Part shown: piece by piece, positions 1 to 64,000 of the stretch | Numbering within the stretch: position 1 is the stretch's first letter | Layout: every line of letters starts with the position of its first letter | Made by a program: the position numbers and the translations under genes | Origin: Anaerofilum sp. An201 | Lineage (GTDB): Bacteria; Bacillota; Clostridia; Oscillospirales; Ruminococcaceae | Reading direction: 5' to 3' | Length of the DNA stretch: 64,000 nt | Assembly (NCBI RefSeq): GCF_002160015.1 | Contig: NZ_NFJT01000003.1 | Location: 62,001 to 126,000 of the forward strand | The notes under the pieces: model-generated | Database searches by the model: none | Told to the model about the DNA's origin: nothing | The model's input: the letters and a program-made list of their open reading frames with translations, nothing else

Positions 1-3000
1 CGCACCGTGCTGCGCCGCCAGCGGATGCTTTTGCAGCGCGCCTCCATCTGCACCGCCGACGCCTTCTGCCTCGAGCTGGTGCGGCAGAACTTTTTCCGTC
101 TGGACCTCCCGCCCGACATCGGGGTGGGAGACGAGAGCCAGCTGGCCGGCCTGCGCGCCGCCGCGCTGGAAGCCACGCTGGAGGAGTATGCCAAAAACGA
201 GGACTTTGCCCGCTTTTCCGGCATGTACGGCCGCAGCCGCGACGACCGCACGGCGGGCGACACCCTGCTGGAGCTGTACCGCTTTCTGGCCGCCCAGCCG
301 TCCCGCGCGTCGCTGCGCCGGAAGATGGCCGCCGCCTGGGCCGACGAAGGCCCGGCGGAACACACCCTCTGGGGAAAACCGCTGCTGGCCGCCGCCCGTT
401 CGCATGCCGGGCGCGCCGTCCGCCTGGCGCAGCGCCTGGCCGCCCAGCCCTGCCCGCCCGGCAGGTGGACGGGGGAGAGCTGGGCCGACTACACCGCCGC
501 CCTCCTGCAGCGCACACAGGATGCTGCCGCTGCGCTGGAGACCGGATGGGACGGCGCGCGCGCCGCGCTGGCTGCCTTCGAGGTGCCCCGCGCAAAGGCA
601 AAGCTGCCGGACGGCTCTGCCGCCGACCGTCTGCGCGCCGCGCTGAAGGCGGAGATGGCACAGGCGGCGGAGTGCCTGCCCTGCACCGCCGCCGAAGACC
701 TCGCCGACCGCCGCACCGCCGCGCCGGTCATCGCCGCGGTGATGGAGGCGGAGGAGGCGTTTGAAACCCGCTTTTTCGCCGCCAAAAAGGACCGCCGTCA
801 GCTGGAATTCAGCGACGTGGAACAGCTCGCCCTCTCCCTCCTGTGGGACGAGGAGAAGGAGGAGCGCACCGCCTTTTCCCGGGAAACGGCCGCCCGGTTC
901 CACACCGTGATGGTGGACGAATACCAGGACACCAACGCCCTGCAGGGGCGCCTGTACGACTGCCTGGCCGACGAGACCGGCGGCAACCTGTTCCTGGTGG
1001 GCGACATCAAGCAGAGCATCTACCGCTTCCGCCACGCCGAGCCGGCTTTGTTCCAGCGGCTGCGGGCGCAGTTTGCGCCGTTCGACGGCAAAACCTTCCC
1101 GGCGGCGCTGGCGCTCAATGCCAACTTCCGCAGCCTGCCGGGCGTGCTGGACGGGGTGAACTATTTCTTTTCCGCCCTGATGAGCCCGGACCTCGGCGAG
1201 GTGGAATACAACGCCGACGAGTGGCTGAACTGCGGCCTTGCCCAGGCGGGGGCCGACCTGCCGCCCAGCCCGCCGGTCTATCTCGATCTCGTCCAGAGGG
1301 AGCCGCAGGCCGAGGACGACGCCGCACAGGTGGCGTGGCGGGTGCAGCAGCTGGTGGAGAGCGGCACGCCGGTGCGGGACGGCGACACCCTGCGCCCGGC
1401 CGGGTACGGCGACATCTGTCTGCTGCTGCGCACCCGCAGCCACTTCGAGGACTATGTGCGCGCCTTTGCCGCGCGGGGTATCCCGTGCTATGCCGACGTG
1501 GGGGCGGATCTTCTCAGCGCGCCGGAGGTGCAGCCGCTGGCCAGTTTGCTGCGCGCGCTGGACAACCCCGGCGACGACGTCCAGCTGGCCGCGGTGCTCA
1601 CCGGCCCGCTGGCCGGCTTCGAGATGGACCTGCTGGTGCAGCTGCGGGTGGTGCAGCGCACCGGCAGCCTGTACGGGGCGCTGCTCGCGTGGCAGCGCGC
1701 GCGGGAGGGGAAAAGCCCGCTGGCCGACGCCGTCCCGCCCGACACCGCCGCCCGCCTGGACGATTTCCTCGCCCTGTTCGCCCGTCTGCGCGCTCAGGCC
1801 GCCGGGATGGAGGCGGGGCGTCTGTGCGAGCTGGTGCTGGAGCACACCGGATGGGCGGCGGCGATCGGCGGCGGCCCGCAGGGACCGGTGCGCCGCGCCC
1901 GTCTGGAGGAGTTCTGCGCCTGGGCGGCGTCGGCGGGCAAGCACGGTCTGCCTGCCCTGGTGCGCGCAATGGCCGACACAAAAGAGGGGGGCGGCCTGCC
2001 CCAGCAGACAGCCGAACGCACGCCCGGCTGCGTGTCGATCATGACCATCCACCGCTCGAAGGGCCTGGAATTCCCCATCGTCCTGCTGGCAGACACCGCC
2101 CGCCGGTTCAACGCGCAGGACATCCGCACAGCGCCCTTCCAGTTCCATCCGCGCTGGGGGGCGGCGATGCAGCTGCCGGGCCCGGGCGGGCGGTACGACA
2201 CCACCGCGATGGCCTGGCTGCGGCAGGCGAAATACCAGGAGCTGCTGGGCGAGGAGATGCGGGTGCTGTATGTGGCGCTCACCCGCGCCAAGGATCTGCT
2301 GTGCATCACGGCGCTGGTGCCGGAGCAGGAAAAGCTGCCCGCTTTTCTGTCCAATCTGGCGGCGGGGCTGGAAGACGGCCCCGACCCGGCCTTTCTGGGC
2401 ACACAGAGCAGTCTGGCGGGCTGGCTGCTGGCGGCGGCGCTGCTGCACCCGGAGATGCAGCTCCTGCGCGAGCTGGCGGGTGCGCCCGGCCTTCCGCTGC
2501 TGGACAGCTGCGGCAGCCACTTCCGGCTCACCGTCCGCGGAGCGGGGCAGGACCTGCCGCAGGAAGGCGCGGAGCAGGCCGCCGAAGCCGCCGCGCCGGA
2601 CGAGGAGCTGTGGCGGGAGCTGGAGCGGGGCTTTGCCTGGCAGGACCCCTTCGCCGCCCTCTCGCAGGTGCCGGCGAAGGTGAGCGTGTCGTCGCTGTCC
2701 CACAAGGGGGAGAGCTTCGGCTGGCAGCCGGGCCGGCCCGGATTCGCGCGCCGCAAAACGGGGCTCACCGGCGCCCAGCGCGGCACCGCCGCCCACCGCT
2801 TCCTGCAGCTGGCGCGGCTGGAGCTGTTCCGGGAGGACGCCCCCGCCGCCTTTGCCGCCGAAAAAAAGCGGATGGTGGAAACGGGGCTGCTGGACGCCCA
2901 GAGCGCCGCCGCGCTGGACGAAAAGCGCATCCTTGCCTTCTTTGCGAGCGGCCTCTACCGGCGGATGCTGGCGGCGATGCAGCCGCCGGCCAGACTGTGG

Positions 3001-3324
3001 CGGGAGTTCGACTTCATCACCAGCCTTCCCGCTGCCGAGGTGATGGCGGACGGCAAAGACTACGGCGATGCCGAGGTGCTGGTGCAGGGCGTGGCCGACG
3101 CGGTGCTGGTCTTTGCCGACCACGCCGAGCTGGTGGATTACAAGACCGACCGCGTGCCGGATGCCGGCGCGCTGGTTTCGCGCTATGCCGCCCAGCTGGA
3201 CCACTACCGCCGGGCGCTGGAAAAGCGGCTGGAGGTGCCGGTCTCGCGCTGCACCATCTACTCGCTGCACCTGGGGCGGGAGATCCCGCTGCCGGCCGCA
3301 AAAACGGCAAAAAATACTCCTTGA
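1..3324 (+). CDS. addA: ATP-dependent helicase/nuclease subunit A (AddA), 5'-truncated by window edge
   Basis: Large subunit of the AddAB (RexAB) complex, which resects double-strand DNA ends for recombination repair in the cytoplasm. The frame is open from base 1, so the true start and the N-terminal Walker A motif lie upstream; about 1107 of the usual 1150-1250 residues are present. UvrD-type helicase motifs are visible: DEYQDTN near residue 303, VGDIKQSIYRF near 332, TIHRSKGLEF near 679 and LYVALTRAK near 755. The C-terminal RecB-type nuclease motif DYKTD lies near 1044. addB is expected just upstream, outside the window. Its stop codon overlaps the -35 box of the next promoter. Identification is firm. 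Confidence 0.96.
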   Translation, partial: RTVLRRQRMLLQRASICTADAFCLELVRQNFFRLDLPPDIGVGDESQLAGLRAAALEATLEEYAKNEDFARFSGMYGRSRDDRTAGDTLLELYRFLAAQPSRASLRRKMAAAWADEGPAEHTLWGKPLLAAARSHAGRAVRLAQRLAAQPCPPGRWTGESWADYTAALLQRTQDAAAALETGWDGARAALAAFEVPRAKAKLPDGSAADRLRAALKAEMAQAAECLPCTAAEDLADRRTAAPVIAAVMEAEEAFETRFFAAKKDRRQLEFSDVEQLALSLLWDEEKEERTAFSRETAARFHTVMVDEYQDTNALQGRLYDCLADETGGNLFLVGDIKQSIYRFRHAEPALFQRLRAQFAPFDGKTFPAALALNANFRSLPGVLDGVNYFFSALMSPDLGEVEYNADEWLNCGLAQAGADLPPSPPVYLDLVQREPQAEDDAAQVAWRVQQLVESGTPVRDGDTLRPAGYGDICLLLRTRSHFEDYVRAFAARGIPCYADVGADLLSAPEVQPLASLLRALDNPGDDVQLAAVLTGPLAGFEMDLLVQLRVVQRTGSLYGALLAWQRAREGKSPLADAVPPDTAARLDDFLALFARLRAQAAGMEAGRLCELVLEHTGWAAAIGGGPQGPVRRARLEEFCAWAASAGKHGLPALVRAMADTKEGGGLPQQTAERTPGCVSIMTIHRSKGLEFPIVLLADTARRFNAQDIRTAPFQFHPRWGAAMQLPGPGGRYDTTAMAWLRQAKYQELLGEEMRVLYVALTRAKDLLCITALVPEQEKLPAFLSNLAAGLEDGPDPAFLGTQSSLAGWLLAAALLHPEMQLLRELAGAPGLPLLDSCGSHFRLTVRGAGQDLPQEGAEQAAEAAAPDEELWRELERGFAWQDPFAALSQVPAKVSVSSLSHKGESFGWQPGRPGFARRKTGLTGAQRGTAAHRFLQLARLELFREDAPAAFAAEKKRMVETGLLDAQSAAALDEKRILAFFASGLYRRMLAAMQPPARLWREFDFITSLPAAEVMADGKDYGDAEVLVQGVADAVLVFADHAELVDYKTDRVPDAGALVSRYAAQLDHYRRALEKRLEVPVSRCTIYSLHLGREIPLPAAKTAKNTP

Positions 3325-3349
3325 CAGCCCGGGTGCGGTGTGGTATAGT
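3321..3349 (+). promoter_or_regulatory. Sigma-A promoter of infC-rpmI-rplT
   Basis: A perfect -35 TTGACA (3321-3326) and -10 TATAGT (3344-3349) are separated by 17 bases. The -35 overlaps the addA stop codon (TGA 3322-3324), so the translation-factor operon starts its own transcript immediately at the end of addA. Confidence 0.88.
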
Positions 3350-3355
3350 ATATCA

Positions 3356-3488
3356 GGTAAACAAAGCAGCAACCGGTTCGCCGCCGTGCTCACCTTGCGG
3401 TCCAGCAGGACCCGGGTCCATATCGTTCTGCCCGCTTTGGGCGCAAAAGACGTATGCATGCGGCTGCCGATCGGCGGCCGCATTTTTT
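3356..3488 (+). promoter_or_regulatory. infC leader with attenuator hairpin (L20-leader-like)
   Basis: The roughly 160-nt untranslated leader of infC ends in a strong intrinsic-terminator-like hairpin: ATGCGGC (3458-3464) pairs with GCCGCAT (3477-3483) around an inner GCCG/CGGC stem, and is followed by TTTTTT. A GGTCC/GGACC-rich upstream segment (about 3400-3420) could form a competing structure. In Bacillus the same operon is controlled by L20 binding to the leader and premature termination; the same logic is inferred here from position and shape only. Confidence 0.7.
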
Positions 3489-3518
3489 GTTCAACTATAT
3501 GTTTGGAGGTGTGTTCCG

Positions 3519-4049
3519 ATCGCTAACGGAAAAAAGGAAAAGGAATTGGAGATCAATGAGGAGATCCGCGACCGCGAGGTGCGCGTGATCGACGCCGATG
3601 GCAGCCAGCTGGGCGTGATGAGCAGCCGCGATGCACTGCGCCGCGCCGAGGAGAAAAACCTCGACCTGGTCAAGATCGCTCCCCAGGCCGTGCCCCCCGT
3701 CTGCAAGATCCTGGACTACGGCAAATACCGCTTTGAACAGCAGAAGCGGGAAAAGGAAAACCGCAAGAACCAGAAGGTCGTGGACATCAAGGAGATCCGC
3801 CTGTCGCTCAACATCGACACCAACGATTTCAATACCAAAGTGAACCATGCCGCCAAGTTCCTGAAAAACGGCGACAAGGTAAAAGTGACCATTCGTTTCC
3901 GGGGGCGTGAAATGGCGCACACCGAGCTTGGCCTGGACGTGCACAAGCGATTTGCAGCGGCGCTGCCCGAGGCTGTGGTGGAAAAACAGCCCAAGCTGGA
4001 AGGCCGCAGCATGATCATGTTTTTGAACTCTGCCCCCAACAAAAACTAA
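3519..4049 (+). CDS. infC: Translation initiation factor IF-3, probable ATC start
   Basis: IF-3 binds the 30S subunit, blocks premature 50S joining and proofreads the start codon. The 176-residue product contains the family signatures [30 protein letters not shown] and [14 protein letters not shown], and has the usual IF-3 length. No in-frame ATG or GTG lies near the expected N-terminus. The best start is ATC at 3519, nine bases after a strong GGAGG (3505-3509). The alternative is TTG at 3546, with a much weaker ribosome site. A rare start codon for infC is known in E. coli (AUU) and allows autoregulation. First gene of infC-rpmI-rplT. Confidence 0.93.
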
Positions 4050-4062
4050 GGAGGAAACTCAA

Positions 4063-4260
4063 ATGCCTAAACTGAAAACTCATTCCGGTGCCAAAAAACG
4101 CTTCAAGCTCACCAAGAGCGGCAAGGTGAAGCGCGGCCATGCGTTCCGCAGCCACATTCTGACCAAGAAATCCACCAAACTGAAGCGCGGCTTCCGCAGC
4201 CCCAGCTACGCCGACAAGACCAACGAGGCAGCCGTGAAGAGCATGCTGCCCTACGCGTGA
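4063..4260 (+). CDS. rpmI: 50S ribosomal protein bL35
   Basis: A 65-residue, very basic ribosomal protein beginning [20 protein letters not shown], which is the L35 signature. It lies 13 bases after infC with its own AAGGAGG site, in the conserved infC-rpmI-rplT order. Full length and unambiguous. Confidence 0.98.
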
Positions 4261-4307
4261 TCGGCATCGTTTAAAACGTTACAGAACATAAAAGGAGATT
4301 TTAGAAT

Positions 4308-4661
4308 ATGGCTCGTGTTAAAGGCGCAATGATGACCCGCAAAAGACGCAAAAAGACCCTGAAACTGGCGAAGGGCTACTACGGCAGCAAGTCCAAGCAC
4401 TTCAAGATGGCCAAACAGCAGGTCATGAAGAGCGGCAACTATGCTTTCGCCGGCCGCAAGATGAAGAAGCGCGAGTTCCGCAACCTGTGGATCACCCGCA
4501 TCAACGCCGCCTGCCGTGCCAACGGCATCAACTACTCCAGCTTCATGAACGGCCTGAAGAAGTCCGGCATCGAGCTGAACCGCAAAATGCTGAGCGAGAT
4601 GGCCATCCATGATCCCGCCAGCTTCAACGCTCTGATCGAAACCGCCAAGAGCGCCCAGTAA
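4308..4661 (+). CDS. rplT: 50S ribosomal protein bL20
   Basis: A 117-residue basic protein ([20 protein letters not shown] at the N-terminus) that binds 23S rRNA early in 50S assembly. In Firmicutes L20 is also the repressor of its own operon through the infC leader, so it is the likely ligand of the hairpin ending at 3488. Last gene of the operon, followed directly by a strong terminator. Confidence 0.98.
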
Positions 4662-4670
4662 AACCTTTCG

Positions 4671-4708
4671 TTGAACGCCCGCGCTTTTCGCGCGCGGGCG
4701 TTCAATTT
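4671..4708 (+). terminator. Intrinsic terminator after rplT
   Basis: A 14-bp stem (TTGAACGCCCGCGC with its complement ending at 4705) closes a short loop and is followed by TTT. It ends the infC-rpmI-rplT transcript. Confidence 0.85.
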
Positions 4709-4743
4709 GTATCTGCACATTCCTGCATCAAAGGAGGCCGCCC

Positions 4744-5532
4744 ATGCCCACCCCCATCGCCAGCCGCGAAAATGCCCGCATCAAAGCCGCCTGCCGTCTG
4801 CGTGAAAGCACCGCCGAGCGCGCGCGGCAGGGTCTGTTCTTTGCCGAAAGCCCCAAGCTGTGCCTGGAGCTGGCAAAGGGCTGCGTGTGCGAGACGCTGT
4901 TTTGCACCGCCGCCGCGCTGGCCTCCCACCCGGCGCTTGCCGATCTCGCGCCGGCGGTGTTTGAAGTGAGCGACCCGGTGGCCGAAAAGCTGGCCGGTCA
5001 GCCCAGCCCGCAGGGGGTGTTCGGCCTGTTCCGCCTGCCGCAGTTCGGCACGGATATCCTGCGCACAGGCGGGCATTATCTCTGTATGGAGGCCGTGCAG
5101 GACCCCGGCAACGTGGGCGCCGTCATCCGCAGCGCCGCCGCCTTCGGGTTCGACGCGGTGATCTGTTCGGCGGGGTGCGCCTCTCCGTTCAGCCCCAAGG
5201 CCCTGCGCGCCAGCATGGGCGCGGCGGGGCGCATGCCCATCGTGCAGGTGGAGGACATGGCCCAGACCGCCGCCCTTCTGCGCGGGAAGGGCGTGAAGGT
5301 GCTGGCCGCCGCCCTGTACAATTCCCGCCCGCTGTCGGACGTGCCGGGGCCTTTCCCGGACGGTGTGGCGGTGGTGATCGGCAACGAGGGGCAGGGCCTG
5401 CGCGACGAAACGGTGGCCGCCTGCACCGCCGCCGTGCGCATCCCCATGACCGGCCGCGTTGAAAGTCTGAACGCTGCCGCCGCCGGCGCGGTGCTGGCGT
5501 GGCATTTCCGGGGTGAGGTGAACGAAGGATGA
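4744..5532 (+). CDS. SpoU/TrmH-family RNA 2'-O-methyltransferase
   Basis: Predicted SAM-dependent ribose methyltransferase with a trefoil knot (SPOUT) fold, acting on rRNA or tRNA. All three SpoU motifs are present in the 262 residues: DPGNVGAVIRSAAAFG near residue 120, VVIGNEGQGLRDE near 210 and IPMTGRVESLNAAAAGA near 235. The N-terminal third resembles the substrate-binding domain of RlmB-like members. It overlaps dprA by 4 bases (ATGA), implying coupled translation. The target nucleotide cannot be told from sequence. Confidence 0.9.
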   Translation: MPTPIASRENARIKAACRLRESTAERARQGLFFAESPKLCLELAKGCVCETLFCTAAALASHPALADLAPAVFEVSDPVAEKLAGQPSPQGVFGLFRLPQFGTDILRTGGHYLCMEAVQDPGNVGAVIRSAAAFGFDAVICSAGCASPFSPKALRASMGAAGRMPIVQVEDMAQTAALLRGKGVKVLAAALYNSRPLSDVPGPFPDGVAVVIGNEGQGLRDETVAACTAAVRIPMTGRVESLNAAAAGAVLAWHFRGEVNEG

Positions 5533-6626
5533 ACGATCAGCGCCTTTTGCAGTGGCTGTGGTTTGCCGAGGTGATGGGTGTGGGGGCCAACACGCTGCCC
5601 GCCCTCAGCCTCTACGGCAGCCCGGGCGCACTGCTGGCCGCGCGGGAGTATGAGGATCTCTCGCCCATTGCAGGCCGTGCCCAGCGCTCGCGCCTGCATG
5701 CGCTGGAACCGGAGCAGATGGCTCCCCGCCTTGCCCGCTGCCGCGAGCTGGGTGTGCGCATCCTCACGCCCGACCACGAAGAATACCCCGTTGCCTTCCG
5801 CCTGCTGGAAAACGCCCCGGCCGTGCTCTACTGCACCGGCGATGCGTCGGCGCTTTCCTCCACCTCGATGGTGGGGATGGTGGGCAGCCGCCGCCCCTCC
5901 GCCTACGGCCGCCAGGCCGCGCAAAAGATCGCGGGCGAGCTTGCCGCCGCGGGGGTCACCATCGTCAGCGGCATGGCCGACGGGCTGGACAGCGAGGCGC
6001 ACAAAGCCGCGCTGGAGCAGGGCGCACGCACGGTGGCCGTGATGGGCACCGCGCCGGAGGTGTGCTATCCCGCTTCGCACGCCGGTCTGCGCCGGAAGAT
6101 CGAGACCCAGGGCGCGGTCCTCACCGAGGTCCCGCCCGACACCAGGGGCGGTCCGCGCTTTTTTGTCCTGCGCAACCGCCTGATCGCCGCATTGTCCGAC
6201 GCGCTGTGCGTGGTGGAGGCCCGGGAAGGGTCCGGCACCATGATCACCGCCGGCTATGCGGCCAAATATGGCCGCCCGGTCTTCAGCGTGCCGGGCAGCA
6301 TCTTCAGCCCTCTCAGCGAGGGCACCAACCAGCTGCTGGGAAAGGGCGCCAAGCCCTGCACCGGCGCCGATTGCATTCTGCGCGCGCTGGGAATCGACCC
6401 GGCGCCCGCCGCATCCGCTCCCGCTTCCCCGCCCAAACTGGACGCTGTCCAGAAACAGGTGCTGGCCGCGCTGGGCCCCACCCCCAAAACGATGGGGCAG
6501 CTGTCGGCCGATACCGGGCTGCCCGCATGGCAGCTGGCCGCCGCGCTGACGGCGCTGGAACTGGCCGGACTGGCCGACCAGCTCGCCGGACGCCAGTATC
6601 TGCTGCGGGGCGGCGCGGTGCTTTAA
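5529..6626 (+). CDS. dprA: DNA-processing protein DprA
   Basis: Single-strand DNA binding protein that loads RecA during natural transformation and recombination. The 365-residue product has an N-terminal helical region, a Rossmann-like core with MVGSRRPSAYGRQ near 120, SGMADGLDSEAH near 150 and a FVLRNRLIAALSDALCVVEA-type segment near 215, and a C-terminal winged-helix-like DprA domain. The usual GxGID motif reads GMADGLD here, a mild variant. It sits between the SpoU gene and topA, the common dprA-topA-trmFO order in Firmicutes. Presence of dprA alone does not prove competence. Confidence 0.94.
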   Translation: MNDQRLLQWLWFAEVMGVGANTLPALSLYGSPGALLAAREYEDLSPIAGRAQRSRLHALEPEQMAPRLARCRELGVRILTPDHEEYPVAFRLLENAPAVLYCTGDASALSSTSMVGMVGSRRPSAYGRQAAQKIAGELAAAGVTIVSGMADGLDSEAHKAALEQGARTVAVMGTAPEVCYPASHAGLRRKIETQGAVLTEVPPDTRGGPRFFVLRNRLIAALSDALCVVEAREGSGTMITAGYAAKYGRPVFSVPGSIFSPLSEGTNQLLGKGAKPCTGADCILRALGIDPAPAASAPASPPKLDAVQKQVLAALGPTPKTMGQLSADTGLPAWQLAAALTALELAGLADQLAGRQYLLRGGAVL

Positions 6627-6681
6627 CTCCTGCAAACCACCGGGACGTTTGCTCCCGTAACGATATAATAAAGGTGAGAAT

Positions 6682-8793
6682 ATGGCAAAATTAGTAATTG
6701 TGGAATCGCCTGCCAAGGCAAAAACCATCGGCAAATACCTCGGCCCGGACTATCGCGTCACCGCCAGCATGGGCCACATCCGCGACCTGCCCCAGAGTCA
6801 GCTGGGCATCGACGTCGAGCACGACTACACCCCGAAGTATATCAACATTAAGGGCAAGGAAAAGCTGATCCGCGAGCTGAAAAGCGAGGCCAAGGAAGCC
6901 GACGAAGTTTTCCTCGCCACCGACCCCGACCGCGAGGGCGAGGCCATCAGCTGGCACCTTGCCACCCTTCTGGGCCTTGATCCCGACCAGCCCAACCGGG
7001 TCACCTTCGGCGAGATCACCAAAAAAGGTGTGCAGGAGGGTATGGCCCACCCGCGCGCCATCGACAAAAACCTCTTCAACGCCCAGCAGGCGCGCCGCAT
7101 CCTCGACCGCCTGGTGGGCTATAAGCTCAGCCCGTTTCTGTGGCGCAAGGTCCGCCGGGGCCTTTCTGCCGGACGTGTGCAGAGCGTGGCGGTGCGCCTG
7201 ATCGTCGACCGCGAAAAGGAGATCGAGGCGTTCAAGCCGGAAGAATACTGGAACCTGGACGCCGTCCTGTCCGCGCCGGGCAGCCAGAAGAAGTTCACCG
7301 CCCGTCTGCACGGGCCGGTGGGCGGCAAGAAGATCACGGTGCACAACGCCGAGGAAGCCGCCGCCATCCGCGCCGCCGTGGAGGGCAAGGACTATATCGT
7401 CAGCGACCTCACCCGCGGCAAGCGCAGCCGTGTGCCGGCGCCGCCCTTCATCACCTCCACCATGCAGCAGGAGGCCAGCCGCCGGCTGGGCTTCACCGCC
7501 ACCCGCACCATGCGCGCGGCCCAGACGCTGTACGAAGGCGTGGAGATCGAGGGGCAGGGCGTCACCGGCCTCATCACCTATATGCGAACCGACAGCCTGC
7601 GCATCGCCGACGAAGCCGCCCAGGCCGCCAAGGAATTCATCGCCTCCACCTACGGCGAGCAGTACGTCTGCCCCACCAAGCGCAGCTATAAGACCAAAAG
7701 CGCCACCGCCGCGCAGGACGCGCACGAGGCGGTGCGCCCCACCAACCCGGCCTTCACCCCCGACGAGGCGGACAAGAGCCTGTCGGGCGATACCGCCAAG
7801 CTGTACCGCCTGATCTGGAGCCGCTTCATCGCCAGCCAGATGAGCGACTGCCAGCTGGATACGGTGAACGCTTCCATCACGGCGGGCGACTACCTGTTCA
7901 AGGCCAGCGGCTATGTGGTCACCTTCGACGGCTTCTCGGTGCTGTATGAAGAGGCCACCGACGAGAAGGAGAAAAAGGAGACGGCGCTGCCTCCGTTGGA
8001 GCAGGGCCAGACGCTCCGTCTGCGCGAGCTGAAGAGCGAGCAGAAATTCACCCAGCCCCCCGCCCGCTACACCGAGGCGGCGCTCATCAAGGCGCTGGAG
8101 GAGAACGGCATCGGCCGCCCGTCCACCTACGCGCCCATCATCACCACCATCATCGACCGCGACTATGTGGAGCGGGACGCCAAAAAGCTCAAGCCCACCT
8201 TGCTGGGCCGCGCCATCAACGAGCTGATGGAGGAGCAGTTCCCCGACATCGTGGACGTGAAATTCAGCGCCCAGATGGAGAAAAACCTCGATAAGGTGGA
8301 GAGCGGCGCCGCCGACTGGCACACCACCATCGACCAGTTCTACAAGGGCTTCGACGCCACTTTGCAGCAGGCCGAGGTGAACATGGAGGGCAAGAAGATC
8401 AAGGTGCCCGACGAGGAGAGCGACGAGATCTGCGAAAAATGCGGCCGCCGCATGGTCATCAAGACCGGCCGGTACGGCAAGTTCCTGGCCTGCCCCGGCT
8501 TCCCCGAATGCACCAATACCAAAAAGCTGGTCAAAGACACCGGCGGCGTCTGCCCGCTGTGCGGCAGCCGCATCCTGGTGCGCCGCAGCCAGAAGGGACG
8601 CATCTACTACGGGTGCGAGAAGAACCCCGCCTGCGGTTTCATGACCTGGGACGAGCCGACGGCCGAGAAGTGCGAGAAGTGCGGCGGCACCCTGTTCAAG
8701 AAGCTGGGAAAAGGCGCCCATTTGTACTGCGCACGCGAGGGCTGCGGCTTCACAAAGCCGCTCACCCGCCCCGGCCAAAAGACAGGAGAGTGA
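6682..8793 (+). CDS. topA: DNA topoisomerase I
   Basis: Type IA topoisomerase that relaxes negative supercoils. The 703-residue protein begins with the TOPRIM motif VIVESPAKAKTIGKYL, has the metal-binding DPDREGEAISWHL near residue 81, and the catalytic tyrosine Y300 in ITYMRTDS. The C-terminus carries three Topo_C zinc fingers, beginning CEKCGRRM, CPLCGSRI and CEKCGGTL, each with paired cysteines. Full length. A good AAGGTGA ribosome site precedes the ATG; trmFO follows after three bases. Confidence 0.98.
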   Translation: MAKLVIVESPAKAKTIGKYLGPDYRVTASMGHIRDLPQSQLGIDVEHDYTPKYINIKGKEKLIRELKSEAKEADEVFLATDPDREGEAISWHLATLLGLDPDQPNRVTFGEITKKGVQEGMAHPRAIDKNLFNAQQARRILDRLVGYKLSPFLWRKVRRGLSAGRVQSVAVRLIVDREKEIEAFKPEEYWNLDAVLSAPGSQKKFTARLHGPVGGKKITVHNAEEAAAIRAAVEGKDYIVSDLTRGKRSRVPAPPFITSTMQQEASRRLGFTATRTMRAAQTLYEGVEIEGQGVTGLITYMRTDSLRIADEAAQAAKEFIASTYGEQYVCPTKRSYKTKSATAAQDAHEAVRPTNPAFTPDEADKSLSGDTAKLYRLIWSRFIASQMSDCQLDTVNASITAGDYLFKASGYVVTFDGFSVLYEEATDEKEKKETALPPLEQGQTLRLRELKSEQKFTQPPARYTEAALIKALEENGIGRPSTYAPIITTIIDRDYVERDAKKLKPTLLGRAINELMEEQFPDIVDVKFSAQMEKNLDKVESGAADWHTTIDQFYKGFDATLQQAEVNMEGKKIKVPDEESDEICEKCGRRMVIKTGRYGKFLACPGFPECTNTKKLVKDTGGVCPLCGSRILVRRSQKGRIYYGCEKNPACGFMTWDEPTAEKCEKCGGTLFKKLGKGAHLYCAREGCGFTKPLTRPGQKTGE

Positions 8794-8796
8794 CCC

Positions 8797-10104
8797 ATGC
8801 CCACCATCAAGATCCTCGGCGCCGGTCTGGCCGGCTGTGAGGCGGCCCTCTGGCTTGCCGGGCACGGCCACACCGTCGACCTCTACGAACAGAAACCCCA
8901 CGTATACAGCCCGGCGCACAAGCTGGAAGGCTTTGCCGAGCTGGTGTGCTCCAACAGCCTGAAGGCCGACCGTCTGGAATCGGCCAGCGGCCTGCTCAAG
9001 GCCGAGATGCGCCGGCTGGGCAGCAGCCTTCTGCCCATCGCCGCCCGGTGCAGCGTGGCGGCGGGCGGCGCGCTGGCGGTGGACCGGCACGAGTTCTCGG
9101 CGCTGGTCACCGCCGCCGTCAAGGTCCAGCCGAACATCCGGCTGCATCTGGAGGAGGTCACCTCCATCCAGCCCGACGACGGCCTCACGCTGGTGGCCAC
9201 CGGCCCGCTCACACAGGGCAGGCTGGCCGAGGCCATCCAGCAGCTCACCGGCGGCGCGCAGCTGTCCTTTTACGATGCCGCCGCCCCCATCGTCACGGCC
9301 GAAAGCCTGGACATGACCAGGGTGTTCGCCGCCTCCCGCTGGGGAAAGGGCGACGCCGACTACCTCAACTGCCCGTTCGATAAGGCGGGATACGAGGCAT
9401 TCTACCAGGCGCTGGTGGAGGCCGAGCGCGCCCCGCTGCACGATTTCGACGGCGACCTCACCGTCTACGAGGGCTGTATGCCGGTGGAGGTGATGGCGCG
9501 CCGCGGCCCCGACACGATGCGGTTCGGCCCGCTGCGCCCGGTGGGCCTCGTAGACCCGGCCACCGGCCACCGCCCGTGGGCAAATGTCCAGCTGCGGCGG
9601 GAAAACCGCGAAGGCACGCTGTATAATCTGGTGGGCTTCCAGACGAACCTCAAGTTCGGCGAGCAGAAGCGGGTGTTCTCGATGATCCCCGGCCTCGAGC
9701 ATGCCGAGTTTGCCCGCTATGGCGTGATGCACCGCAACACCTTCCTGAACAGCCCGCGCCTGCTGCTGCCCACCCTGAACCTGCGCCGGTACCCGAACGT
9801 CTACTTCGCCGGGCAGATCACCGGCTTCGAGGGGTATATGGAGAGCGCCGCCAGCGGGCTGCTGGCCGCCCGCGCGCTCCACGCCCGCCTGCTGGGCGAC
9901 GAGCCGGAGCAGTGGCCGGCCGGCTGTATGCTGGGCGCGATGCTGCGCTACATCACCACCGAAAACAAGGACTTCCAGCCGATGGGCGCGAACATGGGCC
10001 TGCTGCCGCCGCTCACCGAGCGCGTGCGCGACAAGCGCGAGCGGTACGGGCGGGTGGCGCGCCTGGCGCTGGAGGCGCTGGAAACCGCTGTGCGGTACGA
10101 ATAA
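8797..10104 (+). CDS. trmFO: Methylenetetrahydrofolate--tRNA-(uracil-5-)-methyltransferase TrmFO
   Basis: Folate- and FAD-dependent enzyme that makes 5-methyluridine at position 54 of tRNA. The 435-residue protein starts with the FAD-binding ILGAGLAGCEAALWLA and contains the family hallmark FAELVCSNSLKAD near residue 47 and a C-terminal QITGFEGYMESAASGLLAAR segment. It is the standard neighbour of topA in Firmicutes and is clearly co-transcribed with it. Confidence 0.97.
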   Translation: MPTIKILGAGLAGCEAALWLAGHGHTVDLYEQKPHVYSPAHKLEGFAELVCSNSLKADRLESASGLLKAEMRRLGSSLLPIAARCSVAAGGALAVDRHEFSALVTAAVKVQPNIRLHLEEVTSIQPDDGLTLVATGPLTQGRLAEAIQQLTGGAQLSFYDAAAPIVTAESLDMTRVFAASRWGKGDADYLNCPFDKAGYEAFYQALVEAERAPLHDFDGDLTVYEGCMPVEVMARRGPDTMRFGPLRPVGLVDPATGHRPWANVQLRRENREGTLYNLVGFQTNLKFGEQKRVFSMIPGLEHAEFARYGVMHRNTFLNSPRLLLPTLNLRRYPNVYFAGQITGFEGYMESAASGLLAARALHARLLGDEPEQWPAGCMLGAMLRYITTENKDFQPMGANMGLLPPLTERVRDKRERYGRVARLALEALETAVRYE

Positions 10105-10134
10105 ATACACAACACCCAGGGAGGGGATACAGTT

Positions 10135-11148
10135 ATGAAAATCATCATCGACGCGATGGGCGGCGACAACGCGCCCGACGCCATTCTGCAGGGCGCGGCC
10201 GACGCCGTGAAAGAGCTGGGCGTGGAGATCCTGGCGGTGGGCGATCCCAAAGCCATCCAGGAATCCGCCGCCCGTCTGGGTATCCTGCTGGAGGGCATCG
10301 AGATCCTGCCCGCCAGCGAGACCATCGAGATGTGCGACGAACCTGCCAAGGCGGTGCGCACCAAGAAAGACTCCAGCCTTGTGGTGGGCCTGAAAGCGCT
10401 GGCCGAGGGCAAGGGCGACGCCTTTGTGTCGGCCGGCAGCACCGGTGCGCTGCATGTGGGCACCAGCCTGCTTGTCCGCACCGTGAAGGGGGTCAAGCGG
10501 CCCGCGCTGGCCACCGTCATCCCCGGCGGCAAAAAGCCCTACCTGCTGATGGACTGCGGCGCCAACGTCGAGTGCCGCGCCACCATGCTGAACGCCTTCG
10601 GCGTGATGGGCAGCGTGTATATGAATAAGGTGATGGGCGTGAAGGACCCCGCCGTGGCGCTGGTGAACAACGGCGCCGAGGAGAGCAAGGGCACCCCCAT
10701 CTACCGCGAAGCGCACCAGCTGCTGAAAGCCAATCCGGCCATCCGCTTCACCGGCAACATCGAGCCGCGCGACGTCCCTACCGGCGCCGCCGACGTGGTG
10801 GTCTGCGACGGCTTCACCGGCAACGTCATCCTCAAGCTCACCGAGGGCCTGGCCAAGACGCTGATCGGCCAGCTGAAGCCGGTGTTCATGAAGAATCTGC
10901 GCACAAAACTCGCCTTCCTGGCCATAAAGGACGGCATGAAGGAGTTCAAGAAAAAGATGGACGCCGACGAGTACGGCGGAGCCCCGCTGCTGGGCGCTGC
11001 GCGCCCGGTGATCAAGGCGCACGGCTCCTCCAATGCCAAGGCCTTCAAGAACGCCATCCGGCAGGCAAAGCTCTGCGTGGAGGGCGATGTGGTGGGCACC
11101 ATGCAGGCCAGTTTGGTCGCCCTGGCCGCGCCGGAAAACGAGGGCTGA
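10135..11148 (+). CDS. plsX: Phosphate acyltransferase PlsX
   Basis: Converts acyl-ACP to acyl-phosphate for phosphatidic acid synthesis at the membrane surface. The 337 residues start with the diagnostic IIIDAMGGDNAPDAILQGA and include GSTGALHVGTSLLVRT and DGFTGNVILKLTEGL. It lies 30 bases after trmFO and three bases before rnc. The usual acpP or fab genes between plsX and rnc are absent here. Confidence 0.97.
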   Translation: MKIIIDAMGGDNAPDAILQGAADAVKELGVEILAVGDPKAIQESAARLGILLEGIEILPASETIEMCDEPAKAVRTKKDSSLVVGLKALAEGKGDAFVSAGSTGALHVGTSLLVRTVKGVKRPALATVIPGGKKPYLLMDCGANVECRATMLNAFGVMGSVYMNKVMGVKDPAVALVNNGAEESKGTPIYREAHQLLKANPAIRFTGNIEPRDVPTGAADVVVCDGFTGNVILKLTEGLAKTLIGQLKPVFMKNLRTKLAFLAIKDGMKEFKKKMDADEYGGAPLLGAARPVIKAHGSSNAKAFKNAIRQAKLCVEGDVVGTMQASLVALAAPENEG

Positions 11149-11151
11149 GCC

Positions 11152-11817
11152 ATGCTGCATGAACTGGAAAAAACCATCGGATATACCTTTTCGGACATCA
11201 ACCTGCTGCGGGTGGCGATGACCCACACCAGCTATGCCAACGAGAGCAGGAAAAAGGAGCCGCACAACGAGCGGCTGGAATTTCTGGGCGACTCGGTGCT
11301 CAGCATCGTGGTGGCGGACTACCTGTTCCACGAGGCCGGGCACCTGCCGGAGGGCGAGCTCACCCGCAAGCGCGCGAGCCTGGTGTGCGAGCAGGCGCTG
11401 TTCGGCTTTGCCCGGCAGATCGGCCTGGGCAAGTATCTGCGCCTGGGCAGGGGAGAGGAGCGCGGCGGCGGACGCCAGCGCCCCAGCATCCTATCCGATG
11501 CCTTCGAGGCGCTCATCGCCGCCATCTATCTGGACGGCGGCCTGGAACCGGCGCGGAAATTCATCCTTCCGTTCGTGAAGGAGGGCCACGGCGCCGAGGC
11601 CGACTACAAGACCCGGCTGCAGGAGGTGGTGCAGCAGAACCCAGAGGAGCGGCTGCGCTATGTGGTGGCCAGCGAGACCGGCCCCGACCACGACAAGCAC
11701 TTTGTGGTGGAGGTGCACCTGAATTCCAACTGCATCGGCACCGGCGAGGGGCATTCCAAAAAGGTGGCCGAGCAGCACGCCGCCCAGCAGGCGCTCGCCC
11801 TGATGGGCCTGGCCTGA
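11152..11817 (+). CDS. rnc: Ribonuclease III
   Basis: Double-strand-specific endoribonuclease for rRNA processing and mRNA decay. The 221-residue protein carries the RNase III signature NERLEFLGDSVLSIVVADYL near residue 38, the second acidic cluster SDAFEALIAAIYLDGG near 118, and a C-terminal double-stranded RNA-binding domain ending in a typical KKVAEQHAAQQALALM helix. The plsX-rnc-smc-ftsY order is conserved in Firmicutes. Confidence 0.97.
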   Translation: MLHELEKTIGYTFSDINLLRVAMTHTSYANESRKKEPHNERLEFLGDSVLSIVVADYLFHEAGHLPEGELTRKRASLVCEQALFGFARQIGLGKYLRLGRGEERGGGRQRPSILSDAFEALIAAIYLDGGLEPARKFILPFVKEGHGAEADYKTRLQEVVQQNPEERLRYVVASETGPDHDKHFVVEVHLNSNCIGTGEGHSKKVAEQHAAQQALALMGLA

Positions 11818-11848
11818 GCAGAGCAAAACCAAGGATGGGACGTGAACT

Positions 11849-14800
11849 ATGGTACTGAAGGAACTGGAGATCCAGGGGTTCAAATCCTTCCCGGACAAGA
11901 CCCGCATCACCATCGGCCGGGGCATCACCGCCGTGGTGGGGCCGAACGGTTCGGGCAAGAGCAACATCTCCGACGCCATCCGCTGGGTGCTGGGCGAGAC
12001 CAGCTCCCGCCAGCTGCGCGGCGGCGGCAAGATGGAGGATGTGATCTTCGGCGGCACCCAGAAGCGCGGCGCGATGGGCTATGCCAGCGTTGCCCTCACG
12101 GTGGACAACACCGACCGCCGCATCGACGTGGACAGCGATGAGGTGACCATCGGCCGCAAATACTACCGTTCGGGCGACAGTGAATATTCGATCAACGGCC
12201 ACAGCGTCCGTCTGAAAGATATCTACGAGCTTTTCCTCGACACCGGCCTGGGCCGCGACGGCTATTCGATCGTCGGGCAGGGCCGCGTGGCCGAGATCGT
12301 GGGCGCAAAGAGCGCCGAGCGCCGCGAGATCTTTGAAGAGGCCAGCGGCATCGCCAAATACCGCTACCGCAAAACCGAAGCCGAGCGCCGCCTGGCCGCC
12401 GCCGAGGACAATCTCGTGCGCCTGCACGACATTCTGGGCGAGCTGGAAGGGCGTGTGGAGCCGCTGCGCCGCGAGAGCGAAAAGGCGCAGAAGTTCCTGC
12501 AACTGTCCGCCCGCCGCAAGCAGCTGGAGGTCACCCTCTGGTCCGACACGGTGCACACCGCCAAAAACGCCCTGCGCGCCCAGCAGCGCAAGCTGGACGC
12601 CGCCGACGAGGACTACCAGCGCCAGTGCGCGCAGCTGGAAGAACTGGAAGCGCAGACCGAAACGGTGCGCACCGAGATCCAGCAGCTGAACGTGGAGGTG
12701 GAGCGCGCCAACAACGGCATCCGCGCCCTCACCCAGCAGATGGCCGGGGCGGACGGCCAGGTGGCGGTGCTGGAAAACGACATCGCCCACGACCGCAAGG
12801 CCGAGGAGGAAGCGCGCGCCGAGCTGGCGCGGGGCACCGCCGGCCAGCAGGGGCTGGAGGCCGAGGCCCGCGCCCATGCATCCGACGCACAGGCCGCCGA
12901 GCAGACCGCCGCCGGGCTGGCGCGGAAGATCCGCGAGGATGAGCAGCAGCTGGAACAGCTGCAGAAGGAGAACGAAGCGGCCGGACAGCGCCGGGGCGAG
13001 GTGAGCGCGCGGCTGGCCTCGCTTGCCGCCGAGCAGACCCGCCTGGCCGCCCGCATCGCCGCCGCCGACAGCGCCGCCGCCGCCGCGGCCCAGCAATTGG
13101 AAACGCTGGCCGGGCAGCAGCAGGGCGGTGACGATACCGTGTCTGCTCTCCGGCAGGAGCTGGAGGAGACCAATACCTATCTGAAAACACTGTCCGCCGA
13201 CATCACCCGCCTGGAAAACGTGCAGGGCGGCCTGAAGCTGAAGCTGTCCAAACGGCAGCGGCAGCTGGACGAGGCCGACGCCGCCCAGCAGCAGCTGGAA
13301 CGGGAAGCCGGCGCCGCCGAGAGCCGCCTGCGCGTGCTCAGAGAGATGGAGCGCAGCATGGAGGGCTATTCCGGCAGCGTCAAGGCGGTCATGCGCGCGG
13401 CGTCCGCCCACCGTCTGCGGGGGATCATCGGGCCGGTCAGCAGCCTTTTGCGGGTGCGCCCCGGCTACGAGACCGCCATCGAGATCGCGCTGGGCGCCGC
13501 CGCGCAGAACATCGTGGTGGAAAACGAAGCCGCCGCCAAAGCGGCCATCGCCTTTTTGCGCGACGAGAAGGCAGGCCGCGCCACCTTCCTGCCGCTGGAC
13601 ACCATCCGCGCCCAGACGATGGACGCCTCCCGCCTGCACGGCAGCGCGGTGGTGGCGGCCACCCTGGTGCAGGCCGACGACCGCTACCGGTCCATCGTGC
13701 AGAACCTGCTGGGCCGCATCGTGGTGGTGAACGATCTGAACGAAGCCAGCGGCGTCGCCCGCAGCCTGGATTTCCGCCACCGCATCGTCACGGTGGACGG
13801 CCAGGTCATCAACGCGGGCGGCAGCTACACCGGCGGCAGCGTGGCGCGGTCGGCCGGTCTGTTCACGCGCCGGCAGGAGATCGACGAGCTGAAACAGCGC
13901 CTCGCCGCCTTCGCCTCCCGCCGCGCCGCCGCGCACGACGCGGTGCAGAAGGTGAAAGCCGAGGTGGACGCCCTCACCGCCGAGCTGAACGCCGCGGCCA
14001 GCGAGGCCGTCACGGCGGGCGGCGACCGCATCCGCGCCGAGATGGAAGCGCGGCGCCTGCAGAGCGAGCTCAGCCAGCACGAGGCGTCCGCCCAGCTGCG
14101 CAAAGCGCAGGCCGGCCAGCTTGCGGCGCAGGCAGAGACCAGCCGGAAGGAGGCCGCCGACGCCCGCGCCGAGGCCGACCGCCTTTCGGCGCAGAACGCC
14201 GCGCTGGAGGAGGAGCTGTCCCGCCTGAACGGCGGCGACACCGCCTTTTTGCGGGCGCGGGACGCCATCACCGCCCGCCTGGGCGAAAACCGCCTGGCAC
14301 AGCTGGACGCCAGCCGCGATGCGCAGGCACACTGGCAGGCCATCGAGCAGCTGGCGCAGCGCAGCGGGGAGAGCCGCCAGCGCGCCGCCCAGCTGGAGCA
14401 GACGCTGGCCGATCTGGCCGCGCACATCCGGGCCAGCGAAAAGAGCATCGAGCAGGTGCGCCGGGATAAGGAATCCGCGCGCCTGGAGATCGTCAAGCTG
14501 GAGCAGAGCATCCAGTCCTTCACAAGCGCCCGGATGGAAAAGGAAGCCTCCATCACCCGCCAGACCCAGCAGGCGCGCGGTATGAACCAGCAGCGGGAGG
14601 ACCTCTCCCGCGAGATCAGCCGCCTGCAGGAAGGCCGCAAGGCGCTGGAACTGGAGTACGACCAGACCATCGCCAAGCTGTGGGAGGAATACGAACTTAC
14701 ATTGTCCGATGCCGAAGCGCTCTGCGTCCCCTTCGACAGCCTGCCCGAGCTCAAGCGGCAGGTGGCGGAGGTGCGTGCAAAGGTGCGCGCACTGGGCAGC

Positions 14801-15409
14801 GTGAACGTCGCGGCCATCGACGAATACGCCGAGGTCAGCGAACGGTACGAATTCCTGCGCGCGCAGGTGAAGGACGTTGAGACCAGCCGCACCCAGCTGT
14901 GCAAAATGATCGCCGAGCTGTCGGAGGAGATGAAGAGCCTGTTCGCAGACAGCTTTGCCCGCATCAACAAGCACTTCGGCCGCATCTTCACCGAACTGTT
15001 CGGCGGCGGCGCCGCCAGCCTGGTGCTGTCCGACCCGTCCGACGTGCTCACCAGCGGCATCGAGATCCACGTTGCCCCGCCGGGCAAGATCATCAAGAAC
15101 CTGTCGGCGCTCTCGGGCGGCGAGCAGTCGCTGGTGGCGATCTGCATCTATTTCGCCATCCTGGCCGTGAACCCGGCCCCCTTCTGCATCCTGGACGAGA
15201 TCGAAGCCGCGCTGGACGACGTGAACGTGGTGCGCTACGCGCAGTACCTGCGCCGCATCTCGGACGCCACCCAGTTCATCGTCATCACCCACCGCCGCGG
15301 CACGATGGAAGCCGCCGACGTGCTGTACGGCGTCACCATGCAGGAGGACGGCGTGTCCAGGCTGCTGCGTCTGGATCTGGATAAAGTGGACGCAACGCTG
15401 GTATCGTGA
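11849..15409 (+). CDS. smc: Chromosome segregation protein SMC
   Basis: Core ATPase of the SMC-ScpAB condensin, which extrudes DNA loops for chromosome organisation. The 1186-residue protein has the head Walker A GPNGSGKSNISDAIRW near residue 31, long coiled coils (about 165-500 and 690-1020, rich in A, E, Q and R), a hinge near 515-660 with the glycine motif INAGGSYTGGS, the ABC signature LSGGEQSLVAICIYF near 1088 and Walker B ILDEIEAALDDVNV near 1112. Full length. The coiled coils are unusually alanine/glutamine-rich, as expected at this GC content. Confidence 0.98.
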   Translation: MVLKELEIQGFKSFPDKTRITIGRGITAVVGPNGSGKSNISDAIRWVLGETSSRQLRGGGKMEDVIFGGTQKRGAMGYASVALTVDNTDRRIDVDSDEVTIGRKYYRSGDSEYSINGHSVRLKDIYELFLDTGLGRDGYSIVGQGRVAEIVGAKSAERREIFEEASGIAKYRYRKTEAERRLAAAEDNLVRLHDILGELEGRVEPLRRESEKAQKFLQLSARRKQLEVTLWSDTVHTAKNALRAQQRKLDAADEDYQRQCAQLEELEAQTETVRTEIQQLNVEVERANNGIRALTQQMAGADGQVAVLENDIAHDRKAEEEARAELARGTAGQQGLEAEARAHASDAQAAEQTAAGLARKIREDEQQLEQLQKENEAAGQRRGEVSARLASLAAEQTRLAARIAAADSAAAAAAQQLETLAGQQQGGDDTVSALRQELEETNTYLKTLSADITRLENVQGGLKLKLSKRQRQLDEADAAQQQLEREAGAAESRLRVLREMERSMEGYSGSVKAVMRAASAHRLRGIIGPVSSLLRVRPGYETAIEIALGAAAQNIVVENEAAAKAAIAFLRDEKAGRATFLPLDTIRAQTMDASRLHGSAVVAATLVQADDRYRSIVQNLLGRIVVVNDLNEASGVARSLDFRHRIVTVDGQVINAGGSYTGGSVARSAGLFTRRQEIDELKQRLAAFASRRAAAHDAVQKVKAEVDALTAELNAAASEAVTAGGDRIRAEMEARRLQSELSQHEASAQLRKAQAGQLAAQAETSRKEAADARAEADRLSAQNAALEEELSRLNGGDTAFLRARDAITARLGENRLAQLDASRDAQAHWQAIEQLAQRSGESRQRAAQLEQTLADLAAHIRASEKSIEQVRRDKESARLEIVKLEQSIQSFTSARMEKEASITRQTQQARGMNQQREDLSREISRLQEGRKALELEYDQTIAKLWEEYELTLSDAEALCVPFDSLPELKRQVAEVRAKVRALGSVNVAAIDEYAEVSERYEFLRAQVKDVETSRTQLCKMIAELSEEMKSLFADSFARINKHFGRIFTELFGGGAASLVLSDPSDVLTSGIEIHVAPPGKIIKNLSALSGGEQSLVAICIYFAILAVNPAPFCILDEIEAALDDVNVVRYAQYLRRISDATQFIVITHRRGTMEAADVLYGVTMQEDGVSRLLRLDLDKVDATLVS

Positions 15410-15486
15410 AAGATTCCGCCCCGCTGGAACGTATATAGTATATATGTACTTTGCCGAACGCCCCGGATGGGAAAGGAGAATGAACC

Positions 15487-16398
15487 ATGGGATTCTTTGA
15501 AAAACTGGGCCAGAGCCTCAAGAAAACGCGCGACTCCATTTTCGGCGCCATCGGCGCGATGGTCACTGCCAGCGAGATCACCGATGAGATGTACGACAAC
15601 CTGGAGGAACAGCTGATTCTGGCCGACGTGGGCGCCGACGTGGCGATGGACCTGGTGGACCAGCTGCGCCGCGAGGTGAAAGCAAACCACCTGAAGACCG
15701 GTCCCGAGGCCATGCAGGCGCTGAAGGGCATTCTGTGCAAGATGATGTCCCCGGAGGAGGAGATGCACCTGTCCGGCCAGCCCACCGTGATCCTGGTGAT
15801 CGGCGTGAACGGCGTGGGCAAGACCACCTCCATCGCAAAGCTGGCCAAGCTCTACACCTCGCAGGGCAAAAAGGTGATGCTGGCAGCGGGAGACACCTTC
15901 CGCGCCGCCGCTGCCGAGCAGCTGGGCGTCTGGGCCGACCGCGTGGGCGTCACGCTGGTGCGCCACAGCGAAGGCTCCGACCCCGCCGCCGTCATCTACG
16001 ACGCGGTGGAGAGCGCCGCCGCCAGGCACTGCGACATCGTCATCTGCGACACCGCGGGACGCCTGCACAACAAGAAGAACCTGATGGACGAGCTGTCCAA
16101 GATCAGCCGTGTGGCCTCCAAAGCCTGCGACACCGCCACGGTGGAGACGCTGCTGGTGCTGGACGCCATCACCGGCCAGAACGCCATCAACCAGGCCAGC
16201 CAGTTCATCGACGCCGCCGGCGCCACCGGCATCATCCTCACCAAGCTGGACGGCACCGCCAAGGGCGGCGCGGCCATCGCCATCAAGGCGAAGCTGGGCC
16301 TGCCGGTGCGGTATGTCGGCGTGGGCGAGGGCGTGGACGACCTGATGGAATTCGACCCGGCGGCCTTTGTGGACGCCCTGTTTGCAAGCGAGGTATGA
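15487..16398 (+). CDS. ftsY: Signal recognition particle receptor FtsY
   Basis: SRP-receptor GTPase that delivers ribosome-nascent chains to SecYEG. The 303-residue protein contains the NG domain with [17 protein letters not shown] near residue 104, [16 protein letters not shown] near 188 and [10 protein letters not shown] near 253, and ends in the typical [19 protein letters not shown]. It lacks the long acidic A domain of proteobacterial FtsY, as is normal in Firmicutes. It overlaps closely with rdgB (one-base gap). The partner Ffh is encoded at 61664-62992. Confidence 0.97.
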
Positions 16399-16399
16399 T

Positions 16400-17005
16400 A
16401 TGCTGATCTGTGCCGCCACCAACAACGCCGGCAAGCTCAAGGAGCTGCGCCGCATCCTGGAAAGCCAGGGACACACCGTAAAAAGCCAGAAGGAACTGGG
16501 CATCTCGCTGGAGCCGGAGGAAAACGGCGCCACCTTTGCCGAGAACGCCCGCATCAAGGCCGAAGCCATCTGCAAAGCCAGCGGCATCGCCACCGTGGCC
16601 GACGATTCGGGCCTTGCGGTGGACGCGCTGAACGGCGCGCCGGGCGTCTATTCCGCACGCTACTGCGGGGTGCACGGCGACGACGAGGCCAACAACGACA
16701 AGCTGCTGGACGCAATGCGGGAGGTCCCCGCCGGCCGCCGCGGCGCGAAGTTCGTCTCGGCCGTCTGCCTGATGCTGCCCGGCGGCCGTTCGCTCACCTG
16801 CATGGGCGAGTGCCCCGGCCGCATCGGATTTGAACGAAAAGGAACGAACGGTTTCGGCTACGACCCGCTGTTTGAGGTCGAGCCGTTCGGCTGGCGCAGC
16901 TACGCCCAGCTGTCCGACGAGGAAAAGGACCAGATCAGCCACCGCGGCAGGGCGCTGGCAGAGCTGCGGGAGCAGCTGCCCGCCTTTCTGGAAGAAGAAA
17001 CATAA
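16400..17005 (+). CDS. rdgB: XTP/dITP diphosphatase (RdgB/HAM1)
   Basis: House-cleaning nucleotide pyrophosphatase that removes inosine and xanthosine triphosphates. The 201 residues begin [20 protein letters not shown], with [20 protein letters not shown] near 68 and [13 protein letters not shown] near 146, all family signatures. The ATG at 16400 is chosen over an in-frame ATG inside ftsY because it gives the conserved N-terminus and sits two bases after the ftsY stop. Confidence 0.96.
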
Positions 17006-17017
17006 AAGGAGAACCGA

Positions 17018-17314
17018 ATGCTTACAAGTAAACAGCGCGCCGTTCTGCGCGCACAGGCCAACACGCTCGACCCCGTCTTTCAGGTGGGCAAGGGTGAGAT
17101 CGACGAGACGCTCATCAAATCCACCGCCGACTGTCTGGCAGCTCGCGAGCTGATCAAGATGAAGGTGCTGGAAAACAGCATGTACAGCGCCCGCGAGGCC
17201 GCCGAGATCCTGGCCGACGCCACCGGCGCCGAGGTGGTGCAGGTGATCGGCGCGAAGTTCGTGCTGTATCTGCAGAAGAAAAAGGATTCCAAATACGCCG
17301 ATCTGCTGCGATAA
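17018..17314 (+). CDS. yhbY: YhbY-family (CRM domain) RNA-binding protein
   Basis: A 98-residue single CRM-domain protein associated with ribosome assembly. It starts MLTSKQRAVLRAQANTLDPV and contains the CRM features VFQVGKGEIDETLI and a GxxF-type loop, VIGAKFVLYLQ, near the end. It lies between rdgB and nadD, as in many Firmicutes. Confidence 0.92.
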   Translation: MLTSKQRAVLRAQANTLDPVFQVGKGEIDETLIKSTADCLAARELIKMKVLENSMYSAREAAEILADATGAEVVQVIGAKFVLYLQKKKDSKYADLLR

Positions 17315-17323
17315 AAGGAGGGG

Positions 17324-17953
17324 ATGCCGCCGATGAAGGTCTTGCTCTATGGGGGCACCTTTGATCCCCCGCACGGCGGCCATCTCAATCTGCTGCAGGG
17401 CGCGGTGCGCGCGGTGCAGCCCGACCGTGTGATCGTGATGCCCGCCGGCATTCCGCCGCACAAGGCGGCCAGCGCCACCCCGGCGCCGCTGCGCCTGGCG
17501 ATGTGCGAGTGTTTCCGCCTGGCCTGCCCGAACGCGCAGATCAGCGACTGGGAGATCAGCCGCGGCGGCAAGAGCTATACGGTGGACACCGCCGCGATGC
17601 TGGCCGCCCGGTATCCCGGCGCGCAGCTGTACCTGTGCATGGGCGGCGACATGGTGGAGACCTTCCGCCAGTGGCGCTGCTGGCAGCGCCTGCTGCAGCT
17701 GTGCACGCTGGTGGTGCATTGCCGCGAGCCGGAGGACCCCGCCTTTGCCGCTGCCGCCGAAAGCCTGCGCCGGGACGGCGGGCGGGTGATCGTACTCAAG
17801 GCGCCGGTGCTGCGGGAATCCTCCAGCAGCCTGCGCGCCCGTATGGGCCGGGGGGAGCCGCCCGAAGCGCTGCTGCCGCCGGCCGCCGCCCGCGTGGCGC
17901 GCCGGTACCGCCTGTACTGCCGCGCACAGAGACCCGCTTGGAAAGGAGAATGA
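17324..17953 (+). CDS. nadD: Nicotinate-nucleotide adenylyltransferase
   Basis: Adenylates nicotinate mononucleotide in NAD synthesis. The 209-residue protein has the nucleotidyltransferase signature GGTFDPPHGGHLNLL near residue 10 and a C-terminal SSSLRARM that stands for the SSxxIR motif. Start could be ATG 17324 or ATG 17333; the AAGGAGG at about 17315 is only a few bases before the first and about 12 before the second. The neighbour yqeK is the usual partner. Confidence 0.95.
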   Translation: MPPMKVLLYGGTFDPPHGGHLNLLQGAVRAVQPDRVIVMPAGIPPHKAASATPAPLRLAMCECFRLACPNAQISDWEISRGGKSYTVDTAAMLAARYPGAQLYLCMGGDMVETFRQWRCWQRLLQLCTLVVHCREPEDPAFAAAAESLRRDGGRVIVLKAPVLRESSSSLRARMGRGEPPEALLPPAAARVARRYRLYCRAQRPAWKGE

Positions 17954-17960
17954 CCGATCT

Positions 17961-18551
17961 GTGAACCTGGAAGAAGCAAAGCGCCTTGCCAAGCGCACCC
18001 TGTCCAAAAAGAGATACACCCACACCGTCAACGTCAAAAAAATGGCGGTCAAGCTGGCCAAGCGCTACGGGGAAGACCCCGACCGCGCCGCGATGGCCGC
18101 GCTCCTGCACGACATGGCCAAGGAATTGCCCAAGGATCGCATGTTGCAGATTTTGCAGGAGAATGCTATAATGTCTGATAACGCACACCTGCGCCCGTCG
18201 CCGGTGTGGCATGGCGTGTGCGCTGCGATCCTGGCGCGCACCAAGTGGGACATTGCGGATGAAGGAATCCTGCAGGCGGTGGCCTGCCACACCACCGGAC
18301 GCCCCGGCATGACCCGTCTGGACAAGATCCTGTTTTTGGCCGACATGACCAGCGAGGACCGCAGCTACCCCGAAGCGGATATCCTGCGCCGGCTGGAGAT
18401 GGAAGATCTGGACCGGGCAATGATCGAAGCGCTGCGGATGAACATCCAGTGGCTGGAGGAGAGCGGAAAGCCGGTGGACCCGGTTTCCCGCGATGCATGG
18501 ACCGATTTGCGGAAAACTTACTACGGAGGCAATTCGTCCTATGAAGAATGA
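17961..18551 (+). CDS. yqeK: HD-domain phosphohydrolase YqeK (probable Ap4A hydrolase)
   Basis: YqeK proteins symmetrically hydrolyse diadenosine tetraphosphate. The 196 residues show an HD metal site: H in RYTHTVNV, HD in LLHDMAKELP and a later VWHGVCAAIL, with DKILFLADMTSEDRSYP toward the end. The GTG start at 17961 has an AAAGGAG 12 bases upstream; no better in-frame start exists. It overlaps the following LCP gene by 11 bases. Confidence 0.93.
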   Translation: MNLEEAKRLAKRTLSKKRYTHTVNVKKMAVKLAKRYGEDPDRAAMAALLHDMAKELPKDRMLQILQENAIMSDNAHLRPSPVWHGVCAAILARTKWDIADEGILQAVACHTTGRPGMTRLDKILFLADMTSEDRSYPEADILRRLEMEDLDRAMIEALRMNIQWLEESGKPVDPVSRDAWTDLRKTYYGGNSSYEE

Positions 18552-19944
18552 CCGAAACGATCGCTACCGCGATTTGGATACAAGCCGTGCCCGGCGCGGG
18601 AAAAGCCGCCGCCCGGTGGATGAGGTGGCCGAGATCGACCTGGGCCGCGCCTACCGCGACCTGGGGCTGGACCGCGGCCGCACCGCCGGCGCGGATTCCC
18701 GTTCCGCCCCGCGCACATCTTCCGGCTCCTCGACCCGGAGCACCGGCGGTCCTGCGCAGCAGCGTCCCCGCACGGCCCGTCCTTCGGCGGACGGAACACC
18801 GCCGAACCGCCGTCCGCCGCGCTCCGGCAAAAGCGGGCAGCCCGCGCCTTCGGGGCGGCAGCGCCGTCCCAAGCGGCGCAAAAACAGTACCGCGCGGGTG
18901 CTGGTGATCGCACTGCTGATCGTGCTGCTGATCCCCACCCTCGCGCTGGGAGCCGGCTATCTGTATGTCAGCCATGTCACCTCCGGCCAGAACGCCGGTA
19001 TGGGCGTGATCGACACGATCATCAACACGCCCAAGGAGTATTCCGGCGACGTGGTGAACGTGCTGGTCTGCGGCATCGACTACGAGGAAGGCCGCACCCA
19101 TGCCCTCACCGACATGATTTTGTACGTCAACTTCGACGTCAAGAACAGCAAGGTGAACATGCTCCAGATCCCGCGCGACACCTATGTGGGCGGCGAGTAT
19201 TCCTCCAACGGCAAGATCAACGGCGTTGCGGCCAAGGCGGGCGAAAACGGCAATCTGAATATCTCCGCTCTGGCCGACCGCGTCAATGCCATGTTCCAGC
19301 TCCCCATCGACGGTTATATCACCATCGACATGGACAGCATGAAGGAGCTGGTGAACTATCTGGGCGGTGTGGAGGTCTATGTTCCCCGCGATATGGAATA
19401 CAACGGCAGCAAGCTGGAGCAGGGCTATCGAATGCTGGACGGCGACGCGGCCGAGTTCTTTGTCCGCAACCGCCACGGCGACGGCTATGCCACCGGCGAC
19501 TTTGCCCGCCTGGAGATGCAGCGGTATTTCTACGCCGGCCTGTTCAAGGCTCTGCTGCAGATGACGCCCGGCGACATCGCCAAGATGTTCCCGGTCTATC
19601 TCAAATATGTCAAGACCGACCTGGGCATCACCGATCTGGTGGGCATCGGCCTGTCGGCGCTCAAGGTGTCCACCCAGAATATCATGATGTGCCGTGTGCC
19701 GGAGTACGGCGGAGCCGAGCTTTATCAGGGCGAACACGCGGTCAATGTGGTGGCCCGGCAGGAGACAGCCGACCTGCTCAACACCTATTTCCGCAGCTAC
19801 GGCGCCCCGGTGGACGCCGCGGCCCTGCAATTGGAGGACTACCCCTCTGCCGGCGGCCTGCACGACGCGGCGATCAGCTATATGGACGGCAGCGGAGAGA
19901 AACAGCAGACGGACACCTCGTCCGCCTCCCAGCCTGCCGCCTGA
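18541..19944 (+). CDS. LytR-CpsA-Psr (LCP) family cell-wall polymer ligase
   Basis: LCP enzymes attach wall teichoic acids or other anionic glycopolymers to peptidoglycan outside the membrane. The 467-residue protein has a long, disordered, Arg/Pro/Ser-rich cytoplasmic N-terminus (about 115 residues), one membrane segment near 118-142, then the LCP domain with QIPRDTYV near 215 and FVRNRHGDGYATGDFARLEM near 320, the arginines that bind the lipid pyrophosphate. ATG 18541 has ACGGAGG upstream; an in-frame ATG at 18493 lies inside yqeK and is less likely. The long basic tail is unusual compared with typical LCP proteins. Confidence 0.93.
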   Translation: MKNDRNDRYRDLDTSRARRGKSRRPVDEVAEIDLGRAYRDLGLDRGRTAGADSRSAPRTSSGSSTRSTGGPAQQRPRTARPSADGTPPNRRPPRSGKSGQPAPSGRQRRPKRRKNSTARVLVIALLIVLLIPTLALGAGYLYVSHVTSGQNAGMGVIDTIINTPKEYSGDVVNVLVCGIDYEEGRTHALTDMILYVNFDVKNSKVNMLQIPRDTYVGGEYSSNGKINGVAAKAGENGNLNISALADRVNAMFQLPIDGYITIDMDSMKELVNYLGGVEVYVPRDMEYNGSKLEQGYRMLDGDAAEFFVRNRHGDGYATGDFARLEMQRYFYAGLFKALLQMTPGDIAKMFPVYLKYVKTDLGITDLVGIGLSALKVSTQNIMMCRVPEYGGAELYQGEHAVNVVARQETADLLNTYFRSYGAPVDAAALQLEDYPSAGGLHDAAISYMDGSGEKQQTDTSSASQPAA

Positions 19945-19982
19945 AAAACAACGATACAACAATCAGATAAAGGAGAATGCGA

Positions 19983-20339
19983 ATGGAAAGCTTTGAACTG
20001 GCCGCACGCATCGCGCGTCTGCTGGACAAGAAAAAAGCCCAGGACGTCAAGGTGCTGAAGGTGCGCGACCTCACCATCCTCACCGACTATTTCGTCATTG
20101 CCAGCGGCACCTCCACCACCCAGGTGAAGAGCCTGGCCGAGGAGGTGGAGTTCCAGCTGGAGCAGGAGGGCATCCGCCCGCTGCGCACCGAGGGCTACGA
20201 CAGCAAGAACTGGATCCTGCTGGACTTCGGCGAGGTGATCGTGCATGTGTTCTATCCGCAGGTGCGCGAGTTCTACGACCTCGAACATCTGTGGGCCGAT
20301 GCCGATCCGGTGGAGATCGACCTGGGCGGCGAGGAATAA
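19983..20339 (+). CDS. rsfS: Ribosome silencing factor RsfS
   Basis: Binds L14 and blocks subunit joining when nutrients are low. The 118-residue protein shows LTDYFVIASGTSTTQVKSLA and WILLDFGEVIVHVFYPQVREFYDLEHLW, both diagnostic for the family when read in parts. ATG 19983 is preferred to ATG 19977 because the GGAG ending at 19975 is seven bases away from it. It completes nadD-yqeK-LCP-rsfS. Confidence 0.95.
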   Translation: MESFELAARIARLLDKKKAQDVKVLKVRDLTILTDYFVIASGTSTTQVKSLAEEVEFQLEQEGIRPLRTEGYDSKNWILLDFGEVIVHVFYPQVREFYDLEHLWADADPVEIDLGGEE

Positions 20340-20363
20340 GGCCGCACAAAAAAGGGGGAAACG

Positions 20364-20383
20364 GCCGGCCGCCGGCTGTTTTT
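20364..20383 (+). terminator. Weak terminator-like hairpin between rsfS and leuS
   Basis: A 5-bp GCCGG/CCGGC stem with a 3-base loop is followed by TGTTTTT. The stem is short, so partial readthrough into leuS is likely. Confidence 0.4.
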
Positions 20384-20408
20384 GAGTTACAATTTGGGGT
20401 GATAAAGA

Positions 20409-22814
20409 GTGAAATACGATTTCAAACAGGTAGAACAGAAATGGCAGAAGATCTGGGACGATGAAAAGACCTTCGCCGCCAAGCTGGACAAGTCCAAGCC
20501 CAAGTTCTACGCGCTGGTCGAGTTCCCGTACCCGTCCGGCCAGGGCCTGCACGTGGGCCATCCGCGCAGCTACACCGCGCTGGACATCGTGGCGCGCAAA
20601 AAGCGCCAGTGCGGCTGCAACGTGCTGTACCCGATGGGCTGGGACGCCTTCGGCCTGCCCACCGAAAACTTCGCGATGAAGAACCACATCCATCCGGAGG
20701 TCGTCACCAAAAACAACGTGGCGCGGTTCAAAAGCCAGCTGAAGAGCCTGGGCCTGTCCTTTGACTGGGACCGCGAGATCAACACCACAGACCCGTCCTA
20801 CTACAAGTGGACCCAGTGGATCTTCCTGCAGCTGTTCAAGCACGGTCTGGCCTACAAAAAGGAAATGAACGTGAACTGGTGCACCAGCTGTAAGGTGGTG
20901 CTGGCCAACGAGGAGGTCGTGAACGGCGTCTGCGAGCGCTGCGGCGGCGAAGTGGTGCACAAGGTGAAGAGCCAGTGGATGCTGAAGATCACCGAGTATG
21001 CCGACCGTCTGATCGACGACCTGAAGGAGGTCGACTTCATCGAGCGCGTGGCCACCCAGCAGATCAACTGGATCGGCCGCAGCCACGGCGCCGAGGTGAA
21101 CTTCGGTTCCACCGCCGGCGACGACATCACCGTCTACACCACCCGCCCCGACACCATGTTCGGCGCCACCTACATGGTGCTGGCGCCCGAGCACAAGCTG
21201 GTGGAGAAATGGGCCGATAAAATCGAGAACATGGACGAGGTGCGCGCCTACCAGGCCGCGGCCGCCCGCAAGAGCGACCTTGAGCGCACCGAACTGAACA
21301 AGGACAAGACCGGCGTGCGCCTGAAAGGTGTGCGCGGCATCAACCCGGCCAACGGCCGCGAGATCCCCATCTTCCTGTCCGACTACGTGCTGGCCACCTA
21401 CGGCACCGGCGCCATCATGGCGGTGCCCGCCCACGACACCCGCGACTACGAGTTTGCCAAGGCGTTCGATCTGGACATTGTCGAGGTGGTGTCCGGCGGC
21501 GACGTGCAGAACGGCCCCTTCACCGACTGTGCCACCGGCGTTCTGGTGAACAGCGGCTTCCTCAACGGCATGAAGGTGGAGGACGCCAAAAAGGCCATGA
21601 TCGAGTGGCTGGAAAAAGAGGGCAAGGGCCACGCAAAGGTGAACTTCAAGCTGCGCGACTGGGTGTTCAGCCGTCAGCGCTACTGGGGCGAGCCGATCCC
21701 GATGGTGCACTGTGAGAAGTGCGGCTGGGTGCCGCTGCCCGAAAACGAGCTGCCGCTGCGGCTGCCCGAGATCAGCGATTTCGAGCCGGGCGAGGGCGGC
21801 GAGAGCCCGCTGGCCCGTCACACCGAGTGGGTGAACACCACCTGTCCGTGCTGCGGCGGCGCCGCCAAGCGCGAGACCGATACCATGCCCCAGTGGGCCG
21901 GTTCCAGCTGGTATTTCCTGCGCTATATGGACCCCCACTGCGACACCGCTCCGGTCAGCAAGGAGGCTGTGGAGTACTGGGGCCCGGTGGACTGGTACAA
22001 CGGCGGCATGGAGCACACCACCCTGCATCTGCTGTACAGCCGTTTCTGGCATAAATTCCTGTACGATATCGGCATGGTCCCCACCAAGGAGCCGTACAAA
22101 AAGCGCACCAGCCACGGTATGATCCTGGGCGAGAACGGCGAGAAGATGAGCAAGAGCCGCGGCAACGTGGTGAATCCCGACGACGTGATCGCCGAGTACG
22201 GCGCCGATACCCTGCGCCTGTACGAGATGTTCATCGGCGATTTCGAGAAGGCCGCGCCCTGGAACACCAGCTCCATCAAGGGCTGCAAACGCTTCCTGGA
22301 CCGCCTGTGGAACCTGTCCGAGAAGGTCCTGCCCGGCGAGGGCATCCGCGCCGAGCTGGAGGGCATCGTCAACCGCACCATCAAGAAGGTGGGCGAGGAC
22401 ATTGAAAACCTCAAGCACAACACAGCCATCGCCGCGATGATGAGCCTGCTGAACGAGCTGGAAGCCGCCGGCGGCGCCACCCGCGCCGAGCTGGAGGTGC
22501 TGGTGCAGCTGACCAACCCGTTCGCCCCGCACATCACCGAGGAAGTGTGGGAGCGCATGGGCCACAGCGACCAGCTGGCCTACCACCCCTGGCCCAGCTA
22601 CGACGAGACCAAGTGCGTGGAGAGCACGGTGGAGATCGCCGTGCAGGTGAACGGCAAGCTCCGTGCCCGCCTGACGGTGGCCGCGGACATTGCCAAGGAA
22701 GACGCCATCGCCGCCGCCAAAGCGGAGCCCTCTGTGGCTGCCGCGCTGGAAGGCAAGACGGTGGTAAAGGAGATTTTTGTGCCGGGTAAACTTGTGAACC
22801 TGGCTGCAAAATAA
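20409..22814 (+). CDS. leuS: Leucyl-tRNA synthetase
   Basis: Class I aminoacyl-tRNA synthetase charging tRNA-Leu. The 801-residue protein has the HIGH-equivalent [15 protein letters not shown] near residue 48, a zinc-type knuckle with CTSCK and CERCG near 160-180, a CP1 editing domain with [19 protein letters not shown], a second CxxC pair near 440, and the KMSKS loop [14 protein letters not shown] near 577. GTG start; only 69 bases separate it from rsfS, too little for a T-box. Confidence 0.98.
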
Positions 22815-22884
22815 CCGGAAGCATCCCCGCCTCCGGTGGGGAGACGGGCGCCCGGGAAAATATTTTCAAAACCCCAAAAACCCG

Positions 22885-22914
22885 TTGACAGAACGCGAGG
22901 GTTTATTGTATAAT
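22885..22914 (+). promoter_or_regulatory. Sigma-A promoter of rpsU
   Basis: TTGACA (22885-22890) and TATAAT (22909-22914) are both perfect, 18 bases apart. The predicted start of transcription is near 22921, about 90 bases before the rpsU ATG. Confidence 0.9.
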
Positions 22915-22920
22915 AGATTC

Positions 22921-23003
22921 TGTTGATTATCAACGAGGGCTCTGGTTCAGAGCATTGTGGTTCTGAAATGAGGGGGCCTGCTCCTACCTCATGTAAGGGA
23001 GGG
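22921..23003 (+). promoter_or_regulatory. Structured rpsU leader with start-site dyad
   Basis: The untranslated leader opens with a GTTGAT-T-ATCAAC dyad (22922-22934) at the predicted +1, then has a GCTCTG/CAGAGC hairpin with a 3-base loop (22939-22953) and an ATGAGG/CCTCAT hairpin (22968-22992) that ends three bases before the AAGGGAGG ribosome site. The third stem is well placed to affect access to the ribosome site. No named leader family is recognised. Confidence 0.6.
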
Positions 23004-23009
23004 AACAAG

Positions 23010-23186
23010 ATGTCGGAAATTCGTGTCAAAGAGAACGAGTCGCTGGAAAGCGCTCTGCGTCGCTTTAAGCGCTCCTGCGCCCGCAGCGGTGTACTGGCCG
23101 AAGTGCGGAAACGCGAGGCTTACGAAAAGCCTTCCGTTCGGCGCAAGAAGAAGTCCGAAGCTGCCCGCAAGCGCAAGTTTAAGTAA
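23010..23186 (+). CDS. rpsU: 30S ribosomal protein bS21
   Basis: A 58-residue basic protein, [20 protein letters not shown] at the start and a [13 protein letters not shown]-like tail, typical of S21, which aids 30S recognition of mRNA. ATG 23010 follows AAGGGAGG; upstream in-frame codons belong to the leader. It is transcribed alone from its own promoter and closed by a terminator. Confidence 0.97.
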
Positions 23187-23212
23187 TTGCGGCGGCACGG
23201 AATAAGTGCGTA

Positions 23213-23250
23213 AAAGGCGGGCCCTGTCCAAAGCGGGGTCCGCCTTTGAT
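23213..23250 (+). terminator. Terminator after rpsU
   Basis: AAAGGCGG (23213-23220) pairs with CCGCCTTT (23240-23247), extended by a GC-rich inner stem, followed by GATTTT. It lies just upstream of yqeG, so yqeG may rely partly on readthrough. Confidence 0.65.
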
Positions 23251-23274
23251 TTTCCCGAAAGGAGAAAAGATCTC

Positions 23275-23775
23275 ATGCTCACGCCCCAGTATCTGTTTGC
23301 AGACATCACCCGCATCACGCCGCAGTTTTTGCGCCAAAAGGGCATCACAGCGCTGCTGCTGGATGTGGACAATACGCTCACGGCCCACGGCAGCCAGCAG
23401 CTGCCGCGCGCGGTGGAAGGCTGGCTGGAAACCATGAAGCAGAATGGGATCCGTCTGCTGATCGTGAGCAATAATACAGAACAGAGGGTGGCCCCCTTTG
23501 CGGATCGGATCGGCGTTGGGCACATCTCGATGGGCTGCAAGCCGCTGCCGCTTGGCCTGGCCCGCGCCCGCCGCCGGCTGGGCGTGCAGCGCCGGCAGCT
23601 GGCGCTGGTGGGCGACCAGCTCTTCACCGACCGCCTGGCCGGCTGGAACTACGGCATCCCCGTGCTGGTGGTGCAGCCGCTGGCTCCCGACACGCATCGC
23701 GGCATCCGGTTCAGACGGCATCTGGAGCAGCCGTTTATCCGCCGCTATTTCAAAAAGGGAGGGCAGCTGTTGTGA
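23275..23775 (+). CDS. yqeG: YqeG-family HAD-superfamily phosphatase
   Basis: A 166-residue HAD-IIIA phosphatase with the nucleophile motif LLLDVDNTLT, the second motif IVSNN and the metal motif VGDQLFTDRLAG. Homologues (plant PGP phosphatase, bacterial YqeG) dephosphorylate small phosphates such as phosphatidylglycerophosphate; the substrate here is inference. ATG 23275 follows AAAGGAG; a longer in-frame reading would run through the rpsU terminator. It overlaps the next gene (GTGA). Confidence 0.88.
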   Translation: MLTPQYLFADITRITPQFLRQKGITALLLDVDNTLTAHGSQQLPRAVEGWLETMKQNGIRLLIVSNNTEQRVAPFADRIGVGHISMGCKPLPLGLARARRRLGVQRRQLALVGDQLFTDRLAGWNYGIPVLVVQPLAPDTHRGIRFRRHLEQPFIRRYFKKGGQLL

Positions 23776-24650
23776 GAGCACGGTTTGGCACTGCCGGGGA
23801 GAGCGACAGCTTCCGCGCACGGGGCTATCGCACCGGCGCGCAGATCCCGCAGTATCTGCGGGAGTTTGAGCTGGACGCCTTCGAGTACCAGTGCGGCCGC
23901 GGCGTGCGCCTGTCCGAGTCCACCGCCGCCGCCATCCGCGCAGCGGCCGCGGCGCAGGGCATCGTCTATTCGCTGCACGCGCCGTACTATATCTCGATGA
24001 GCAGCCTGGAAGAGGACAAGCGCCTCAAATCGGTGGACTATATCCTGCAAAGCGCCCGCGCGGTGGATATGCTGGGCGGAAAACGTGTGGTCATCCACAC
24101 CGGCAGCTGCGGCAAGCAGAGCCGGGAAGCCGCGCTGGAAAAGGCGCTGGACACCATGCGCCTGGCGCGCGCCGCCGTGGACGAGGCAGGGCTGTCCCAT
24201 ATCATCCTCTGCCCGGAAACGATGGGCAAGGTGGGGCAGCTGGGCACGCTGGAGGAGGTGCTGGCGCTGTGCCGTCTGGACGAGCGCATCCTGCCCTGCA
24301 TCGACTTCGGCCACCTCAACGCCCGCACGCAGGGCGGCCTGGCCGCAAAGCAGCAGATGGCCGCTCTTCTCGACCGCATGGCCGATGTGCTGCAGGACGG
24401 GCGCGCCAGCGCCTTCCACGCGCACTTCAGCATGATCGAGTATACAGCCGGCGGGGAAAAACGCCATCTCACCTTCGACACCGGGCGCAGTTTCGGCCCG
24501 GATTTCGAGCCGCTGATGGAGCTTTTGTACCAGCGCGGACTGTGCCCCACCATCATCTGCGAGTCGGCCGGCACCCAGGCCGAGGACGCAGCGGCCATGA
24601 AACGATACTATTGCGGCCAATTCGACGCGGGAGAAGGCAAAAAGGCTTGA
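23772..24650 (+). CDS. Endonuclease IV-like TIM-barrel protein
   Basis: A 292-residue protein of the AP endonuclease 2 (Nfo) fold. It starts GTG-Arg-Ala-Arg-Phe-Gly and carries the barrel metal ligands in order: H in YSLHAPYY, H in VVIHTGS, E in ILCPETMG, D and H in CIDFGHLNAR, H in FHAHFS and a final E in ICESAG. All nine typical zinc ligands cannot be verified by eye, but the pattern matches. The likely role is incision at abasic sites. It overlaps yqeG, and its stop lies within the efp promoter. Confidence 0.82.
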   Translation: MRARFGTAGESDSFRARGYRTGAQIPQYLREFELDAFEYQCGRGVRLSESTAAAIRAAAAAQGIVYSLHAPYYISMSSLEEDKRLKSVDYILQSARAVDMLGGKRVVIHTGSCGKQSREAALEKALDTMRLARAAVDEAGLSHIILCPETMGKVGQLGTLEEVLALCRLDERILPCIDFGHLNARTQGGLAAKQQMAALLDRMADVLQDGRASAFHAHFSMIEYTAGGEKRHLTFDTGRSFGPDFEPLMELLYQRGLCPTIICESAGTQAEDAAAMKRYYCGQFDAGEGKKA

Positions 24651-24675
24651 AAAAATTCCCGCAATCGGGTAAAAT
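24647..24675 (+). promoter_or_regulatory. Promoter of efp
   Basis: TTGAAA (24647-24652) and TAAAAT (24670-24675) with a 17-base spacer. The -35 box overlaps the TGA stop of the endonuclease gene. Confidence 0.7.
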
Positions 24676-24761
24676 ATGAATAGTTGTGGTTACACACGCA
24701 GGAAAGGCGCGGCCGGCTGTGCCGCGGCGTTTCCAAGATTAGACAATGGAGGATCTCGTAT

Positions 24762-25319
24762 ATGATTACAGCAGGCGATTTTCGCAACGGCGTAACCTTT
24801 GAAGAAGACGGCAAGGTGCTTCAGGTAGTGGAGTTCCAGCATGTAAAGCCCGGTAAAGGCGCTGCCTTTGTGCGCACCAAGACCAAGAACGTCATCACCG
24901 GCGCGGTGACCGAAACCAGCTACAACCCCAGCGCCAAGTTCCCCACTGCGTTCATCGAGCGCCGCGAAATGCAGTACAGCTACAACGACGGCGATCTGTA
25001 CTACTTCATGGACACCGAGACCTACGAGCAGGTGCCCATCAACGAAAAGGACCTGGGCGATGCCTTCAAGTTTGTCAAGGAGAACGAGCTGGTGAAGGTC
25101 CTGTCCTACAAGGGCAATGTGTTCGGCATCGAGGCCCCGAACTTCGTGGTTCTGGAGGTCACCGAGACCGAGCCCGGCGTGAAGGGCAACACCGCCACCA
25201 ACACCCTGAAGCCCGCCAAGCTGGAGACCGGCGCCGAGATCCGTGTGCCCCTGTTCATCAACGAGGGCGACAAGATCCGCATCGACACCCGCACCGGCGA
25301 GTATATGGAGCGTGCCTGA
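24762..25319 (+). CDS. efp: Translation elongation factor P
   Basis: EF-P relieves ribosome stalling at polyproline. The 185-residue protein starts [20 protein letters not shown] and has the beta-lysyl/aminopentanol acceptor loop [10 protein letters not shown] with K32 at the tip. Family length. ATG 24762 follows TGGAGGA at about 24748. No yeaM/epmA-type modification genes are next to it. Confidence 0.97.
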
Positions 25320-25367
25320 GTTCTACACGATACTGTGTGATCTTTTTATACAAAGGAGGGTACCACT

Positions 25368-25823
25368 ATGAACCTGACTGAGAAAGCCGCATACCTGAAG
25401 GGCCTGGCCGAGGGCCTGGACATCAGCGACTCCACCAAGGAGGGCAAGCTGCTGAAGGCCATCGTGGAGATGCTGGACGAGCTGACTTCCACCGTCTCCA
25501 CCCTGGACGACGATGTGGACCAGATCTATGAGGAGCTGGACGCCATCGACGAAGACATGGACGATCTGGAAGAGTATGTGTTCGGCGACGAGGACGAGGA
25601 CTTCGACGACGAAGAAGACGAGGATGAGGACGAAGAGGACGAGGACGAGCTCTACTACGAGATCACCTGCCCCAAGTGCGGCGAGACCGTATGCGTGGAC
25701 GAGGACACTCTGGTGAGCGAGGACCTGGCTTGCCCCAACTGCGGCACCGAGTTCGAGGTCGAGTTCGATGAGGACTGCGACTGCGGCGAAGAGTGTGACG
25801 GCTGCTGCGACAAGGACGAGTGA
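25368..25823 (+). CDS. CD1247-type acidic protein with C-terminal zinc ribbon
   Basis: A 151-residue, strongly acidic protein. The first 35 residues (AAYLKGLAEGLDISDSTKEG) match the CD1247 N-terminal family of Clostridia; the middle is a run of Asp/Glu, predicted coiled coil or disordered. The C-terminus has a two-CxxC zinc ribbon, CPKCG and CPNCG, then four further cysteines in a DCDCGEECDGCC tail. The function is unknown; an adaptor or metal-binding role is possible. It follows efp by 48 bases with no visible terminator, so co-transcription is likely. Confidence 0.82.
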   Translation: MNLTEKAAYLKGLAEGLDISDSTKEGKLLKAIVEMLDELTSTVSTLDDDVDQIYEELDAIDEDMDDLEEYVFGDEDEDFDDEEDEDEDEEDEDELYYEITCPKCGETVCVDEDTLVSEDLACPNCGTEFEVEFDEDCDCGEECDGCCDKDE

Positions 25824-25842
25824 TCCTGCGCCGTGATCCCAA

Positions 25843-25874
25843 CCGCCGCCCTGTGTGGGGCGGCGGATTTTTTT
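25843..25874 (+). terminator. Terminator after the CD1247-type gene
   Basis: CCGCCGCCC pairs with GGGGCGGCGG around a TGTGT loop, followed by ATTTTTTT. A strong intrinsic terminator that isolates the next regulator gene. Confidence 0.92.
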
Positions 25875-25889
25875 GGAAATCGCAGGAAC

Positions 25890-25931
25890 GTAACATATGT
25901 TACAGACAAGTGCCGCAAAATCTGGTACAAT
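25890..25931 (+). promoter_or_regulatory. Crp/Fnr-type operator and class II promoter
   Basis: A perfect 14-bp palindrome, GTAACATATGTTAC (25890-25903), is followed by a -35-like CAGACA (25903-25908) and a -10 TACAAT (25926-25931). If transcription starts seven bases after the -10 (25938), the palindrome is centred at -41.5, the class II activator position of Crp/Fnr proteins. The downstream gene encodes such a protein, so autoregulation is the simple reading. Confidence 0.72.
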
Positions 25932-25959
25932 AGCATCTGGAAAGGGGGCGGACGAGCGA

Positions 25960-26628
25960 ATGAAGGAAGTGGTTCGCCTTTTGTCTGCCGGTCCGCTCTT
26001 TGCGGGGATCTCTCAGGCGGAGATCGGCCAGCTGCTGTGCTGTGCCGGCGCACAGATGCGGAAACTTCCGGCCGGTGCACCGCTGCTGGCGGAAGGGGAG
26101 GAAAGCCCCTGGGTCTATCTGCTGATGCAGGGGAATGCCGCGGTGGAAAACTGCTTTGCCGGCGGAGGCTGCAGCCGCCTGTACACCGCCGGTCCGGGCG
26201 AGCTGCTGGGCCAGCCCGGCGGGGGACCAAGCCCGGTCTCGGTGCACGCACAGACCGCCTGCCAGGTGCTGGTGCTGCCGGCCGATTTCTTTCACCGCAT
26301 CTGCGGCCGCGCCTGTGATTTCCACCGCCGTCTGGCCGCCAATCTGCTGGCGGTGCAGTCCCGGCAGATCTGGCGTCTGTCCAAAAAGCTGCGGCTGCTG
26401 GCAGCCGGCCGCCTGGACCAGCGTCTGGCGATGCTGCTGCTGGACCGCATGAGCGCGGACGGTACCGCCAGTCTGGAGAGCAGGGAACAGCTGGCAGCCT
26501 ATCTGGGCGCCGCGCGGCCCTCTCTGTCCCGCACGCTGATGCAGATGCAGCGGGACGGCCTGATCGCTGTGGAAGGCCGCGCTATCCGGGTGCTGGATCG
26601 GCCTGCTCTGGAACAATTGTGCTTATAA
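25960..26628 (+). CDS. Crp/Fnr-family transcriptional regulator
   Basis: A 222-residue regulator: N-terminal cyclic-nucleotide-type beta-roll (residues about 10-120, with GEESPWVYLLMQGNAAVE and GELLGQPGG), a long dimer helix, and a winged helix-turn-helix with the recognition segment GAARPSLSRTLMQMQRDGLI near 185. It has several cysteines (27, 28, 65, 71 and three more around 100-120) that could hold a metal centre, but the classical Fnr spacing is not evident. Start ATG 25960 follows AAAGGGGG; earlier in-frame codons overlap the promoter. Next to fprA, so an oxygen/NO response is likely. Confidence 0.88.
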   Translation: MKEVVRLLSAGPLFAGISQAEIGQLLCCAGAQMRKLPAGAPLLAEGEESPWVYLLMQGNAAVENCFAGGGCSRLYTAGPGELLGQPGGGPSPVSVHAQTACQVLVLPADFFHRICGRACDFHRRLAANLLAVQSRQIWRLSKKLRLLAAGRLDQRLAMLLLDRMSADGTASLESREQLAAYLGAARPSLSRTLMQMQRDGLIAVEGRAIRVLDRPALEQLCL

Positions 26629-26650
26629 TTTCTCGAGGGAGTGTGCAATC

Positions 26651-27853
26651 ATGCAAAATACAAGAAAAATCAGCCAGGATCTGTATTGGGTAGGCGGCAG
26701 CGACCGCCGCATCGCGCTGTTTGAGAACGCCTATCCCGTTCCCCGCGGCGTCAGCTACAACTCGTATCTGCTGCTGGACGAGAAGACAGTCCTGTTCGAT
26801 ACCACCGACCACGCGGTCAGCCGCCAGCTGTTCGAGAACGTGGCAGCGGTTCTGAACGGCCGTGCGCTGGACTATCTGGTGATCCACCACATGGAGCCGG
26901 ACCATTGCTCTGCCATCGAGGACCTGCTGCTGCGCTATCCCACCCTGCAGCTGGTCTGCACCGCCAAGGCGGCTGCGATGATCGGCCAGTTCTTCGAGCT
27001 GGGCGATCTGTCTGCCCGCACGGTTGTGGTGAACGAGGGCGACACCCTCAGCACCGGCCACCATGCGCTGACCTTCGTCACCGCTCCGATGGTGCACTGG
27101 CCGGAAGTCATGCTCACCTACGACACCACCGACAAGATCCTCTTCTCGGCGGACGCCTTCGGTTCCTTCGGTGCCATGAACGGCAACCTGTTCGCCGACG
27201 AGGTGGACTATGCCGCCGAGTGGCTGGAGGATTCCCGCCGCTACTACACCAACATCGTGGGCAAGTACGGCGTCCAGGTGCAGGCCGCGCTGAAAAAGGC
27301 CGCCGGTCTGGAGATCAAGATGATCTGCCCGCTGCACGGCCTGCTCTGGCGCGAGAACATCGGCTGGCTGCTGGAGAAGTACAACGCCTGGAGCACCTAC
27401 ACGCCCGAGGAGAAGGGCGTTGTGATCGCCTACGGCTCGATCTACGGCAACACCGAGAATGCCGCCAACATCCTGGCCGGTATGCTGGCCGAGCGCGGTG
27501 TGCGCAACATCCATATGTACGATGTGTCCGCCACCCATCCGTCCTATATCCTGTCGGACGCCTTCCGGTTCAGCCATGTGGTGTTCGCTTCGATCACCTA
27601 CAACAGCGGTATCTTCACCAATATGGAGAATCTGCTGCACGACATCGCGGCGCATAACCTGCAGAACCGCACCATCGCCTTCCTGCAGAACGGAAGCTGG
27701 GCCGCCACCAGCGCCAAGCAGATGGCCGCTGTTCTGGAGAAGCTGAAAAACATGACCGTGCTGGAGCCGCTGCCCACCCTGAAATCCTCTGTGAAGCCCG
27801 CCCAGGTGGAGGAGATCGCCGCCCTGGCCGACGCCATCGTTGCTTCGATGTAA
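26651..27853 (+). CDS. fprA: Flavodiiron protein FprA (A-type flavoprotein)
   Basis: Reduces O2 to water or NO to N2O, protecting strict anaerobes. The 400-residue protein has a beta-lactamase-like di-iron domain with HHMEPDHC near residue 78, the further ligands in APMVHWPE, SADAFGSFG and CPLHGLLW, and a C-terminal flavodoxin domain with FMN loop YGSIYGNTENAA near 261. No fused rubredoxin. It is 22 bases after the Crp/Fnr gene in one transcript, so it is the probable effector of that regulator. Confidence 0.95.
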   Translation: MQNTRKISQDLYWVGGSDRRIALFENAYPVPRGVSYNSYLLLDEKTVLFDTTDHAVSRQLFENVAAVLNGRALDYLVIHHMEPDHCSAIEDLLLRYPTLQLVCTAKAAAMIGQFFELGDLSARTVVVNEGDTLSTGHHALTFVTAPMVHWPEVMLTYDTTDKILFSADAFGSFGAMNGNLFADEVDYAAEWLEDSRRYYTNIVGKYGVQVQAALKKAAGLEIKMICPLHGLLWRENIGWLLEKYNAWSTYTPEEKGVVIAYGSIYGNTENAANILAGMLAERGVRNIHMYDVSATHPSYILSDAFRFSHVVFASITYNSGIFTNMENLLHDIAAHNLQNRTIAFLQNGSWAATSAKQMAAVLEKLKNMTVLEPLPTLKSSVKPAQVEEIAALADAIVASM

Positions 27854-27868
27854 GGCGGATATGGCTAT

Positions 27869-27916
27869 AAAAAGCCGCGCTGTGCCTTTTGGATAAAGGC
27901 GCCAGCGCGGCTTTTC
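27869..27916 (+). terminator. Terminator after fprA
   Basis: AAAAGCCGCGCT pairs with AGCGCGGCTTTT, with a smaller GCCTTT/AAAGGC stem inside, followed by a T-rich end. Works mainly on the plus strand. Confidence 0.85.
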
Positions 27917-27941
27917 TGTTATTGAGGGAATGAAGAATGGC

Positions 27942-28185
27942 ACCACAGGGATGCCGGGCAAACCGCCGATAAAACCATTCGCTTTGTGCAGCGGGACGGC
28001 TTCGGCCTCATCCGCCGCCAATGGCGGCACCTTCCCCTGGCCAGGGGAAGGCTTTCGATCAAACGCAGCACCGGCGGTTTTCTCCAAAAGCTTCCCCCTG
28101 GGGGGAAGCTGTCGCCGCAGGCGATGGATGAGGGGGAATCTTCCGTTCCGCACAAACCATCGCTTTATCAAAAAAACTGCCCGGT
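27942..28185. repeat. Palindromic interspersed repeat, copy 1 of a tandem pair
   Basis: First copy of a 244-bp unit. Its core is an imperfect long palindrome: a left arm (28006-28052, CCTCATCCGCCGCC then CCTTCCCCTGGCCAGGGGAAGG) and a right arm (28090-28136, GCTTCCCCCTGGGGGGAAGC then GATGGATGAGG) are reverse complements with changes. The outer part carries a CTGCCCGG hairpin that resembles the terminator at 28414-28453. No coding potential is credible; open frames across it follow the repeat, not a protein. Confidence 0.85.
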
Positions 28186-28430
28186 ACCACAGGGATGCCG
28201 GGCAAACTGCCGATAAAACCATTCGCTCTGTGCAGCGGGGATGGCTTCGGCCTCATCCGCCGCCAATGGCGGCACCTTCCCCTGGCCAGGGGAAGGCTTT
28301 CGATCAAACGCAGCACCGGCGGTTTTCTCCAAAGGCTTCCCCCTGGGGGGAAGCTGTCGCCGCAGGCGACGGATGAGGGGGAATCTTCCGTCCCGCACAA
28401 ACCATCACTTTATCGAAAAAACTGCCCGGT
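28186..28430. repeat. Palindromic interspersed repeat, copy 2 of a tandem pair
   Basis: Second, nearly identical copy (245 bp) directly abutting the first. Differences are a handful of substitutions (for example GGACGGC versus GGGATGGC, CGATGG versus CGACGG) and one inserted base. The very high identity implies a recent duplication. Together with copy 1 it fills the gap between fprA and the convergent gene at 28470. Confidence 0.85.
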
Positions 28431-28453
28431 ACCGCTGTGGCACCGGGCAGTTT
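28414..28453 (-). terminator. Terminator of the minus-strand gene at 28470
   Basis: AAACTGCCCGGT and ACCGGGCAGTTT form a 12-bp stem; reading on the minus strand it is followed by TTTT. The left arm lies inside repeat copy 2. Confidence 0.85.
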
Positions 28454-28469
28454 GCTCGAAACGATTGTG

Positions 28470-28781
28470 TCAGGCCTTGGGCTTGTTCTGCTTGGCCCAC
28501 TCGGCGGCGGCACGGTCCAGCCAGATGCTGCCGATGTCCAGCGCGCTGTACAGACCGGTGCGGGCGCTGCTCTTCTGCACGCGCTCGGGGGGAGCCTTGG
28601 TGGTGTCGGTGGAAAGCAGCATCACCTGTACGCGATCGGCCACTTCGGCATCGCCCACCTTTTTGGTGGTCAGGATCTGGATGAATACCACACTGGGATC
28701 GGCCATCGAGCCGTAGTACAGCTCTTTGCCGCAGCGAACCAGCGGGCGGTTTTTATAGGTCAGTTTGGGTGTGAACGGCAT
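28470..28781 (-). CDS. Conserved hypothetical protein
   Basis: A 103-residue soluble protein with no recognised domain. It contains PLVRCGKELYYGSMADPSVV, a hydrophobic IQILTTKKVGD strand and a VQVMLLSTD segment, suggesting a small alpha/beta fold. A clear AAAGGAGGAG ribosome site precedes the ATG, and a terminator follows, so it is a real, separately transcribed gene. It is 155 bases downstream of ireB but a terminator lies between them. Function is unknown; no invented name is offered. Confidence 0.72.
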   Translation of the reverse strand: MPFTPKLTYKNRPLVRCGKELYYGSMADPSVVFIQILTTKKVGDAEVADRVQVMLLSTDTTKAPPERVQKSSARTGLYSALDIGSIWLDRAAAEWAKQNKPKA

Positions 28782-28904
28782 AGTGCAAACTCCTCCTTTT
28801 GTTCAAAAGCGCGGCCTTGCGCAAAACCGGAACGGAACAGGCAGGCCGCCGTATTTGAAAGATGTTCGTTCGTCGCAGCAGGGGAGGAAATCTCAAAAGG
28901 CGAC

Positions 28905-28930
28905 AAAAAAGGCGGCTCGCGGGCCGCCTT
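28905..28930 (-). terminator. Terminator of ireB
   Basis: On the minus strand AAGGCGGC pairs with GCCGCCTT around a 6-base loop and is followed by TTTT. Confidence 0.85.
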
Positions 28931-28936
28931 CCGCTT

Positions 28937-29185
28937 TTATTTCTGGTCCAGATAACTCTTCACCAGCGTCTGCAACAGATCGTCGCGATCTACCTTGCGG
29001 ATCTTGGAACGGGCATTCTGGTATGTGGTGATATAGGTGGGGTCCTCGGACAGGATATAACCGACGATCTGGTTGATGGGATTGTATCCTTTCTCTTTCA
29101 GGGCCTCATACACCTCGGTCATGATCTGCCGGATCTCCTTTTCCCGGTCGTCATAGATCGAAAAAATGGTTGTTCTCTCACTCAC
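28937..29185 (-). CDS. ireB: IreB family regulatory phosphoprotein (UPF0297)
   Basis: An 82-residue helical protein with the family signature [20 protein letters not shown] and [20 protein letters not shown]-like QNARSKIR near the end. In Enterococcus IreB is phosphorylated by the PASTA kinase IreK and dampens cephalosporin resistance; threonines near the N-terminus (ERTTIFS) match the phosphosite region. In other Clostridia it lies next to ruvX and alaS, but here it is alone. Confidence 0.93.
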
Positions 29186-29222
29186 GGAAAAGCCCTCCCT
29201 TGTGCGATGAATACATATCTAT

Positions 29223-29251
29223 ATTCTACACGAAAATCTGTGCGAATTCAA
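29223..29251 (-). promoter_or_regulatory. Promoter of ireB
   Basis: On the minus strand TTGAAT (29246-29251) and TAGAAT (29223-29228) lie 17 bases apart, about 37 bases upstream of the ireB start. Confidence 0.75.
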
Positions 29252-29282
29252 GGGAAAAAAGCGATAAATTTCTAATCTCATG

Positions 29283-29321
29283 AAAGAGCGCGCCGTCCTT
29301 TTGCGGAAAGGACGGCGCGCT
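29283..29321 (-). terminator. Terminator after the CorC-type gene
   Basis: A 15-bp perfect stem, AGCGCGCCGTCCTTT with its complement, is followed on the minus strand by TCTTTCA. The T run is weak but the stem is very strong. Confidence 0.7.
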
Positions 29322-29336
29322 GTACGGCATACGATC

Positions 29337-30608
29337 TTATTCCTCGCTCTGTTTGGGATCGATCTGCTCCACCAGCAGGCTGAGGATGCGCTGATCCTCC
29401 ACCTTCTGCACGGTGATGTGCAGGTTCTTGTAGGTGAAGCCTTCACCGGCCGAGGGGATATGCTCCAGCACATCCAGCGCCCAGCCTGCCACCGAGGCGT
29501 AGTCGCAGTCAAAATACTTGTCGCTGAATCCGATAGCGTCGAACAGGTCCTCGATGTTCACATCGCCCTGGACCTCCCAGCGGCCGTTGCCCAGATCGCG
29601 GATGGGGGTCTCGTCGGCGTCGGTCTCATCCCAGATCTCGCCCACCAGCTCCTCCAGCACGTCCTCCAGCGTCACAAGGCCGGCGGTTCCGCCGTAGTCG
29701 TCGGTGACGATGGCCATATGCTGCTTGGTGCGGCGGAAATCCGCCAACAGGCTGTTGATCTTTTTGGTGCGGTAGACAAACATCACGTCCCGCATCAGCG
29801 CGCGCACGTCGATGACTTCGCCGCGGGTCAGGCAGGCGAGCAGGTCTTTTGCGTGCAGCACGCCCACCACGTTGTCGATGCTGCCCTCATACACGGGCAG
29901 GCGGGAAAATCCCTGCTGGGTGCAGATGTCCAGGATCTCCTGCGGCGGCGTGCCGATCTCCACGGCGGTGATATCCACGCGCGGCACCAGGATCTCCTGC
30001 ACGGTGGTGTTGTCAAAGTCAATGGCCGACTGAATGATGCCGGTCTCCTGCTGGCTCAATACGCCTTCCTCTTCCACCGTGTCGATGATGGTTTTCAGCT
30101 CATCCTCGGTCACAGACGGCTGCACGTTCAGTTCCGTGCCGCGGCGGCCGGTGAAAATGCGCTTGATGATGACGAAAACCCATACAGCGGGGGTGAGTAT
30201 GATGCGGAAAAACTGCAGCGGACGGGCAACGCCCAGCGAAAATGTCTCGCTGTGTTCTTTTGCAAAGCTCTTGGGTAGGATCTCGCCAAAGATCAGCACC
30301 AGCACCGTGGTCACGGCGGTGGCGATGGCGGCGCCGCTGTCGCCCAGACGCGAGGTCACGATCAGGGTGGCCAGAGAAGCCATCGACAGGTTCACCACGT
30401 TGTTGCCGATCAGGATGGTGGAGAGCGTCTTGTCGTAGTCATCCGCCAGCCGCAGTGCAAGGGCGGCGCGTTTGTCGCCGTCGTCGGCGCGGTTGCGCAG
30501 GCGGATCTTGTTCACGGAAGACAGCGCAGTCTCCGACGCCGAAAAGAACGCCGAAAACGCAAGCAGCAAAAGCCACACGAGATACATACTGGGACCGGGG
30601 TCGTTCAA
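29337..30608 (-). CDS. CNNM/CorC-type hemolysin-family transporter
   Basis: A membrane protein of the DUF21-CBS-CorC_HlyC architecture, linked to magnesium or cobalt efflux. Four hydrophobic segments lie in the first about 150 residues (YLVWLLLLAFSAFFSASETAL and others), then two CBS repeats (about 195-320; VPRVDITAVEIG, YGGTAGLVTLEDVLEELVG) and a C-terminal CorC domain with VAGWALDVLEHIPSAGEGF. Start is likely TTG 30608, nine bases after GGAG; GTG 30617 is too close to that site and ATG 30587 has none. 423 residues. Confidence 0.9.
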   Translation of the reverse strand: MNDPGPSMYLVWLLLLAFSAFFSASETALSSVNKIRLRNRADDGDKRAALALRLADDYDKTLSTILIGNNVVNLSMASLATLIVTSRLGDSGAAIATAVTTVLVLIFGEILPKSFAKEHSETFSLGVARPLQFFRIILTPAVWVFVIIKRIFTGRRGTELNVQPSVTEDELKTIIDTVEEEGVLSQQETGIIQSAIDFDNTTVQEILVPRVDITAVEIGTPPQEILDICTQQGFSRLPVYEGSIDNVVGVLHAKDLLACLTRGEVIDVRALMRDVMFVYRTKKINSLLADFRRTKQHMAIVTDDYGGTAGLVTLEDVLEELVGEIWDETDADETPIRDLGNGRWEVQGDVNIEDLFDAIGFSDKYFDCDYASVAGWALDVLEHIPSAGEGFTYKNLHITVQKVEDQRILSLLVEQIDPKQSEE

Positions 30609-30678
30609 AAAAACCACACTCCATTTTTCATTTTATTTTTATAGATCGACCAAACTGCATGGGTCTGGTCAATTGTAT

Positions 30679-30707
30679 ATTATAGCAAACAACGGCAGGA
30701 AATGCAA
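30679..30707 (-). promoter_or_regulatory. Promoter of the CorC-type gene
   Basis: On the minus strand TTGCAT (30702-30707) and TATAAT (30679-30684) are 17 bases apart. The promoter lies between the dipeptidase stop and the CorC start. A GACCA/TGGTC stem is visible in the leader. Confidence 0.7.
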
Positions 30708-30710
30708 TAT

Positions 30711-31412
30711 TCAGCGGATGCCCGCCCCGGCGCAGTGGCTGTACAGCGGCTGCCGCTGCTGCACGGTGGCCCACAGCCGGTCGCCGTAGCTGAAATGCCA
30801 CCACTCGCCCGGATAGTTCACGAAGCCCGCGCTGCACATGGCCCAGAACAGCATCCGCCGGTGCCGCCGCGCCGCGCAGTCCGGCCCGGCCTCCAGCGCA
30901 TCGGTGCGGGCAAGGGGAGAGAAATCGTCAAATCTGCTTCCCATTTCCAGCGGCGTGTTCTGGTAGCACAGGGTCAGATCCACCGCGCCGCCGGTGGCGT
31001 GGGGAGCGGGGTTGATGGGGTCGGCACGCGGCAGCGCCACAAACTCCCGGCACAGCGTGTCCAGCTGGCGGCCGGACATCCGGGGATGCTCTTTGCGCAG
31101 CTGTTTGCGGTACTGGTCGTACAGCGCCTGCTGCACGGCCACCGGGCGCCAGGCGTCGTACACGAGCAGGCTGTATCCGTCGGGCAAAAGCGCCGACACA
31201 GCCGCCAGTCGTTCGGCCGCACCGCGGCGCAGCCAGCAGCCTTGCACAGCTCCAGGGAGATCGGCATAGGCTGGCGCGGCCTGTATCCGGTACCAGATCT
31301 CGTCCAGACAAACCAGCGGTTCCCCCTCGCCCGGGGAGGCCAGCAGGTGGGGCAGGGGATCGACGGTCAGGGCAGGCAGCGGACGCTCGGCAAATTCACA
31401 AAAGTTGTACAT
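30711..31412 (-). CDS. VanX/DdpX-like D-alanyl-D-alanine dipeptidase (M15D)
   Basis: Zinc dipeptidase of the M15D family. The 233-residue protein has the SxHxxGxAxD-type site as PHATGGAVDLTL near residue 140 and the general-base motif EWWHFSYG near 205, plus VYDAWRPVAVQ near 90, the Arg-containing patch conserved in VanX. No vanH/vanA-type ligase genes are nearby, so a role in peptidoglycan dipeptide recycling is more likely than glycopeptide resistance. ATG 31412 is chosen over TTG 31418 because the GAGG site is 8 bases away. The promoter was not firmly placed. Confidence 0.88.
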   Translation of the reverse strand: MYNFCEFAERPLPALTVDPLPHLLASPGEGEPLVCLDEIWYRIQAAPAYADLPGAVQGCWLRRGAAERLAAVSALLPDGYSLLVYDAWRPVAVQQALYDQYRKQLRKEHPRMSGRQLDTLCREFVALPRADPINPAPHATGGAVDLTLCYQNTPLEMGSRFDDFSPLARTDALEAGPDCAARRHRRMLFWAMCSAGFVNYPGEWWHFSYGDRLWATVQQRQPLYSHCAGAGIR

Positions 31413-31429
31413 GACCAATACCTCGTATA

Positions 31430-31690
31430 AAATGATTATGGACTATTGTTGTGATAATACAGATGCAAAATATAGACAAAAAATAACTGTATGAATAAAA
31501 ACAGGAACTGTTGTCTATATTATATGCAGAGACGCCGCAATTTTTTGAAGTCATAGTGCAATGTAAAAAAATACGCATCAAAGTCATTGTAAAAAAATTA
31601 CAAAATAGAAAAGAGTGAAAAATGAAGATTTGTTGAAACGACAGAAAATGCCAAAAATGCAAGACAAAGCAAATGGGATGTGCTATAATG
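31430..31690 (+). other. AT-rich intergenic island
   Basis: About 260 bases of clearly lower GC than the flanks lie between the dipeptidase and the HPr-like gene. It contains two similar tracts, GTAAAAAAATACGC and GTAAAAAAATTAC (about 31563-31603), and ends in the promoter of the HPr-like gene. Open frames on either strand here have no ribosome site or protein-like composition, so it is treated as regulatory or spacer DNA. Confidence 0.55.
31661..31689 (+). promoter_or_regulatory. Promoter of the HPr-like gene
   Basis: AAGACA (31661-31666), 17-base spacer, extended -10 TGCTATAAT with TATAAT at 31684-31689. A GCGGCCGTC/GTGGCCGC-like dyad occurs in the roughly 85-base leader. Confidence 0.72.
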
Positions 31691-31780
31691 CAGCTGTGGG
31701 AGAGTTTGCGGGATGCAGCAGATTCCTCCCCACAAACAAAGCGGCCGTCTGTGGCCGCGCTGATGAAAGGAAAGGGCGAT

Positions 31781-32002
31781 ATGGTCAAGCAGATTAAGAT
31801 TTCCAGCTTCAACGAGGTCAAGACGATTGTTGCAGCTGCAACATCGTGCCTGGATCAGATCGGCGTTCATGATCAGCAGGGAAGCATCGCAGATGCAAAG
31901 AGCATTCTGGGCATGATGAGCCTGGATTACACCCAGCCGGTGCTGCTGGTGAGTGAAAACCCCTGTGAGCTGGAGCGCGTGTACAAGGCTCTGGCGAACT
32001 GA
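31781..32002 (+). CDS. HPr-like protein lacking the phospho-histidine
   Basis: A 73-residue protein with the C-terminal half of the HPr fold: IADAKSILGMMSLDYTQPV aligns with the Ser46 region (AKSIMGVMSL) of HPr. The N-terminal GLHARPA loop with His15 is absent; the segment reads SSFNEVKTIVAAATSC. It therefore cannot accept phosphate from Enzyme I but keeps the regulatory serine, a pattern shared with the Bacillus protein Crh, which also lacks His15. Similar small proteins occur in Clostridia. Function is unproven. Confidence 0.8.
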   Translation: MVKQIKISSFNEVKTIVAAATSCLDQIGVHDQQGSIADAKSILGMMSLDYTQPVLLVSENPCELERVYKALAN

Positions 32003-32041
32003 TAACTATGACCCAACCGGCAGTTCTGATCGGCTGCAAAG

Positions 32042-32074
32042 GCGCTGTGCCCCCTGTGGGGCACGGCGTTTTTT
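32042..32074 (+). terminator. Terminator of the HPr-like gene
   Basis: GCGCTGTGCCCC pairs with GGGGCACGGCG (one mismatch) around CTGT, followed by TTTTTT. The following 170 bases up to the ackA terminator contain nothing recognisable. Confidence 0.88.
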
Positions 32075-32246
32075 GTTGTTTCGGATGTGGATATTATAAT
32101 ACAAAACGGCCGTTTGTGCAAATAAGCGGCGGGGCGCAAATCTGTCCCGCCACACGCGGCTTGCTCTGCGGAGGAGAAACCCGCTTTGCCCGCATGTGCA
32201 TCCGGCGCCTGTGCGCGGCCCCTCCTACCTATTTATATTATAGGAA

Positions 32247-32280
32247 CAAAAATCCGCCGTCCTCCCACGAGAACGGCGGA
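32247..32280 (-). terminator. Terminator of ackA
   Basis: On the minus strand TCCGCCGTTCTC and GAGGACGGCGGA form a stem, followed by TTTTTG. It lies 22 bases after the ackA stop. Confidence 0.88.
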
Positions 32281-32301
32281 AATCATACAGGAAATATCGG
32301 A

Positions 32302-33498
32302 TTACTGCGCGCTCACCAGAGCCAGGGTATCGCGGGCGATCATCAGCTCTTCGTTGGTGCAGACCACCAGCACCTTCACGCGGGAATCGTCGGCAGAGAT
32401 GTCGATGATGTCGGCGCCGCGCTGGTTGTTCTTCTCCTCGTCGATCTTCAGGCCCAGGTACTCCATGTTCTTGCAGACCTCGCTGCGCACCATCTTGTCG
32501 TTCTCGCCGATGCCGCCGGTGAACACCACGCAGTCCAGGCCGCCCATCGCAGCGCTGTAGGCGCCGACGTACTTCTTGATCTGGTAGTTCAGCATGTCGC
32601 TGGCCAGCTTGGCGCGCTTGTTGCCCTCGGCAGCGGCCTTCTCCACGTCGCGCTTGTCGCTGGAAACGCCGGAAATGCCCAGCAGGCCGGACTTCTTGTT
32701 CAGGTAGTCGGCCATCTCCTGGCCGTGGATGCCCAGCTTCTGCTCCATGTAGGTCACCACGCTGGGATCGATGTCGCCGCAGCGGGTGCCCATCAGCACG
32801 CCGGCCAGCGGGGTCAGGCCCATGCTGGTGTCCACACACTTGCCGTTCTCCACGGCGGTGATGGAGGAGCCGTTGCCCAGATGGCAGGTGACCATCTTCA
32901 GGTCGTCGCGGCCCAGATACTTGGCGGCCGCCATGCTCACGAAGCGGTGGCTGGTGCCGTGGGCGCCGTAGCGGCGAATGGCGTACTTCTCGTACATTTC
33001 ATACGGCACACCGTACATATAGGCCTTCGGGGGCATGGTCTGGTGGAAGGTGGTGTCAAAGACGACCACGTTGGGGACCTCCGCGCCGAACACCTTCTTG
33101 GCGCTGCGCAGGCCCTGCACGTGGGCCATATTGTGAACAGGAGCCAGAGGGGCGATCTCCTCGATCTTGTCGATGATGGCATCGGTGACGATCTCGCTCT
33201 TGGTGAAGAACTCGGCACCCTGCACCACGCGGTGGCCGATGGCGCCGATCTCGCTCTTATCCTTCACAACGGCGCCCTCGCCGGTGGTCATCATCTCCAC
33301 GACCTTCATGAAAGCCTCGGTATGGGTGGGGAAGGGGACTTCCACCTTCCACTCGCCGCCGTTGGCCTTGTGGGTGATGTTGCTGCCCTCGATGCCGATG
33401 CGCTCGCACAGGCCCTTGCACAGCACCTTCTCGCCGTCCATGTCGATCAGCTGATATTTCAGCGACGAGGAGCCACAGTTGATAACCAGAATCTTCAT
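32302..33498 (-). CDS. ackA: Acetate kinase
   Basis: Makes ATP from acetyl phosphate in fermentation. The 398-residue protein begins MKILVINCGSSSLKYQLID, with VFDTTFHQTMP near 175, GAHGTSHRFV near 206 and the nucleotide motif FTGGIGENDKMVR near 322, all hallmark ASKHA/acetokinase motifs. ATG 33498 is used; ATG 33516 would add six atypical residues. No pta neighbour is seen in the window. The gene is divergent from tmcAL. Confidence 0.97.
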   Translation of the reverse strand: MKILVINCGSSSLKYQLIDMDGEKVLCKGLCERIGIEGSNITHKANGGEWKVEVPFPTHTEAFMKVVEMMTTGEGAVVKDKSEIGAIGHRVVQGAEFFTKSEIVTDAIIDKIEEIAPLAPVHNMAHVQGLRSAKKVFGAEVPNVVVFDTTFHQTMPPKAYMYGVPYEMYEKYAIRRYGAHGTSHRFVSMAAAKYLGRDDLKMVTCHLGNGSSITAVENGKCVDTSMGLTPLAGVLMGTRCGDIDPSVVTYMEQKLGIHGQEMADYLNKKSGLLGISGVSSDKRDVEKAAAEGNKRAKLASDMLNYQIKKYVGAYSAAMGGLDCVVFTGGIGENDKMVRSEVCKNMEYLGLKIDEEKNNQRGADIIDISADDSRVKVLVVCTNEELMIARDTLALVSAQ

Positions 33499-33584
33499 CT
33501 CAATCATTTCCTCCAATGTTCCTGTAATTTCCTGTTTCGTGGAAATTTGCAGCCCAAAAAAGGATTGTGCAAAAATCCTTACTT

Positions 33585-33613
33585 ATTATATAATAGTTCC
33601 GGGCACATTTCAA
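33585..33613 (-). promoter_or_regulatory. Promoter of ackA
   Basis: On the minus strand TTGAAA (33608-33613) and TATAAT (33585-33590) are 17 bases apart. A 7-bp AAGGATT/AATCCTT hairpin with a T run (33555-33580) covers the predicted 5' end of the transcript. Confidence 0.8.
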
Positions 33614-33667
33614 CCCGAACCGGGGTGAAAAGGCCATGAAACTGTCAAACAAAAAAGGAGCCGTACT

Positions 33668-34858
33668 ATGCAAATCGCCGGAATCATAGCCGAATACGAT
33701 CCGTTCCATAAAGGACACGCCTGGCAGATCGCCCAGGCGCGCCGGATGGGAGCGCAGGCGGTGGTGTGCGCCGTCAGCCCGGACGTGGTGCAGCGGGGAG
33801 GTTTTTCGCTGCTGCCCCAGGCGGTCCGCGTGCGCGCCGCGCTGCTGGCAGGCGCCGACCTGGTGGTGGAGATCCCCGCCCCCTATGCCGCCTCCAGCGC
33901 CGAGCAGTTCGCCGCCGCCGGCGTGGCGCTGCTGGCAGGGCTCGGCTGTGTGGATACGCTGGTGTTCGGCAGCGAAACGGGGGACGCCGCCCCGCTGCTG
34001 GAAACCGCCCGCTTGCTGGACGACCCCGCCTTTGCCCCCCTTCTCAAACAGCAGCTGGCCGGGGGACTTCCCTTCGCCCGCGCCCGCGCCCGCGCCGCCG
34101 CCCAGCTGGACGAGAAGGCAGCCGCCTGCCTGGTACGGCCCAACGACCTGCTGGGGGTGGAATACTGCAAAGCCATCCTGCGCCAGAAGGCCCCGCTGCG
34201 CCCGCTGGCCATTCCGCGGCAGGGGGCCGGGCACCAGCAGCCGCCCGAGGGGGGATTTGCCAGCGCCAGCTGGCTGCGGGACAGGAGCCTGGACCACTGG
34301 AAAGGCTATGTGCCGGACGAGGCCCTGGAACTCTACCGCGAGGCGGTGGAAAGGGGAGAGAGGCTCAGCCGCCGCTCGGCCGACATCGCGGTGCTCAGCC
34401 GCCTGCGCGCGATGACCACCGCCGACTTTGCCGGTGTGCGCGGGGTGAACGAGGGACTGGAGCACCGCCTGGCCGCCGCCGTGGCCAAAGCGGGCAGCCT
34501 GGAAGAGCTGTATTCGCTGCTGAAATGCCGGCGCTACGCACATTCCCGCCTGCGCCGCCTGGTGCTGGACGCCGCGCTGCGCGTCCCGGCCCGCCTGCCT
34601 GCCCTGCCGCCCTATCTCCGTCTGGTGGGCGCGTCGGACGCGGGGGTCCGCCTGCTGCGGCAGACCGCCCCCGCCCTCCCGATGGACGCCGGCCTGGCAC
34701 GCCTGGCCTCCTCGTCGGCTGCGGCGGCACAGGTGGCTTCGCTGCACAGCGCGGCGCAGGACCTCGCGGCGCTCTGCCGCGAAATTCCCCAGCCGATGGC
34801 GGGCGCGTGGCGGATGCCCTTTCTCCGGCAAAATGCCGCAAACCATGCACCGATATGA
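33668..34858 (+). CDS. tmcAL: tRNA(Met) cytidine acetate ligase TmcAL
   Basis: Uses acetate and ATP to make N4-acetylcytidine at the wobble base of elongator tRNA-Met. The 396-residue protein has the nucleotidyltransferase motif GIIAEYDPFHKGHAW near residue 4 (the usual EYNPFHNGH, with D and K variants), the AVSPDVVQRG region and LGVEYCKAIL near 160, and a helical C-terminus. Known formerly as YlbM. It is divergent from ackA, so acetate production and acetate-dependent tRNA modification are side by side. Confidence 0.92.
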   Translation: MQIAGIIAEYDPFHKGHAWQIAQARRMGAQAVVCAVSPDVVQRGGFSLLPQAVRVRAALLAGADLVVEIPAPYAASSAEQFAAAGVALLAGLGCVDTLVFGSETGDAAPLLETARLLDDPAFAPLLKQQLAGGLPFARARARAAAQLDEKAAACLVRPNDLLGVEYCKAILRQKAPLRPLAIPRQGAGHQQPPEGGFASASWLRDRSLDHWKGYVPDEALELYREAVERGERLSRRSADIAVLSRLRAMTTADFAGVRGVNEGLEHRLAAAVAKAGSLEELYSLLKCRRYAHSRLRRLVLDAALRVPARLPALPPYLRLVGASDAGVRLLRQTAPALPMDAGLARLASSSAAAAQVASLHSAAQDLAALCREIPQPMAGAWRMPFLRQNAANHAPI

Positions 34859-34908
34859 ACAGGATGTTAAATGTTTTGCATTTCTTGCAATTTTCTCCCC
34901 CGCACATA

Positions 34909-34937
34909 TTGCGCAATTTTTAACGAAGATGTATAAT
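34909..34937 (+). promoter_or_regulatory. Promoter of pckG
   Basis: TTGCGC (34909-34914), 17-base spacer and perfect TATAAT (34932-34937) lie about 75 bases before the pckG start. The weak -35 suggests help from an activator, which is not identified. Confidence 0.6.
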
Positions 34938-35011
34938 AAAACCAAATGGCGAGCTAACACGGCCGATAGACCGCAAGGTTTGTCAAAACACAGAGAGGAT
35001 AGGTGTTTACA

Positions 35012-36799
35012 ATGGCTTTAACCAATAACAAACACGTTCTGGACTGGGTCAAGGAGATGGAAGACCTGATGACTCCGGATCATGTGATCTGGATCGACGG
35101 CTCCGAGGCTCAGCTGCGCGCCCTGCGTGAGCAGGCGTTTGCCACCGGCGAGATGACCGAGCTGAACCAGGAGAAGCTGCCTGGCTGCGTTCTGCACCAC
35201 ACCGCCAAGAACGATGTGGCCCGCGTTGAGGGCCGCACCTTCATCTGCACCAAGAACAAAGAGGATGCCGGCAACATCAACAACTGGATGGACCCCGAAG
35301 AGATGAAGGCCAAGCTGATCCCCATGTACACCGGCTGCATGAAGGGCCGCACCATGTACGTGATCCCCTACTGCATGGGTCCTGTCGGCAGCCCCTACTC
35401 CAAGGTTGGCGTTGAGGTGACCGACTCCATCTACGTTGTCCTGAACATGGACATCATGACCCGTATCGGCCTGGGCGCTCTGCGTCAGCTGGGCGACGAG
35501 TCCAACGATTTCGTCCGCGGCCAGCATGCCAAGGCCGACATCAGCGAGGAAGGCCGTTACATCGTGCAGTTCCCCGAGGAGAACGCGATCTGGTCCATCA
35601 ACTCCGGTTACGGCGGCAACGTGCTGCTGGGCAAGAAGTGCTTTGCTCTGCGCATCGCTTCCTACCAGGGCATGAAGGAAGGCTGGATGGCCGAGCATAT
35701 GCTGATCCTGGGCGTTGAGTTCCCCAACGGCGAGACCAAGTATATCACCGCTGCCTTCCCCTCTGCCTGCGGCAAGACCAACCTGGCCATGCTGATCCCG
35801 CCCGAAGTGTACGCCAAGCAGGGCTACAAGGTGTGGACCGTCGGCGACGACATCGCCTGGATGCACATCGGCGAGGACGGCCGTCTGTACGCCATCAACC
35901 CCGAGAACGGTTTCTTCGGCGTTGCCCCCGGCACCAACGAGAAGTCCAACCCCAACGCTCTGCACACCACCATGAAGGGCACCATCTTCACCAACGTTGC
36001 CCACAACCTGGACGACAACACCGTGTGGTGGGAAGGCCTGGATAAGAATCCTCCCGAGAACGCGCAGGAGTGGACCGGCGTTCCCGTCAACGGCAAGGAG
36101 TATGTTGCCAACGGCGGCAAGCTGGCTCATCCGAACAGCCGCTTCACCGCTCCCGCTGTGAACTGCCCCTGCCTGTCCAAGGAGTTCAACAACCCCAACG
36201 GCGTGCCTGTAACCGCTATGGTGTTCGGCGGCCGCCGTGCCAAGACCGCTCCGCTGGTATACCAGAGCTTCGACTGGAACCACGGCGTGTATGTGGGTTC
36301 CGCGATGGCTTCCGAGACCACCGCTGCCGCCACCGGCGCTGTGGGCGTGGTCCGTCGTGATCCCATGGCCATGCGTCCCTTCTGCGGCTACAACATGGGC
36401 GACTACTTCGCTCACTGGATCGAGATGGGCAAGAAGCTGGGCGACAAGGCTCCCAAGATCTTCAACGTCAACTGGTTCCGCACCGACGACGAAGGCCACT
36501 TCATCTGGCCGGGCTTTGGCGACAACATGCGCGTGCTGATGTGGATCTTGGCTCGCTGCGAGGGCAAGGTCGACGCCAACGAGACCGCGATCGGTTATGT
36601 TCCCAATGCGGAGGACATCAACATCGAGGGCCTGAAGGACATCACTCTGGACACCGTGAAGGGTCTGCTGGAAGTGGACAAGGATCTGTGGCTGGAGGAC
36701 GTGAAGGGCGTCGAGGAGCTGTATGCTCAGATCGGCGACCGCGTACCTGCCGAGATGCATGCCCAGCTGAACGCTCTGCGTGATCGTCTGAGCAAATAA
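35012..36799 (+). CDS. pckG: Phosphoenolpyruvate carboxykinase (GTP)
   Basis: Interconverts oxaloacetate and PEP with GTP/GDP, serving gluconeogenesis or, in fermenters, PEP carboxylation. The 595-residue protein has the P-loop with the reactive cysteine AFPSACGKTNLAML, VGDDIAWMHIGEDG, FGVAPGTN, the oxaloacetate loop GSPYSKVGVEVTDS and the C-terminal NWFRTDDEGHFIWPGFGDN. ATG 35012 is favoured over GTG 35003. Its codons are richer in T-ending GCT, GTT and TCC forms than its neighbours, typical of high expression. Confidence 0.97.
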   Translation: MALTNNKHVLDWVKEMEDLMTPDHVIWIDGSEAQLRALREQAFATGEMTELNQEKLPGCVLHHTAKNDVARVEGRTFICTKNKEDAGNINNWMDPEEMKAKLIPMYTGCMKGRTMYVIPYCMGPVGSPYSKVGVEVTDSIYVVLNMDIMTRIGLGALRQLGDESNDFVRGQHAKADISEEGRYIVQFPEENAIWSINSGYGGNVLLGKKCFALRIASYQGMKEGWMAEHMLILGVEFPNGETKYITAAFPSACGKTNLAMLIPPEVYAKQGYKVWTVGDDIAWMHIGEDGRLYAINPENGFFGVAPGTNEKSNPNALHTTMKGTIFTNVAHNLDDNTVWWEGLDKNPPENAQEWTGVPVNGKEYVANGGKLAHPNSRFTAPAVNCPCLSKEFNNPNGVPVTAMVFGGRRAKTAPLVYQSFDWNHGVYVGSAMASETTAAATGAVGVVRRDPMAMRPFCGYNMGDYFAHWIEMGKKLGDKAPKIFNVNWFRTDDEGHFIWPGFGDNMRVLMWILARCEGKVDANETAIGYVPNAEDINIEGLKDITLDTVKGLLEVDKDLWLEDVKGVEELYAQIGDRVPAEMHAQLNALRDRLSK

Positions 36800-36835
36800 T
36801 CGCGGATTGTCTGCACTCGGATCGTAAGATCGTCG

Positions 36836-36881
36836 GCGGGCGCACAGTTTTCCCCAAGGGAGGCTGTGCGCCCGCTTTTTT
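36836..36881 (+). terminator. Terminator of pckG
   Basis: A 12-bp stem, GCGGGCGCACAG with CTGTGCGCCCGC, encloses a 16-base loop and is followed by TTTTTT. Confidence 0.93.
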
Positions 36882-36904
36882 CCGCAACAGAAGGGGGACT
36901 TGCA

Positions 36905-37399
36905 ATGGAAGAGTATCAACCGCCGCGAGGCCGGGTGCTGGGCCTGTTGGCATTGGCAGCGGCGCTGGGGGTTCTCGTTTTCTCACTTTTGCTGTGGTTC
37001 CAGCTGCGCACCGTGCGTCCGCTGGACCCGGCCGACTATCCCGAGACCCTGCCGGACTTCACCTTTTCTGCCAACTGCACACAGGTGGGGAACCACCTGG
37101 AGCTCACCGGACGGATGGGGGTGCGGGGGGAGTGGTACACTTCCTTCGACGGGCGCATCGTGCTGTATCTTGCCAAAACCGACACCTATTGGATGGTCCC
37201 CACCGCGATGGACGAGCAGGCCGCTTTTGACAGCGAGCTGGTGGAAAAGACCTGGGGCGAGAGCTACGGCGGATTTGAAGCCCGCCTTCCCCTGAGCGCC
37301 CTGGACGCCGATTCGTCGCAGTATGAACTGTGCGTGGCCTGGCGCAGCAATGGGCACAATGCCCTGGTCCACACCGGTCAGATGCTGGAGGTGGAGTGA
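36905..37399 (+). CDS. Membrane-anchored hypothetical protein
   Basis: A 164-residue protein with a short cytoplasmic N-terminus, one membrane segment near 12-36 (LLALAAALGVLVFSLLLWFQL) and an extracellular domain of about 125 residues, rich in aromatic residues (GEWYTSFDGRIVLYLAKTD). The domain looks beta-rich. No family is recognised. Start ATG 36905 follows AAGGGGG; earlier codons lie in the pckG terminator. It overlaps the next gene by one base (TGATG), so the two are translated as a pair. Confidence 0.75.
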   Translation: MEEYQPPRGRVLGLLALAAALGVLVFSLLLWFQLRTVRPLDPADYPETLPDFTFSANCTQVGNHLELTGRMGVRGEWYTSFDGRIVLYLAKTDTYWMVPTAMDEQAAFDSELVEKTWGESYGGFEARLPLSALDADSSQYELCVAWRSNGHNALVHTGQMLEVE

Positions 37400-38721
37400 T
37401 GCTGAAACAAAAAAGTATTCGCGTTGCGCCCTACCTGACGATGCTGGCGGTGTTCGGAGCGCTGTTCGCCCTTGTACCGGTGCCCACCGGCGACGACTCG
37501 ATGTATGCCGGCATTCTGGACGGCTATCCGCTGGACGCCTTTCTTCTCCAGCAATACCTCACCTGGTCGGCCCGCACACTGGTGGAAGCGGTGATCTGCG
37601 TCGTCGCCCATTGGCCGCCGTTGGTCTGGCGCATCTGCACCCCCGTATTTCTGACCATCTGCGCCTGGTGCATCGTCGGCCTGGCGGATGCGCACCGCTC
37701 CCCGGCAGCTGGATGGACAGCGGCGGTGCTGCTGTTCACGCTGGAATGGCCTCTGCTCTCCACCGCCGGCTGGATGTGCACCACCCTCTGTTTTGTCTGG
37801 CCGCTGTGCGCCGGTCTGCTGGCCGTGCAGCCGTTGGCGCGCTGGCACCGCGGCGAGGCTGTCCCGCTGTGGTCCGGCATCCTGGCTGTGGCGGGGATGC
37901 TGTATGCCGCCAATATGGAACAGATCATGGTGGTGGCCACCCTCTGCCTGCTGGGCTATGCAGGGTATTGCATCTGGAAAAAGCGCAGCTGCTGGCTGCT
38001 GTGGGCGCTGCTGGCAGCCTGTCTGCTGAACGCCGCCTACGCCGCCCTCAGCCCCGGCACCCAGTACCGCTACGAGACCGAGATCACCTCCAGCTTCATG
38101 GACTACGGCATGTTCACGCTGCTGCAAAAGGCGCAGCTGGGCATAGCGGCCGCACTGGACGCCGTTGTGTTCCAGCCAAGCTGGCTGTTCTTCGCGCTGT
38201 GCGCGCTGCTGGCGATCGGCGCTTTCAGCCGCCCGCTTCCGGTGTGGTTCCGTATCCTCTCGCTGTTCCCGGCTGCCGTTACCGGGGTGCTGGGTGTCTT
38301 TGGCGAGACAGCGTGTGCGCTGTTTCCCAAGCTCTCCTTTTTCCACCACGCGGTCACCAAACGGGGTGTCTTTACCGTTCAAAGCGTGTGGGAGCCGGAG
38401 CGCCTGGCTGCCTTTGGATTACTGTATGCCGTCCTTGCCGGCTGTGTGCTGCTGCTGTATGTCGTTCTGGGCCACATCGGCCGGTCGTTTGCCGCCATCG
38501 TATTGCTGCTGGCGGGCTTCTCCAGCTGTGCCATGCTGGGCTTTTCGCCCACCGTGTGGCGTTCGGGCGGCCGCACCGCGTTCTTCTTCCTGCTCTCGGT
38601 GCTGGGCTGTTCGCTGCTGGTGTGGAAAAGCCTTCCCGGCCGCCGCTGGAAACTCGGCGCGTTTGCCTTCCTGCTGCTGTGTGCGGCCGTCAACCTCCCC
38701 TCTGTATTCCTCTCCCTGTAA
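37399..38721 (+). CDS. Polytopic membrane protein, GT-C-like (DUF6056-like)
   Basis: A 440-residue protein with about ten to twelve hydrophobic segments. The TGDDSMYAGI acidic motif right after the first membrane span (about residues 30-39) resembles the catalytic loop of GT-C glycosyltransferases and of DUF6056/GtrII-like proteins. A polyprenyl-sugar-dependent modification of surface polymers is the best guess; the assignment is inference. It is translationally coupled to the anchored protein at 36905. Confidence 0.7.
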   Translation: MLKQKSIRVAPYLTMLAVFGALFALVPVPTGDDSMYAGILDGYPLDAFLLQQYLTWSARTLVEAVICVVAHWPPLVWRICTPVFLTICAWCIVGLADAHRSPAAGWTAAVLLFTLEWPLLSTAGWMCTTLCFVWPLCAGLLAVQPLARWHRGEAVPLWSGILAVAGMLYAANMEQIMVVATLCLLGYAGYCIWKKRSCWLLWALLAACLLNAAYAALSPGTQYRYETEITSSFMDYGMFTLLQKAQLGIAAALDAVVFQPSWLFFALCALLAIGAFSRPLPVWFRILSLFPAAVTGVLGVFGETACALFPKLSFFHHAVTKRGVFTVQSVWEPERLAAFGLLYAVLAGCVLLLYVVLGHIGRSFAAIVLLLAGFSSCAMLGFSPTVWRSGGRTAFFFLLSVLGCSLLVWKSLPGRRWKLGAFAFLLLCAAVNLPSVFLSL

Positions 38722-38729
38722 TACAAAAA

Positions 38730-38763
38730 CCCTCCCGGATCGTCTCCGGGAGGGCCTTTCTGT
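38730..38763 (+). terminator. Terminator of the GT-C-like pair
   Basis: CCCTCCCGGA pairs with TCCGGGAGGG around five bases, followed by CCTTTCTGTTTTT. Confidence 0.9.
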
Positions 38764-38782
38764 TTTTCGCGTGGTATAAAGT

Positions 38783-38829
38783 TTTCGCCCGCCTTTTTCA
38801 AAAGGCGGCGGGGTGTGGGGCGGCGCCCC
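38783..38829. repeat. Two-hairpin intergenic repeat-like element
   Basis: A CGCCTTTT-TC-AAAAGGCG hairpin (38790-38807) is followed by GGGGCG-G-CGCCCC (38817-38829), within a GTTTTCGCCC...GGGGTGTGGGG context. This looks like a dispersed element of Ruminococcaceae genomes (recall, not search), and may also serve as the glgB terminator on the minus strand. Confidence 0.5.
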
Positions 38830-38838
38830 GCAAAAACC

Positions 38839-40662
<1,824 letters not shown>

Positions 40663-40790
40663 AGCTGTTCTCCTTTGTCCCGCCGGGCGCACGACCGCCC
40701 CCGGCTGCATGATACATCCATTGTACAACACGCACCGCCAAAAATCCAGCACAAAATGACCAATCCCCATTTTTTGCGTCGGAAAGCAGC

Positions 40791-40820
40791 AAAAAACGGG
40801 CCGGCAAACCGCACGGCCCG
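40791..40820 (-). terminator. Terminator after the DUF1648-like gene
   Basis: On the minus strand CGGGCCG pairs with CGGCCCG around ten bases, followed by TTTTTT. It separates the ABC operon from glgB. Confidence 0.85.
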
Positions 40821-40835
40821 CAAAAGAAAAGCGAA

Positions 40836-41111
40836 TCAGAGATTCATCCAGAAAGTGAACAGGGGCAGTACCAGCACCACCACCGCGGCGGCGAGGTGCG
40901 CGCCGCGGCCGCTGGAGCGGTAGAGCAGGATCATCACCGCCTGCAGTGCCAGCATCAGCAGCGTGGCCAGCGGCTTGGGCATGTAATTTTGCAGCCCTCC
41001 GTCCATGCCGATCTGCATTGCCACCCGGTCGGGCAGAAGCACCCAGCCCGCCACCGCCAGTGCCACCGCGACGATCCCCATCGCAATACACAGAATATCC
41101 CGTTTTTTCAC
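40836..41111 (-). CDS. Small membrane protein with DUF1648-like motif
   Basis: A 91-residue protein with three hydrophobic segments. The LPDRVAMQIGMDGGLQNYMP stretch after the first span is typical of DUF1648/SdpI-like proteins (P...v..H or Q..G). GTG start with AGGA nine bases before. It follows the ABC permease by six bases and is the last gene of that operon; it may protect against or accompany the exported substrate. Confidence 0.65.
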   Translation of the reverse strand: MKKRDILCIAMGIVAVALAVAGWVLLPDRVAMQIGMDGGLQNYMPKPLATLLMLALQAVMILLYRSSGRGAHLAAAVVVLVLPLFTFWMNL

Positions 41112-41117
41112 AACAGA

Positions 41118-42707
41118 TCATCCTTTTGTCGTCAGTTCGGTGAATTTGTCCTGCCCGTACCGCAGCAGGGCCAGCTCCATCAGTCCGCAGAGCGCCAGCA
41201 CAAAGACGCTCGCGCCCGTCAAAAACAGAGCGGCGGAAACCTTCACAAGCCACCACAGCAGGGCCAAAACCGCCAGCAGGGCGAAGCCGATGCCCATGTT
41301 TGCCAGTACGCTGGCGCTCTGCTTCACCACCACTGTATCGTTGGGGGCGTCCAGGCGGGGGAGCAGCAGGTTGCACCACAGCCCGCACAGCGAGGCAAAC
41401 AGCGCGGTGGCCGCGCAGCACACACCCAGCGCGGCCAGCTGCCCGGCCGGGAGTCGGAAAGCCCGCTGCACCCCCGCCAGCGCCACGGCCATCGGCGGCA
41501 GGCAGATGGTGAGGCTGAATAGTGCCTTTGCGTGGCAGATCGCCAGGGGAGTGACCGGCGCCGATTGCAGCAGCCAGATCGCCCGCCCTTCCAGCGAGAT
41601 GCTCACCGAGGACGGGCTGGCCACCAGCAGGAAAAATGCCGCCATCGCTGCCAGCATCACCGGCAGCTGCTGGCGCATACCGGGAATCGTCAGCAAAATC
41701 TGCAGCTTGTCGGGGAAAAGAAGCAGGTATCCTCCCCCCAGCAGCAGGAACAGGGGGCCCAGCCCGCAGTTCAAAAGATAGATCGGGGTGCCGAAGAAGC
41801 GCGCAGCCTCTTTTTTGTACAGGGCGCTCACCGCGCTGCCGGCCGTCTGGCGGCTCATGCGGAAGCGCCGGTGCACCGTTCGGGTGGCCAGGCGCAGGGT
41901 GAGGCTCTGGTACACCGGCGCGATGGCGGCGGTCAGGACCCCCACGCACCCCACCGACAGCAGCACGAACCACACCACGGAAAGCGCATTCCCGCCGCCC
42001 AGCGGACGCGCCGCCCAAGCCAGCGGAGGGACCGTGCGCCACAGGGACTGGCGCAGCGCGTCCGCCTGCACCTCGTCCATCAGGCTGCTCTGCAGCATCC
42101 ACAAAAGCCAGAACAGAAGCCCCAGGCCCAGCAGGCTCACCAGCACCGAAAACAGACTTTTGTGGCGCATATGCCCGGCCACCCAGGCGCTCAGGCATCC
42201 AAACACCGCGCTGATGGCGGTGGCCAGCAGCGGCACACACAGACAGATCACCACAAATTCCAGCCAGAACGCCGGCCCCACCGGGGCGTTCAGCGCATAC
42301 ACCACCGCCGAGGGGATCAGAAGGCAGCTGTTGAACAGCAGGTTCTCCAGATACAGCGCCAGCATTTTGGCCAGCAAGATCACGCGGGCAGGAATGGGAA
42401 GCGCGAACAGGAAATCCAGGTCCCGCCCGCCGAACAGCATCCCGCTGCCTGCCATCATCGTGAAGCAGAGCGCCATGCAGAATCCAACCAGCAGCATCTG
42501 CCCCCAGTAGAGGTCGCCCATGCCCATCGGCAGCAGAACCGTGGCCATCGGCAGCGCATACACGGCGCCCACATAGGCCATGATGCCGCCGCCCAGCGCA
42601 GCGGCCAGGGGAGCGGCGAAGGCGCGCGATTTTTTGCTGCCTGTGAGATGCATGGCGTTCAGCATGGCCTGCAATTCCACCTTGCACAGGCTGAACAGTG
42701 CGCTCAT
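41118..42707 (-). CDS. ABC transporter permease (ABC-2/exporter type)
   Basis: A 529-residue permease with about twelve membrane segments arranged as two similar halves. No periplasmic-binding signatures are seen, so export is likely. The N-terminus MSALFSLCKVELQAML is cytosolic. ATG 42707 overlaps the ATPase stop codon (ATGA), proving a two-gene transporter. The large fused permease resembles the YthQ/EcsB-like class rather than small ABC-2 subunits; substrate unknown. Confidence 0.85.
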   Translation of the reverse strand: MSALFSLCKVELQAMLNAMHLTGSKKSRAFAAPLAAALGGGIMAYVGAVYALPMATVLLPMGMGDLYWGQMLLVGFCMALCFTMMAGSGMLFGGRDLDFLFALPIPARVILLAKMLALYLENLLFNSCLLIPSAVVYALNAPVGPAFWLEFVVICLCVPLLATAISAVFGCLSAWVAGHMRHKSLFSVLVSLLGLGLLFWLLWMLQSSLMDEVQADALRQSLWRTVPPLAWAARPLGGGNALSVVWFVLLSVGCVGVLTAAIAPVYQSLTLRLATRTVHRRFRMSRQTAGSAVSALYKKEAARFFGTPIYLLNCGLGPLFLLLGGGYLLLFPDKLQILLTIPGMRQQLPVMLAAMAAFFLLVASPSSVSISLEGRAIWLLQSAPVTPLAICHAKALFSLTICLPPMAVALAGVQRAFRLPAGQLAALGVCCAATALFASLCGLWCNLLLPRLDAPNDTVVVKQSASVLANMGIGFALLAVLALLWWLVKVSAALFLTGASVFVLALCGLMELALLRYGQDKFTELTTKG

Positions 42708-43426
42708 TTCCCGTCGCCTCCTCCTTCCAGTTCCAGGAACACGTCCTCCAGCGACGACGCGCCCACGATCTCCGCGGTGGCGCCGCTGGCGACCAGCTGT
42801 CCCTGGCGGATGATGGCGATGCGGTCGCACAGCTTCTCGGCCACCTCCAGCACATGGGTGCTGAACAGCACCGCGCCGCCCTCGGCGCACAGCTCCCGCA
42901 GCTGCTGCTTGAGCAGGTGGCTGGCTTTGGGGTCCAGGCCGACAAACGGCTCGTCCAGGATCAGCAGCCGGGGACGGCGGATCAGCGCCGAGATCAGCGC
43001 CAGCTTCTGCTTCATGCCGTGGGAATAGCTGCCGATGGCGCTTCCCAGCGCGTCGGTCAGCTCGTAGGCGCCGGCGTATTGCTGGATGCGGCTGGTGCGT
43101 TCGGCGGCCGGGATGCCGTACAGGTCGGCCACGAAATTCAAAAACTTGATGCCGCTCATAAACTCATACAGATCGGGATTGTCCGGCAAAAACGCCATCA
43201 CCCGCTTGGCCTGCACCGGCTGGGTATGGATGTCGTATCCGCCAACGGTGATGCTGCCCGTCTCAAAGGGCAGGATACCGGCCACTGCGCGCAGCGTGGT
43301 GGATTTTCCGGCGCCGTTGTGCCCGATGAACCCCACGATCTGCCCGGCCTGCACCTCCAGCGAAAGATCCTGTACGGCGGTTTTGCCGCCGGGGTAGGTT
43401 TTGGAGAAATGCGAAATCTGCAGCAT
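42704..43426 (-). CDS. ABC transporter ATP-binding protein
   Basis: A 240-residue ATPase with Walker A GHNGAGKSTTLRAVAG near residue 36, Q-loop-like PDNPDLYEFM, signature SYSHGMKQKLALISAL near 133, Walker B LLILDEPFVGLDP near 154 and switch H in LFSTHVLEVAEK. The signature reads YSHGMKQK, typical of the EcsA/YtrB/SkfE exporter family. First gene of the operon with the permease and the DUF1648-like protein, under the operator at 43479-43500. Confidence 0.93.
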   Translation of the reverse strand: MLQISHFSKTYPGGKTAVQDLSLEVQAGQIVGFIGHNGAGKSTTLRAVAGILPFETGSITVGGYDIHTQPVQAKRVMAFLPDNPDLYEFMSGIKFLNFVADLYGIPAAERTSRIQQYAGAYELTDALGSAIGSYSHGMKQKLALISALIRRPRLLILDEPFVGLDPKASHLLKQQLRELCAEGGAVLFSTHVLEVAEKLCDRIAIIRQGQLVASGATAEIVGASSLEDVFLELEGGGDGK

Positions 43427-43478
43427 ATTGGATGCTCCTTTCCCGTGCCGGGCCTTTCCCGGCGCAAAAGAACGTTTA

Positions 43479-43535
43479 GAAAATCATCAATTTGATTTTC
43501 ACCTAAATATTAGCATGCCGCCGGTGGCTTGTCAA
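43479..43535 (-). promoter_or_regulatory. Promoter and start-site operator of the ABC exporter operon
   Basis: On the minus strand a perfect -35 TTGACA (43530-43535) and TAATAT (43507-43512) lie 17 bases apart. Immediately downstream, over the predicted start of transcription near 43500, is a perfect inverted repeat GAAAATCA-N6-TGATTTTC (43479-43500). This position fits a repressor, and a GCCGGG/CCCGGC hairpin (about 43447-43463) follows in the leader. The regulator gene is not in the window. Confidence 0.78.
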
Positions 43536-43539
43536 GAAG

Positions 43540-43576
43540 AAAAATCGCCCCGCCTGCCCAAAAGGCAAAGCGGAGC
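43540..43576 (-). terminator. Terminator of the glycosyltransferase fusion gene
   Basis: On the minus strand GCTCCGCTTTGCC and GGGCAGGCGGGGC form a stem with G-U pairs and one bulge, followed by GATTTTT. It lies nine bases after the stop. Confidence 0.8.
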
Positions 43577-43584
43577 AATCTTTT

Positions 43585-45372
43585 TCACACCTGGCTCAAG
43601 GCGGAGGCTTCCTCTTCCTCACACACGGAACTGTGCCGCTGGGCGGCGGCCATCTCGTTGATGCGCCCGGCCAGCAGTTCGGCGCTGCGCAGGCGGGAAG
43701 CGTGGGAGAGGTCCGGTTTGTCGCCGCGCACACAGTAGACCGGCTCGCCCAGTTGCAGCACCCGGTTCGTGCCGTCGCAGTAGACCGGCACAAAGGGAAG
43801 GTGGCAGCCGGTGCGCTGGTGGTAGTATTTTTCCAGCATCAGAAAGCCGGTGTAGCTCTGGCCCATCTCATCGCTGCTGCTGGAATAGTCCACATCCGGG
43901 CAGATCACCAGCGACTCTCCCGTTGCCAGCAGCTGCGCCGACAGCTGCATCGTGTCCCGCACGGCAGCGCTGCCGCGGTAGACCGGCACCGCGCCGATCG
44001 TCCGCATGAAAGCCGGAACCACCAGCGACAGCGCGGTGGCCGCCAGCCAGGCAATCGGGGCAGGCCATCCGAAGCGGGTGTGGAAGGTGTAGTGGTAGAA
44101 CTGCGAAAAGCAGGTTTTGCGGTTGGTAAAGACATGCAGCGCCCAGATATGGCCGAGCACCGGCAAAGCGGCCAGTGTGTGCACCGGGCCGTACATGTTC
44201 TGATGGTGCGCAATGTAGACACAGGGGCCTTCGGGGACCGTCCCCTCACAGCGCCAGCCAGACAGACACAGCTGCACCACACGCTTTGCCAGCCGGCCAA
44301 ACGCACCCCAGCGCGGCAGGCGCTGGCGCGGTTTGGCAAACACCCACCGCAGCTGCACCTGATAGCTCAGCACGGCCAGCACCAGATCCACCAGCGGCTT
44401 GGCCAGCGCCTCGTCCAGATGCAGCAGGCGGCACACCGCGTACACGCCGCTGATGCTGGCCAGCAGCTGCACCGCCCACAGCAGATAGTAGCGCGGCAGG
44501 GTGCTGCGCAGGTCGGAGTTCTGCATGTAGGGCAGGCGGCGGTTGCACAGATAGTTCACCAGCGAAGAGATCGTGCGGGCGATCACCGCCGCGCCGGCCA
44601 CGCGCACTGCCAGCGGCAGCTGCTCCAGCAGCAGCTTGACAAGAATGCAGTAGAGCGCCACGTCGATCACGGCAGACAGCGCCGCCACCGCGCTGTACTG
44701 CACCGTTCCCCACAGCAGCTGCCCCATCACCCGCAGCGAATCGGAAACGGTGTGGAAATGGCTGTCTGCGCCGGCGGGATATACGGCCCGGATCGGCACC
44801 GTTGTCAGCTCAATGCCGCGCTTGCGCGCAAAGAGCAGGATGTTCAGCTCATATTCGAACCGCTGCCCTTTCAAACCGGCCAGCGCCGACAGCAGCCGGC
44901 CGGAAATCCCCCACAGCCCGCTCTGCGCGTCGGGCAGGCGGATGCCGTACAAGAACCGCAGAGTGGCGGATACCATCTTCCCGGCCATCCGGGTGCGGCG
45001 GGGCATGGCGGTGTCGAAGCTGCGGCAGCCCGCCACGATGGAGTTCGGGTGCGCCTTCATGGCGTCCGCCATTGTCTGGATATCCTCCAGGCGGTGCTGC
45101 CCGTCGCAGTCCATCGTCAGCACGTCGGGGGTGTGCGGCAGAGAGGCCAGGTGGGAAAAAGCGGTTTTCAGCGCTGCGCCCTTGCCCATATTTTCACTGT
45201 GGCGCAGAACCGTGCAGCCCAGCTGCTCTGCCTGGGCGAAGATCTCACGATATTCTGTCCCGCTGCCGTCATCCACCACCACGATGTCCACAAAACCGGC
45301 CTTGCGCAGGCGGTCTACCGTGTCCACAAAATGGGCGGGAGGCTGGTAGGCAGGGATTACGATACAGATCAC
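43585..45372 (-). CDS. GT2 glycosyltransferase - GtrA - acyltransferase fusion
   Basis: A 595-residue protein of three parts. Residues 1-220: GT2 domain with CIVIPAYQPP, VVVDDGSGT and DVLTMDCDGQHRLED (DxD as DCDGQ), like dolichol-phosphate mannosyltransferases. Residues about 225-355: four hydrophobic segments with the GtrA-like LVNYLCNRRLPY. Residues about 370-580: a PlsC/LPLAT-like domain, IAHHQNMYGPVH and VPVYRGSAAVRDTM, with CPDVDYSSSSD. The usual HxxxxD dyad reads HHQNMYG without the aspartate, so the acyl step may be altered. GTG 45372 has GAGGAG nine bases upstream. Predicted role: making and flipping a lipid-linked sugar. Confidence 0.82.
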   Translation of the reverse strand: MICIVIPAYQPPAHFVDTVDRLRKAGFVDIVVVDDGSGTEYREIFAQAEQLGCTVLRHSENMGKGAALKTAFSHLASLPHTPDVLTMDCDGQHRLEDIQTMADAMKAHPNSIVAGCRSFDTAMPRRTRMAGKMVSATLRFLYGIRLPDAQSGLWGISGRLLSALAGLKGQRFEYELNILLFARKRGIELTTVPIRAVYPAGADSHFHTVSDSLRVMGQLLWGTVQYSAVAALSAVIDVALYCILVKLLLEQLPLAVRVAGAAVIARTISSLVNYLCNRRLPYMQNSDLRSTLPRYYLLWAVQLLASISGVYAVCRLLHLDEALAKPLVDLVLAVLSYQVQLRWVFAKPRQRLPRWGAFGRLAKRVVQLCLSGWRCEGTVPEGPCVYIAHHQNMYGPVHTLAALPVLGHIWALHVFTNRKTCFSQFYHYTFHTRFGWPAPIAWLAATALSLVVPAFMRTIGAVPVYRGSAAVRDTMQLSAQLLATGESLVICPDVDYSSSSDEMGQSYTGFLMLEKYYHQRTGCHLPFVPVYCDGTNRVLQLGEPVYCVRGDKPDLSHASRLRSAELLAGRINEMAAAQRHSSVCEEEEASALSQV

Positions 45373-45488
45373 AAGCAACAACTCCTCATACACAATAGAA
45401 CGCAGATCCACCCCCGCAGGTTTCAGGGGAGGGTCACTCTATGATTATACAACACTTGCGCTAAAAAAGAAACGGAAAAATCCCGTCC

Positions 45489-45517
45489 TTTTCATATCCG
45501 GCAATTTGTAGTATAAT
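45489..45517 (+). promoter_or_regulatory. Promoter of asnB-murE
   Basis: TTTTCA (45489-45494), 17-base spacer, perfect TATAAT (45512-45517), about 95 bases before asnB. Confidence 0.65.
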
Positions 45518-45613
45518 AAAAATGTATATGCCGTGTCCGTGTGTCGGATGGCAGCATTTCAAAAAAATCAAATTCCGTGCAGCGACCTGTGCGGCAATGG
45601 AGGATACAAATTT

Positions 45614-47440
45614 ATGTGTGGGATCACAGGATTCACCAGCGTCACCCCCCCGCAGCCCGATGTGCTGACAGCCATGATGGACGCCATCGCCCACCGCGGT
45701 CCGGACGGCAGCGGCCAGTATCTGGACGACACCGCCGCCCTGGGCCACCGCCGTCTGTCCATCATCGACCTGGAGGGCGGCAAGCAGCCGATGGAAAATG
45801 AAGACGGAAGCATCGTCTGCGTTTTCAACGGCGAGATCTACAACTACCAGCATCTGCGCGAGGAACTGCTGGCAGCCGGGCACACCTTCGCCACGCACTC
45901 GGACACCGAGGTCCTGGTGCACGGCTACGAGCAGTGGGGGGAGGAGATGCTGCCCCGTCTGCGCGGCATGTTCAGCTTTGCCATCTGGAACAAGGCGGAG
46001 AAAAAGCTGTTCTGCGCGCGCGACTTCTTCGGCATCAAGCCCTTCTACTACTACGAAGCGGAGGGCCTGTTCCTGTTCGGCAGCGAGATCAAGAGCTTCC
46101 TGGCCCATCCCGGCTTTGAAAAGAAGCTCAACCGCAGCCAGCTGGAGCTGTATCTGACCTTCCAGTATTCGCCGGGCGAGGCCACCTTCTTCGAGGGCGT
46201 GAAAAAGCTGCTGCCGGCGCATTGCCTCACCTGGCAGGACGGCAAGACCACCATCCGCCGCTACTGGCAGCCGGAGTTCGAGCCGGACCAGGCCCCCACG
46301 CTGGAGCAGTGGGAGGAGAAGATCGAGGCCGTGATGAAGGACTCGGTGGCCGCCCACAAGATCAGCGACGTGGAGGTGGGCAGCTTCCTGTCGTCGGGCG
46401 TCGATTCCAGCTATATGGCCTGCCTTGCGCAGGTGGACAAAACCTTCACGGTGGGCTTTGCCAACAAGCAGTACGACGAGACCGAGTATGCCCGCGAGTT
46501 CAGCCGGCACATCGGCGTAAAAAACACCGCCTACCGCATCACGCCGGAGGAATATTGGGAGAACCTCCCCCGTATCCAGTATCATATGGACGAACCGCTG
46601 GCCGACGCCGCCAGTGTGGCGCTGTTCTTTGTGAACCGCGAGGCCGCCAGACAGGTGAAGGTGTGCCTGTCGGGCGAGGGCGCCGACGAGTTCTTCGGCG
46701 GCTATAACATCTATAAGGAACCCTTCACCGTCTCGTGGTACGACCATATCCCGCTCCCCATCCGCCGCGCGGTGGGCGCGGTGGCCGAGCTGCTGCCGCC
46801 GGTGCACGGCGTCAACTTCCTGGTGCGCCGCAGCCGTCCGCTGTCGCAGCGGTATATCGGCAACACCAACCTCTTCACCGAGCGCCAGAAAAAGCGCCTG
46901 CTGCGCGAGTATACCGGCCGCATCAAGCCCACCGACCTCTCCCGCCCCTACTTCGAGCATCCCAGGAATGCCGACGCCGTCACCCGGATGCAGTTCACCG
47001 ACCTGCACCTGTGGATGGTGGGCGACATCCTGCTGAAGGCCGACAAGATGAGCATGGCCAACAGCCTGGAACTGCGCGTTCCCTTCCTGGACAAAGAGGT
47101 GTTCGAGGTGGCGCGCCGCATCCCCACCCGCTACCGTGCCAACGCCAATGCCACCAAGATCGCGATGCGCGGCGCGGCTCTGCGCAGCATCCCTCAAAAG
47201 ACGGCCGACAAGAAGAAGCTGGGCTTCCCGGTGCCGGTGCGCGCCTGGCTGCGGGAGGAGAAATACGCCGCCACCGTGCGCGAGGCCTTCCACGCGCCGT
47301 ATGCCGCCGAGTTTTTCAACGTGCCGGTGCTGGACCGCCTGCTGGACGACCACATGGCGGGCAAGCGGGACAACTGGCGCCAGATCTGGTGTGTGTTCAT
47401 GTTCCTTGTGTGGTACAACGAATATTTTGTAAAGCGATAA
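45614..47440 (+). CDS. asnB: Glutamine-dependent asparagine synthetase-like amidotransferase (AsnB)
   Basis: A 608-residue AsnB-family enzyme. The Met is followed at once by the nucleophile Cys2 (MCGITGFTS), which begins the Ntn glutaminase domain; the synthase domain has the ATP-pyrophosphatase motif SFLSSGVDSSYMA near 260 and LSGEGADEFFGGYNIY near 358. In Bacillus, AsnB amidates meso-diaminopimelate of peptidoglycan rather than making asparagine; the murE-like neighbour, 16 bases downstream, supports that reading here. ATG 45614 follows TGGAGGA. Confidence 0.9.
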   Translation: MCGITGFTSVTPPQPDVLTAMMDAIAHRGPDGSGQYLDDTAALGHRRLSIIDLEGGKQPMENEDGSIVCVFNGEIYNYQHLREELLAAGHTFATHSDTEVLVHGYEQWGEEMLPRLRGMFSFAIWNKAEKKLFCARDFFGIKPFYYYEAEGLFLFGSEIKSFLAHPGFEKKLNRSQLELYLTFQYSPGEATFFEGVKKLLPAHCLTWQDGKTTIRRYWQPEFEPDQAPTLEQWEEKIEAVMKDSVAAHKISDVEVGSFLSSGVDSSYMACLAQVDKTFTVGFANKQYDETEYAREFSRHIGVKNTAYRITPEEYWENLPRIQYHMDEPLADAASVALFFVNREAARQVKVCLSGEGADEFFGGYNIYKEPFTVSWYDHIPLPIRRAVGAVAELLPPVHGVNFLVRRSRPLSQRYIGNTNLFTERQKKRLLREYTGRIKPTDLSRPYFEHPRNADAVTRMQFTDLHLWMVGDILLKADKMSMANSLELRVPFLDKEVFEVARRIPTRYRANANATKIAMRGAALRSIPQKTADKKKLGFPVPVRAWLREEKYAATVREAFHAPYAAEFFNVPVLDRLLDDHMAGKRDNWRQIWCVFMFLVWYNEYFVKR

Positions 47441-47456
47441 AAGGGAGGAAACCTTC

Positions 47457-48929
47457 ATGCAGCTTGCACAGCTCTTGCAGGGCCTGGACTACACGATGGT
47501 ACAGGGCAGCGACACCTGCGAAGTCAACGACATCATCTACGACACCCGGCGCATCCGTCCCGGCTGCGTGTTCGTCTGCATCGTGGGCACCCAGCGCGAC
47601 AGCCACGACCTGGCCGCCCAGGCGGTGGAGCAGGGTGCGGCCGCGCTGGTGATCGACCACGATATCCCGCTGCCCCCCGGCGCGGCGGTGGTGCGGGTGC
47701 CCTTCACCCGCCTGGCGATGGCCTGCATGTCGGCGGCCTACTTCCACCATCCCGCCAAAAAGATGACGCTGGTGGGCGTCACCGGCACCAAGGGAAAGAC
47801 CACCACCACCCATATGATCAAGGCGGTGCTGGAGAAAGCGGGCCGCAGGGTGGGCCTTGTGGGCACCAACGGCATCACCATCGGCGAGCGGCACATCGAG
47901 ACCGCCAACACCACCCCCGAGAGCTACGAGCTGCAAAAGGCCTTTGCCGAGATGGTGGAGGCGGGCTGCGACACGGCGCTGATGGAGGTGTCCAGCCAGG
48001 GGCTGAAGATGGAGCGCGTGGGCGGTCTGCACTTTGACGTGGGCGTGTTCACCAATATCAGCCCGGACCACATCGGCCCCGGCGAGCACGCCGATTTCAA
48101 CGAATACCTGCACTACAAAGGCCAGCTGTTCCAGCGCTGCACCCACGGCGTGGTCAACGCCGACGACGAGCACCTGCCCGCCCTGCTGGAAGGCCACACC
48201 TGCGACCTCACCACCTTCGGCTTTGCCGATACCGCCGACTACCATACCTCCGGCTACGAGCTGCTGCGCACCCGGGATTTTCTGGGCGCGTCCTTCCATG
48301 TGTCGGGCGCGGAGGAGCTGGACGTGCGGGTGAACATGCCGGGCAAATTCAGCGTGTCCAACGCGCTGTGCGCCGTGGCGGTGGCCCGTGTGCTGGGCGT
48401 GGAGCACAGCGCCATCCAGGGCGCGCTGGAAACGGTGACGGTCAAGGGCCGCGCCGAGATGGTGCCGGTAAGCAGCGAGTTCACCATCCTCATCGACTAC
48501 GCCCACAACGAGCTGTCGATGGAGAGCCTGCTGGAAACACTGCGCGCCTATAACCCGAAGCGGCTGGTCTGTATCTTCGGATGCGGCGGCAACCGCAGCA
48601 AGCTGCGCCGCTATGCGATGGGCGAGTGCTCCGCCCGCATGGCCGACTTCACCATCCTCACCGAGGACAACAACCGCTTCGAGAAGGTGGAGGACATCAT
48701 CGCCGACATCAAGCAGGGCATGCGGAAGGGAAATCCCAACGCGCCGTTTGTCGAGATCCCGGACCGTCTGGACGCCATCCACTACGCCATCGACCACGCC
48801 CAGCCGGGCGATCTGATCGCGCTGATCGGCAAGGGCCACGAGACCTACCGCGACCGGATGGGGGAAAAGACCCCCTTCCTGGAGCGCGAGCTGATCGAGG
48901 AATACGCCCGCGAAAAGAACCTGCACTAA
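47457..48929 (+). CDS. murE: MurE-type UDP-MurNAc-tripeptide ligase
   Basis: Adds the third amino acid to UDP-MurNAc-L-Ala-D-Glu. The 490-residue protein has the P-loop GVTGTKGKTTTTHM near 107, carbamylated-lysine region FNEYLHYKGQLFQR near 220, FGCGGNRSKLRR near 378 and LIGKGHETYRD near 460. The DAP-specificity motif DNPR reads D404-N-N-R407: the Arg that contacts DAP is kept, the Pro is replaced. It may be one of two MurE paralogues of the genome, as is common in Clostridia. Co-transcribed with asnB. Confidence 0.88.
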   Translation: MQLAQLLQGLDYTMVQGSDTCEVNDIIYDTRRIRPGCVFVCIVGTQRDSHDLAAQAVEQGAAALVIDHDIPLPPGAAVVRVPFTRLAMACMSAAYFHHPAKKMTLVGVTGTKGKTTTTHMIKAVLEKAGRRVGLVGTNGITIGERHIETANTTPESYELQKAFAEMVEAGCDTALMEVSSQGLKMERVGGLHFDVGVFTNISPDHIGPGEHADFNEYLHYKGQLFQRCTHGVVNADDEHLPALLEGHTCDLTTFGFADTADYHTSGYELLRTRDFLGASFHVSGAEELDVRVNMPGKFSVSNALCAVAVARVLGVEHSAIQGALETVTVKGRAEMVPVSSEFTILIDYAHNELSMESLLETLRAYNPKRLVCIFGCGGNRSKLRRYAMGECSARMADFTILTEDNNRFEKVEDIIADIKQGMRKGNPNAPFVEIPDRLDAIHYAIDHAQPGDLIALIGKGHETYRDRMGEKTPFLERELIEEYAREKNLH

Positions 48930-48940
48930 AGAAAAGATAC

Positions 48941-48978
48941 AAGCGCCCCGCACGGAACACTTTCCATGCGGGGCGCTT
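48941..48978. terminator. Convergent hairpin between murE and glmS
   Basis: A perfect 12-bp stem (AAGCGCCCCGCA with TGCGGGGCGCTT) with a 14-base loop lies between the convergent genes. T runs on both sides are poor, so it may act in both directions with moderate efficiency. Confidence 0.6.
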
Positions 48979-49000
48979 GGCTGTATCCGCGCAAAGCGAA

Positions 49001-50821
49001 TTATTCCACCGTCACGCTTTTGGCGAGGTTGCGGGGTTTATCCACATCGCAGCCGCGCAGCACGCTCATATAGTAGGCGAACAGCTGCAGGGGCAAAATG
49101 GCCAGCAGAGGCATCAGGAGATCATCGCATTCAGGCAGCCGCAGCACATCGTCCGCCACCTCGGCGGGGACCTCGGCGCTCTCCTTGCAGACAAACAGCA
49201 CCCGTGCGCCGCGGGTACGCGCTTCCTTCACATTGCTCAGCGTCTTTTCGTAGATGTGCCGCTGGGTGGCGATGGCGACCACCGGCGTGCCCTGCTCGAT
49301 CAGCGAGATGGTGCCGTGCTTCAGCTCCCCGGCAGCGTAGGCTTCGCTGTGGATGTAGCTGATCTCTTTCAGTTTCAGGCTTCCTTCCAGCGCCAGTGCA
49401 TAGTCCATCTGCCGTCCCATAAAGAACAGGCTGCTGCTGTTCATATACCGGCTGGCCAGGTATTTCACCCGGCTGCATTCCTCCAGTATCGGCCGCTGCA
49501 GAGCGGGAATACCGCGCAGCGCCTCCGTCAGACCGCGCACCGCTTCCTCGCTCTGTGCTCTGCGCACCAGTGCCAGCCGCAGTGCCACCAGGTACAGAGC
49601 AGCCAGCTGCACACTGTACGCCTTGGTGCTGGCCACCGCAATTTCCGGTCCGGCATGGGTGTACAGAACGGCATCGGCTGCCCGCGCAATGGAGGAACCC
49701 ACCACATTCACCACCGCCAGCGTGAAGGCTCCCTTTTCCCGTGCCAGTTTGAGCGCCGCAAGTGTGTCCAGTGTTTCGCCGCTCTGGCTGACGATCACCA
49801 CCAGATCGTCCGGCCCCACCAGCGGGTCACGGTAGCGGAACTCGCTGGCGATGTCGGTGTGAGCCGGGATGCGTGCCAGACTCTCGATGGCCTGCCGCCC
49901 CACCATACCCGCGTGCATCGCGGTGCCGCAGCCCACCAGCACCACCTGCCGTGTTCTGCGCAGCAGCTCGTCGGAGATGCCATCCTCGTCCAGAAAGGGA
50001 AGTCCGCCCCGCACACGCGGTTCCACCGTGGCGCGCAGCGCGTCGGCCTGTTCGTGGATTTCCTTGAGCATAAAGTGGGGATAGCCGCCCTTTTCCGCTG
50101 CCTCCATGTCCCATTCGGCGGTCAGCCGCTGCTTTTCCACCGGCTGCCCAAACGCATTAAACACCTGCACACGCCTGTTTTCCAGCACGGCCATCTCGCC
50201 CTCATCCAACACGGAATAGCTCCGGGTGTATTTCAGCAGGGCGGGGATATCGCTGGCTACAAACTGCTCCCCCTCGCCGTATCCCACAATCAGCGGGCTT
50301 TCCCGGCGTGCAGCGAAGATTTTGCCCGGCTGGTCTTCGAACAGAATTGCCAGCGCATAGCTCCCGCGAACTTCAGCCAGCGTGCAGCGGATGGCTTCCA
50401 GCGGATCGCCGTGGTAGTGATGGTCCAGCAGCTGGGCCAGTACTTCGCTGTCGGTCTCGCTGGAAAAACTGCGCCCCGCCTTTTCCAAAAACAGCTTCAG
50501 CTGGGCGTAGTTCTCGATGATGCCGTTGTGCACCAGCGTCACCCGTCGTCCGGAATGCGGATGGCTGTTCTGGTCGCTGGGAGCACCGTGGGTGGCCCAG
50601 CGGGTGTGTCCGATGCCGCAGCCGCACACCGGCGGCGGATTCTGTTTCAGCAGCGCATCCAGCGCCGACAGCTTTCCCTGTGTTTTTGCTACATAAAGCG
50701 GACCTTCTCCCGCCAGCGCGATACCGGCTGAATCATATCCCCGATATTCCAGGTGACGCAAACCGTCCAGCAGTACCTCTGCTGCGTTTCGAAATCCCGT
50801 ATACCCTACGATGCCGCACAT
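49001..50821 (-). CDS. glmS: Glucosamine-6-phosphate synthase (isomerising)
   Basis: Makes glucosamine-6-phosphate from fructose-6-phosphate and glutamine for peptidoglycan. The 606-residue protein has catalytic Cys2 in MCGIVGYTG, GHTRWATHG near 90, two SIS domains with SQSGETLDTLAALK near 350 and LALEGSLKLKEISYIHSEAY near 475, and the C-terminal KPRNLAKSVTVE. ATG 50821 is chosen because the catalytic Cys must follow the initiator Met. The leader is short with no glmS ribozyme core. Confidence 0.97.
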   Translation of the reverse strand: MCGIVGYTGFRNAAEVLLDGLRHLEYRGYDSAGIALAGEGPLYVAKTQGKLSALDALLKQNPPPVCGCGIGHTRWATHGAPSDQNSHPHSGRRVTLVHNGIIENYAQLKLFLEKAGRSFSSETDSEVLAQLLDHHYHGDPLEAIRCTLAEVRGSYALAILFEDQPGKIFAARRESPLIVGYGEGEQFVASDIPALLKYTRSYSVLDEGEMAVLENRRVQVFNAFGQPVEKQRLTAEWDMEAAEKGGYPHFMLKEIHEQADALRATVEPRVRGGLPFLDEDGISDELLRRTRQVVLVGCGTAMHAGMVGRQAIESLARIPAHTDIASEFRYRDPLVGPDDLVVIVSQSGETLDTLAALKLAREKGAFTLAVVNVVGSSIARAADAVLYTHAGPEIAVASTKAYSVQLAALYLVALRLALVRRAQSEEAVRGLTEALRGIPALQRPILEECSRVKYLASRYMNSSSLFFMGRQMDYALALEGSLKLKEISYIHSEAYAAGELKHGTISLIEQGTPVVAIATQRHIYEKTLSNVKEARTRGARVLFVCKESAEVPAEVADDVLRLPECDDLLMPLLAILPLQLFAYYMSVLRGCDVDKPRNLAKSVTVE

Positions 50822-50855
50822 TTGGCATCCCCCTCTTTCTGCCTGAGTATTGAAA

Positions 50856-50919
50856 GCAGAAGCGCACTGCGCTCTTCCGCCACGAACGAAAGCATACCAC
50901 AATGCTTTTGAATTTGCAA
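50856..50919 (-). promoter_or_regulatory. glmS promoter and leader hairpin
   Basis: On the minus strand TTGCAA (50914-50919), 17-base spacer and TATGCT (50891-50896). The leader of about 65 bases contains a GCGGAAGAGCGC-AGT-GCGCTTCTGC imperfect hairpin (50856-50880) just before the AGAGGGGG ribosome site. No ribozyme consensus is present. Confidence 0.65.
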
Positions 50920-50979
50920 TATCGCGTATAAAATTTGCACTTTATGCACAACGCGCTGCCCAAAAGAGCGAAAAACAAG

Positions 50980-51010
50980 TTGCGCCCTGCCAAAAACAGG
51001 CAGGGCGCAA
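50980..51010. terminator. Terminator of the beta-lactamase-fold gene
   Basis: A 12-bp perfect stem (TTGCGCCCTGCC with GGCAGGGCGCAA) around seven bases; on the minus strand the sequence continues ACTTGTTTTT. It follows the gene at 51027 and precedes glmS. Confidence 0.8.
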
Positions 51011-51026
51011 ACTGGCATATTTGATT

Positions 51027-52823
51027 TTATGAAGGGGAGCTCTCCTGCAATTCCAGCCGCGGGCAGCAGAACTGCAGCACCTGATGCCGGGCAAACGAGA
51101 TGTCCTTGAAAACCTGCAGGAACATCTCGGCCTGAGGATTGCCCTCCATCTGTCGCAGGGCGCCCAGCATCGAGGGAGATTCGTCGAACTGAAGCTGCAC
51201 GCCTTCGGGCAGCAGGAAAAACTTCAAAATGCGGGTGCTGGAGTGTTCGGGCAAACACACCAGCAGTTTCAGCACAGGGTGGTCGTCCTCGTCGTGGGTC
51301 ATGCGGCAGACGGCGGCGGCCCTCCATTCCTCGCCGCCGATCTCCAGCACACAGGGACAGGGATGGTCGAAGCAGAGCGGCAGGGCATAGACCTGGTTGT
51401 TCTCCTGCCAGCGCATCGTCAGCGTGTCGGCCTCCATCACAAAGGAAACGGCCTGCAAACCGGGGGTGTGGTTGCCCTGCATGCACTGCACGATCAGCGG
51501 CAGCAGCCCCGCCCGGTTGTCGCGGGCGGTAAAACTGCGTCCGGCCAGCAGGCGCGCCGCCGTCTCGGCCTCGGTGGGGGCGGCGGGCGGCGGGGGCGGC
51601 AGCAGCTTCTGCGCCAGGCGCTGGTACCACCGCAGCGGGGCGGCAGCGGGGAGGTCGCCGGGAGCAGTGCGCCCGAACACCAGCCGGTTGGAACACCGCG
51701 CCAGGCGTTGGGCCGCAGGCGGATCGTCGGGCAGAGCGGTTTCGGAAAAAGACGCAGGATCACGGAAAATCTTTTTCAGCAAAGTGAAGGCGGGGCTGTC
51801 GGTGAAGAGGTTCGCGCTGCCGGAATTGAGCACCACCACCGTGTCGGTCTGGGGGAAGGCGGCGGCGTATTGGCCAAACATGCCGTTGAGGGTGAAGGCT
51901 CCGCCCTCCAGCGGCCACATCTGGTATCCGTAGGCGCCCTGCTCTCCGCGGATGCGGGCGGTGGTGGCCTGTCTGACCCAGCTCTCGCTCAAAATGCGCC
52001 GGCTGGTGCCGTCCGGGCTGTGCCACACGCCGCCGTTCAGATACAGCAGCGCCAGCTTGCCCATATCCTCCGGCATCATATACATGCCCCAGCCGCCCTT
52101 TTCGGTGCCCAGCGGGCAGGTCTCCCAGGCCACCGGCCCAAATCCCAGCGGGTCGAACAGGCGGGGCGTGAGGTATTCCAGTACGCTCTGCCCGGTGCGG
52201 CGGCGCACAATGGCGGCCAGCAGGTAGCTGTTCATGCTGTTGTAGTCGAAGCGGGTGCCCGGCTCAAACTGCACCTCGGCCTCAAAAAAGGACCGCACCC
52301 AGTCCTTTTCCAGCACCGCCCCGGCCTCCCGGAAGTTCACGCCGCTGCACATCGCCAGCAGGTTGCGCACCGTCAGCATCCGGGTGCGGCGCGAGGTGAA
52401 CATGTTGATGTGTTCGGGAAACAAAGCGCTCAGCGGTTCGTCCAGTTTCAGGTTCCCTTCGTCCCACAAAAGGCCGATGGCGGTTCCCGTCACCGACTTG
52501 CAAAGGCTGTGCGTCACATGCCACAGATCGGGCGAATAGGGAGCGAACCCCGCCGAAAAGATCCGCCGTCCGTGCCGGATGACGATCAGGTTGTGCACTG
52601 CGGCGCCGGGGATCTCCGCCAGCTGCCGCACCAGCTGTTCCAGCTGCGCGCTGGAAACGCCCTGCTGTTCGGGCGTGCTGCGGGGCAGGGGGACCGCGCG
52701 GCGGTTCTGCTGTGAAAAGGCGGGCTTTTGCGGCTCCTCCTGCCAGGGCAGCATCCGGTCGGTGTCGCCGGTCAGCAGCCGCTTGGTATAGTTCAGGGCT
52801 TTCATCTGGGATTTCAGCTCCAT
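51027..52823 (-). CDS. Beta-lactamase/PBP4*-family serine hydrolase
   Basis: A 598-residue protein with a class C beta-lactamase-like domain (PF00144 type). The catalytic Ser-x-x-Lys is in HVTHSLCKSVTG near residue 105 and the Tyr-x-Asn in FDYNSMNSYLLAA near 195. A C-terminal extension of about 200 residues (after a proline-rich LLPPPPPAAPTE linker near 440) has no recognised family. No signal peptide is visible, so it is likely a cytoplasmic esterase or peptidase, not a resistance enzyme. Start ATG 52823 follows a GGTGGAG site; M7 is an alternative. Confidence 0.85.
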   Translation of the reverse strand: MELKSQMKALNYTKRLLTGDTDRMLPWQEEPQKPAFSQQNRRAVPLPRSTPEQQGVSSAQLEQLVRQLAEIPGAAVHNLIVIRHGRRIFSAGFAPYSPDLWHVTHSLCKSVTGTAIGLLWDEGNLKLDEPLSALFPEHINMFTSRRTRMLTVRNLLAMCSGVNFREAGAVLEKDWVRSFFEAEVQFEPGTRFDYNSMNSYLLAAIVRRRTGQSVLEYLTPRLFDPLGFGPVAWETCPLGTEKGGWGMYMMPEDMGKLALLYLNGGVWHSPDGTSRRILSESWVRQATTARIRGEQGAYGYQMWPLEGGAFTLNGMFGQYAAAFPQTDTVVVLNSGSANLFTDSPAFTLLKKIFRDPASFSETALPDDPPAAQRLARCSNRLVFGRTAPGDLPAAAPLRWYQRLAQKLLPPPPPAAPTEAETAARLLAGRSFTARDNRAGLLPLIVQCMQGNHTPGLQAVSFVMEADTLTMRWQENNQVYALPLCFDHPCPCVLEIGGEEWRAAAVCRMTHDEDDHPVLKLLVCLPEHSSTRILKFFLLPEGVQLQFDESPSMLGALRQMEGNPQAEMFLQVFKDISFARHQVLQFCCPRLELQESSPS

Positions 52824-52907
52824 CGTTCTCCACCATCTTTCTTTCTCTGCCCAAAAGGATGGGCCATATACCTGTATTATAACAGCCGATTGTGAACAAA
52901 GCATAAC

Positions 52908-52942
52908 AAAAAACGGCTGGCGCTCAAAGGAAGCGACAGCCG
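52908..52942 (-). terminator. Terminator of the DUF5685 cluster
   Basis: On the minus strand CGGCTG...CGCT and AGCG...CAGCCG form a stem followed by TTTTTT. It lies ten bases after the stop of the membrane protein. Confidence 0.88.
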
Positions 52943-52951
52943 GGATCGGAT

Positions 52952-53497
52952 TCAGTTTTTTTTGTGGAGAATGCGCGGCCGTATCCGGCAGAGATACAGC
53001 CGGAACACGTTGCACAGCGCCGCATCGTAGATGAAAAAGGTCACGTTCCCCATCACCAGCAGCGTGACCAGCATCGGCAGGGCGATGCCGGCAGTGTCCG
53101 CCTGGAGCGCGGGCACAGGCAGCACCACCAGCAGAAGGGTATACATCGCCGCAATGGCACAGTTGAACAGCGCCAGCTTGGCGGCCATCCGCAGCGGTCT
53201 GCGGCGGATGCGGTCCAGCCGGACCTTTAAAAGAGGATAGTATCCCAGCAGGAAGATGTAGATGCACACCGCCTCCACATCCGGGCAGAACAGCCCCGCC
53301 AGTGCACTCACCACCACATACACAAGAATCCCCGATTTCAAACCAAATTCCACCGCCACCGGCACCACACACAGCCCGGCCAGCGCCGGAGCCAGAAAGG
53401 TGGCGAGCGGAAGGATGCCCCCCATCAGCATCAAAACCACGGCCAGCGCGCCAAAAACTCCGCACAGCGCGGTGCGCCGGGTATGTTTGCGGGGCAT
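52952..53497 (-). CDS. Polytopic membrane protein (ECF S-component-like)
   Basis: A 181-residue protein with about five to six hydrophobic segments, starting RRTALCGVFGALAVVLMLMG, which looks like the N-terminus of ECF-transporter S-components or QueT/ThiW-like proteins. No ligand motif is recognised. It is the third gene of a cluster with a DUF5685 protein and a J-like protein; only three bases separate it from the latter. Function unknown. Confidence 0.72.
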   Translation of the reverse strand: MPRKHTRRTALCGVFGALAVVLMLMGGILPLATFLAPALAGLCVVPVAVEFGLKSGILVYVVVSALAGLFCPDVEAVCIYIFLLGYYPLLKVRLDRIRRRPLRMAAKLALFNCAIAAMYTLLLVVLPVPALQADTAGIALPMLVTLLVMGNVTFFIYDAALCNVFRLYLCRIRPRILHKKN

Positions 53498-53500
53498 CGG

Positions 53501-54124
53501 TCAGCACCCCCCGCCCATGCAGTCGCAGCAGGCGTTCATGCACATCATGGCCGCACACATGTCGCAGCAGTTGCAGGCGGCCACCTGTCCGCCGCCGGGC
53601 GCGCCGTAGCCTGCATAGGGATTGCCGGGCATCTGGCCGTTTTGGCTCTGCTGCAGATTGCGCAGGGCGGCCTCGTATTCGCGGTTGCCGGGCGCCAGAC
53701 GGCAGGCGGCGGAGAAATACTGGGCCGCCTCGTTCAGCCAGCCCTTGTAGTAGTAGGCGCTGCCCATCAGGAAGTTCCATTCCGCCTGCTGGGGACCGTT
53801 GGGCACCGTGTTCAGACGGGCCAGCGCCTCGTCGGCGCGCCCCTGGTTGATCAGCGCGCGGATCTCCTGCCACAGGTTCTGGCCCTCCGTCTGTGCGCCG
53901 GTCTGGCCGGCGTTCGGGGCGCTCTGGGCCGTGCCGGCGCGCAGATGGCTCATCGCCTCGTCGAAGGCGGCGTTGATCTCATTCATCTTCGCCTCGGCCT
54001 CTTCCTTCATCGGGCTGGCCTCATATTCCGGGCCGCTGTATTTCTGCGCAAGAGCGCGGTAGGCGGCTTTCACCTCGTCCTCGGTGGCGTTGGGGGAGAC
54101 TCCCAGGATTTCATATGCAGTCAT
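53501..54124 (-). CDS. J-domain-like protein without HPD, cysteine-rich tail
   Basis: A 207-residue protein. Residues 1-70 match a J domain (MTAYEILGVSPNATEDEVKA and the later KMNEINAAFDEAM), but the loop reads KYSGPEY where DnaJ has HPD, so it cannot stimulate DnaK in the normal way. Residues about 85-150 are TPR-like (AEWNFLMGSAYYYKGWLNEA). The last about 30 residues hold nine cysteines (ACNCCDMCAAMMCMNACCDC), an apparent metal-binding tail. ATG 54124 overlaps the DUF5685 stop (ATGA). Confidence 0.82.
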   Translation of the reverse strand: MTAYEILGVSPNATEDEVKAAYRALAQKYSGPEYEASPMKEEAEAKMNEINAAFDEAMSHLRAGTAQSAPNAGQTGAQTEGQNLWQEIRALINQGRADEALARLNTVPNGPQQAEWNFLMGSAYYYKGWLNEAAQYFSAACRLAPGNREYEAALRNLQQSQNGQMPGNPYAGYGAPGGGQVAACNCCDMCAAMMCMNACCDCMGGGC

Positions 54125-54981
54125 GTATAACTTCCTTTCTGTTTGGCGCGGGGCTGTCCCGCCTGTGCAATGCTCTGCGGCAGGCCCAGATAGACGATGT
54201 TGTCCCAGATGGGCTTGTTCAGCCGCAGGTTCAGCATGGTGTAGCTGCGGGCGGCTTCGGCGGCGGCTGCCCGGCATTGCCGCCGTGCCTCGCCGATCGC
54301 TCCGGCCGCGTCCAGACCGTGCAGAGCAAATACATTGTAGCGTCCTTTTTTGACGTCCGAACCAAAATCCTCGGCGGCGTCCAGATAGTAGATGATCTTT
54401 CCCAGGAACAGCCCCATCCGGTACAGCGCCGTGCGCTGGCTTTCCTCGGCGGCACACGCGGCAAAGAGGGCGCCGGTCATGCGGGCGGTGGGGTCGGCGG
54501 CCTGGTCGTACCCGGCGCAGCCCTCCTTTTCCACGGCGGCCTGGTCGGCGGTCGCCTGTGCCAGCGTGCGGTCCAGTTCGGGGCGGCGGGCGGCCGCCTT
54601 GCGGTGCAGCCGCCGGGCCAGCAGACGCAGCATCCGGGTGCCCATCCGGCGGACCAATCCCTCGTCGGCCATGTCGTCGGCCAGCTTATACCACACGGTC
54701 AGGATCAGGCCGTCTGCCGCCAGCCGCAGCCCCTCGGTGTCCCGCAGCATGCAGCGGCGGCGCGGGTTCACCATGCACCGCTCGGCGCAGGGGCGTCCCT
54801 CCTGGCCGGACAATCCGTCCGCCATCAGGCTCACAAGCACGAGATCGTAGTTCAAAAACATTCGGCCCAGCAGCCCGTAGTCGTCCGCCAGCTGTTTGCA
54901 CAGCCCGCAGTATACGCTGCGGTAGGCCTCGAATTCCTTCACCTTCATTTCGGGCTTACAGGGCAGCAGATAGCCAAACAA
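54121..54981 (-). CDS. DUF5685 family protein
   Basis: A 286-residue, mostly helical protein starting MFGYLLPCKPEMKVKEFEAY, a DUF5685 hallmark. It has six conserved-looking cysteines (8, 25, 28, 65, 69, 77; CGLC and CAERC...C), a DDMADE motif at 102-107 and a second Asp-rich segment D201-D205-D209 followed by GRYN, resembling the two metal motifs of isoprenyl/squalene-type synthases. TTG start with AGGGAGGA nine bases before. It heads a cluster with a J-like protein and a membrane protein. Function is unknown; the motif comparison is inference. Confidence 0.83.
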   Translation of the reverse strand: MFGYLLPCKPEMKVKEFEAYRSVYCGLCKQLADDYGLLGRMFLNYDLVLVSLMADGLSGQEGRPCAERCMVNPRRRCMLRDTEGLRLAADGLILTVWYKLADDMADEGLVRRMGTRMLRLLARRLHRKAAARRPELDRTLAQATADQAAVEKEGCAGYDQAADPTARMTGALFAACAAEESQRTALYRMGLFLGKIIYYLDAAEDFGSDVKKGRYNVFALHGLDAAGAIGEARRQCRAAAAEAARSYTMLNLRLNKPIWDNIVYLGLPQSIAQAGQPRAKQKGSYT

Positions 54982-55022
54982 AACGCGGCGTCCTCCCTTG
55001 CTGCAAAACTGTAAACACTATT

Positions 55023-55051
55023 ATCATAGCGTATTTTGCGGGCAAAGGCAA
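55023..55051 (-). promoter_or_regulatory. Promoter of the DUF5685 cluster
   Basis: On the minus strand TTGCCT (55046-55051) and TATGAT (55023-55028) are 17 bases apart, about 45 bases before the TTG start. Confidence 0.65.
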
Positions 55052-55109
55052 TTGGTTCGGTGATAAAATACCGAAAAATTCGCGTTTTATTCATAACTTG
55101 CCCCAAAAA

Positions 55110-55916
55110 TCAGGGCACATCGGTCCCCAGCGCACAGAAGCGGTACCCCTGCTGCGCATACCAGTCGATCATGGAGGGCAGCGCCTCCACGGTGGTCTTG
55201 GTCTGCTTGGTGTCGTGCAGCAGCACCACGCAGGTGGAGAGGTCCTTGCTGCCCTCCTGGACGGTGCGCAGGATCTTGCCGGCGGAGGGATGCCCGCCCA
55301 CCGCGTCGTTGGCGCAGACGTTCCAGTCCAAAACCTTATACCCCTTTTCGCCCGCCTGCTGGTTCAGCTTTTCCATCAGGCTGCTGCCGCCGTATTTGCG
55401 GCTGACGGTGTTGGTGCTGCCGCCGGGAAACCGCAGCCATTCCGGCGGGGTGGTGATGTAGGGGGAGATGGCCTGTTTCAGCTGCTCGATGTCCTGCCAG
55501 AAAGCGGCGGTGCTGGAGTAGATCTGTCTGTAGTCGTGGGTGCAGCTGTGCAGTGCGATGGTGTGCCCCTCCTGTTCGATGCGACGTAAGATCGGCAGAT
55601 ATTCCTGGTTGTTCTCGGCCGCGATCACAAAAAAGGAAGCCACCGCCTGCTTTTCCTTCAAAATATCCAGGATCTCTTCGGTGTGTTCGGACGGGCCGTC
55701 GTCGAAGGTGAGGAACACCCGCTTTTCTGCCGGAGCCGGAGAGGGAGCGGTGGCCGGCGCATCGAAGGGGAGGGGGGCAGGCCAGGGCGAAATATCCTCC
55801 AGCAGACAGGCGGCGGGGCGCGCGGACAGATGCCGGGCAATCAGGCCGCCCGCTGCCAGTGCGGCAGCCAGGCAGACGGCAGCCGCTGCATGCCGGCGTG
55901 ACAGACGAAATTTCAT
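55110..55916 (-). CDS. Polysaccharide deacetylase (NodB domain), secreted
   Basis: A 268-residue extracytoplasmic enzyme likely to remove N-acetyl groups from peptidoglycan or another glycan. It has an N-terminal membrane anchor or signal (AAAAVCLAAALAAGG near 12), a proline-rich linker, then the NodB motifs TFDDGPSEHTEEIL near 70, HSCTHDY near 122, RFPGGSTNTV near 166 and a final LLHDTKQT near 234. All metal and catalytic residues appear present. Divergent from the redox fusion gene at 56140. Confidence 0.92.
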   Translation of the reverse strand: MKFRLSRRHAAAAVCLAAALAAGGLIARHLSARPAACLLEDISPWPAPLPFDAPATAPSPAPAEKRVFLTFDDGPSEHTEEILDILKEKQAVASFFVIAAENNQEYLPILRRIEQEGHTIALHSCTHDYRQIYSSTAAFWQDIEQLKQAISPYITTPPEWLRFPGGSTNTVSRKYGGSSLMEKLNQQAGEKGYKVLDWNVCANDAVGGHPSAGKILRTVQEGSKDLSTCVVLLHDTKQTKTTVEALPSMIDWYAQQGYRFCALGTDVP

Positions 55917-55936
55917 ACGATCAGCTCCTTGTCAAG

Positions 55937-56089
55937 ATATACAGGCGCGGGCGTTGCCGCAGGTCGCTGTATATATATGAAACAGGCGGCGGGATTATTT
56001 GCCCGTGATGCGGCGAAAAAGTTTCACAGAAAACAGGCCGCAGGCTCGGCACAATACCACTTCTTTGCCGGTGGAAATTGTGCTATACT
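55937..56089 (+). promoter_or_regulatory. Intergenic dyad and extended -10 of the redox fusion gene
   Basis: The gap between the divergent deacetylase and redox genes contains an 8-bp inverted repeat, ATATACAG (55937-55944) and CTGTATAT (55967-55974), 22 bases apart, and an extended -10 TGCTATACT (TATACT 56084-56089) about 50 bases before the redox gene. A good -35 is not visible (TTCTTT at 56061), which would suit an activated promoter. Confidence 0.45.
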
Positions 56090-56139
56090 GAAAAAAACTG
56101 CCGCCGATCCGGACGGTAAAAACAGGGAGGTCTGAGAGT

Positions 56140-58707
56140 ATGAAAATCCTCGTTGTGGGCGGCGTGGCCGCCGGCACCAAAGCGGCCGCAAAGCTGAAAC
56201 GGCAGGACCGTGCGCTCGAGGTGAAGATCCTCACCAAAAGCACAGACATTTCCCATGCAGGCTGCGGCTTGCCCTATTATGTGGGCGGGATGATCGAAAG
56301 CCGCGGCGAACTGATCGTCAACAGCCCGGAGAAATATGCAGGGCTCACCGGCACGGAGGTGGTCACCGGCTGCGAGGTGACCGCCGTCGACCCAACCGCC
56401 AAAACGGTGCAGGCAGTGAAGGACGGGCAGACCTTCACCGAATCCTACGACAAACTCATCCTCGCCACCGGCGCGGAGCCGCTTGTGCCGGATGTGCCGG
56501 GCGCCGGTCTGGAAGGCGTGTTCTGCATGCGCACGCCGGACGACGCGGTGGGCCTGCGGGAATACCTGGACGCCAACAGCTGCCGCCGCGCCGTTGTGGT
56601 GGGCGCGGGCTTCATCGGCCTGGAGGTGGCCGAGAATCTGCTGGCCAGAGGGCTGCAGGTGACGGTGCTGGACGCCATGCCCCAGGTGCTGCCCAACGTG
56701 TTTGACCCCGAAATGGCAGACTATGTCCGCCGCCGGCTGCGTCAGAGCGGCATGACGGTGCTCACCTCCACCGCCATCACCGGCATCACCGGGGAAGGGC
56801 GCGCCGCCGGCGTTGCCACCGCCAACGGTTCCATCCCGGCGGATGTGGTCGTGCTGGCCATCGGCATCCGCCCGGCCACCGGCTTCCTGGAGGGCAGCGG
56901 GGTGGAGATGTGCAAAGGCGCTGTGCTGGTGGACGAGACGATGGCCACCAACCTGCCGGACATCTATGCCGCCGGCGACTGCGCGATGGTGCGCAATCGT
57001 CTCACCGGCAAGCCGCAGTGGTCGGCGATGGGTTCCACCGCGAACATCACGGCGCGCTGCCTGGCAAAAACCATCACCGGAACGCCCTGTACATACGGCG
57101 GATGCCTGGGCACCGGCGTGGTGAAGCTGCTTCCGGACCTGAACGGCGGCCGCACCGGCCTCACCGAGGAGCAGGCGAAACAGGCCGGCTACCACCCGGC
57201 CACCGTCATCTGCGTGGTGGACGACAAAGCGCATTACTACGCCGGTTCCGCCCCGTTTGTGGTCAAGCTGCTGGCCGACCGCGCCACCCATACGCTGCTG
57301 GGCATCCAGGTGCTGGGCGCGGGCGCGGTGGACAAGATGGTGGACATCGCCGTCACCGGTCTGGCCGGGGGAATGACGCTGGAGGAGTTCGACACACTGG
57401 ACTACGCCTACGCGCCTCCCTTCTCCACCGCCATCCATCCGTTTGTGCAGGCGTGCTACATTCTGGAAAACAAGCTGTCCGGCGAGCTGGAGAGCTTCAC
57501 ACCGGCGCAGTACGCCGCCGGCGAGGCGAAGGAATACAAGGTGCTGGATGTGCAGCCTGCCCCCGCCATCCCCGGCGCACAGTGGATCGACCTGGCGAAG
57601 GTCACCGGCCCCATCGACGGCTTGGCAAAGGACGAAAAACTGCTGCTGGTCTGCGCCCGCGGCAAGCGGGGTTATTTCCTGCAAAACCGCCTCAAGGCCT
57701 TTGGCTACACCAACACCCGCGTGCTGGAGGGCGGCGTGACCTTCAATGTGGTGAAGGTGGCGGCGCCCGGCGGCAGGCTGTCCCCGCAGGAGATCAAGCG
57801 GGTGAAGGGGCTGGGCTGCCTGCAGGACAAGCGCTATCCCGACCATTTCAACGTCCGCGTCATCACCCGCAACGGCAAGATCACCGCGGCCGAGCAGCGC
57901 GCCGTCGCCGAGGCCGCCGAGAGATTCGGTTCCGGCGAGGTGACCATGACCACCCGCCTGACGCTGGAGATCCAGGGCGTTCCCTACGAAAACCTCGATG
58001 CGCTGATGAAATTCCTGAACGCCAACGGCCTGGAGACGGGCGGCACCGGTTCCAAGGTGCGTCCGGTGGTATCCTGCAAGGGGACCACCTGCCAGTATGG
58101 TCTGTGCGATACCTTTGCGCTCAGCCGGAAGCTGCACGATCTGTACTATGTGGGCTATCACAGTGTGGAACTGCCGCATAAATTCAAGATCGCGGTGGGC
58201 GGCTGCCCCAACAACTGTGTCAAGCCCAACCTGAACGACCTGGGGATCATCGGCCAGCGGGTGCCGCAGGTGGAGCTGGACAAATGCCGCGGCTGCAAGG
58301 TGTGCCAGGTGGAGCAGAACTGCCCCATCCATGTGGCAAAGCTGGAAAACGGCAAGGTGTTCATCGACCCCAACGCCTGCAACCACTGCGGGCGCTGCGT
58401 GGGCAAGTGCCCGTTCGGCGCACTGGAAGACGGTGTGTATGGATATAAGGTATACATCGGCGGGCGCTGGGGCAAGAAGGTGGCCGAAGGCCGCGCCCTG
58501 CGCAAGATCTTCACCAGCGAGGAAGAAGTGGTGGCCCTCGCCGAGAAAGCCATCCTGCTGTTCCGTGACGAGGGGATCTCCGGCGAACGCTTTGCCGACA
58601 CCATTGCGCGGCTGGGCTTCGATTATGTGGAGGACAAGCTGCTGCACGGCGAAGTGGACAAGGAAGCTGTCATGAAAAAGACGGTGAAGGGCGGCGCTAT
58701 CTGCTGA
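56140..58707 (+). CDS. CoA-disulfide reductase - rhodanese - sirohaem reductase - ferredoxin fusion
   Basis: An 855-residue multi-domain redox protein. Residues 1-450: FAD/NAD(P) disulfide reductase with KILVVGGVAAGTKAAAKL and the redox-active C42 in HAGCGLPYY, as in CoA-disulfide reductases. Residues about 460-540: rhodanese domain with active-site C505. Residues about 545-700: a nitrite/sulfite reductase ferredoxin-like half and a 4Fe-4S/sirohaem site, C646-x4-C651 with C689-x3-C693 (GGCPNNC). Residues about 705-765: two ferredoxin clusters (C716, 719, 722, 728 and C747, 750, 753, 757). Probably reduces a sulfur species using NADH; the reaction is inferred. ATG 56140 follows GGGAGG. Confidence 0.88.
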   Translation: MKILVVGGVAAGTKAAAKLKRQDRALEVKILTKSTDISHAGCGLPYYVGGMIESRGELIVNSPEKYAGLTGTEVVTGCEVTAVDPTAKTVQAVKDGQTFTESYDKLILATGAEPLVPDVPGAGLEGVFCMRTPDDAVGLREYLDANSCRRAVVVGAGFIGLEVAENLLARGLQVTVLDAMPQVLPNVFDPEMADYVRRRLRQSGMTVLTSTAITGITGEGRAAGVATANGSIPADVVVLAIGIRPATGFLEGSGVEMCKGAVLVDETMATNLPDIYAAGDCAMVRNRLTGKPQWSAMGSTANITARCLAKTITGTPCTYGGCLGTGVVKLLPDLNGGRTGLTEEQAKQAGYHPATVICVVDDKAHYYAGSAPFVVKLLADRATHTLLGIQVLGAGAVDKMVDIAVTGLAGGMTLEEFDTLDYAYAPPFSTAIHPFVQACYILENKLSGELESFTPAQYAAGEAKEYKVLDVQPAPAIPGAQWIDLAKVTGPIDGLAKDEKLLLVCARGKRGYFLQNRLKAFGYTNTRVLEGGVTFNVVKVAAPGGRLSPQEIKRVKGLGCLQDKRYPDHFNVRVITRNGKITAAEQRAVAEAAERFGSGEVTMTTRLTLEIQGVPYENLDALMKFLNANGLETGGTGSKVRPVVSCKGTTCQYGLCDTFALSRKLHDLYYVGYHSVELPHKFKIAVGGCPNNCVKPNLNDLGIIGQRVPQVELDKCRGCKVCQVEQNCPIHVAKLENGKVFIDPNACNHCGRCVGKCPFGALEDGVYGYKVYIGGRWGKKVAEGRALRKIFTSEEEVVALAEKAILLFRDEGISGERFADTIARLGFDYVEDKLLHGEVDKEAVMKKTVKGGAIC

Positions 58708-58725
58708 GCCTTCTGCCGGTATGCA

Positions 58726-58761
58726 AAAGGCCCGGTCTCCGCTGCGGGAGGCCGGGCCTTT
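58726..58761 (+). terminator. Terminator of the redox fusion gene
   Basis: AAAGGCCCGG pairs with CCGGGCCTTT around a 16-base loop with inner pairing, followed by CTGTG. Confidence 0.82.
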
Positions 58762-58762
58762 C

Positions 58763-58992
58763 TGTGTGTGCCAAAGTGTGTACCGAAACAAAAAATCCCT
58801 CGAAAAACCGGCGGCTTTTCGAGGAACTTGCGGCAGGCGTGGTCAATTTTAGATTGCGAGCACCCGCAAAAGGGTGGTAGCGACAGGGAGCCGTTGTGAG
58901 GGCGCTTGCAACCGAACAGGCGAGCCGAGCGTGCCCTTTTGCGGAAAAGGAGGAGCAGGGGAGCGGGCGGACGGCTTCTTTTTCGCCAAAGG
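58763..58992. other. Structured non-coding region beside tRNA-Gly
   Basis: Between the redox gene terminator and the tRNA terminator lie 230 bases without a credible gene. It contains CCTCGAAAA/TTTTCGAGG (about 58799-58826), a long-range CCGCAAAAGGG and CCCTTTTGCGG pair (about 58863-58947) and GGCTTCTTTTT/AAAAAAGAAGCC (about 58974-59006). It may be a dispersed repeat or remnant of an element inserted at the tRNA; no transposase or integrase frame is seen. Confidence 0.5.
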
Positions 58993-59031
58993 CAAAAAAA
59001 GAAGCCGGAGCAAAGTCCGCTTTGCTCCGGC
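58993..59031 (-). terminator. Terminator of tRNA-Gly
   Basis: On the minus strand GCCGGAGCAAAG pairs with CTTTGCTCCGGC (12 bp, 4-base loop), followed by TTCTTTTTTT. Confidence 0.92.
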
Positions 59032-59032
59032 G

Positions 59033-59107
59033 TGGAGCAGGTGATGGGAGTCGAACCCACGTCCTCAGCTTGGAAGGCTGATGTACTAGCCGTTGTACGA
59101 CACCTGC
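59033..59107 (-). tRNA. tRNA-Gly (anticodon TCC)
   Basis: The minus strand folds as a cloverleaf: 7-bp acceptor GCAGGTG/CACCTGC with U73 and encoded CCA, D-arm with GGCTAG, anticodon stem TCAGC/GCTGA around CTTCCAA (anticodon TCC, reads GGA/GGG), and T-arm with GGTTCGACTCC. 75 nt including CCA. A consensus promoter and terminator flank it, so it is transcribed alone. Confidence 0.96.
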
Positions 59108-59121
59108 AAGATGCGAGTATT

Positions 59122-59150
59122 ATTATACCCGCAACCGGCCGGTGTGTCAA
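59122..59150 (-). promoter_or_regulatory. Promoter of tRNA-Gly
   Basis: On the minus strand a perfect TTGACA (59145-59150), 17-base spacer and perfect TATAAT (59122-59127), fitting a strong stable-RNA promoter. Confidence 0.92.
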
Positions 59151-59226
59151 GCAGAAATTTGCCGGCCCCGCAAAGGGGGCGCGGAGGATGCCGCCGTGGG
59201 CGCAAACCCGCGCGTTTTTCCAGACG

Positions 59227-60228
59227 TCAGGGCATGCGGATAGCCGAATAGATCGTCACAGCGTCCTGCACATGCAGCGGAACGCTGGTGTCGGTGGTCA
59301 TCGCGCCGGTGGTGATGAGGCGGAATTCCTGCCCGCCCTTTTCGGCAAAGCTGGCCAGACACATACCGGCCTCGTCGGTGAAGCCCGTCTTTCCGCCCAG
59401 AAGGGTGAAGTCCAGCTCCTGGCCGTCCAAACGGCTCAGCGCCGAGTGCTGCATCACCAGGCCATCGGGATGCGCCGACAGCGGTCCGGTGACATAGCTG
59501 GCGGTGGACATCACGGTGCGCAGCGTTTCGTTCTGCAAAGCGGCGTTCAGCAAAATCGACAGGTCCCGCGTGGTGGACACATGCCCGTCCTGCTGGATGC
59601 CCCACACGTTGGCGAAGTGGGTGTTGGTCATTCCCAGCGCGGCGGCCTTGTCGTTCATCCACTGCACAAAGGTGGCTTCGTCGCCGGCCGCGGTCAGAGC
59701 CAGTGCGGTGGCCGCATCCGCGCCGGATGGGAGGATCGTGCCGTACAGCAGATCGCGCACGGTGGGAGTCTCCCCGGCCCAGAAACCGGCCATCGAGGCG
59801 TTCTGATCGAACAGCGGCTGGTAGATCTCCAGCGGCATGGTCACCAGCTGCTCCGGATCGGTCAGGTGCTCCAGCGCCACCAGCGCGTTCATGATCTTGG
59901 TGAGCGAGGCGGGGTATACGCTCTCGTCGGCGTCACCCTTCTGCCAGATCACATGGCCGTCCGCGTCCAGCAGCAGCGCGTGGGTGCTCACCACCGCGCT
60001 CTCGTCCAGCTCCACGGTGGGCAGCGGCGTGGGAGTGGGTTCCGGCGTGGGGGTGGGCTGTGGTGCGGACGTTGAACTGTCCGCCGGACGGGCGCGGTCA
60101 TCCTGGCGAAGCAGGAGCCACCCGGCCAGCACCACCGCCAGGGCGGCAGCGAGAAGCAAGCACAAAAACAGCCGGACCAAACGGTGGCGACGGCGGGCGG
60201 ATCGGCGGGAACGGGGACGCTGCGGCAT
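59227..60228 (-). CDS. D-alanyl-D-alanine carboxypeptidase (S11, PBP5-like)
   Basis: Trims the terminal D-Ala of peptidoglycan stem peptides outside the membrane. The 333-residue protein has an arginine-rich N-terminus and an uncleaved anchor (LVRLFLCLLLAAALAVVLAG near 17), a Pro/Thr linker, then the S11 domain: SxxK in YPASLTKIM near 109, the SxN motif as PSGADAA near 170 (Asn replaced by Ala) and KTG in LLGGKTGFT near 280. The C-terminal beta domain of PBP5 is absent. The changed middle motif occurs in some Firmicutes homologues. Confidence 0.9.
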   Translation of the reverse strand: MPQRPRSRRSARRRHRLVRLFLCLLLAAALAVVLAGWLLLRQDDRARPADSSTSAPQPTPTPEPTPTPLPTVELDESAVVSTHALLLDADGHVIWQKGDADESVYPASLTKIMNALVALEHLTDPEQLVTMPLEIYQPLFDQNASMAGFWAGETPTVRDLLYGTILPSGADAATALALTAAGDEATFVQWMNDKAAALGMTNTHFANVWGIQQDGHVSTTRDLSILLNAALQNETLRTVMSTASYVTGPLSAHPDGLVMQHSALSRLDGQELDFTLLGGKTGFTDEAGMCLASFAEKGGQEFRLITTGAMTTDTSVPLHVQDAVTIYSAIRMP

Positions 60229-60338
60229 GTTGTAAACCTCCTGTAGACGGCTGCGGGCGGCCCGCCCCGCGTTTTCCTGCAGGGCGGCGCGCTCTCTGGG
60301 CAGCCTGTAAAAAAGTGTCGTTTGCCTATATACACGAC

Positions 60339-60368
60339 ATTATAGCATGCTTTTCTTCAGCTGCGCAA
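60339..60368 (-). promoter_or_regulatory. Promoter of the carboxypeptidase gene
   Basis: On the minus strand TTGCGC (60363-60368), 18-base spacer and extended -10 TGCTATAAT (TATAAT 60339-60344). Confidence 0.65.
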
Positions 60369-60437
60369 AACAAAGGGACAAAACCGGCCGAAAAATCCCT
60401 GCTTTGTTCGGCAACGTGACGAAAAGTTTCAAATAAA

Positions 60438-60465
60438 TGTACATCTGTGAAAATTGTGTTATAAT
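60438..60465 (+). promoter_or_regulatory. Promoter of ppa
   Basis: TGTACA (60438-60443), 16-base spacer and extended -10 TGTTATAAT (TATAAT 60460-60465), about 70 bases before ppa. The rest of the 306-base gap between the carboxypeptidase and ppa shows no gene. Confidence 0.7.
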
Positions 60466-60534
60466 AGAACTGCCCAAGAGAACAAGGAACAGCGCCGTGT
60501 GGCGCGCAAATATGTAGAAGGAAGGTAGTCAAGT

Positions 60535-61065
60535 ATGGCAAATATCTGGCATGACATCAGCCCGTCCCGCATCAACCCCGACGATTTTATCGCTGTGATC
60601 GAGATCGAGAAAGGTTCCAAGAACAAATACGAGCTGGACAAGGAAACCGGCCATATCATCCTCGACCGCATCCTCCACACCTCCACCCACTATCCGGCCA
60701 ACTACGGCCTGATCCCCCGCACTCTGGCCGATGACGGCGACCCGCTGGACGTGCTGGTGCTGTGCAGCGAGGTGATCCATCCGCTCAGCCTGGTGCGCTG
60801 CTATCCGGTGGGTGTGATCAAGATGCTGGACGGCGGCAAGATGGACGAGAAGATCATCGCCATCCCGTTCAACGATCCCACCTATTGTACATATAAGGAT
60901 ATCTCCGAGCTGCCCGGCCACATCTTCTCCGAGATGCGCCACTTTTTCCAGGTGTACAAGAGCCTGGAGGGCAAGGAGACGGTGGTGAATGAGGAGGAAG
61001 GCCCCGAAGAAGCCCGCCGCATCATCCAGGAATGCCGCGAGCGCTACATCCAGTACTTCTGCTGA
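60535..61065 (+). CDS. ppa: Inorganic pyrophosphatase
   Basis: Soluble family I pyrophosphatase. The 176-residue protein has the signature DGDPLDVLVLCSE near 66, preceded by NYGLIPRTLADD, and IAIPFNDPTY and AEEARRIIQ-like C-terminal segments. The YPANYGLIP start of the active site and the DxDxxDxL acidic cluster are intact. A GGAAGG ribosome site precedes the ATG. Confidence 0.97.
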   Translation: MANIWHDISPSRINPDDFIAVIEIEKGSKNKYELDKETGHIILDRILHTSTHYPANYGLIPRTLADDGDPLDVLVLCSEVIHPLSLVRCYPVGVIKMLDGGKMDEKIIAIPFNDPTYCTYKDISELPGHIFSEMRHFFQVYKSLEGKETVVNEEEGPEEARRIIQECRERYIQYFC

Positions 61066-61080
61066 AATAGCCGCATGCTC

Positions 61081-61107
61081 CCCCCGGCTGCAAGGCCGGG
61101 GGTTTTT
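61081..61107 (+). terminator. Terminator of ppa
   Basis: CCCCCGGC pairs with GCCGGGGG around six bases, followed by TTTTT. Confidence 0.93.
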
Positions 61108-61199
61108 GTGGGTTTTGCCATTTGCGGCGGCATATCCGGCAGAAATCCGGTGCAAACTGCAAAATGTGCGCAAATCCCGGTTTTCCGCCTGGAAAGCGG

Positions 61200-61228
61200 T
61201 TGACTTTACAGGCGGGGTGTGATAGAAT
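61200..61228 (+). promoter_or_regulatory. Promoter of ylxM-ffh
   Basis: TTGACT (61200-61205), 17-base spacer and TAGAAT (61223-61228), followed by a roughly 50-base leader. Confidence 0.8.
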
Positions 61229-61284
61229 AAACACCGCTGGATGTAAAGCGGATTCCTTTACATGGCTGCGAAGGAGGACGGGAC

Positions 61285-61647
61285 ATGGCAAAAAATCTGG
61301 AGATCTCGTATCTGCTCGATTTTTACGGCGATGTCCTCACCGAAAAGCAGCGGGATGTGATGGAACAGTATTACAACGACGATCTGTCGCTGGCCGAGAT
61401 CGCGGAAAACTTCGGCATCACCCGGCAGGGTGTGCGGGACGCGATCAAGCGGGGCGAGGGCATTCTGCTCCGGCTGGAACAGAAGGTGGGCTTCGCCGGG
61501 CGCTACCGCGCCATGCAGCAGAGCCTGGGCGAGCTGGAAGAGCTGGCCTCGGCCATCCGGCAGACCAACGCGCACTGTGCGGTGTCGGAGGACATCGACC
61601 GCAGTGCCGCACGGATGCTTGCGATCATCCGTTCACTTTCCGAGTAA
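61285..61647 (+). CDS. ylxM: YlxM family SRP-associated DNA-binding-like protein
   Basis: A 120-residue, helical protein of the UPF0122 family, which modulates SRP GTPase activity and lies beside ffh. It has a sigma-70 region-4-like helix-turn-helix, LAEIAENFGITRQGVRDAIK near residue 36, and starts with ISYLLDFYGDVLTEKQRDVM. The 16-base gap to ffh and the shared promoter mark one operon. Confidence 0.93.
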   Translation: MAKNLEISYLLDFYGDVLTEKQRDVMEQYYNDDLSLAEIAENFGITRQGVRDAIKRGEGILLRLEQKVGFAGRYRAMQQSLGELEELASAIRQTNAHCAVSEDIDRSAARMLAIIRSLSE

Positions 61648-61663
61648 CAGGAGGCGGGAGCCA

Positions 61664-62992
61664 ATGGCATTTGAATCTCTCAGCGACAAGCTGGGCCAGG
61701 TATTCAAGAAGCTGCGCGGCAAAGGCAAGCTGAGCGAAAGCGACATCAAGGCCGCCATGCGCGAGGTGCGGATGGCTCTTCTGGAGGCCGACGTCAACTA
61801 TAAGGTCGCCAAGGACTTCATCGCCACCGTCACCGAGAAGGCGATGGGCCACGAGGTGATGGAAAGCCTCACGCCGGCCCAGCAGGTGATCAAGATCGTC
61901 AGCGAGGAGCTCACCGCCCTGATGGGCAGCGACGCCGCGCGCATCCACATCAAATCGAAGCCCCCCACCATCCTCATGATGTGCGGCCTGCAGGGCTCCG
62001 GTAAAACCACCCACTCGGCCAAGCTGGCCAAATACTTCATCAAGCAGGGGCATCATCCGCTGCTTGTCGCCTGCGACATCTACCGCCCGGCTGCGATCGA
62101 CCAGCTGAAGGTGGTGGGCGAAAAGGCGGGCGCGCCGGTCTTTGAGATGGGGCAGGAAAAGCCCGAGATCATCGCCAAAAAGGCGGTGGCCTACGCCAAA
62201 GACCACGGCAACGACATCGTCATCCTCGACACCGCCGGCCGCCTGCACATCGACACCGAGCTGATGGCAGAGCTGCAGCGGGTGAAGGAAGCGGTGGAGG
62301 TGGACGAGGTGCTGCTGGTCATCGACTCGATGGCCGGCCAGGACGCCGTGAACGTCGCCAAGACCTTCAACGAGGCGGTGGAGGTGGACGGCATCATCCT
62401 CACCAAGCTGGACGGCGACACCCGCGGCGGTGCGGCGCTGTCGGCCCGCCAGGTCACCGGCAAGCCCATCAAGTTCGCCGGTGTGGGCGAGAAGCTGGAC
62501 GACCTCGAAGTGTTCCACCCCGACCGGATGGCCAGCCGGATCCTCGGCATGGGCGACGTGATGAGCCTGATCGAAAAGGCCCAGCAGACCCAGGACGCCA
62601 AAAAGGCGGAGGAGACCGCCCGCCGGATGATGGAGAACAAGTTCGACATGAACGACATGCTCGACCAGTTCGCCCAGATGAAAAAGATGGGCGGCGCGGC
62701 AGGCCTTCTGTCGATGCTGCCCGGCGGCAGCCAGATCAACCCCGACGACATCGACGAGAAGATCTTTGTGCGGATGGAAGCCATCATCCAGAGCATGACC
62801 CCCGCCGAGCGCGCAAAGCCCGCCATCATCAATCCCAAGCGCAAGCGCCGCATCGCCGCCGGCAGCGGCACCCGCGTGGAGGACGTGAACAAGCTGCTCA
62901 AGCAGTACGAGCAGATGAGCAAAATGCTCAAGCAGATCAAGAAGAACCCGCGCCGTCTGGGCGGTCTGGGGCGTCTGCTGGGCATGCGCTGA
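61664..62992 (+). CDS. ffh: Signal recognition particle protein Ffh
   Basis: SRP54-type GTPase that binds signal sequences. The 442-residue protein has the N domain, G domain with [15 protein letters not shown] near 107, [13 protein letters not shown] near 189 and [20 protein letters not shown] near 247, then a Met-rich M domain ([18 protein letters not shown] and [14 protein letters not shown]) that binds SRP RNA and signal peptides. ATG 61664 follows AGGAGG. FtsY, its receptor, is at 15487. Confidence 0.97.
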
Positions 62993-63068
62993 CCCGAACA
63001 CGGTATTTTCCGGCATTGCCGGTTTCAAAAATACAATCAATCATACAATCAACCAGGAGGTGACAGGA

Positions 63069-63311
63069 ATGGCTGTTAAAATTCGTCTGCGTCGCATGGG
63101 CGCCAAGAAAGCTCCGTTCTATCGTGTTGTGGTGGCGGACAGCCGCTTCCCCCGCGATGGCCGTTTCATCGAGGAGATCGGTTACTATGATCCCACCAAG
63201 GACCCCGTTGTCGTGAAGATCGACGGCGAGAAGGCCAAGAAGTGGATCGCCACCGGCGCGCAGCCCACCGATACCGTTCGCGCTCTGCTGAAGAAGTCCG
63301 AGATTCTGTAA
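63069..63311 (+). CDS. rpsP: 30S ribosomal protein bS16
   Basis: An 80-residue protein starting [20 protein letters not shown], the S16 signature, with [22 protein letters not shown] 63069 follows AGGAGGTG. It starts the rpsP-khpA-rimM group, standard after ffh. Confidence 0.97.
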
Positions 63312-63331
63312 GGAATGGAGGAACCCGAGCC

Positions 63332-63565
63332 ATGGAAGAACTTCTGATCGCACTGGCCAAGGGGCTGGTGGATGACAAGGATTCCGTACGCGTGACCGTG
63401 GACGAGCCCAATGAGGACGGCGTGGTGGTCTACCACCTGTCTGTCGCAGAGGGCGACATGGGCCGCGTGATCGGCAAACAGGGCCGGATCGCCAAGGCCA
63501 TCCGTGTTGTGATGCGCGCCGCCGGCGTACATCAGGGCACGAAGGTCATGGTGGAAATCGACTGA
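63332..63565 (+). CDS. khpA: KH-domain RNA-binding protein KhpA (YlqC)
   Basis: A 77-residue single-KH protein with the GxxG motif in RVIGKQGRIAKAIRVVM. KhpA-type proteins bind RNA broadly and, with KhpB, affect cell elongation in streptococci. It lies 20 bases after rpsP. Confidence 0.93.
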   Translation: MEELLIALAKGLVDDKDSVRVTVDEPNEDGVVVYHLSVAEGDMGRVIGKQGRIAKAIRVVMRAAGVHQGTKVMVEID

Positions 63566-63567
63566 AA

Positions 63568-63594
63568 GAAAGAGCCCCCGCCGGGCTCTTTTTT
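63568..63594 (+). terminator. Terminator between khpA and rimM
   Basis: GAGCCC and GGGCTC (63572-63588) form a stem with TTTTTT (63589-63594). It should reduce but need not stop transcription into rimM. Confidence 0.75.
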
Positions 63595-63619
63595 CTTGGC
63601 ATTCTAAAGGAGGCGCGCT

Positions 63620-64000
63620 GTGCTCAAACAATACTTGGAAATCGGCCAGATCGTCACCACCCACGGCGTGATGGGCGAGGTGAAGATCTACCCCTGGTGT
63701 GACAGCCCTGAGGTGCTGTGCGCCCTGCCGCGGCTCTACCTCTCCGAAGGCGGCCGCGCCGTGCGGGTGGAGTCCGCCCGCGTACACAAAAACATGTGCC
63801 TTGTCCAGCTGGAGGGCGTGCAGGGAATGGACGCCGGCCGCGCGCTGGTGGGCAAAACGGTGTGGGCGGCCCGTGCCGACCTGGACCTGGAGCCGGGCCG
63901 CTGGTTCGTGCAGGACATCCTCGGCTGCACGGTGCAGGACGCCGACACCGGCGAGGTGTACGGCAGGGTGACCGACGTCTCCCACCCCGGCGCAAACGAC
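63620..64000 (+). CDS. rimM: 16S rRNA processing protein RimM, 3'-truncated by window edge
   Basis: RimM assists maturation of the 30S head. The first 127 codons are present and the frame is open to the last base, so about 40-45 residues are missing. The N-terminal motif LEIGQIVTTHGVMGEVKI and the PRC-barrel start WFVQDILGCTVQD and GRVTDVSHPGAND are typical. GTG start after AAAGGAGG. trmD and rplS would be expected next. Confidence 0.94.
   Translation, partial: MLKQYLEIGQIVTTHGVMGEVKIYPWCDSPEVLCALPRLYLSEGGRAVRVESARVHKNMCLVQLEGVQGMDAGRALVGKTVWAARADLDLEPGRWFVQDILGCTVQDADTGEVYGRVTDVSHPGAND

Follow-up and report, generated by a model that had tools for sequence, protein, structure and literature searches.

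What does a single protein do that joins an NAD(P)H-FAD module, a rhodanese and a sirohaem reductase? Such a protein is encoded in the 64,000-nucleotide stretch of Anaerofilum sp. An201 DNA analysed here (the window). The best reading of its sequence is that it converts sulfite as well as sulfane sulfur, and perhaps the two halves of thiosulfate, to sulfide, and the protein probably produces hydrogen sulfide. The gene and its parts are as follows.

56140..58707, + strand: gene for the fused CoA-disulfide reductase (CoADR)/rhodanese/sirohaem sulfite reductase; ATG start, 855 amino acids plus stop, matched by relatives over the full length
56140..56994, + strand: FAD/NAD(P)-binding module, Pyr_redox_2, residues 1-285 (Pfam 207 bits)
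56263..56265, + strand: C42, redox cysteine of the CoADR family, invariant in 81/81 rows
57145..57435, + strand: pyridine-nucleotide reductase dimerisation domain, Pyr_redox_dim, residues 336-432 (Pfam), holding Y366 and Y424
57523..57738, + strand: Rhodanese domain, residues 462-533 (Pfam 27.9 bits, cut-off 22.2), active loop C505-ARGKR
57838..58023, + strand: sulfite/nitrite reductase ferredoxin-like half domain, NIR_SIR_ferr, residues 567-628 (Pfam 65.5 bits, above cut-off), holding R573 and R606
58048..58629, + strand: sirohaem/4Fe-4S domain, NIR_SIR, residues 637-830 (Pfam 101 bits, above cut-off), with R641, K681, K683 and cysteines 646, 651, 689 and 693
58270..58428, + strand: two 4Fe-4S ferredoxin motifs (Fer4-type, Pfam), residues 711-763, inserted in the sirohaem domain
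58702..58704, + strand: C855, C-terminal cysteine of the GGxxC tail, final residue in 80/80 complete rows

Domains were assigned by a Pfam search against curated cut-offs, of which 25 of the 38 matched families were listed. An earlier note on this DNA had described a four-module redox fusion for sulfur chemistry; its observation is confirmed and its interpretation partly supported. The NAD(P)H-FAD module, the rhodanese, the sirohaem/4Fe-4S core and the ferredoxin clusters all lie in one 855-residue chain with Pfam domains above their cut-offs, the translation bears out C42 and C505 at the positions given, and Pfam accepts the proposed sulfite-reductase core as NIR_SIR_ferr plus NIR_SIR. The counting of the ferredoxin clusters as a separate module does not hold, as both clusters (ligands C716/719/722/728 and C747/750/753/757) lie within the NIR_SIR domain, as in the F420-dependent sulfite reductase Fsr. 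The sirohaem-cluster cysteines are arranged as C646-x4-C651 and C689-x3-C693, and the sulfite reductase portion consists of one repeat only. In an AlphaFold2 model of the single chain without cofactors (pTM 0.68, with pLDDT <50 at residues 636-641 and 647-652, around the sirohaem site), the FAD/NAD module matches the CoA-persulfide reductase 8a56 with a TM (target) of 0.92.

The fusion is well conserved. In one genome collection, pattern matching picked out 487 stretches, of which 428 code for some relative, and 80 of these were kept; their identity to the Anaerofilum protein is 68-80% in the best segment. All but one align over residues 1-855 (79/80; the exception, L057, over 1-853), which places the architecture far from chance, and a single relative, L058, has an interrupted reading frame. 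Invariant positions include C505, G508 and R510 of the rhodanese loop (81/81 rows), Y366 and Y424 as well as R573, R606, R641, K681 and K683 (54/54 rows each), and the eight ferredoxin-motif cysteines (80/80 complete rows); C646, C651, C689 and C693 are likewise present in 80/80 complete rows. The C-x4-C spacing, which had been singled out as unusual, turned out to be family-wide: it occurs in 91/91 near-family rows including the window, and the single row pattern-scored as x5 (CCKGTTC) contains the same CKGTTC. As distant reductases carry it in 5/14 cases and x5 in 9/14, we regard it as a mark of lineage. Five further cysteines, C148, C322, C358, C439 and C560, are conserved extras of the fused form, all five being present in 65/81 rows, and at the first four positions none of 12 split partners has Cys. 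The possibility that these five coordinate an additional Fe-S cluster was rejected, as they are lost singly or in pairs and not together.

The C-terminal half has a close counterpart among enzymes of known structure: residues 570-829 match Fsr (7np8, E 3e-37). Like the fusion, Fsr (7np8/7npa) combines a flavoprotein electron-input half with one sulfite-reductase repeat that carries an inserted two-cluster ferredoxin domain, and the sulfite-binding residues are the same. Fsr residues R355, R423, K460 and K462, which bind sulfite, and R388, which denotes the assimilatory type (PMC10229431, in excerpt), align with R573, R641, K681, K683 and R606 of the fusion. The two differ in the input half, which is an F420H2 oxidase in Fsr and a CoADR-type NAD(P)H flavoprotein with rhodanese in the fusion, where no F420H2-oxidase (FrhB-like) half was found among the 25 of 38 Pfam families listed. 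They also differ in the first cysteine pair (CX5C in Fsr, CX4C here) and in the GGxxC C-terminal tail, which belongs to the fusion. If our reading is true, the fusion would be, with NAD(P)H as donor, a counterpart in bacteria of the methanogen enzyme.

Models of other known enzymes score under their curated cut-offs: CoA-disulfide reductase TIGR03385 reaches 369.6 of 578.8 bits, AsrC TIGR02912 109.9 of 324.1, DsrA and DsrB 89.2 of 392.85 and 79.2 of 341.5, and NirB, in a piecewise match only, 225.1 of 578.35. Annotation by the AsrC, Dsr and CoADR models would therefore miss the fusion, and as the NCBIfam equivalog cut-offs for CoA-disulfide reductase, AsrC and DsrA/B are missed, our assignment of CoA as the partner and of sulfite as the substrate is based on fold and residues. 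The NADH-dependent nitrite reductase NirB also has an FAD/NAD module and a sirohaem module in one chain. AsrC, unlike the fusion, is a separate subunit served by AsrA and AsrB. Together with other group III Dsr-LP proteins (a grouping taken from an excerpt of PMC3448663), it shares with the fusion the sirohaem core, two extra 4Fe-4S motifs and basic substrate residues.

The N-terminal half points to sulfane sulfur. Residues 1-535 resemble CoA-persulfide reductase, CoADR-RHD and Npsr (8a56, 3icr, 3nta, 6pfz) in the FAD/NAD fold, the redox cysteine and the rhodanese cysteine, with 30-35% identity and TM (target) values of 0.86-0.93, whereas those chains stop shortly after the rhodanese (551-588 aa as deposited) and contain no sulfite reductase. 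On this combined basis, we think it fairly likely that the fusion is a cytoplasmic NAD(P)H-dependent sirohaem sulfite reductase with sulfane sulfur as an additional substrate. Electrons from NAD(P)H would first reach FAD in the CoA-persulfide-reductase module and then divide between two routes. In one, C42 would pass them on to a persulfide, either CoA-SSH or protein-SSH, delivered by rhodanese C505, with release of HS-; in the other, they would travel through the pair of inserted 4Fe-4S clusters and arrive at the sirohaem-4Fe-4S centre, where sulfite would be reduced to HS- with six electrons. Thiosulfate, if the rhodanese accepts it, would yield one persulfide and one sulfite, which the single chain could turn into two HS-. 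Fsr, according to an excerpt of PMC10229431, does not take thiosulfate. The same pair of chemistries has been proposed, with proteomics support, in Halanaerobium, where a rhodanese and AsrABC form a thiosulfate-to-sulfide route (PMC5497025, in excerpt); there the proteins are separate, whereas here one chain holds them together with a persulfide reductase.

The earlier note had instead let the rhodanese feed its persulfide to the sirohaem as substrate. The modules do share one chain, as this would require, but the solved CoADR-rhodanese enzymes without further modules are titled persulfide reductases (8a56, 6pfz, 3nta). Since the sulfite-binding residues are of the six-electron assimilatory type and the CoADR half belongs to a persulfide-reducing family, persulfide most likely goes to C42/FAD; a persulfide-fed sirohaem is thus a weak proposal, less likely than two parallel routes, and we give it very little credence.

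The route from NAD(P)H via FAD and the ferredoxin clusters to the sirohaem, whose direction we infer, is plausible by analogy with Fsr (PMC10229431). It gains support from a split form found in other Clostridia, in which the same protein is encoded by two adjoining genes, with CoADR-rhodanese directly upstream of the reductase (9 loci in one survey and 4 more in a second). The GGxxC-COOH tail is almost confined to reductases with a fused or adjacent CoADR-rhodanese partner: of 18 loci with the tail, 17 have the partner (tail versus partner 17/1/1/23 over 42 loci, p 1.2e-9). On the tree, only 4 independent pairs fall on well-supported branches (mean 3.4 agree, 0 disagree, median p 0.25), so the correlation is phylogenetically unproven. 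The remaining large class, 23/42 loci, comprises tail-less reductases with no CoADR gene found alongside, some of them close to contig ends, which indicates that other electron donors serve the same core.

These tail-less close relatives also fit a reading in which the CoADR-rhodanese half does nothing beyond NADH-persulfide reduction, the sulfite reductase half has another donor, and the fusion merely co-localises two sulfide-forming enzymes; CoADR-family flavins, moreover, normally reduce C42-bound disulfides. We consider this reading unlikely, as fused and adjacent-gene forms recur, the tail comes with the partner, and same-fold flavoproteins were matched in NirB and an aldehyde-oxidoreductase complex, both of which pass electrons to Fe-S partners. 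A different reading takes the invariant C-terminal cysteine, tied as it is to a sulfur-transfer partner, as a built-in DsrC-like arm, so that the sirohaem centre would reduce a persulfide or S-sulfonate bound to C855, or else nitrite, which many sulfite reductases reduce as a side reaction (PMC10229431, in excerpt). Such a non-sulfite substrate seems improbable to us, given that tail-less relatives with the same core occur, and that neither any sulfite-binding residue of Fsr nor the assimilatory-type arginine varies, from which we deduce a complete six-electron reduction that needs no carrier. In our preferred reading, C855 would probably work with the CoADR-rhodanese half, as a sulfur or electron relay or in docking. 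The fullest form of our proposal is a single-chain NAD(P)H:thiosulfate/sulfite/persulfide-to-sulfide reductase, in which we hold only tentatively, and with some doubt, that the cysteine at the C terminus forms an arm connecting the sulfur-transfer half with the sirohaem half.

Sirohaem-synthesis genes, which the earlier note had asked for, are present in the organism's own genome in one cluster of hemA, a CysG N-domain, hemC, CobA-HemD and HemB (hemA and hemC identified by eye). Neither of the two outcomes that the note had named as refuting it has come about. Among 50 fusion genomes, the CysG N-domain scores above cut-off in 37 and not in 13, and some relatives adjoin CbiK, CysG or (by eye) cysG-hemC genes. 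Where HemC is absent, an SBP-FecCD-ATPase transporter frequently adjoins the reductase (35/45 genomes without HemC, 0/36 with it). This links the module to sirohaem and suggests that sirohaem or one of its precursors is taken up. Isolates without HemC include Flavonifractor sp. An100 (L049) and Holdemania filiformis (L042). The transporter neighbourhood sometimes includes CbiK or CysG, and transporter neighbour and HemC status change together repeatedly on the tree. We therefore propose, with the chances evenly poised, that gut Clostridia without tetrapyrrole synthesis have a dedicated importer of sirohaem or a pathway precursor (uroporphyrin(ogen), sirohydrochlorin); co-encoded CysG or CbiK, where present, would complete the pathway. 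The transporter could also import iron-siderophore, haem or cobalamin, in which case lifestyle would explain why HemC-bearing genomes lack it next to the reductase. Its binding protein belongs to the Peripla_BP_2 family and has iron-uptake and IsdE-type proteins as best solved relatives, which agrees with such a role. We find this possible yet rather less probable, as the binding-protein subfamily (>=199 bits) occurs in 26/30 HemC-less and 0/43 HemC-bearing genomes (for 23 of these 43, scoring was confined to 29 of the first-look candidates), the protein adjoins the sirohaem enzyme, CbiK or CysG, and its presence switches with HemC repeatedly. Tetrapyrrole-precursor salvage for cobamides has been described (PMC6461909, in excerpt), and a literature search found no description of a sirohaem importer among the matches listed. 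The link to HemB/HemC loss also suggests that gut bacteria exchange sirohaem or its precursors.

One genome collection contains at least 79 full-length relatives, and many gut anaerobes carry the fusion. Accounts of gut sulfide production speak of DsrAB, AsrABC, cysteine degradation and taurine (PMC13232883, in excerpt). A literature search, beyond whose reach lay most preprints and subscription journals, found no description of the fused enzyme among the matches listed.

The fusion gene appears monocistronic in Anaerofilum sp. An201, where the following signals and overlapping frame surround it.

56125..56130, + strand: ribosome-binding site GGGAGG, 9 nt ahead of the ATG, read from the sequence
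58725..58770, + strand: terminator-like hairpin 3' of the gene (fold -31.9 kcal/mol; absent from the terminator-scan list)
56083..58791, - strand: long antisense ORF of 902 aa, overlapping the gene

An Rfam search of 50000-64000 returned no RNA element except a tRNA at 59036-59107, and a promoter scan of 55900-58900 found no promoter. Antisense ORFs of at least 400 aa overlie the gene in 54/80 relatives as well, and we rejected the antisense ORF as a real gene, reading it as a shadow of GC-rich codons. A LysR gene was not found in the Anaerofilum window from 46001 on, nor in 40 of the 75 loci with sufficient flank, which weighs against our reading; in favour of sulfite, a divergent LysR gene is present at 35/80 fusion loci, and a YeiH-family transporter gene accompanies 4/80 fusion loci and 5 split loci.

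The fused gene lies in a single open frame with a good ribosome-binding site in front and its own terminator-like hairpin behind, and it looks monocistronic in Anaerofilum sp. An201, because the neighbouring left-hand ORF runs on the opposite strand and a minus-strand tRNA lies to its right:

56140..58707 (+): fused gene, single open frame, 855 aa
55110..55916 (opposite strand to the fused gene): left-hand ORF
59036-59107 (-): tRNA, from the RNA-family search

An antisense ORF of 902 aa (56083-58791, minus strand) spans the entire gene, and antisense ORFs of at least 400 aa occur in 54 of its 80 relatives.

Pfam orders the domains as Pyr_redox_2, Pyr_redox_dim, Rhodanese, NIR_SIR_ferr and NIR_SIR, with two Fer4 motifs within NIR_SIR, and thus recovers all parts that the earlier note had placed in one chain: an FAD/NAD(P)H module, a rhodanese, a sirohaem core and two ferredoxin clusters. 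An AlphaFold2 model built from 54 sequences (mean pLDDT 85, pTM 0.68) matches the folds of CoA-persulfide reductases with rhodanese (8a56, 6pfz, 3ict, 3nta), the fold comparison with 8a56 giving a target-normalised TM of 0.92 over 538 alignment columns. Residues 570-829 match the sequence of Fsr (7np8; E 3.2e-37). The window's genome also encodes a second CoADR-rhodanese-like protein without the sulfite reductase part (G000:C13:1855-3453; frame of 569 aa), which is 35% identical to residues 2-530 of the fused protein.

The fused architecture is real, conserved and present in many gut Clostridia. One pass of the genome_contigs scan yielded 487 pattern-matched stretches, 428 of which encode relatives. 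The best 80 were retained; the alignment spans residues 1-855 in 79 of them and 1-853 in one, with 68-80% identity, and they come from records named Oscillospiraceae, Lachnospiraceae, Gemmiger, Faecalibacterium, Blautia, Holdemania, Collinsella and others. C42, C505, G508 and R510 are unchanged in 81 of 81 rows; the same holds for every sirohaem and ferredoxin cysteine, and for C855 at the very end of the chain, in all 80 rows with a complete C-terminus. PMC10229431 gives R355, R423, K460 and K462 as the sulfite-binding residues of Fsr, R388 as a marker of the assimilatory type and CX5C-Xn-CX3C as the cluster motif. These five residues align with R573, R641, K681, K683 and R606, respectively, which are unchanged in 54/54 rows of alignment A1. 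Because the Fsr-type residues are conserved, the fused enzyme is predicted, by the argument set out in that paper, to carry out six-electron reduction of sulfite. Judged by its sequence, a one-repeat sulfite reductase with NAD(P)H persulfide-reductase input appears to be a new variation on this reductase type. The C-x4-C spacing of the first sirohaem pair, earlier regarded as unusual, is no oddity: CKGTTC-type x4 spacing is found in 91/91 rows of the near family, fused and unfused alike; of 14 distant reductases, five have it and nine have x5. The spacing is a mark of lineage.

A class-wide sample of 291 genomes was searched with the reductase part, and 69 matched at E 1e-15 or better. Six of these have a frame of at least 861 aa, i.e. 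the fused form, a seventh (G177, locus L118) carries an apparent rhodanese remnant together with the reductase, and many others contain the reductase as a protein of its own (about 310-320 aa). In nine loci this reductase gene is immediately preceded by a CoADR-rhodanese gene (about 540 aa), and same-strand CoADR and rhodanese matches lie near it in four more (L128, L129, L130, L132). In the 12 of these 13 split partners that were aligned, the rhodanese cysteine is present in 12/12 and the redox cysteine in 11/12, with a gap in the twelfth. As the same two proteins are fused in some genomes and adjacent in others, their joint function is well supported. In the quick tree, the fused form of L117 does not fall within the main fused clade, and it lacks the extra conserved cysteines; it is possibly an early or separate fusion. 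In L103 (4515-6778), genes that by eye are thioredoxin reductase-like and thioredoxin-like precede the free-standing reductase gene.

Every complete fused row ends in GGxxC. This tail and a fused or adjacent same-strand CoADR are both present in 17 of 42 loci and both absent in 23; one locus (L093) has the tail without a same-strand partner, and one (L129, whose contig stops 108 bases on) the partner without the tail. The fusion partner of the L093 reductase (3268-4617) is a C_GCAxxG_C_C redox domain instead; the tail is retained as GGATC, and a CoADR-rhodanese gene lies nearby on the other strand. The L118 remnant, from a draft genome, ends in GGAASL and has no CoADR match. On the reductase tree, the association of tail and partner is suggestive only; the tail cysteine may belong to the traffic between the CoADR-rhodanese and reductase halves.

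A divergent LysR-type regulator lies less than 1 kb from the fusion in 35 of 80 loci (35 of the 75 with enough flank), and LysR-like ORFs adjoin several split and free-standing reductases. YeiH-family transporter genes, next to the reductase in four fused and five split loci, belong to a system (YeiH/YeiE) linked with sulfite; the one such protein scanned scored over the Pfam cut-off and under that of TIGR00698. Fsr itself does not use thiosulfate, according to PMC10229431, so thiosulfate use by the fused enzyme would depend on the rhodanese: persulfide from its splitting of thiosulfate would pass to the persulfide reductase in the same chain. For Halanaerobium, PMC5497025 supports rhodanese and anaerobic sulfite reductase as a route from thiosulfate to sulfide, with the sirohaem-forming enzyme likewise more abundant with thiosulfate.

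Sirohaem synthesis genes, which the earlier note had proposed to look for, are present in the window's genome:

contig C75: hemA, CysG N-domain, hemC, CobA-HemD fusion and HemB

The CysG N-domain scores 98 bits (over the cut-off) and the CobA part of CobA-HemD 317 bits; hemA, hemC and the HemD part were identified by eye in translation. The presence of these genes is by itself no proof of sirohaem, since matches close by resemble corrin-ring methyltransferases; the genomes of relatives provide stronger evidence. Among 50 fusion genomes picked from the 80, mainly for long flanks, 37 have a CysG N-domain over the cut-off and 29 have HemC. HemB is found in 0/46 tested genomes without HemC and 19/19 with it (the window's included), and this agreement makes assembly gaps an unlikely cause of HemC absence.

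The most surprising result is that loss of tetrapyrrole synthesis is tied to a transporter beside the reductase:

L016:10568-14260: SBP-FecCD-ATPase transporter, downstream of the fusion
L017, L018, L039, L042, L049: the same, downstream of the fusion
L102, L103, L107, L143 and others: the same, next to the reductase

Substrate-binding protein and FecCD permease genes directly follow the fusion (or a CbiK gene) in 15 of 21 fusion genomes without HemC, with an ATPase gene in 14 of these 15 loci (the contig of L037 ends), and in 0/29 with HemC, five of which have less than 3 kb of downstream sequence. In 42 genomes of the class-wide sample, the transporter is beside the reductase in 21/29 without and 0/13 with HemC. 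Pooled, with the window added and two doubly counted genomes and ten loci with a contig end less than 3 kb downstream excluded, the counts are 35/45 and 0/36 (p 4e-14); all counts are drawn from a single class sample and a single collection. A quick tree of the reductase (91 rows) shows 18 changes in HemC status and 19 in the transporter; seven pairs on well-supported branches differ in HemC, of which on average 6.3 differ in transporter as expected and none oppositely (median p 0.03). The remaining 26 of the 68 other matching genomes have HemC in 22 cases, and in 14 loci taken from these genomes the transporter occurs in one of the two without HemC (L143, not L149) and in none of the 12 with HemC. 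The transporter adjoins the sirohaem enzyme only in genomes without HemC, and is a candidate importer of sirohaem or a precursor.

A binding-protein profile (A2, 23 rows) was searched genome-wide and evaluated by Fisher tests. It scores 199-477 bits in 26/30 genomes without HemC (18/22 without the eight that supplied profile rows) and in 0/43 with HemC, the 199-bit line having been set after the scores were seen; a weak match (80 bits) was seen in one of the 43. Absence is less sure in 23 of the 43, where only 29 of the first-look candidates were scored, the other 20 having been scored in full. The HemC-less genomes without a match are G246, G049, G335 and G339. Ten HemC-less loci lack an adjacent transporter; in seven, the binding protein is elsewhere in the genome, accompanied by permease and ATPase matches in five (L157, L158, L159, L160, L163) and with none found near it in L155 and L156. 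The window's genome, with hemC and HemB and no A2 match (29 of 43 candidates scored), fits the rule as predicted.

Beside the transporter, CbiK (sirohydrochlorin chelatase family) is found in L016, L017, L018, L039 and L042. A CysG with both activities (SUMT and CysG N-domain) adjoins it in L135 and L136, and a CysG-type sequence in L163; as these genomes lack HemC, this suggests import of a uroporphyrin(ogen)-type compound. Only 6/44 HemC-less genomes have CobA/SUMT over the cut-off and 13/44 have CbiK, so many would need to take up a tetrapyrrole that is complete or almost complete. Several Arg/Lys positions, but no His, are conserved among the aligned binding proteins, a pattern that would fit a polycarboxylate ligand, for example sirohaem or uroporphyrin. 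Among solved structures these proteins come closest to iron-uptake and IsdE-type proteins (best E 2e-17), so the ligand cannot be read from the sequence. PMC6461909 reports uroporphyrin III in human stool and describes tetrapyrrole-precursor salvagers as mostly Firmicutes and host-associated. The genomes of L081 (Collinsella tanakaei) and L091 have neither HemC nor an A2 match, and carry CbiK matches at most 1.5 kb from the fusion gene. In the former, one ORF of about 433 aa (L140) reads as CbiK-like plus CysG N-domain, and the latter contains a similar ORF.
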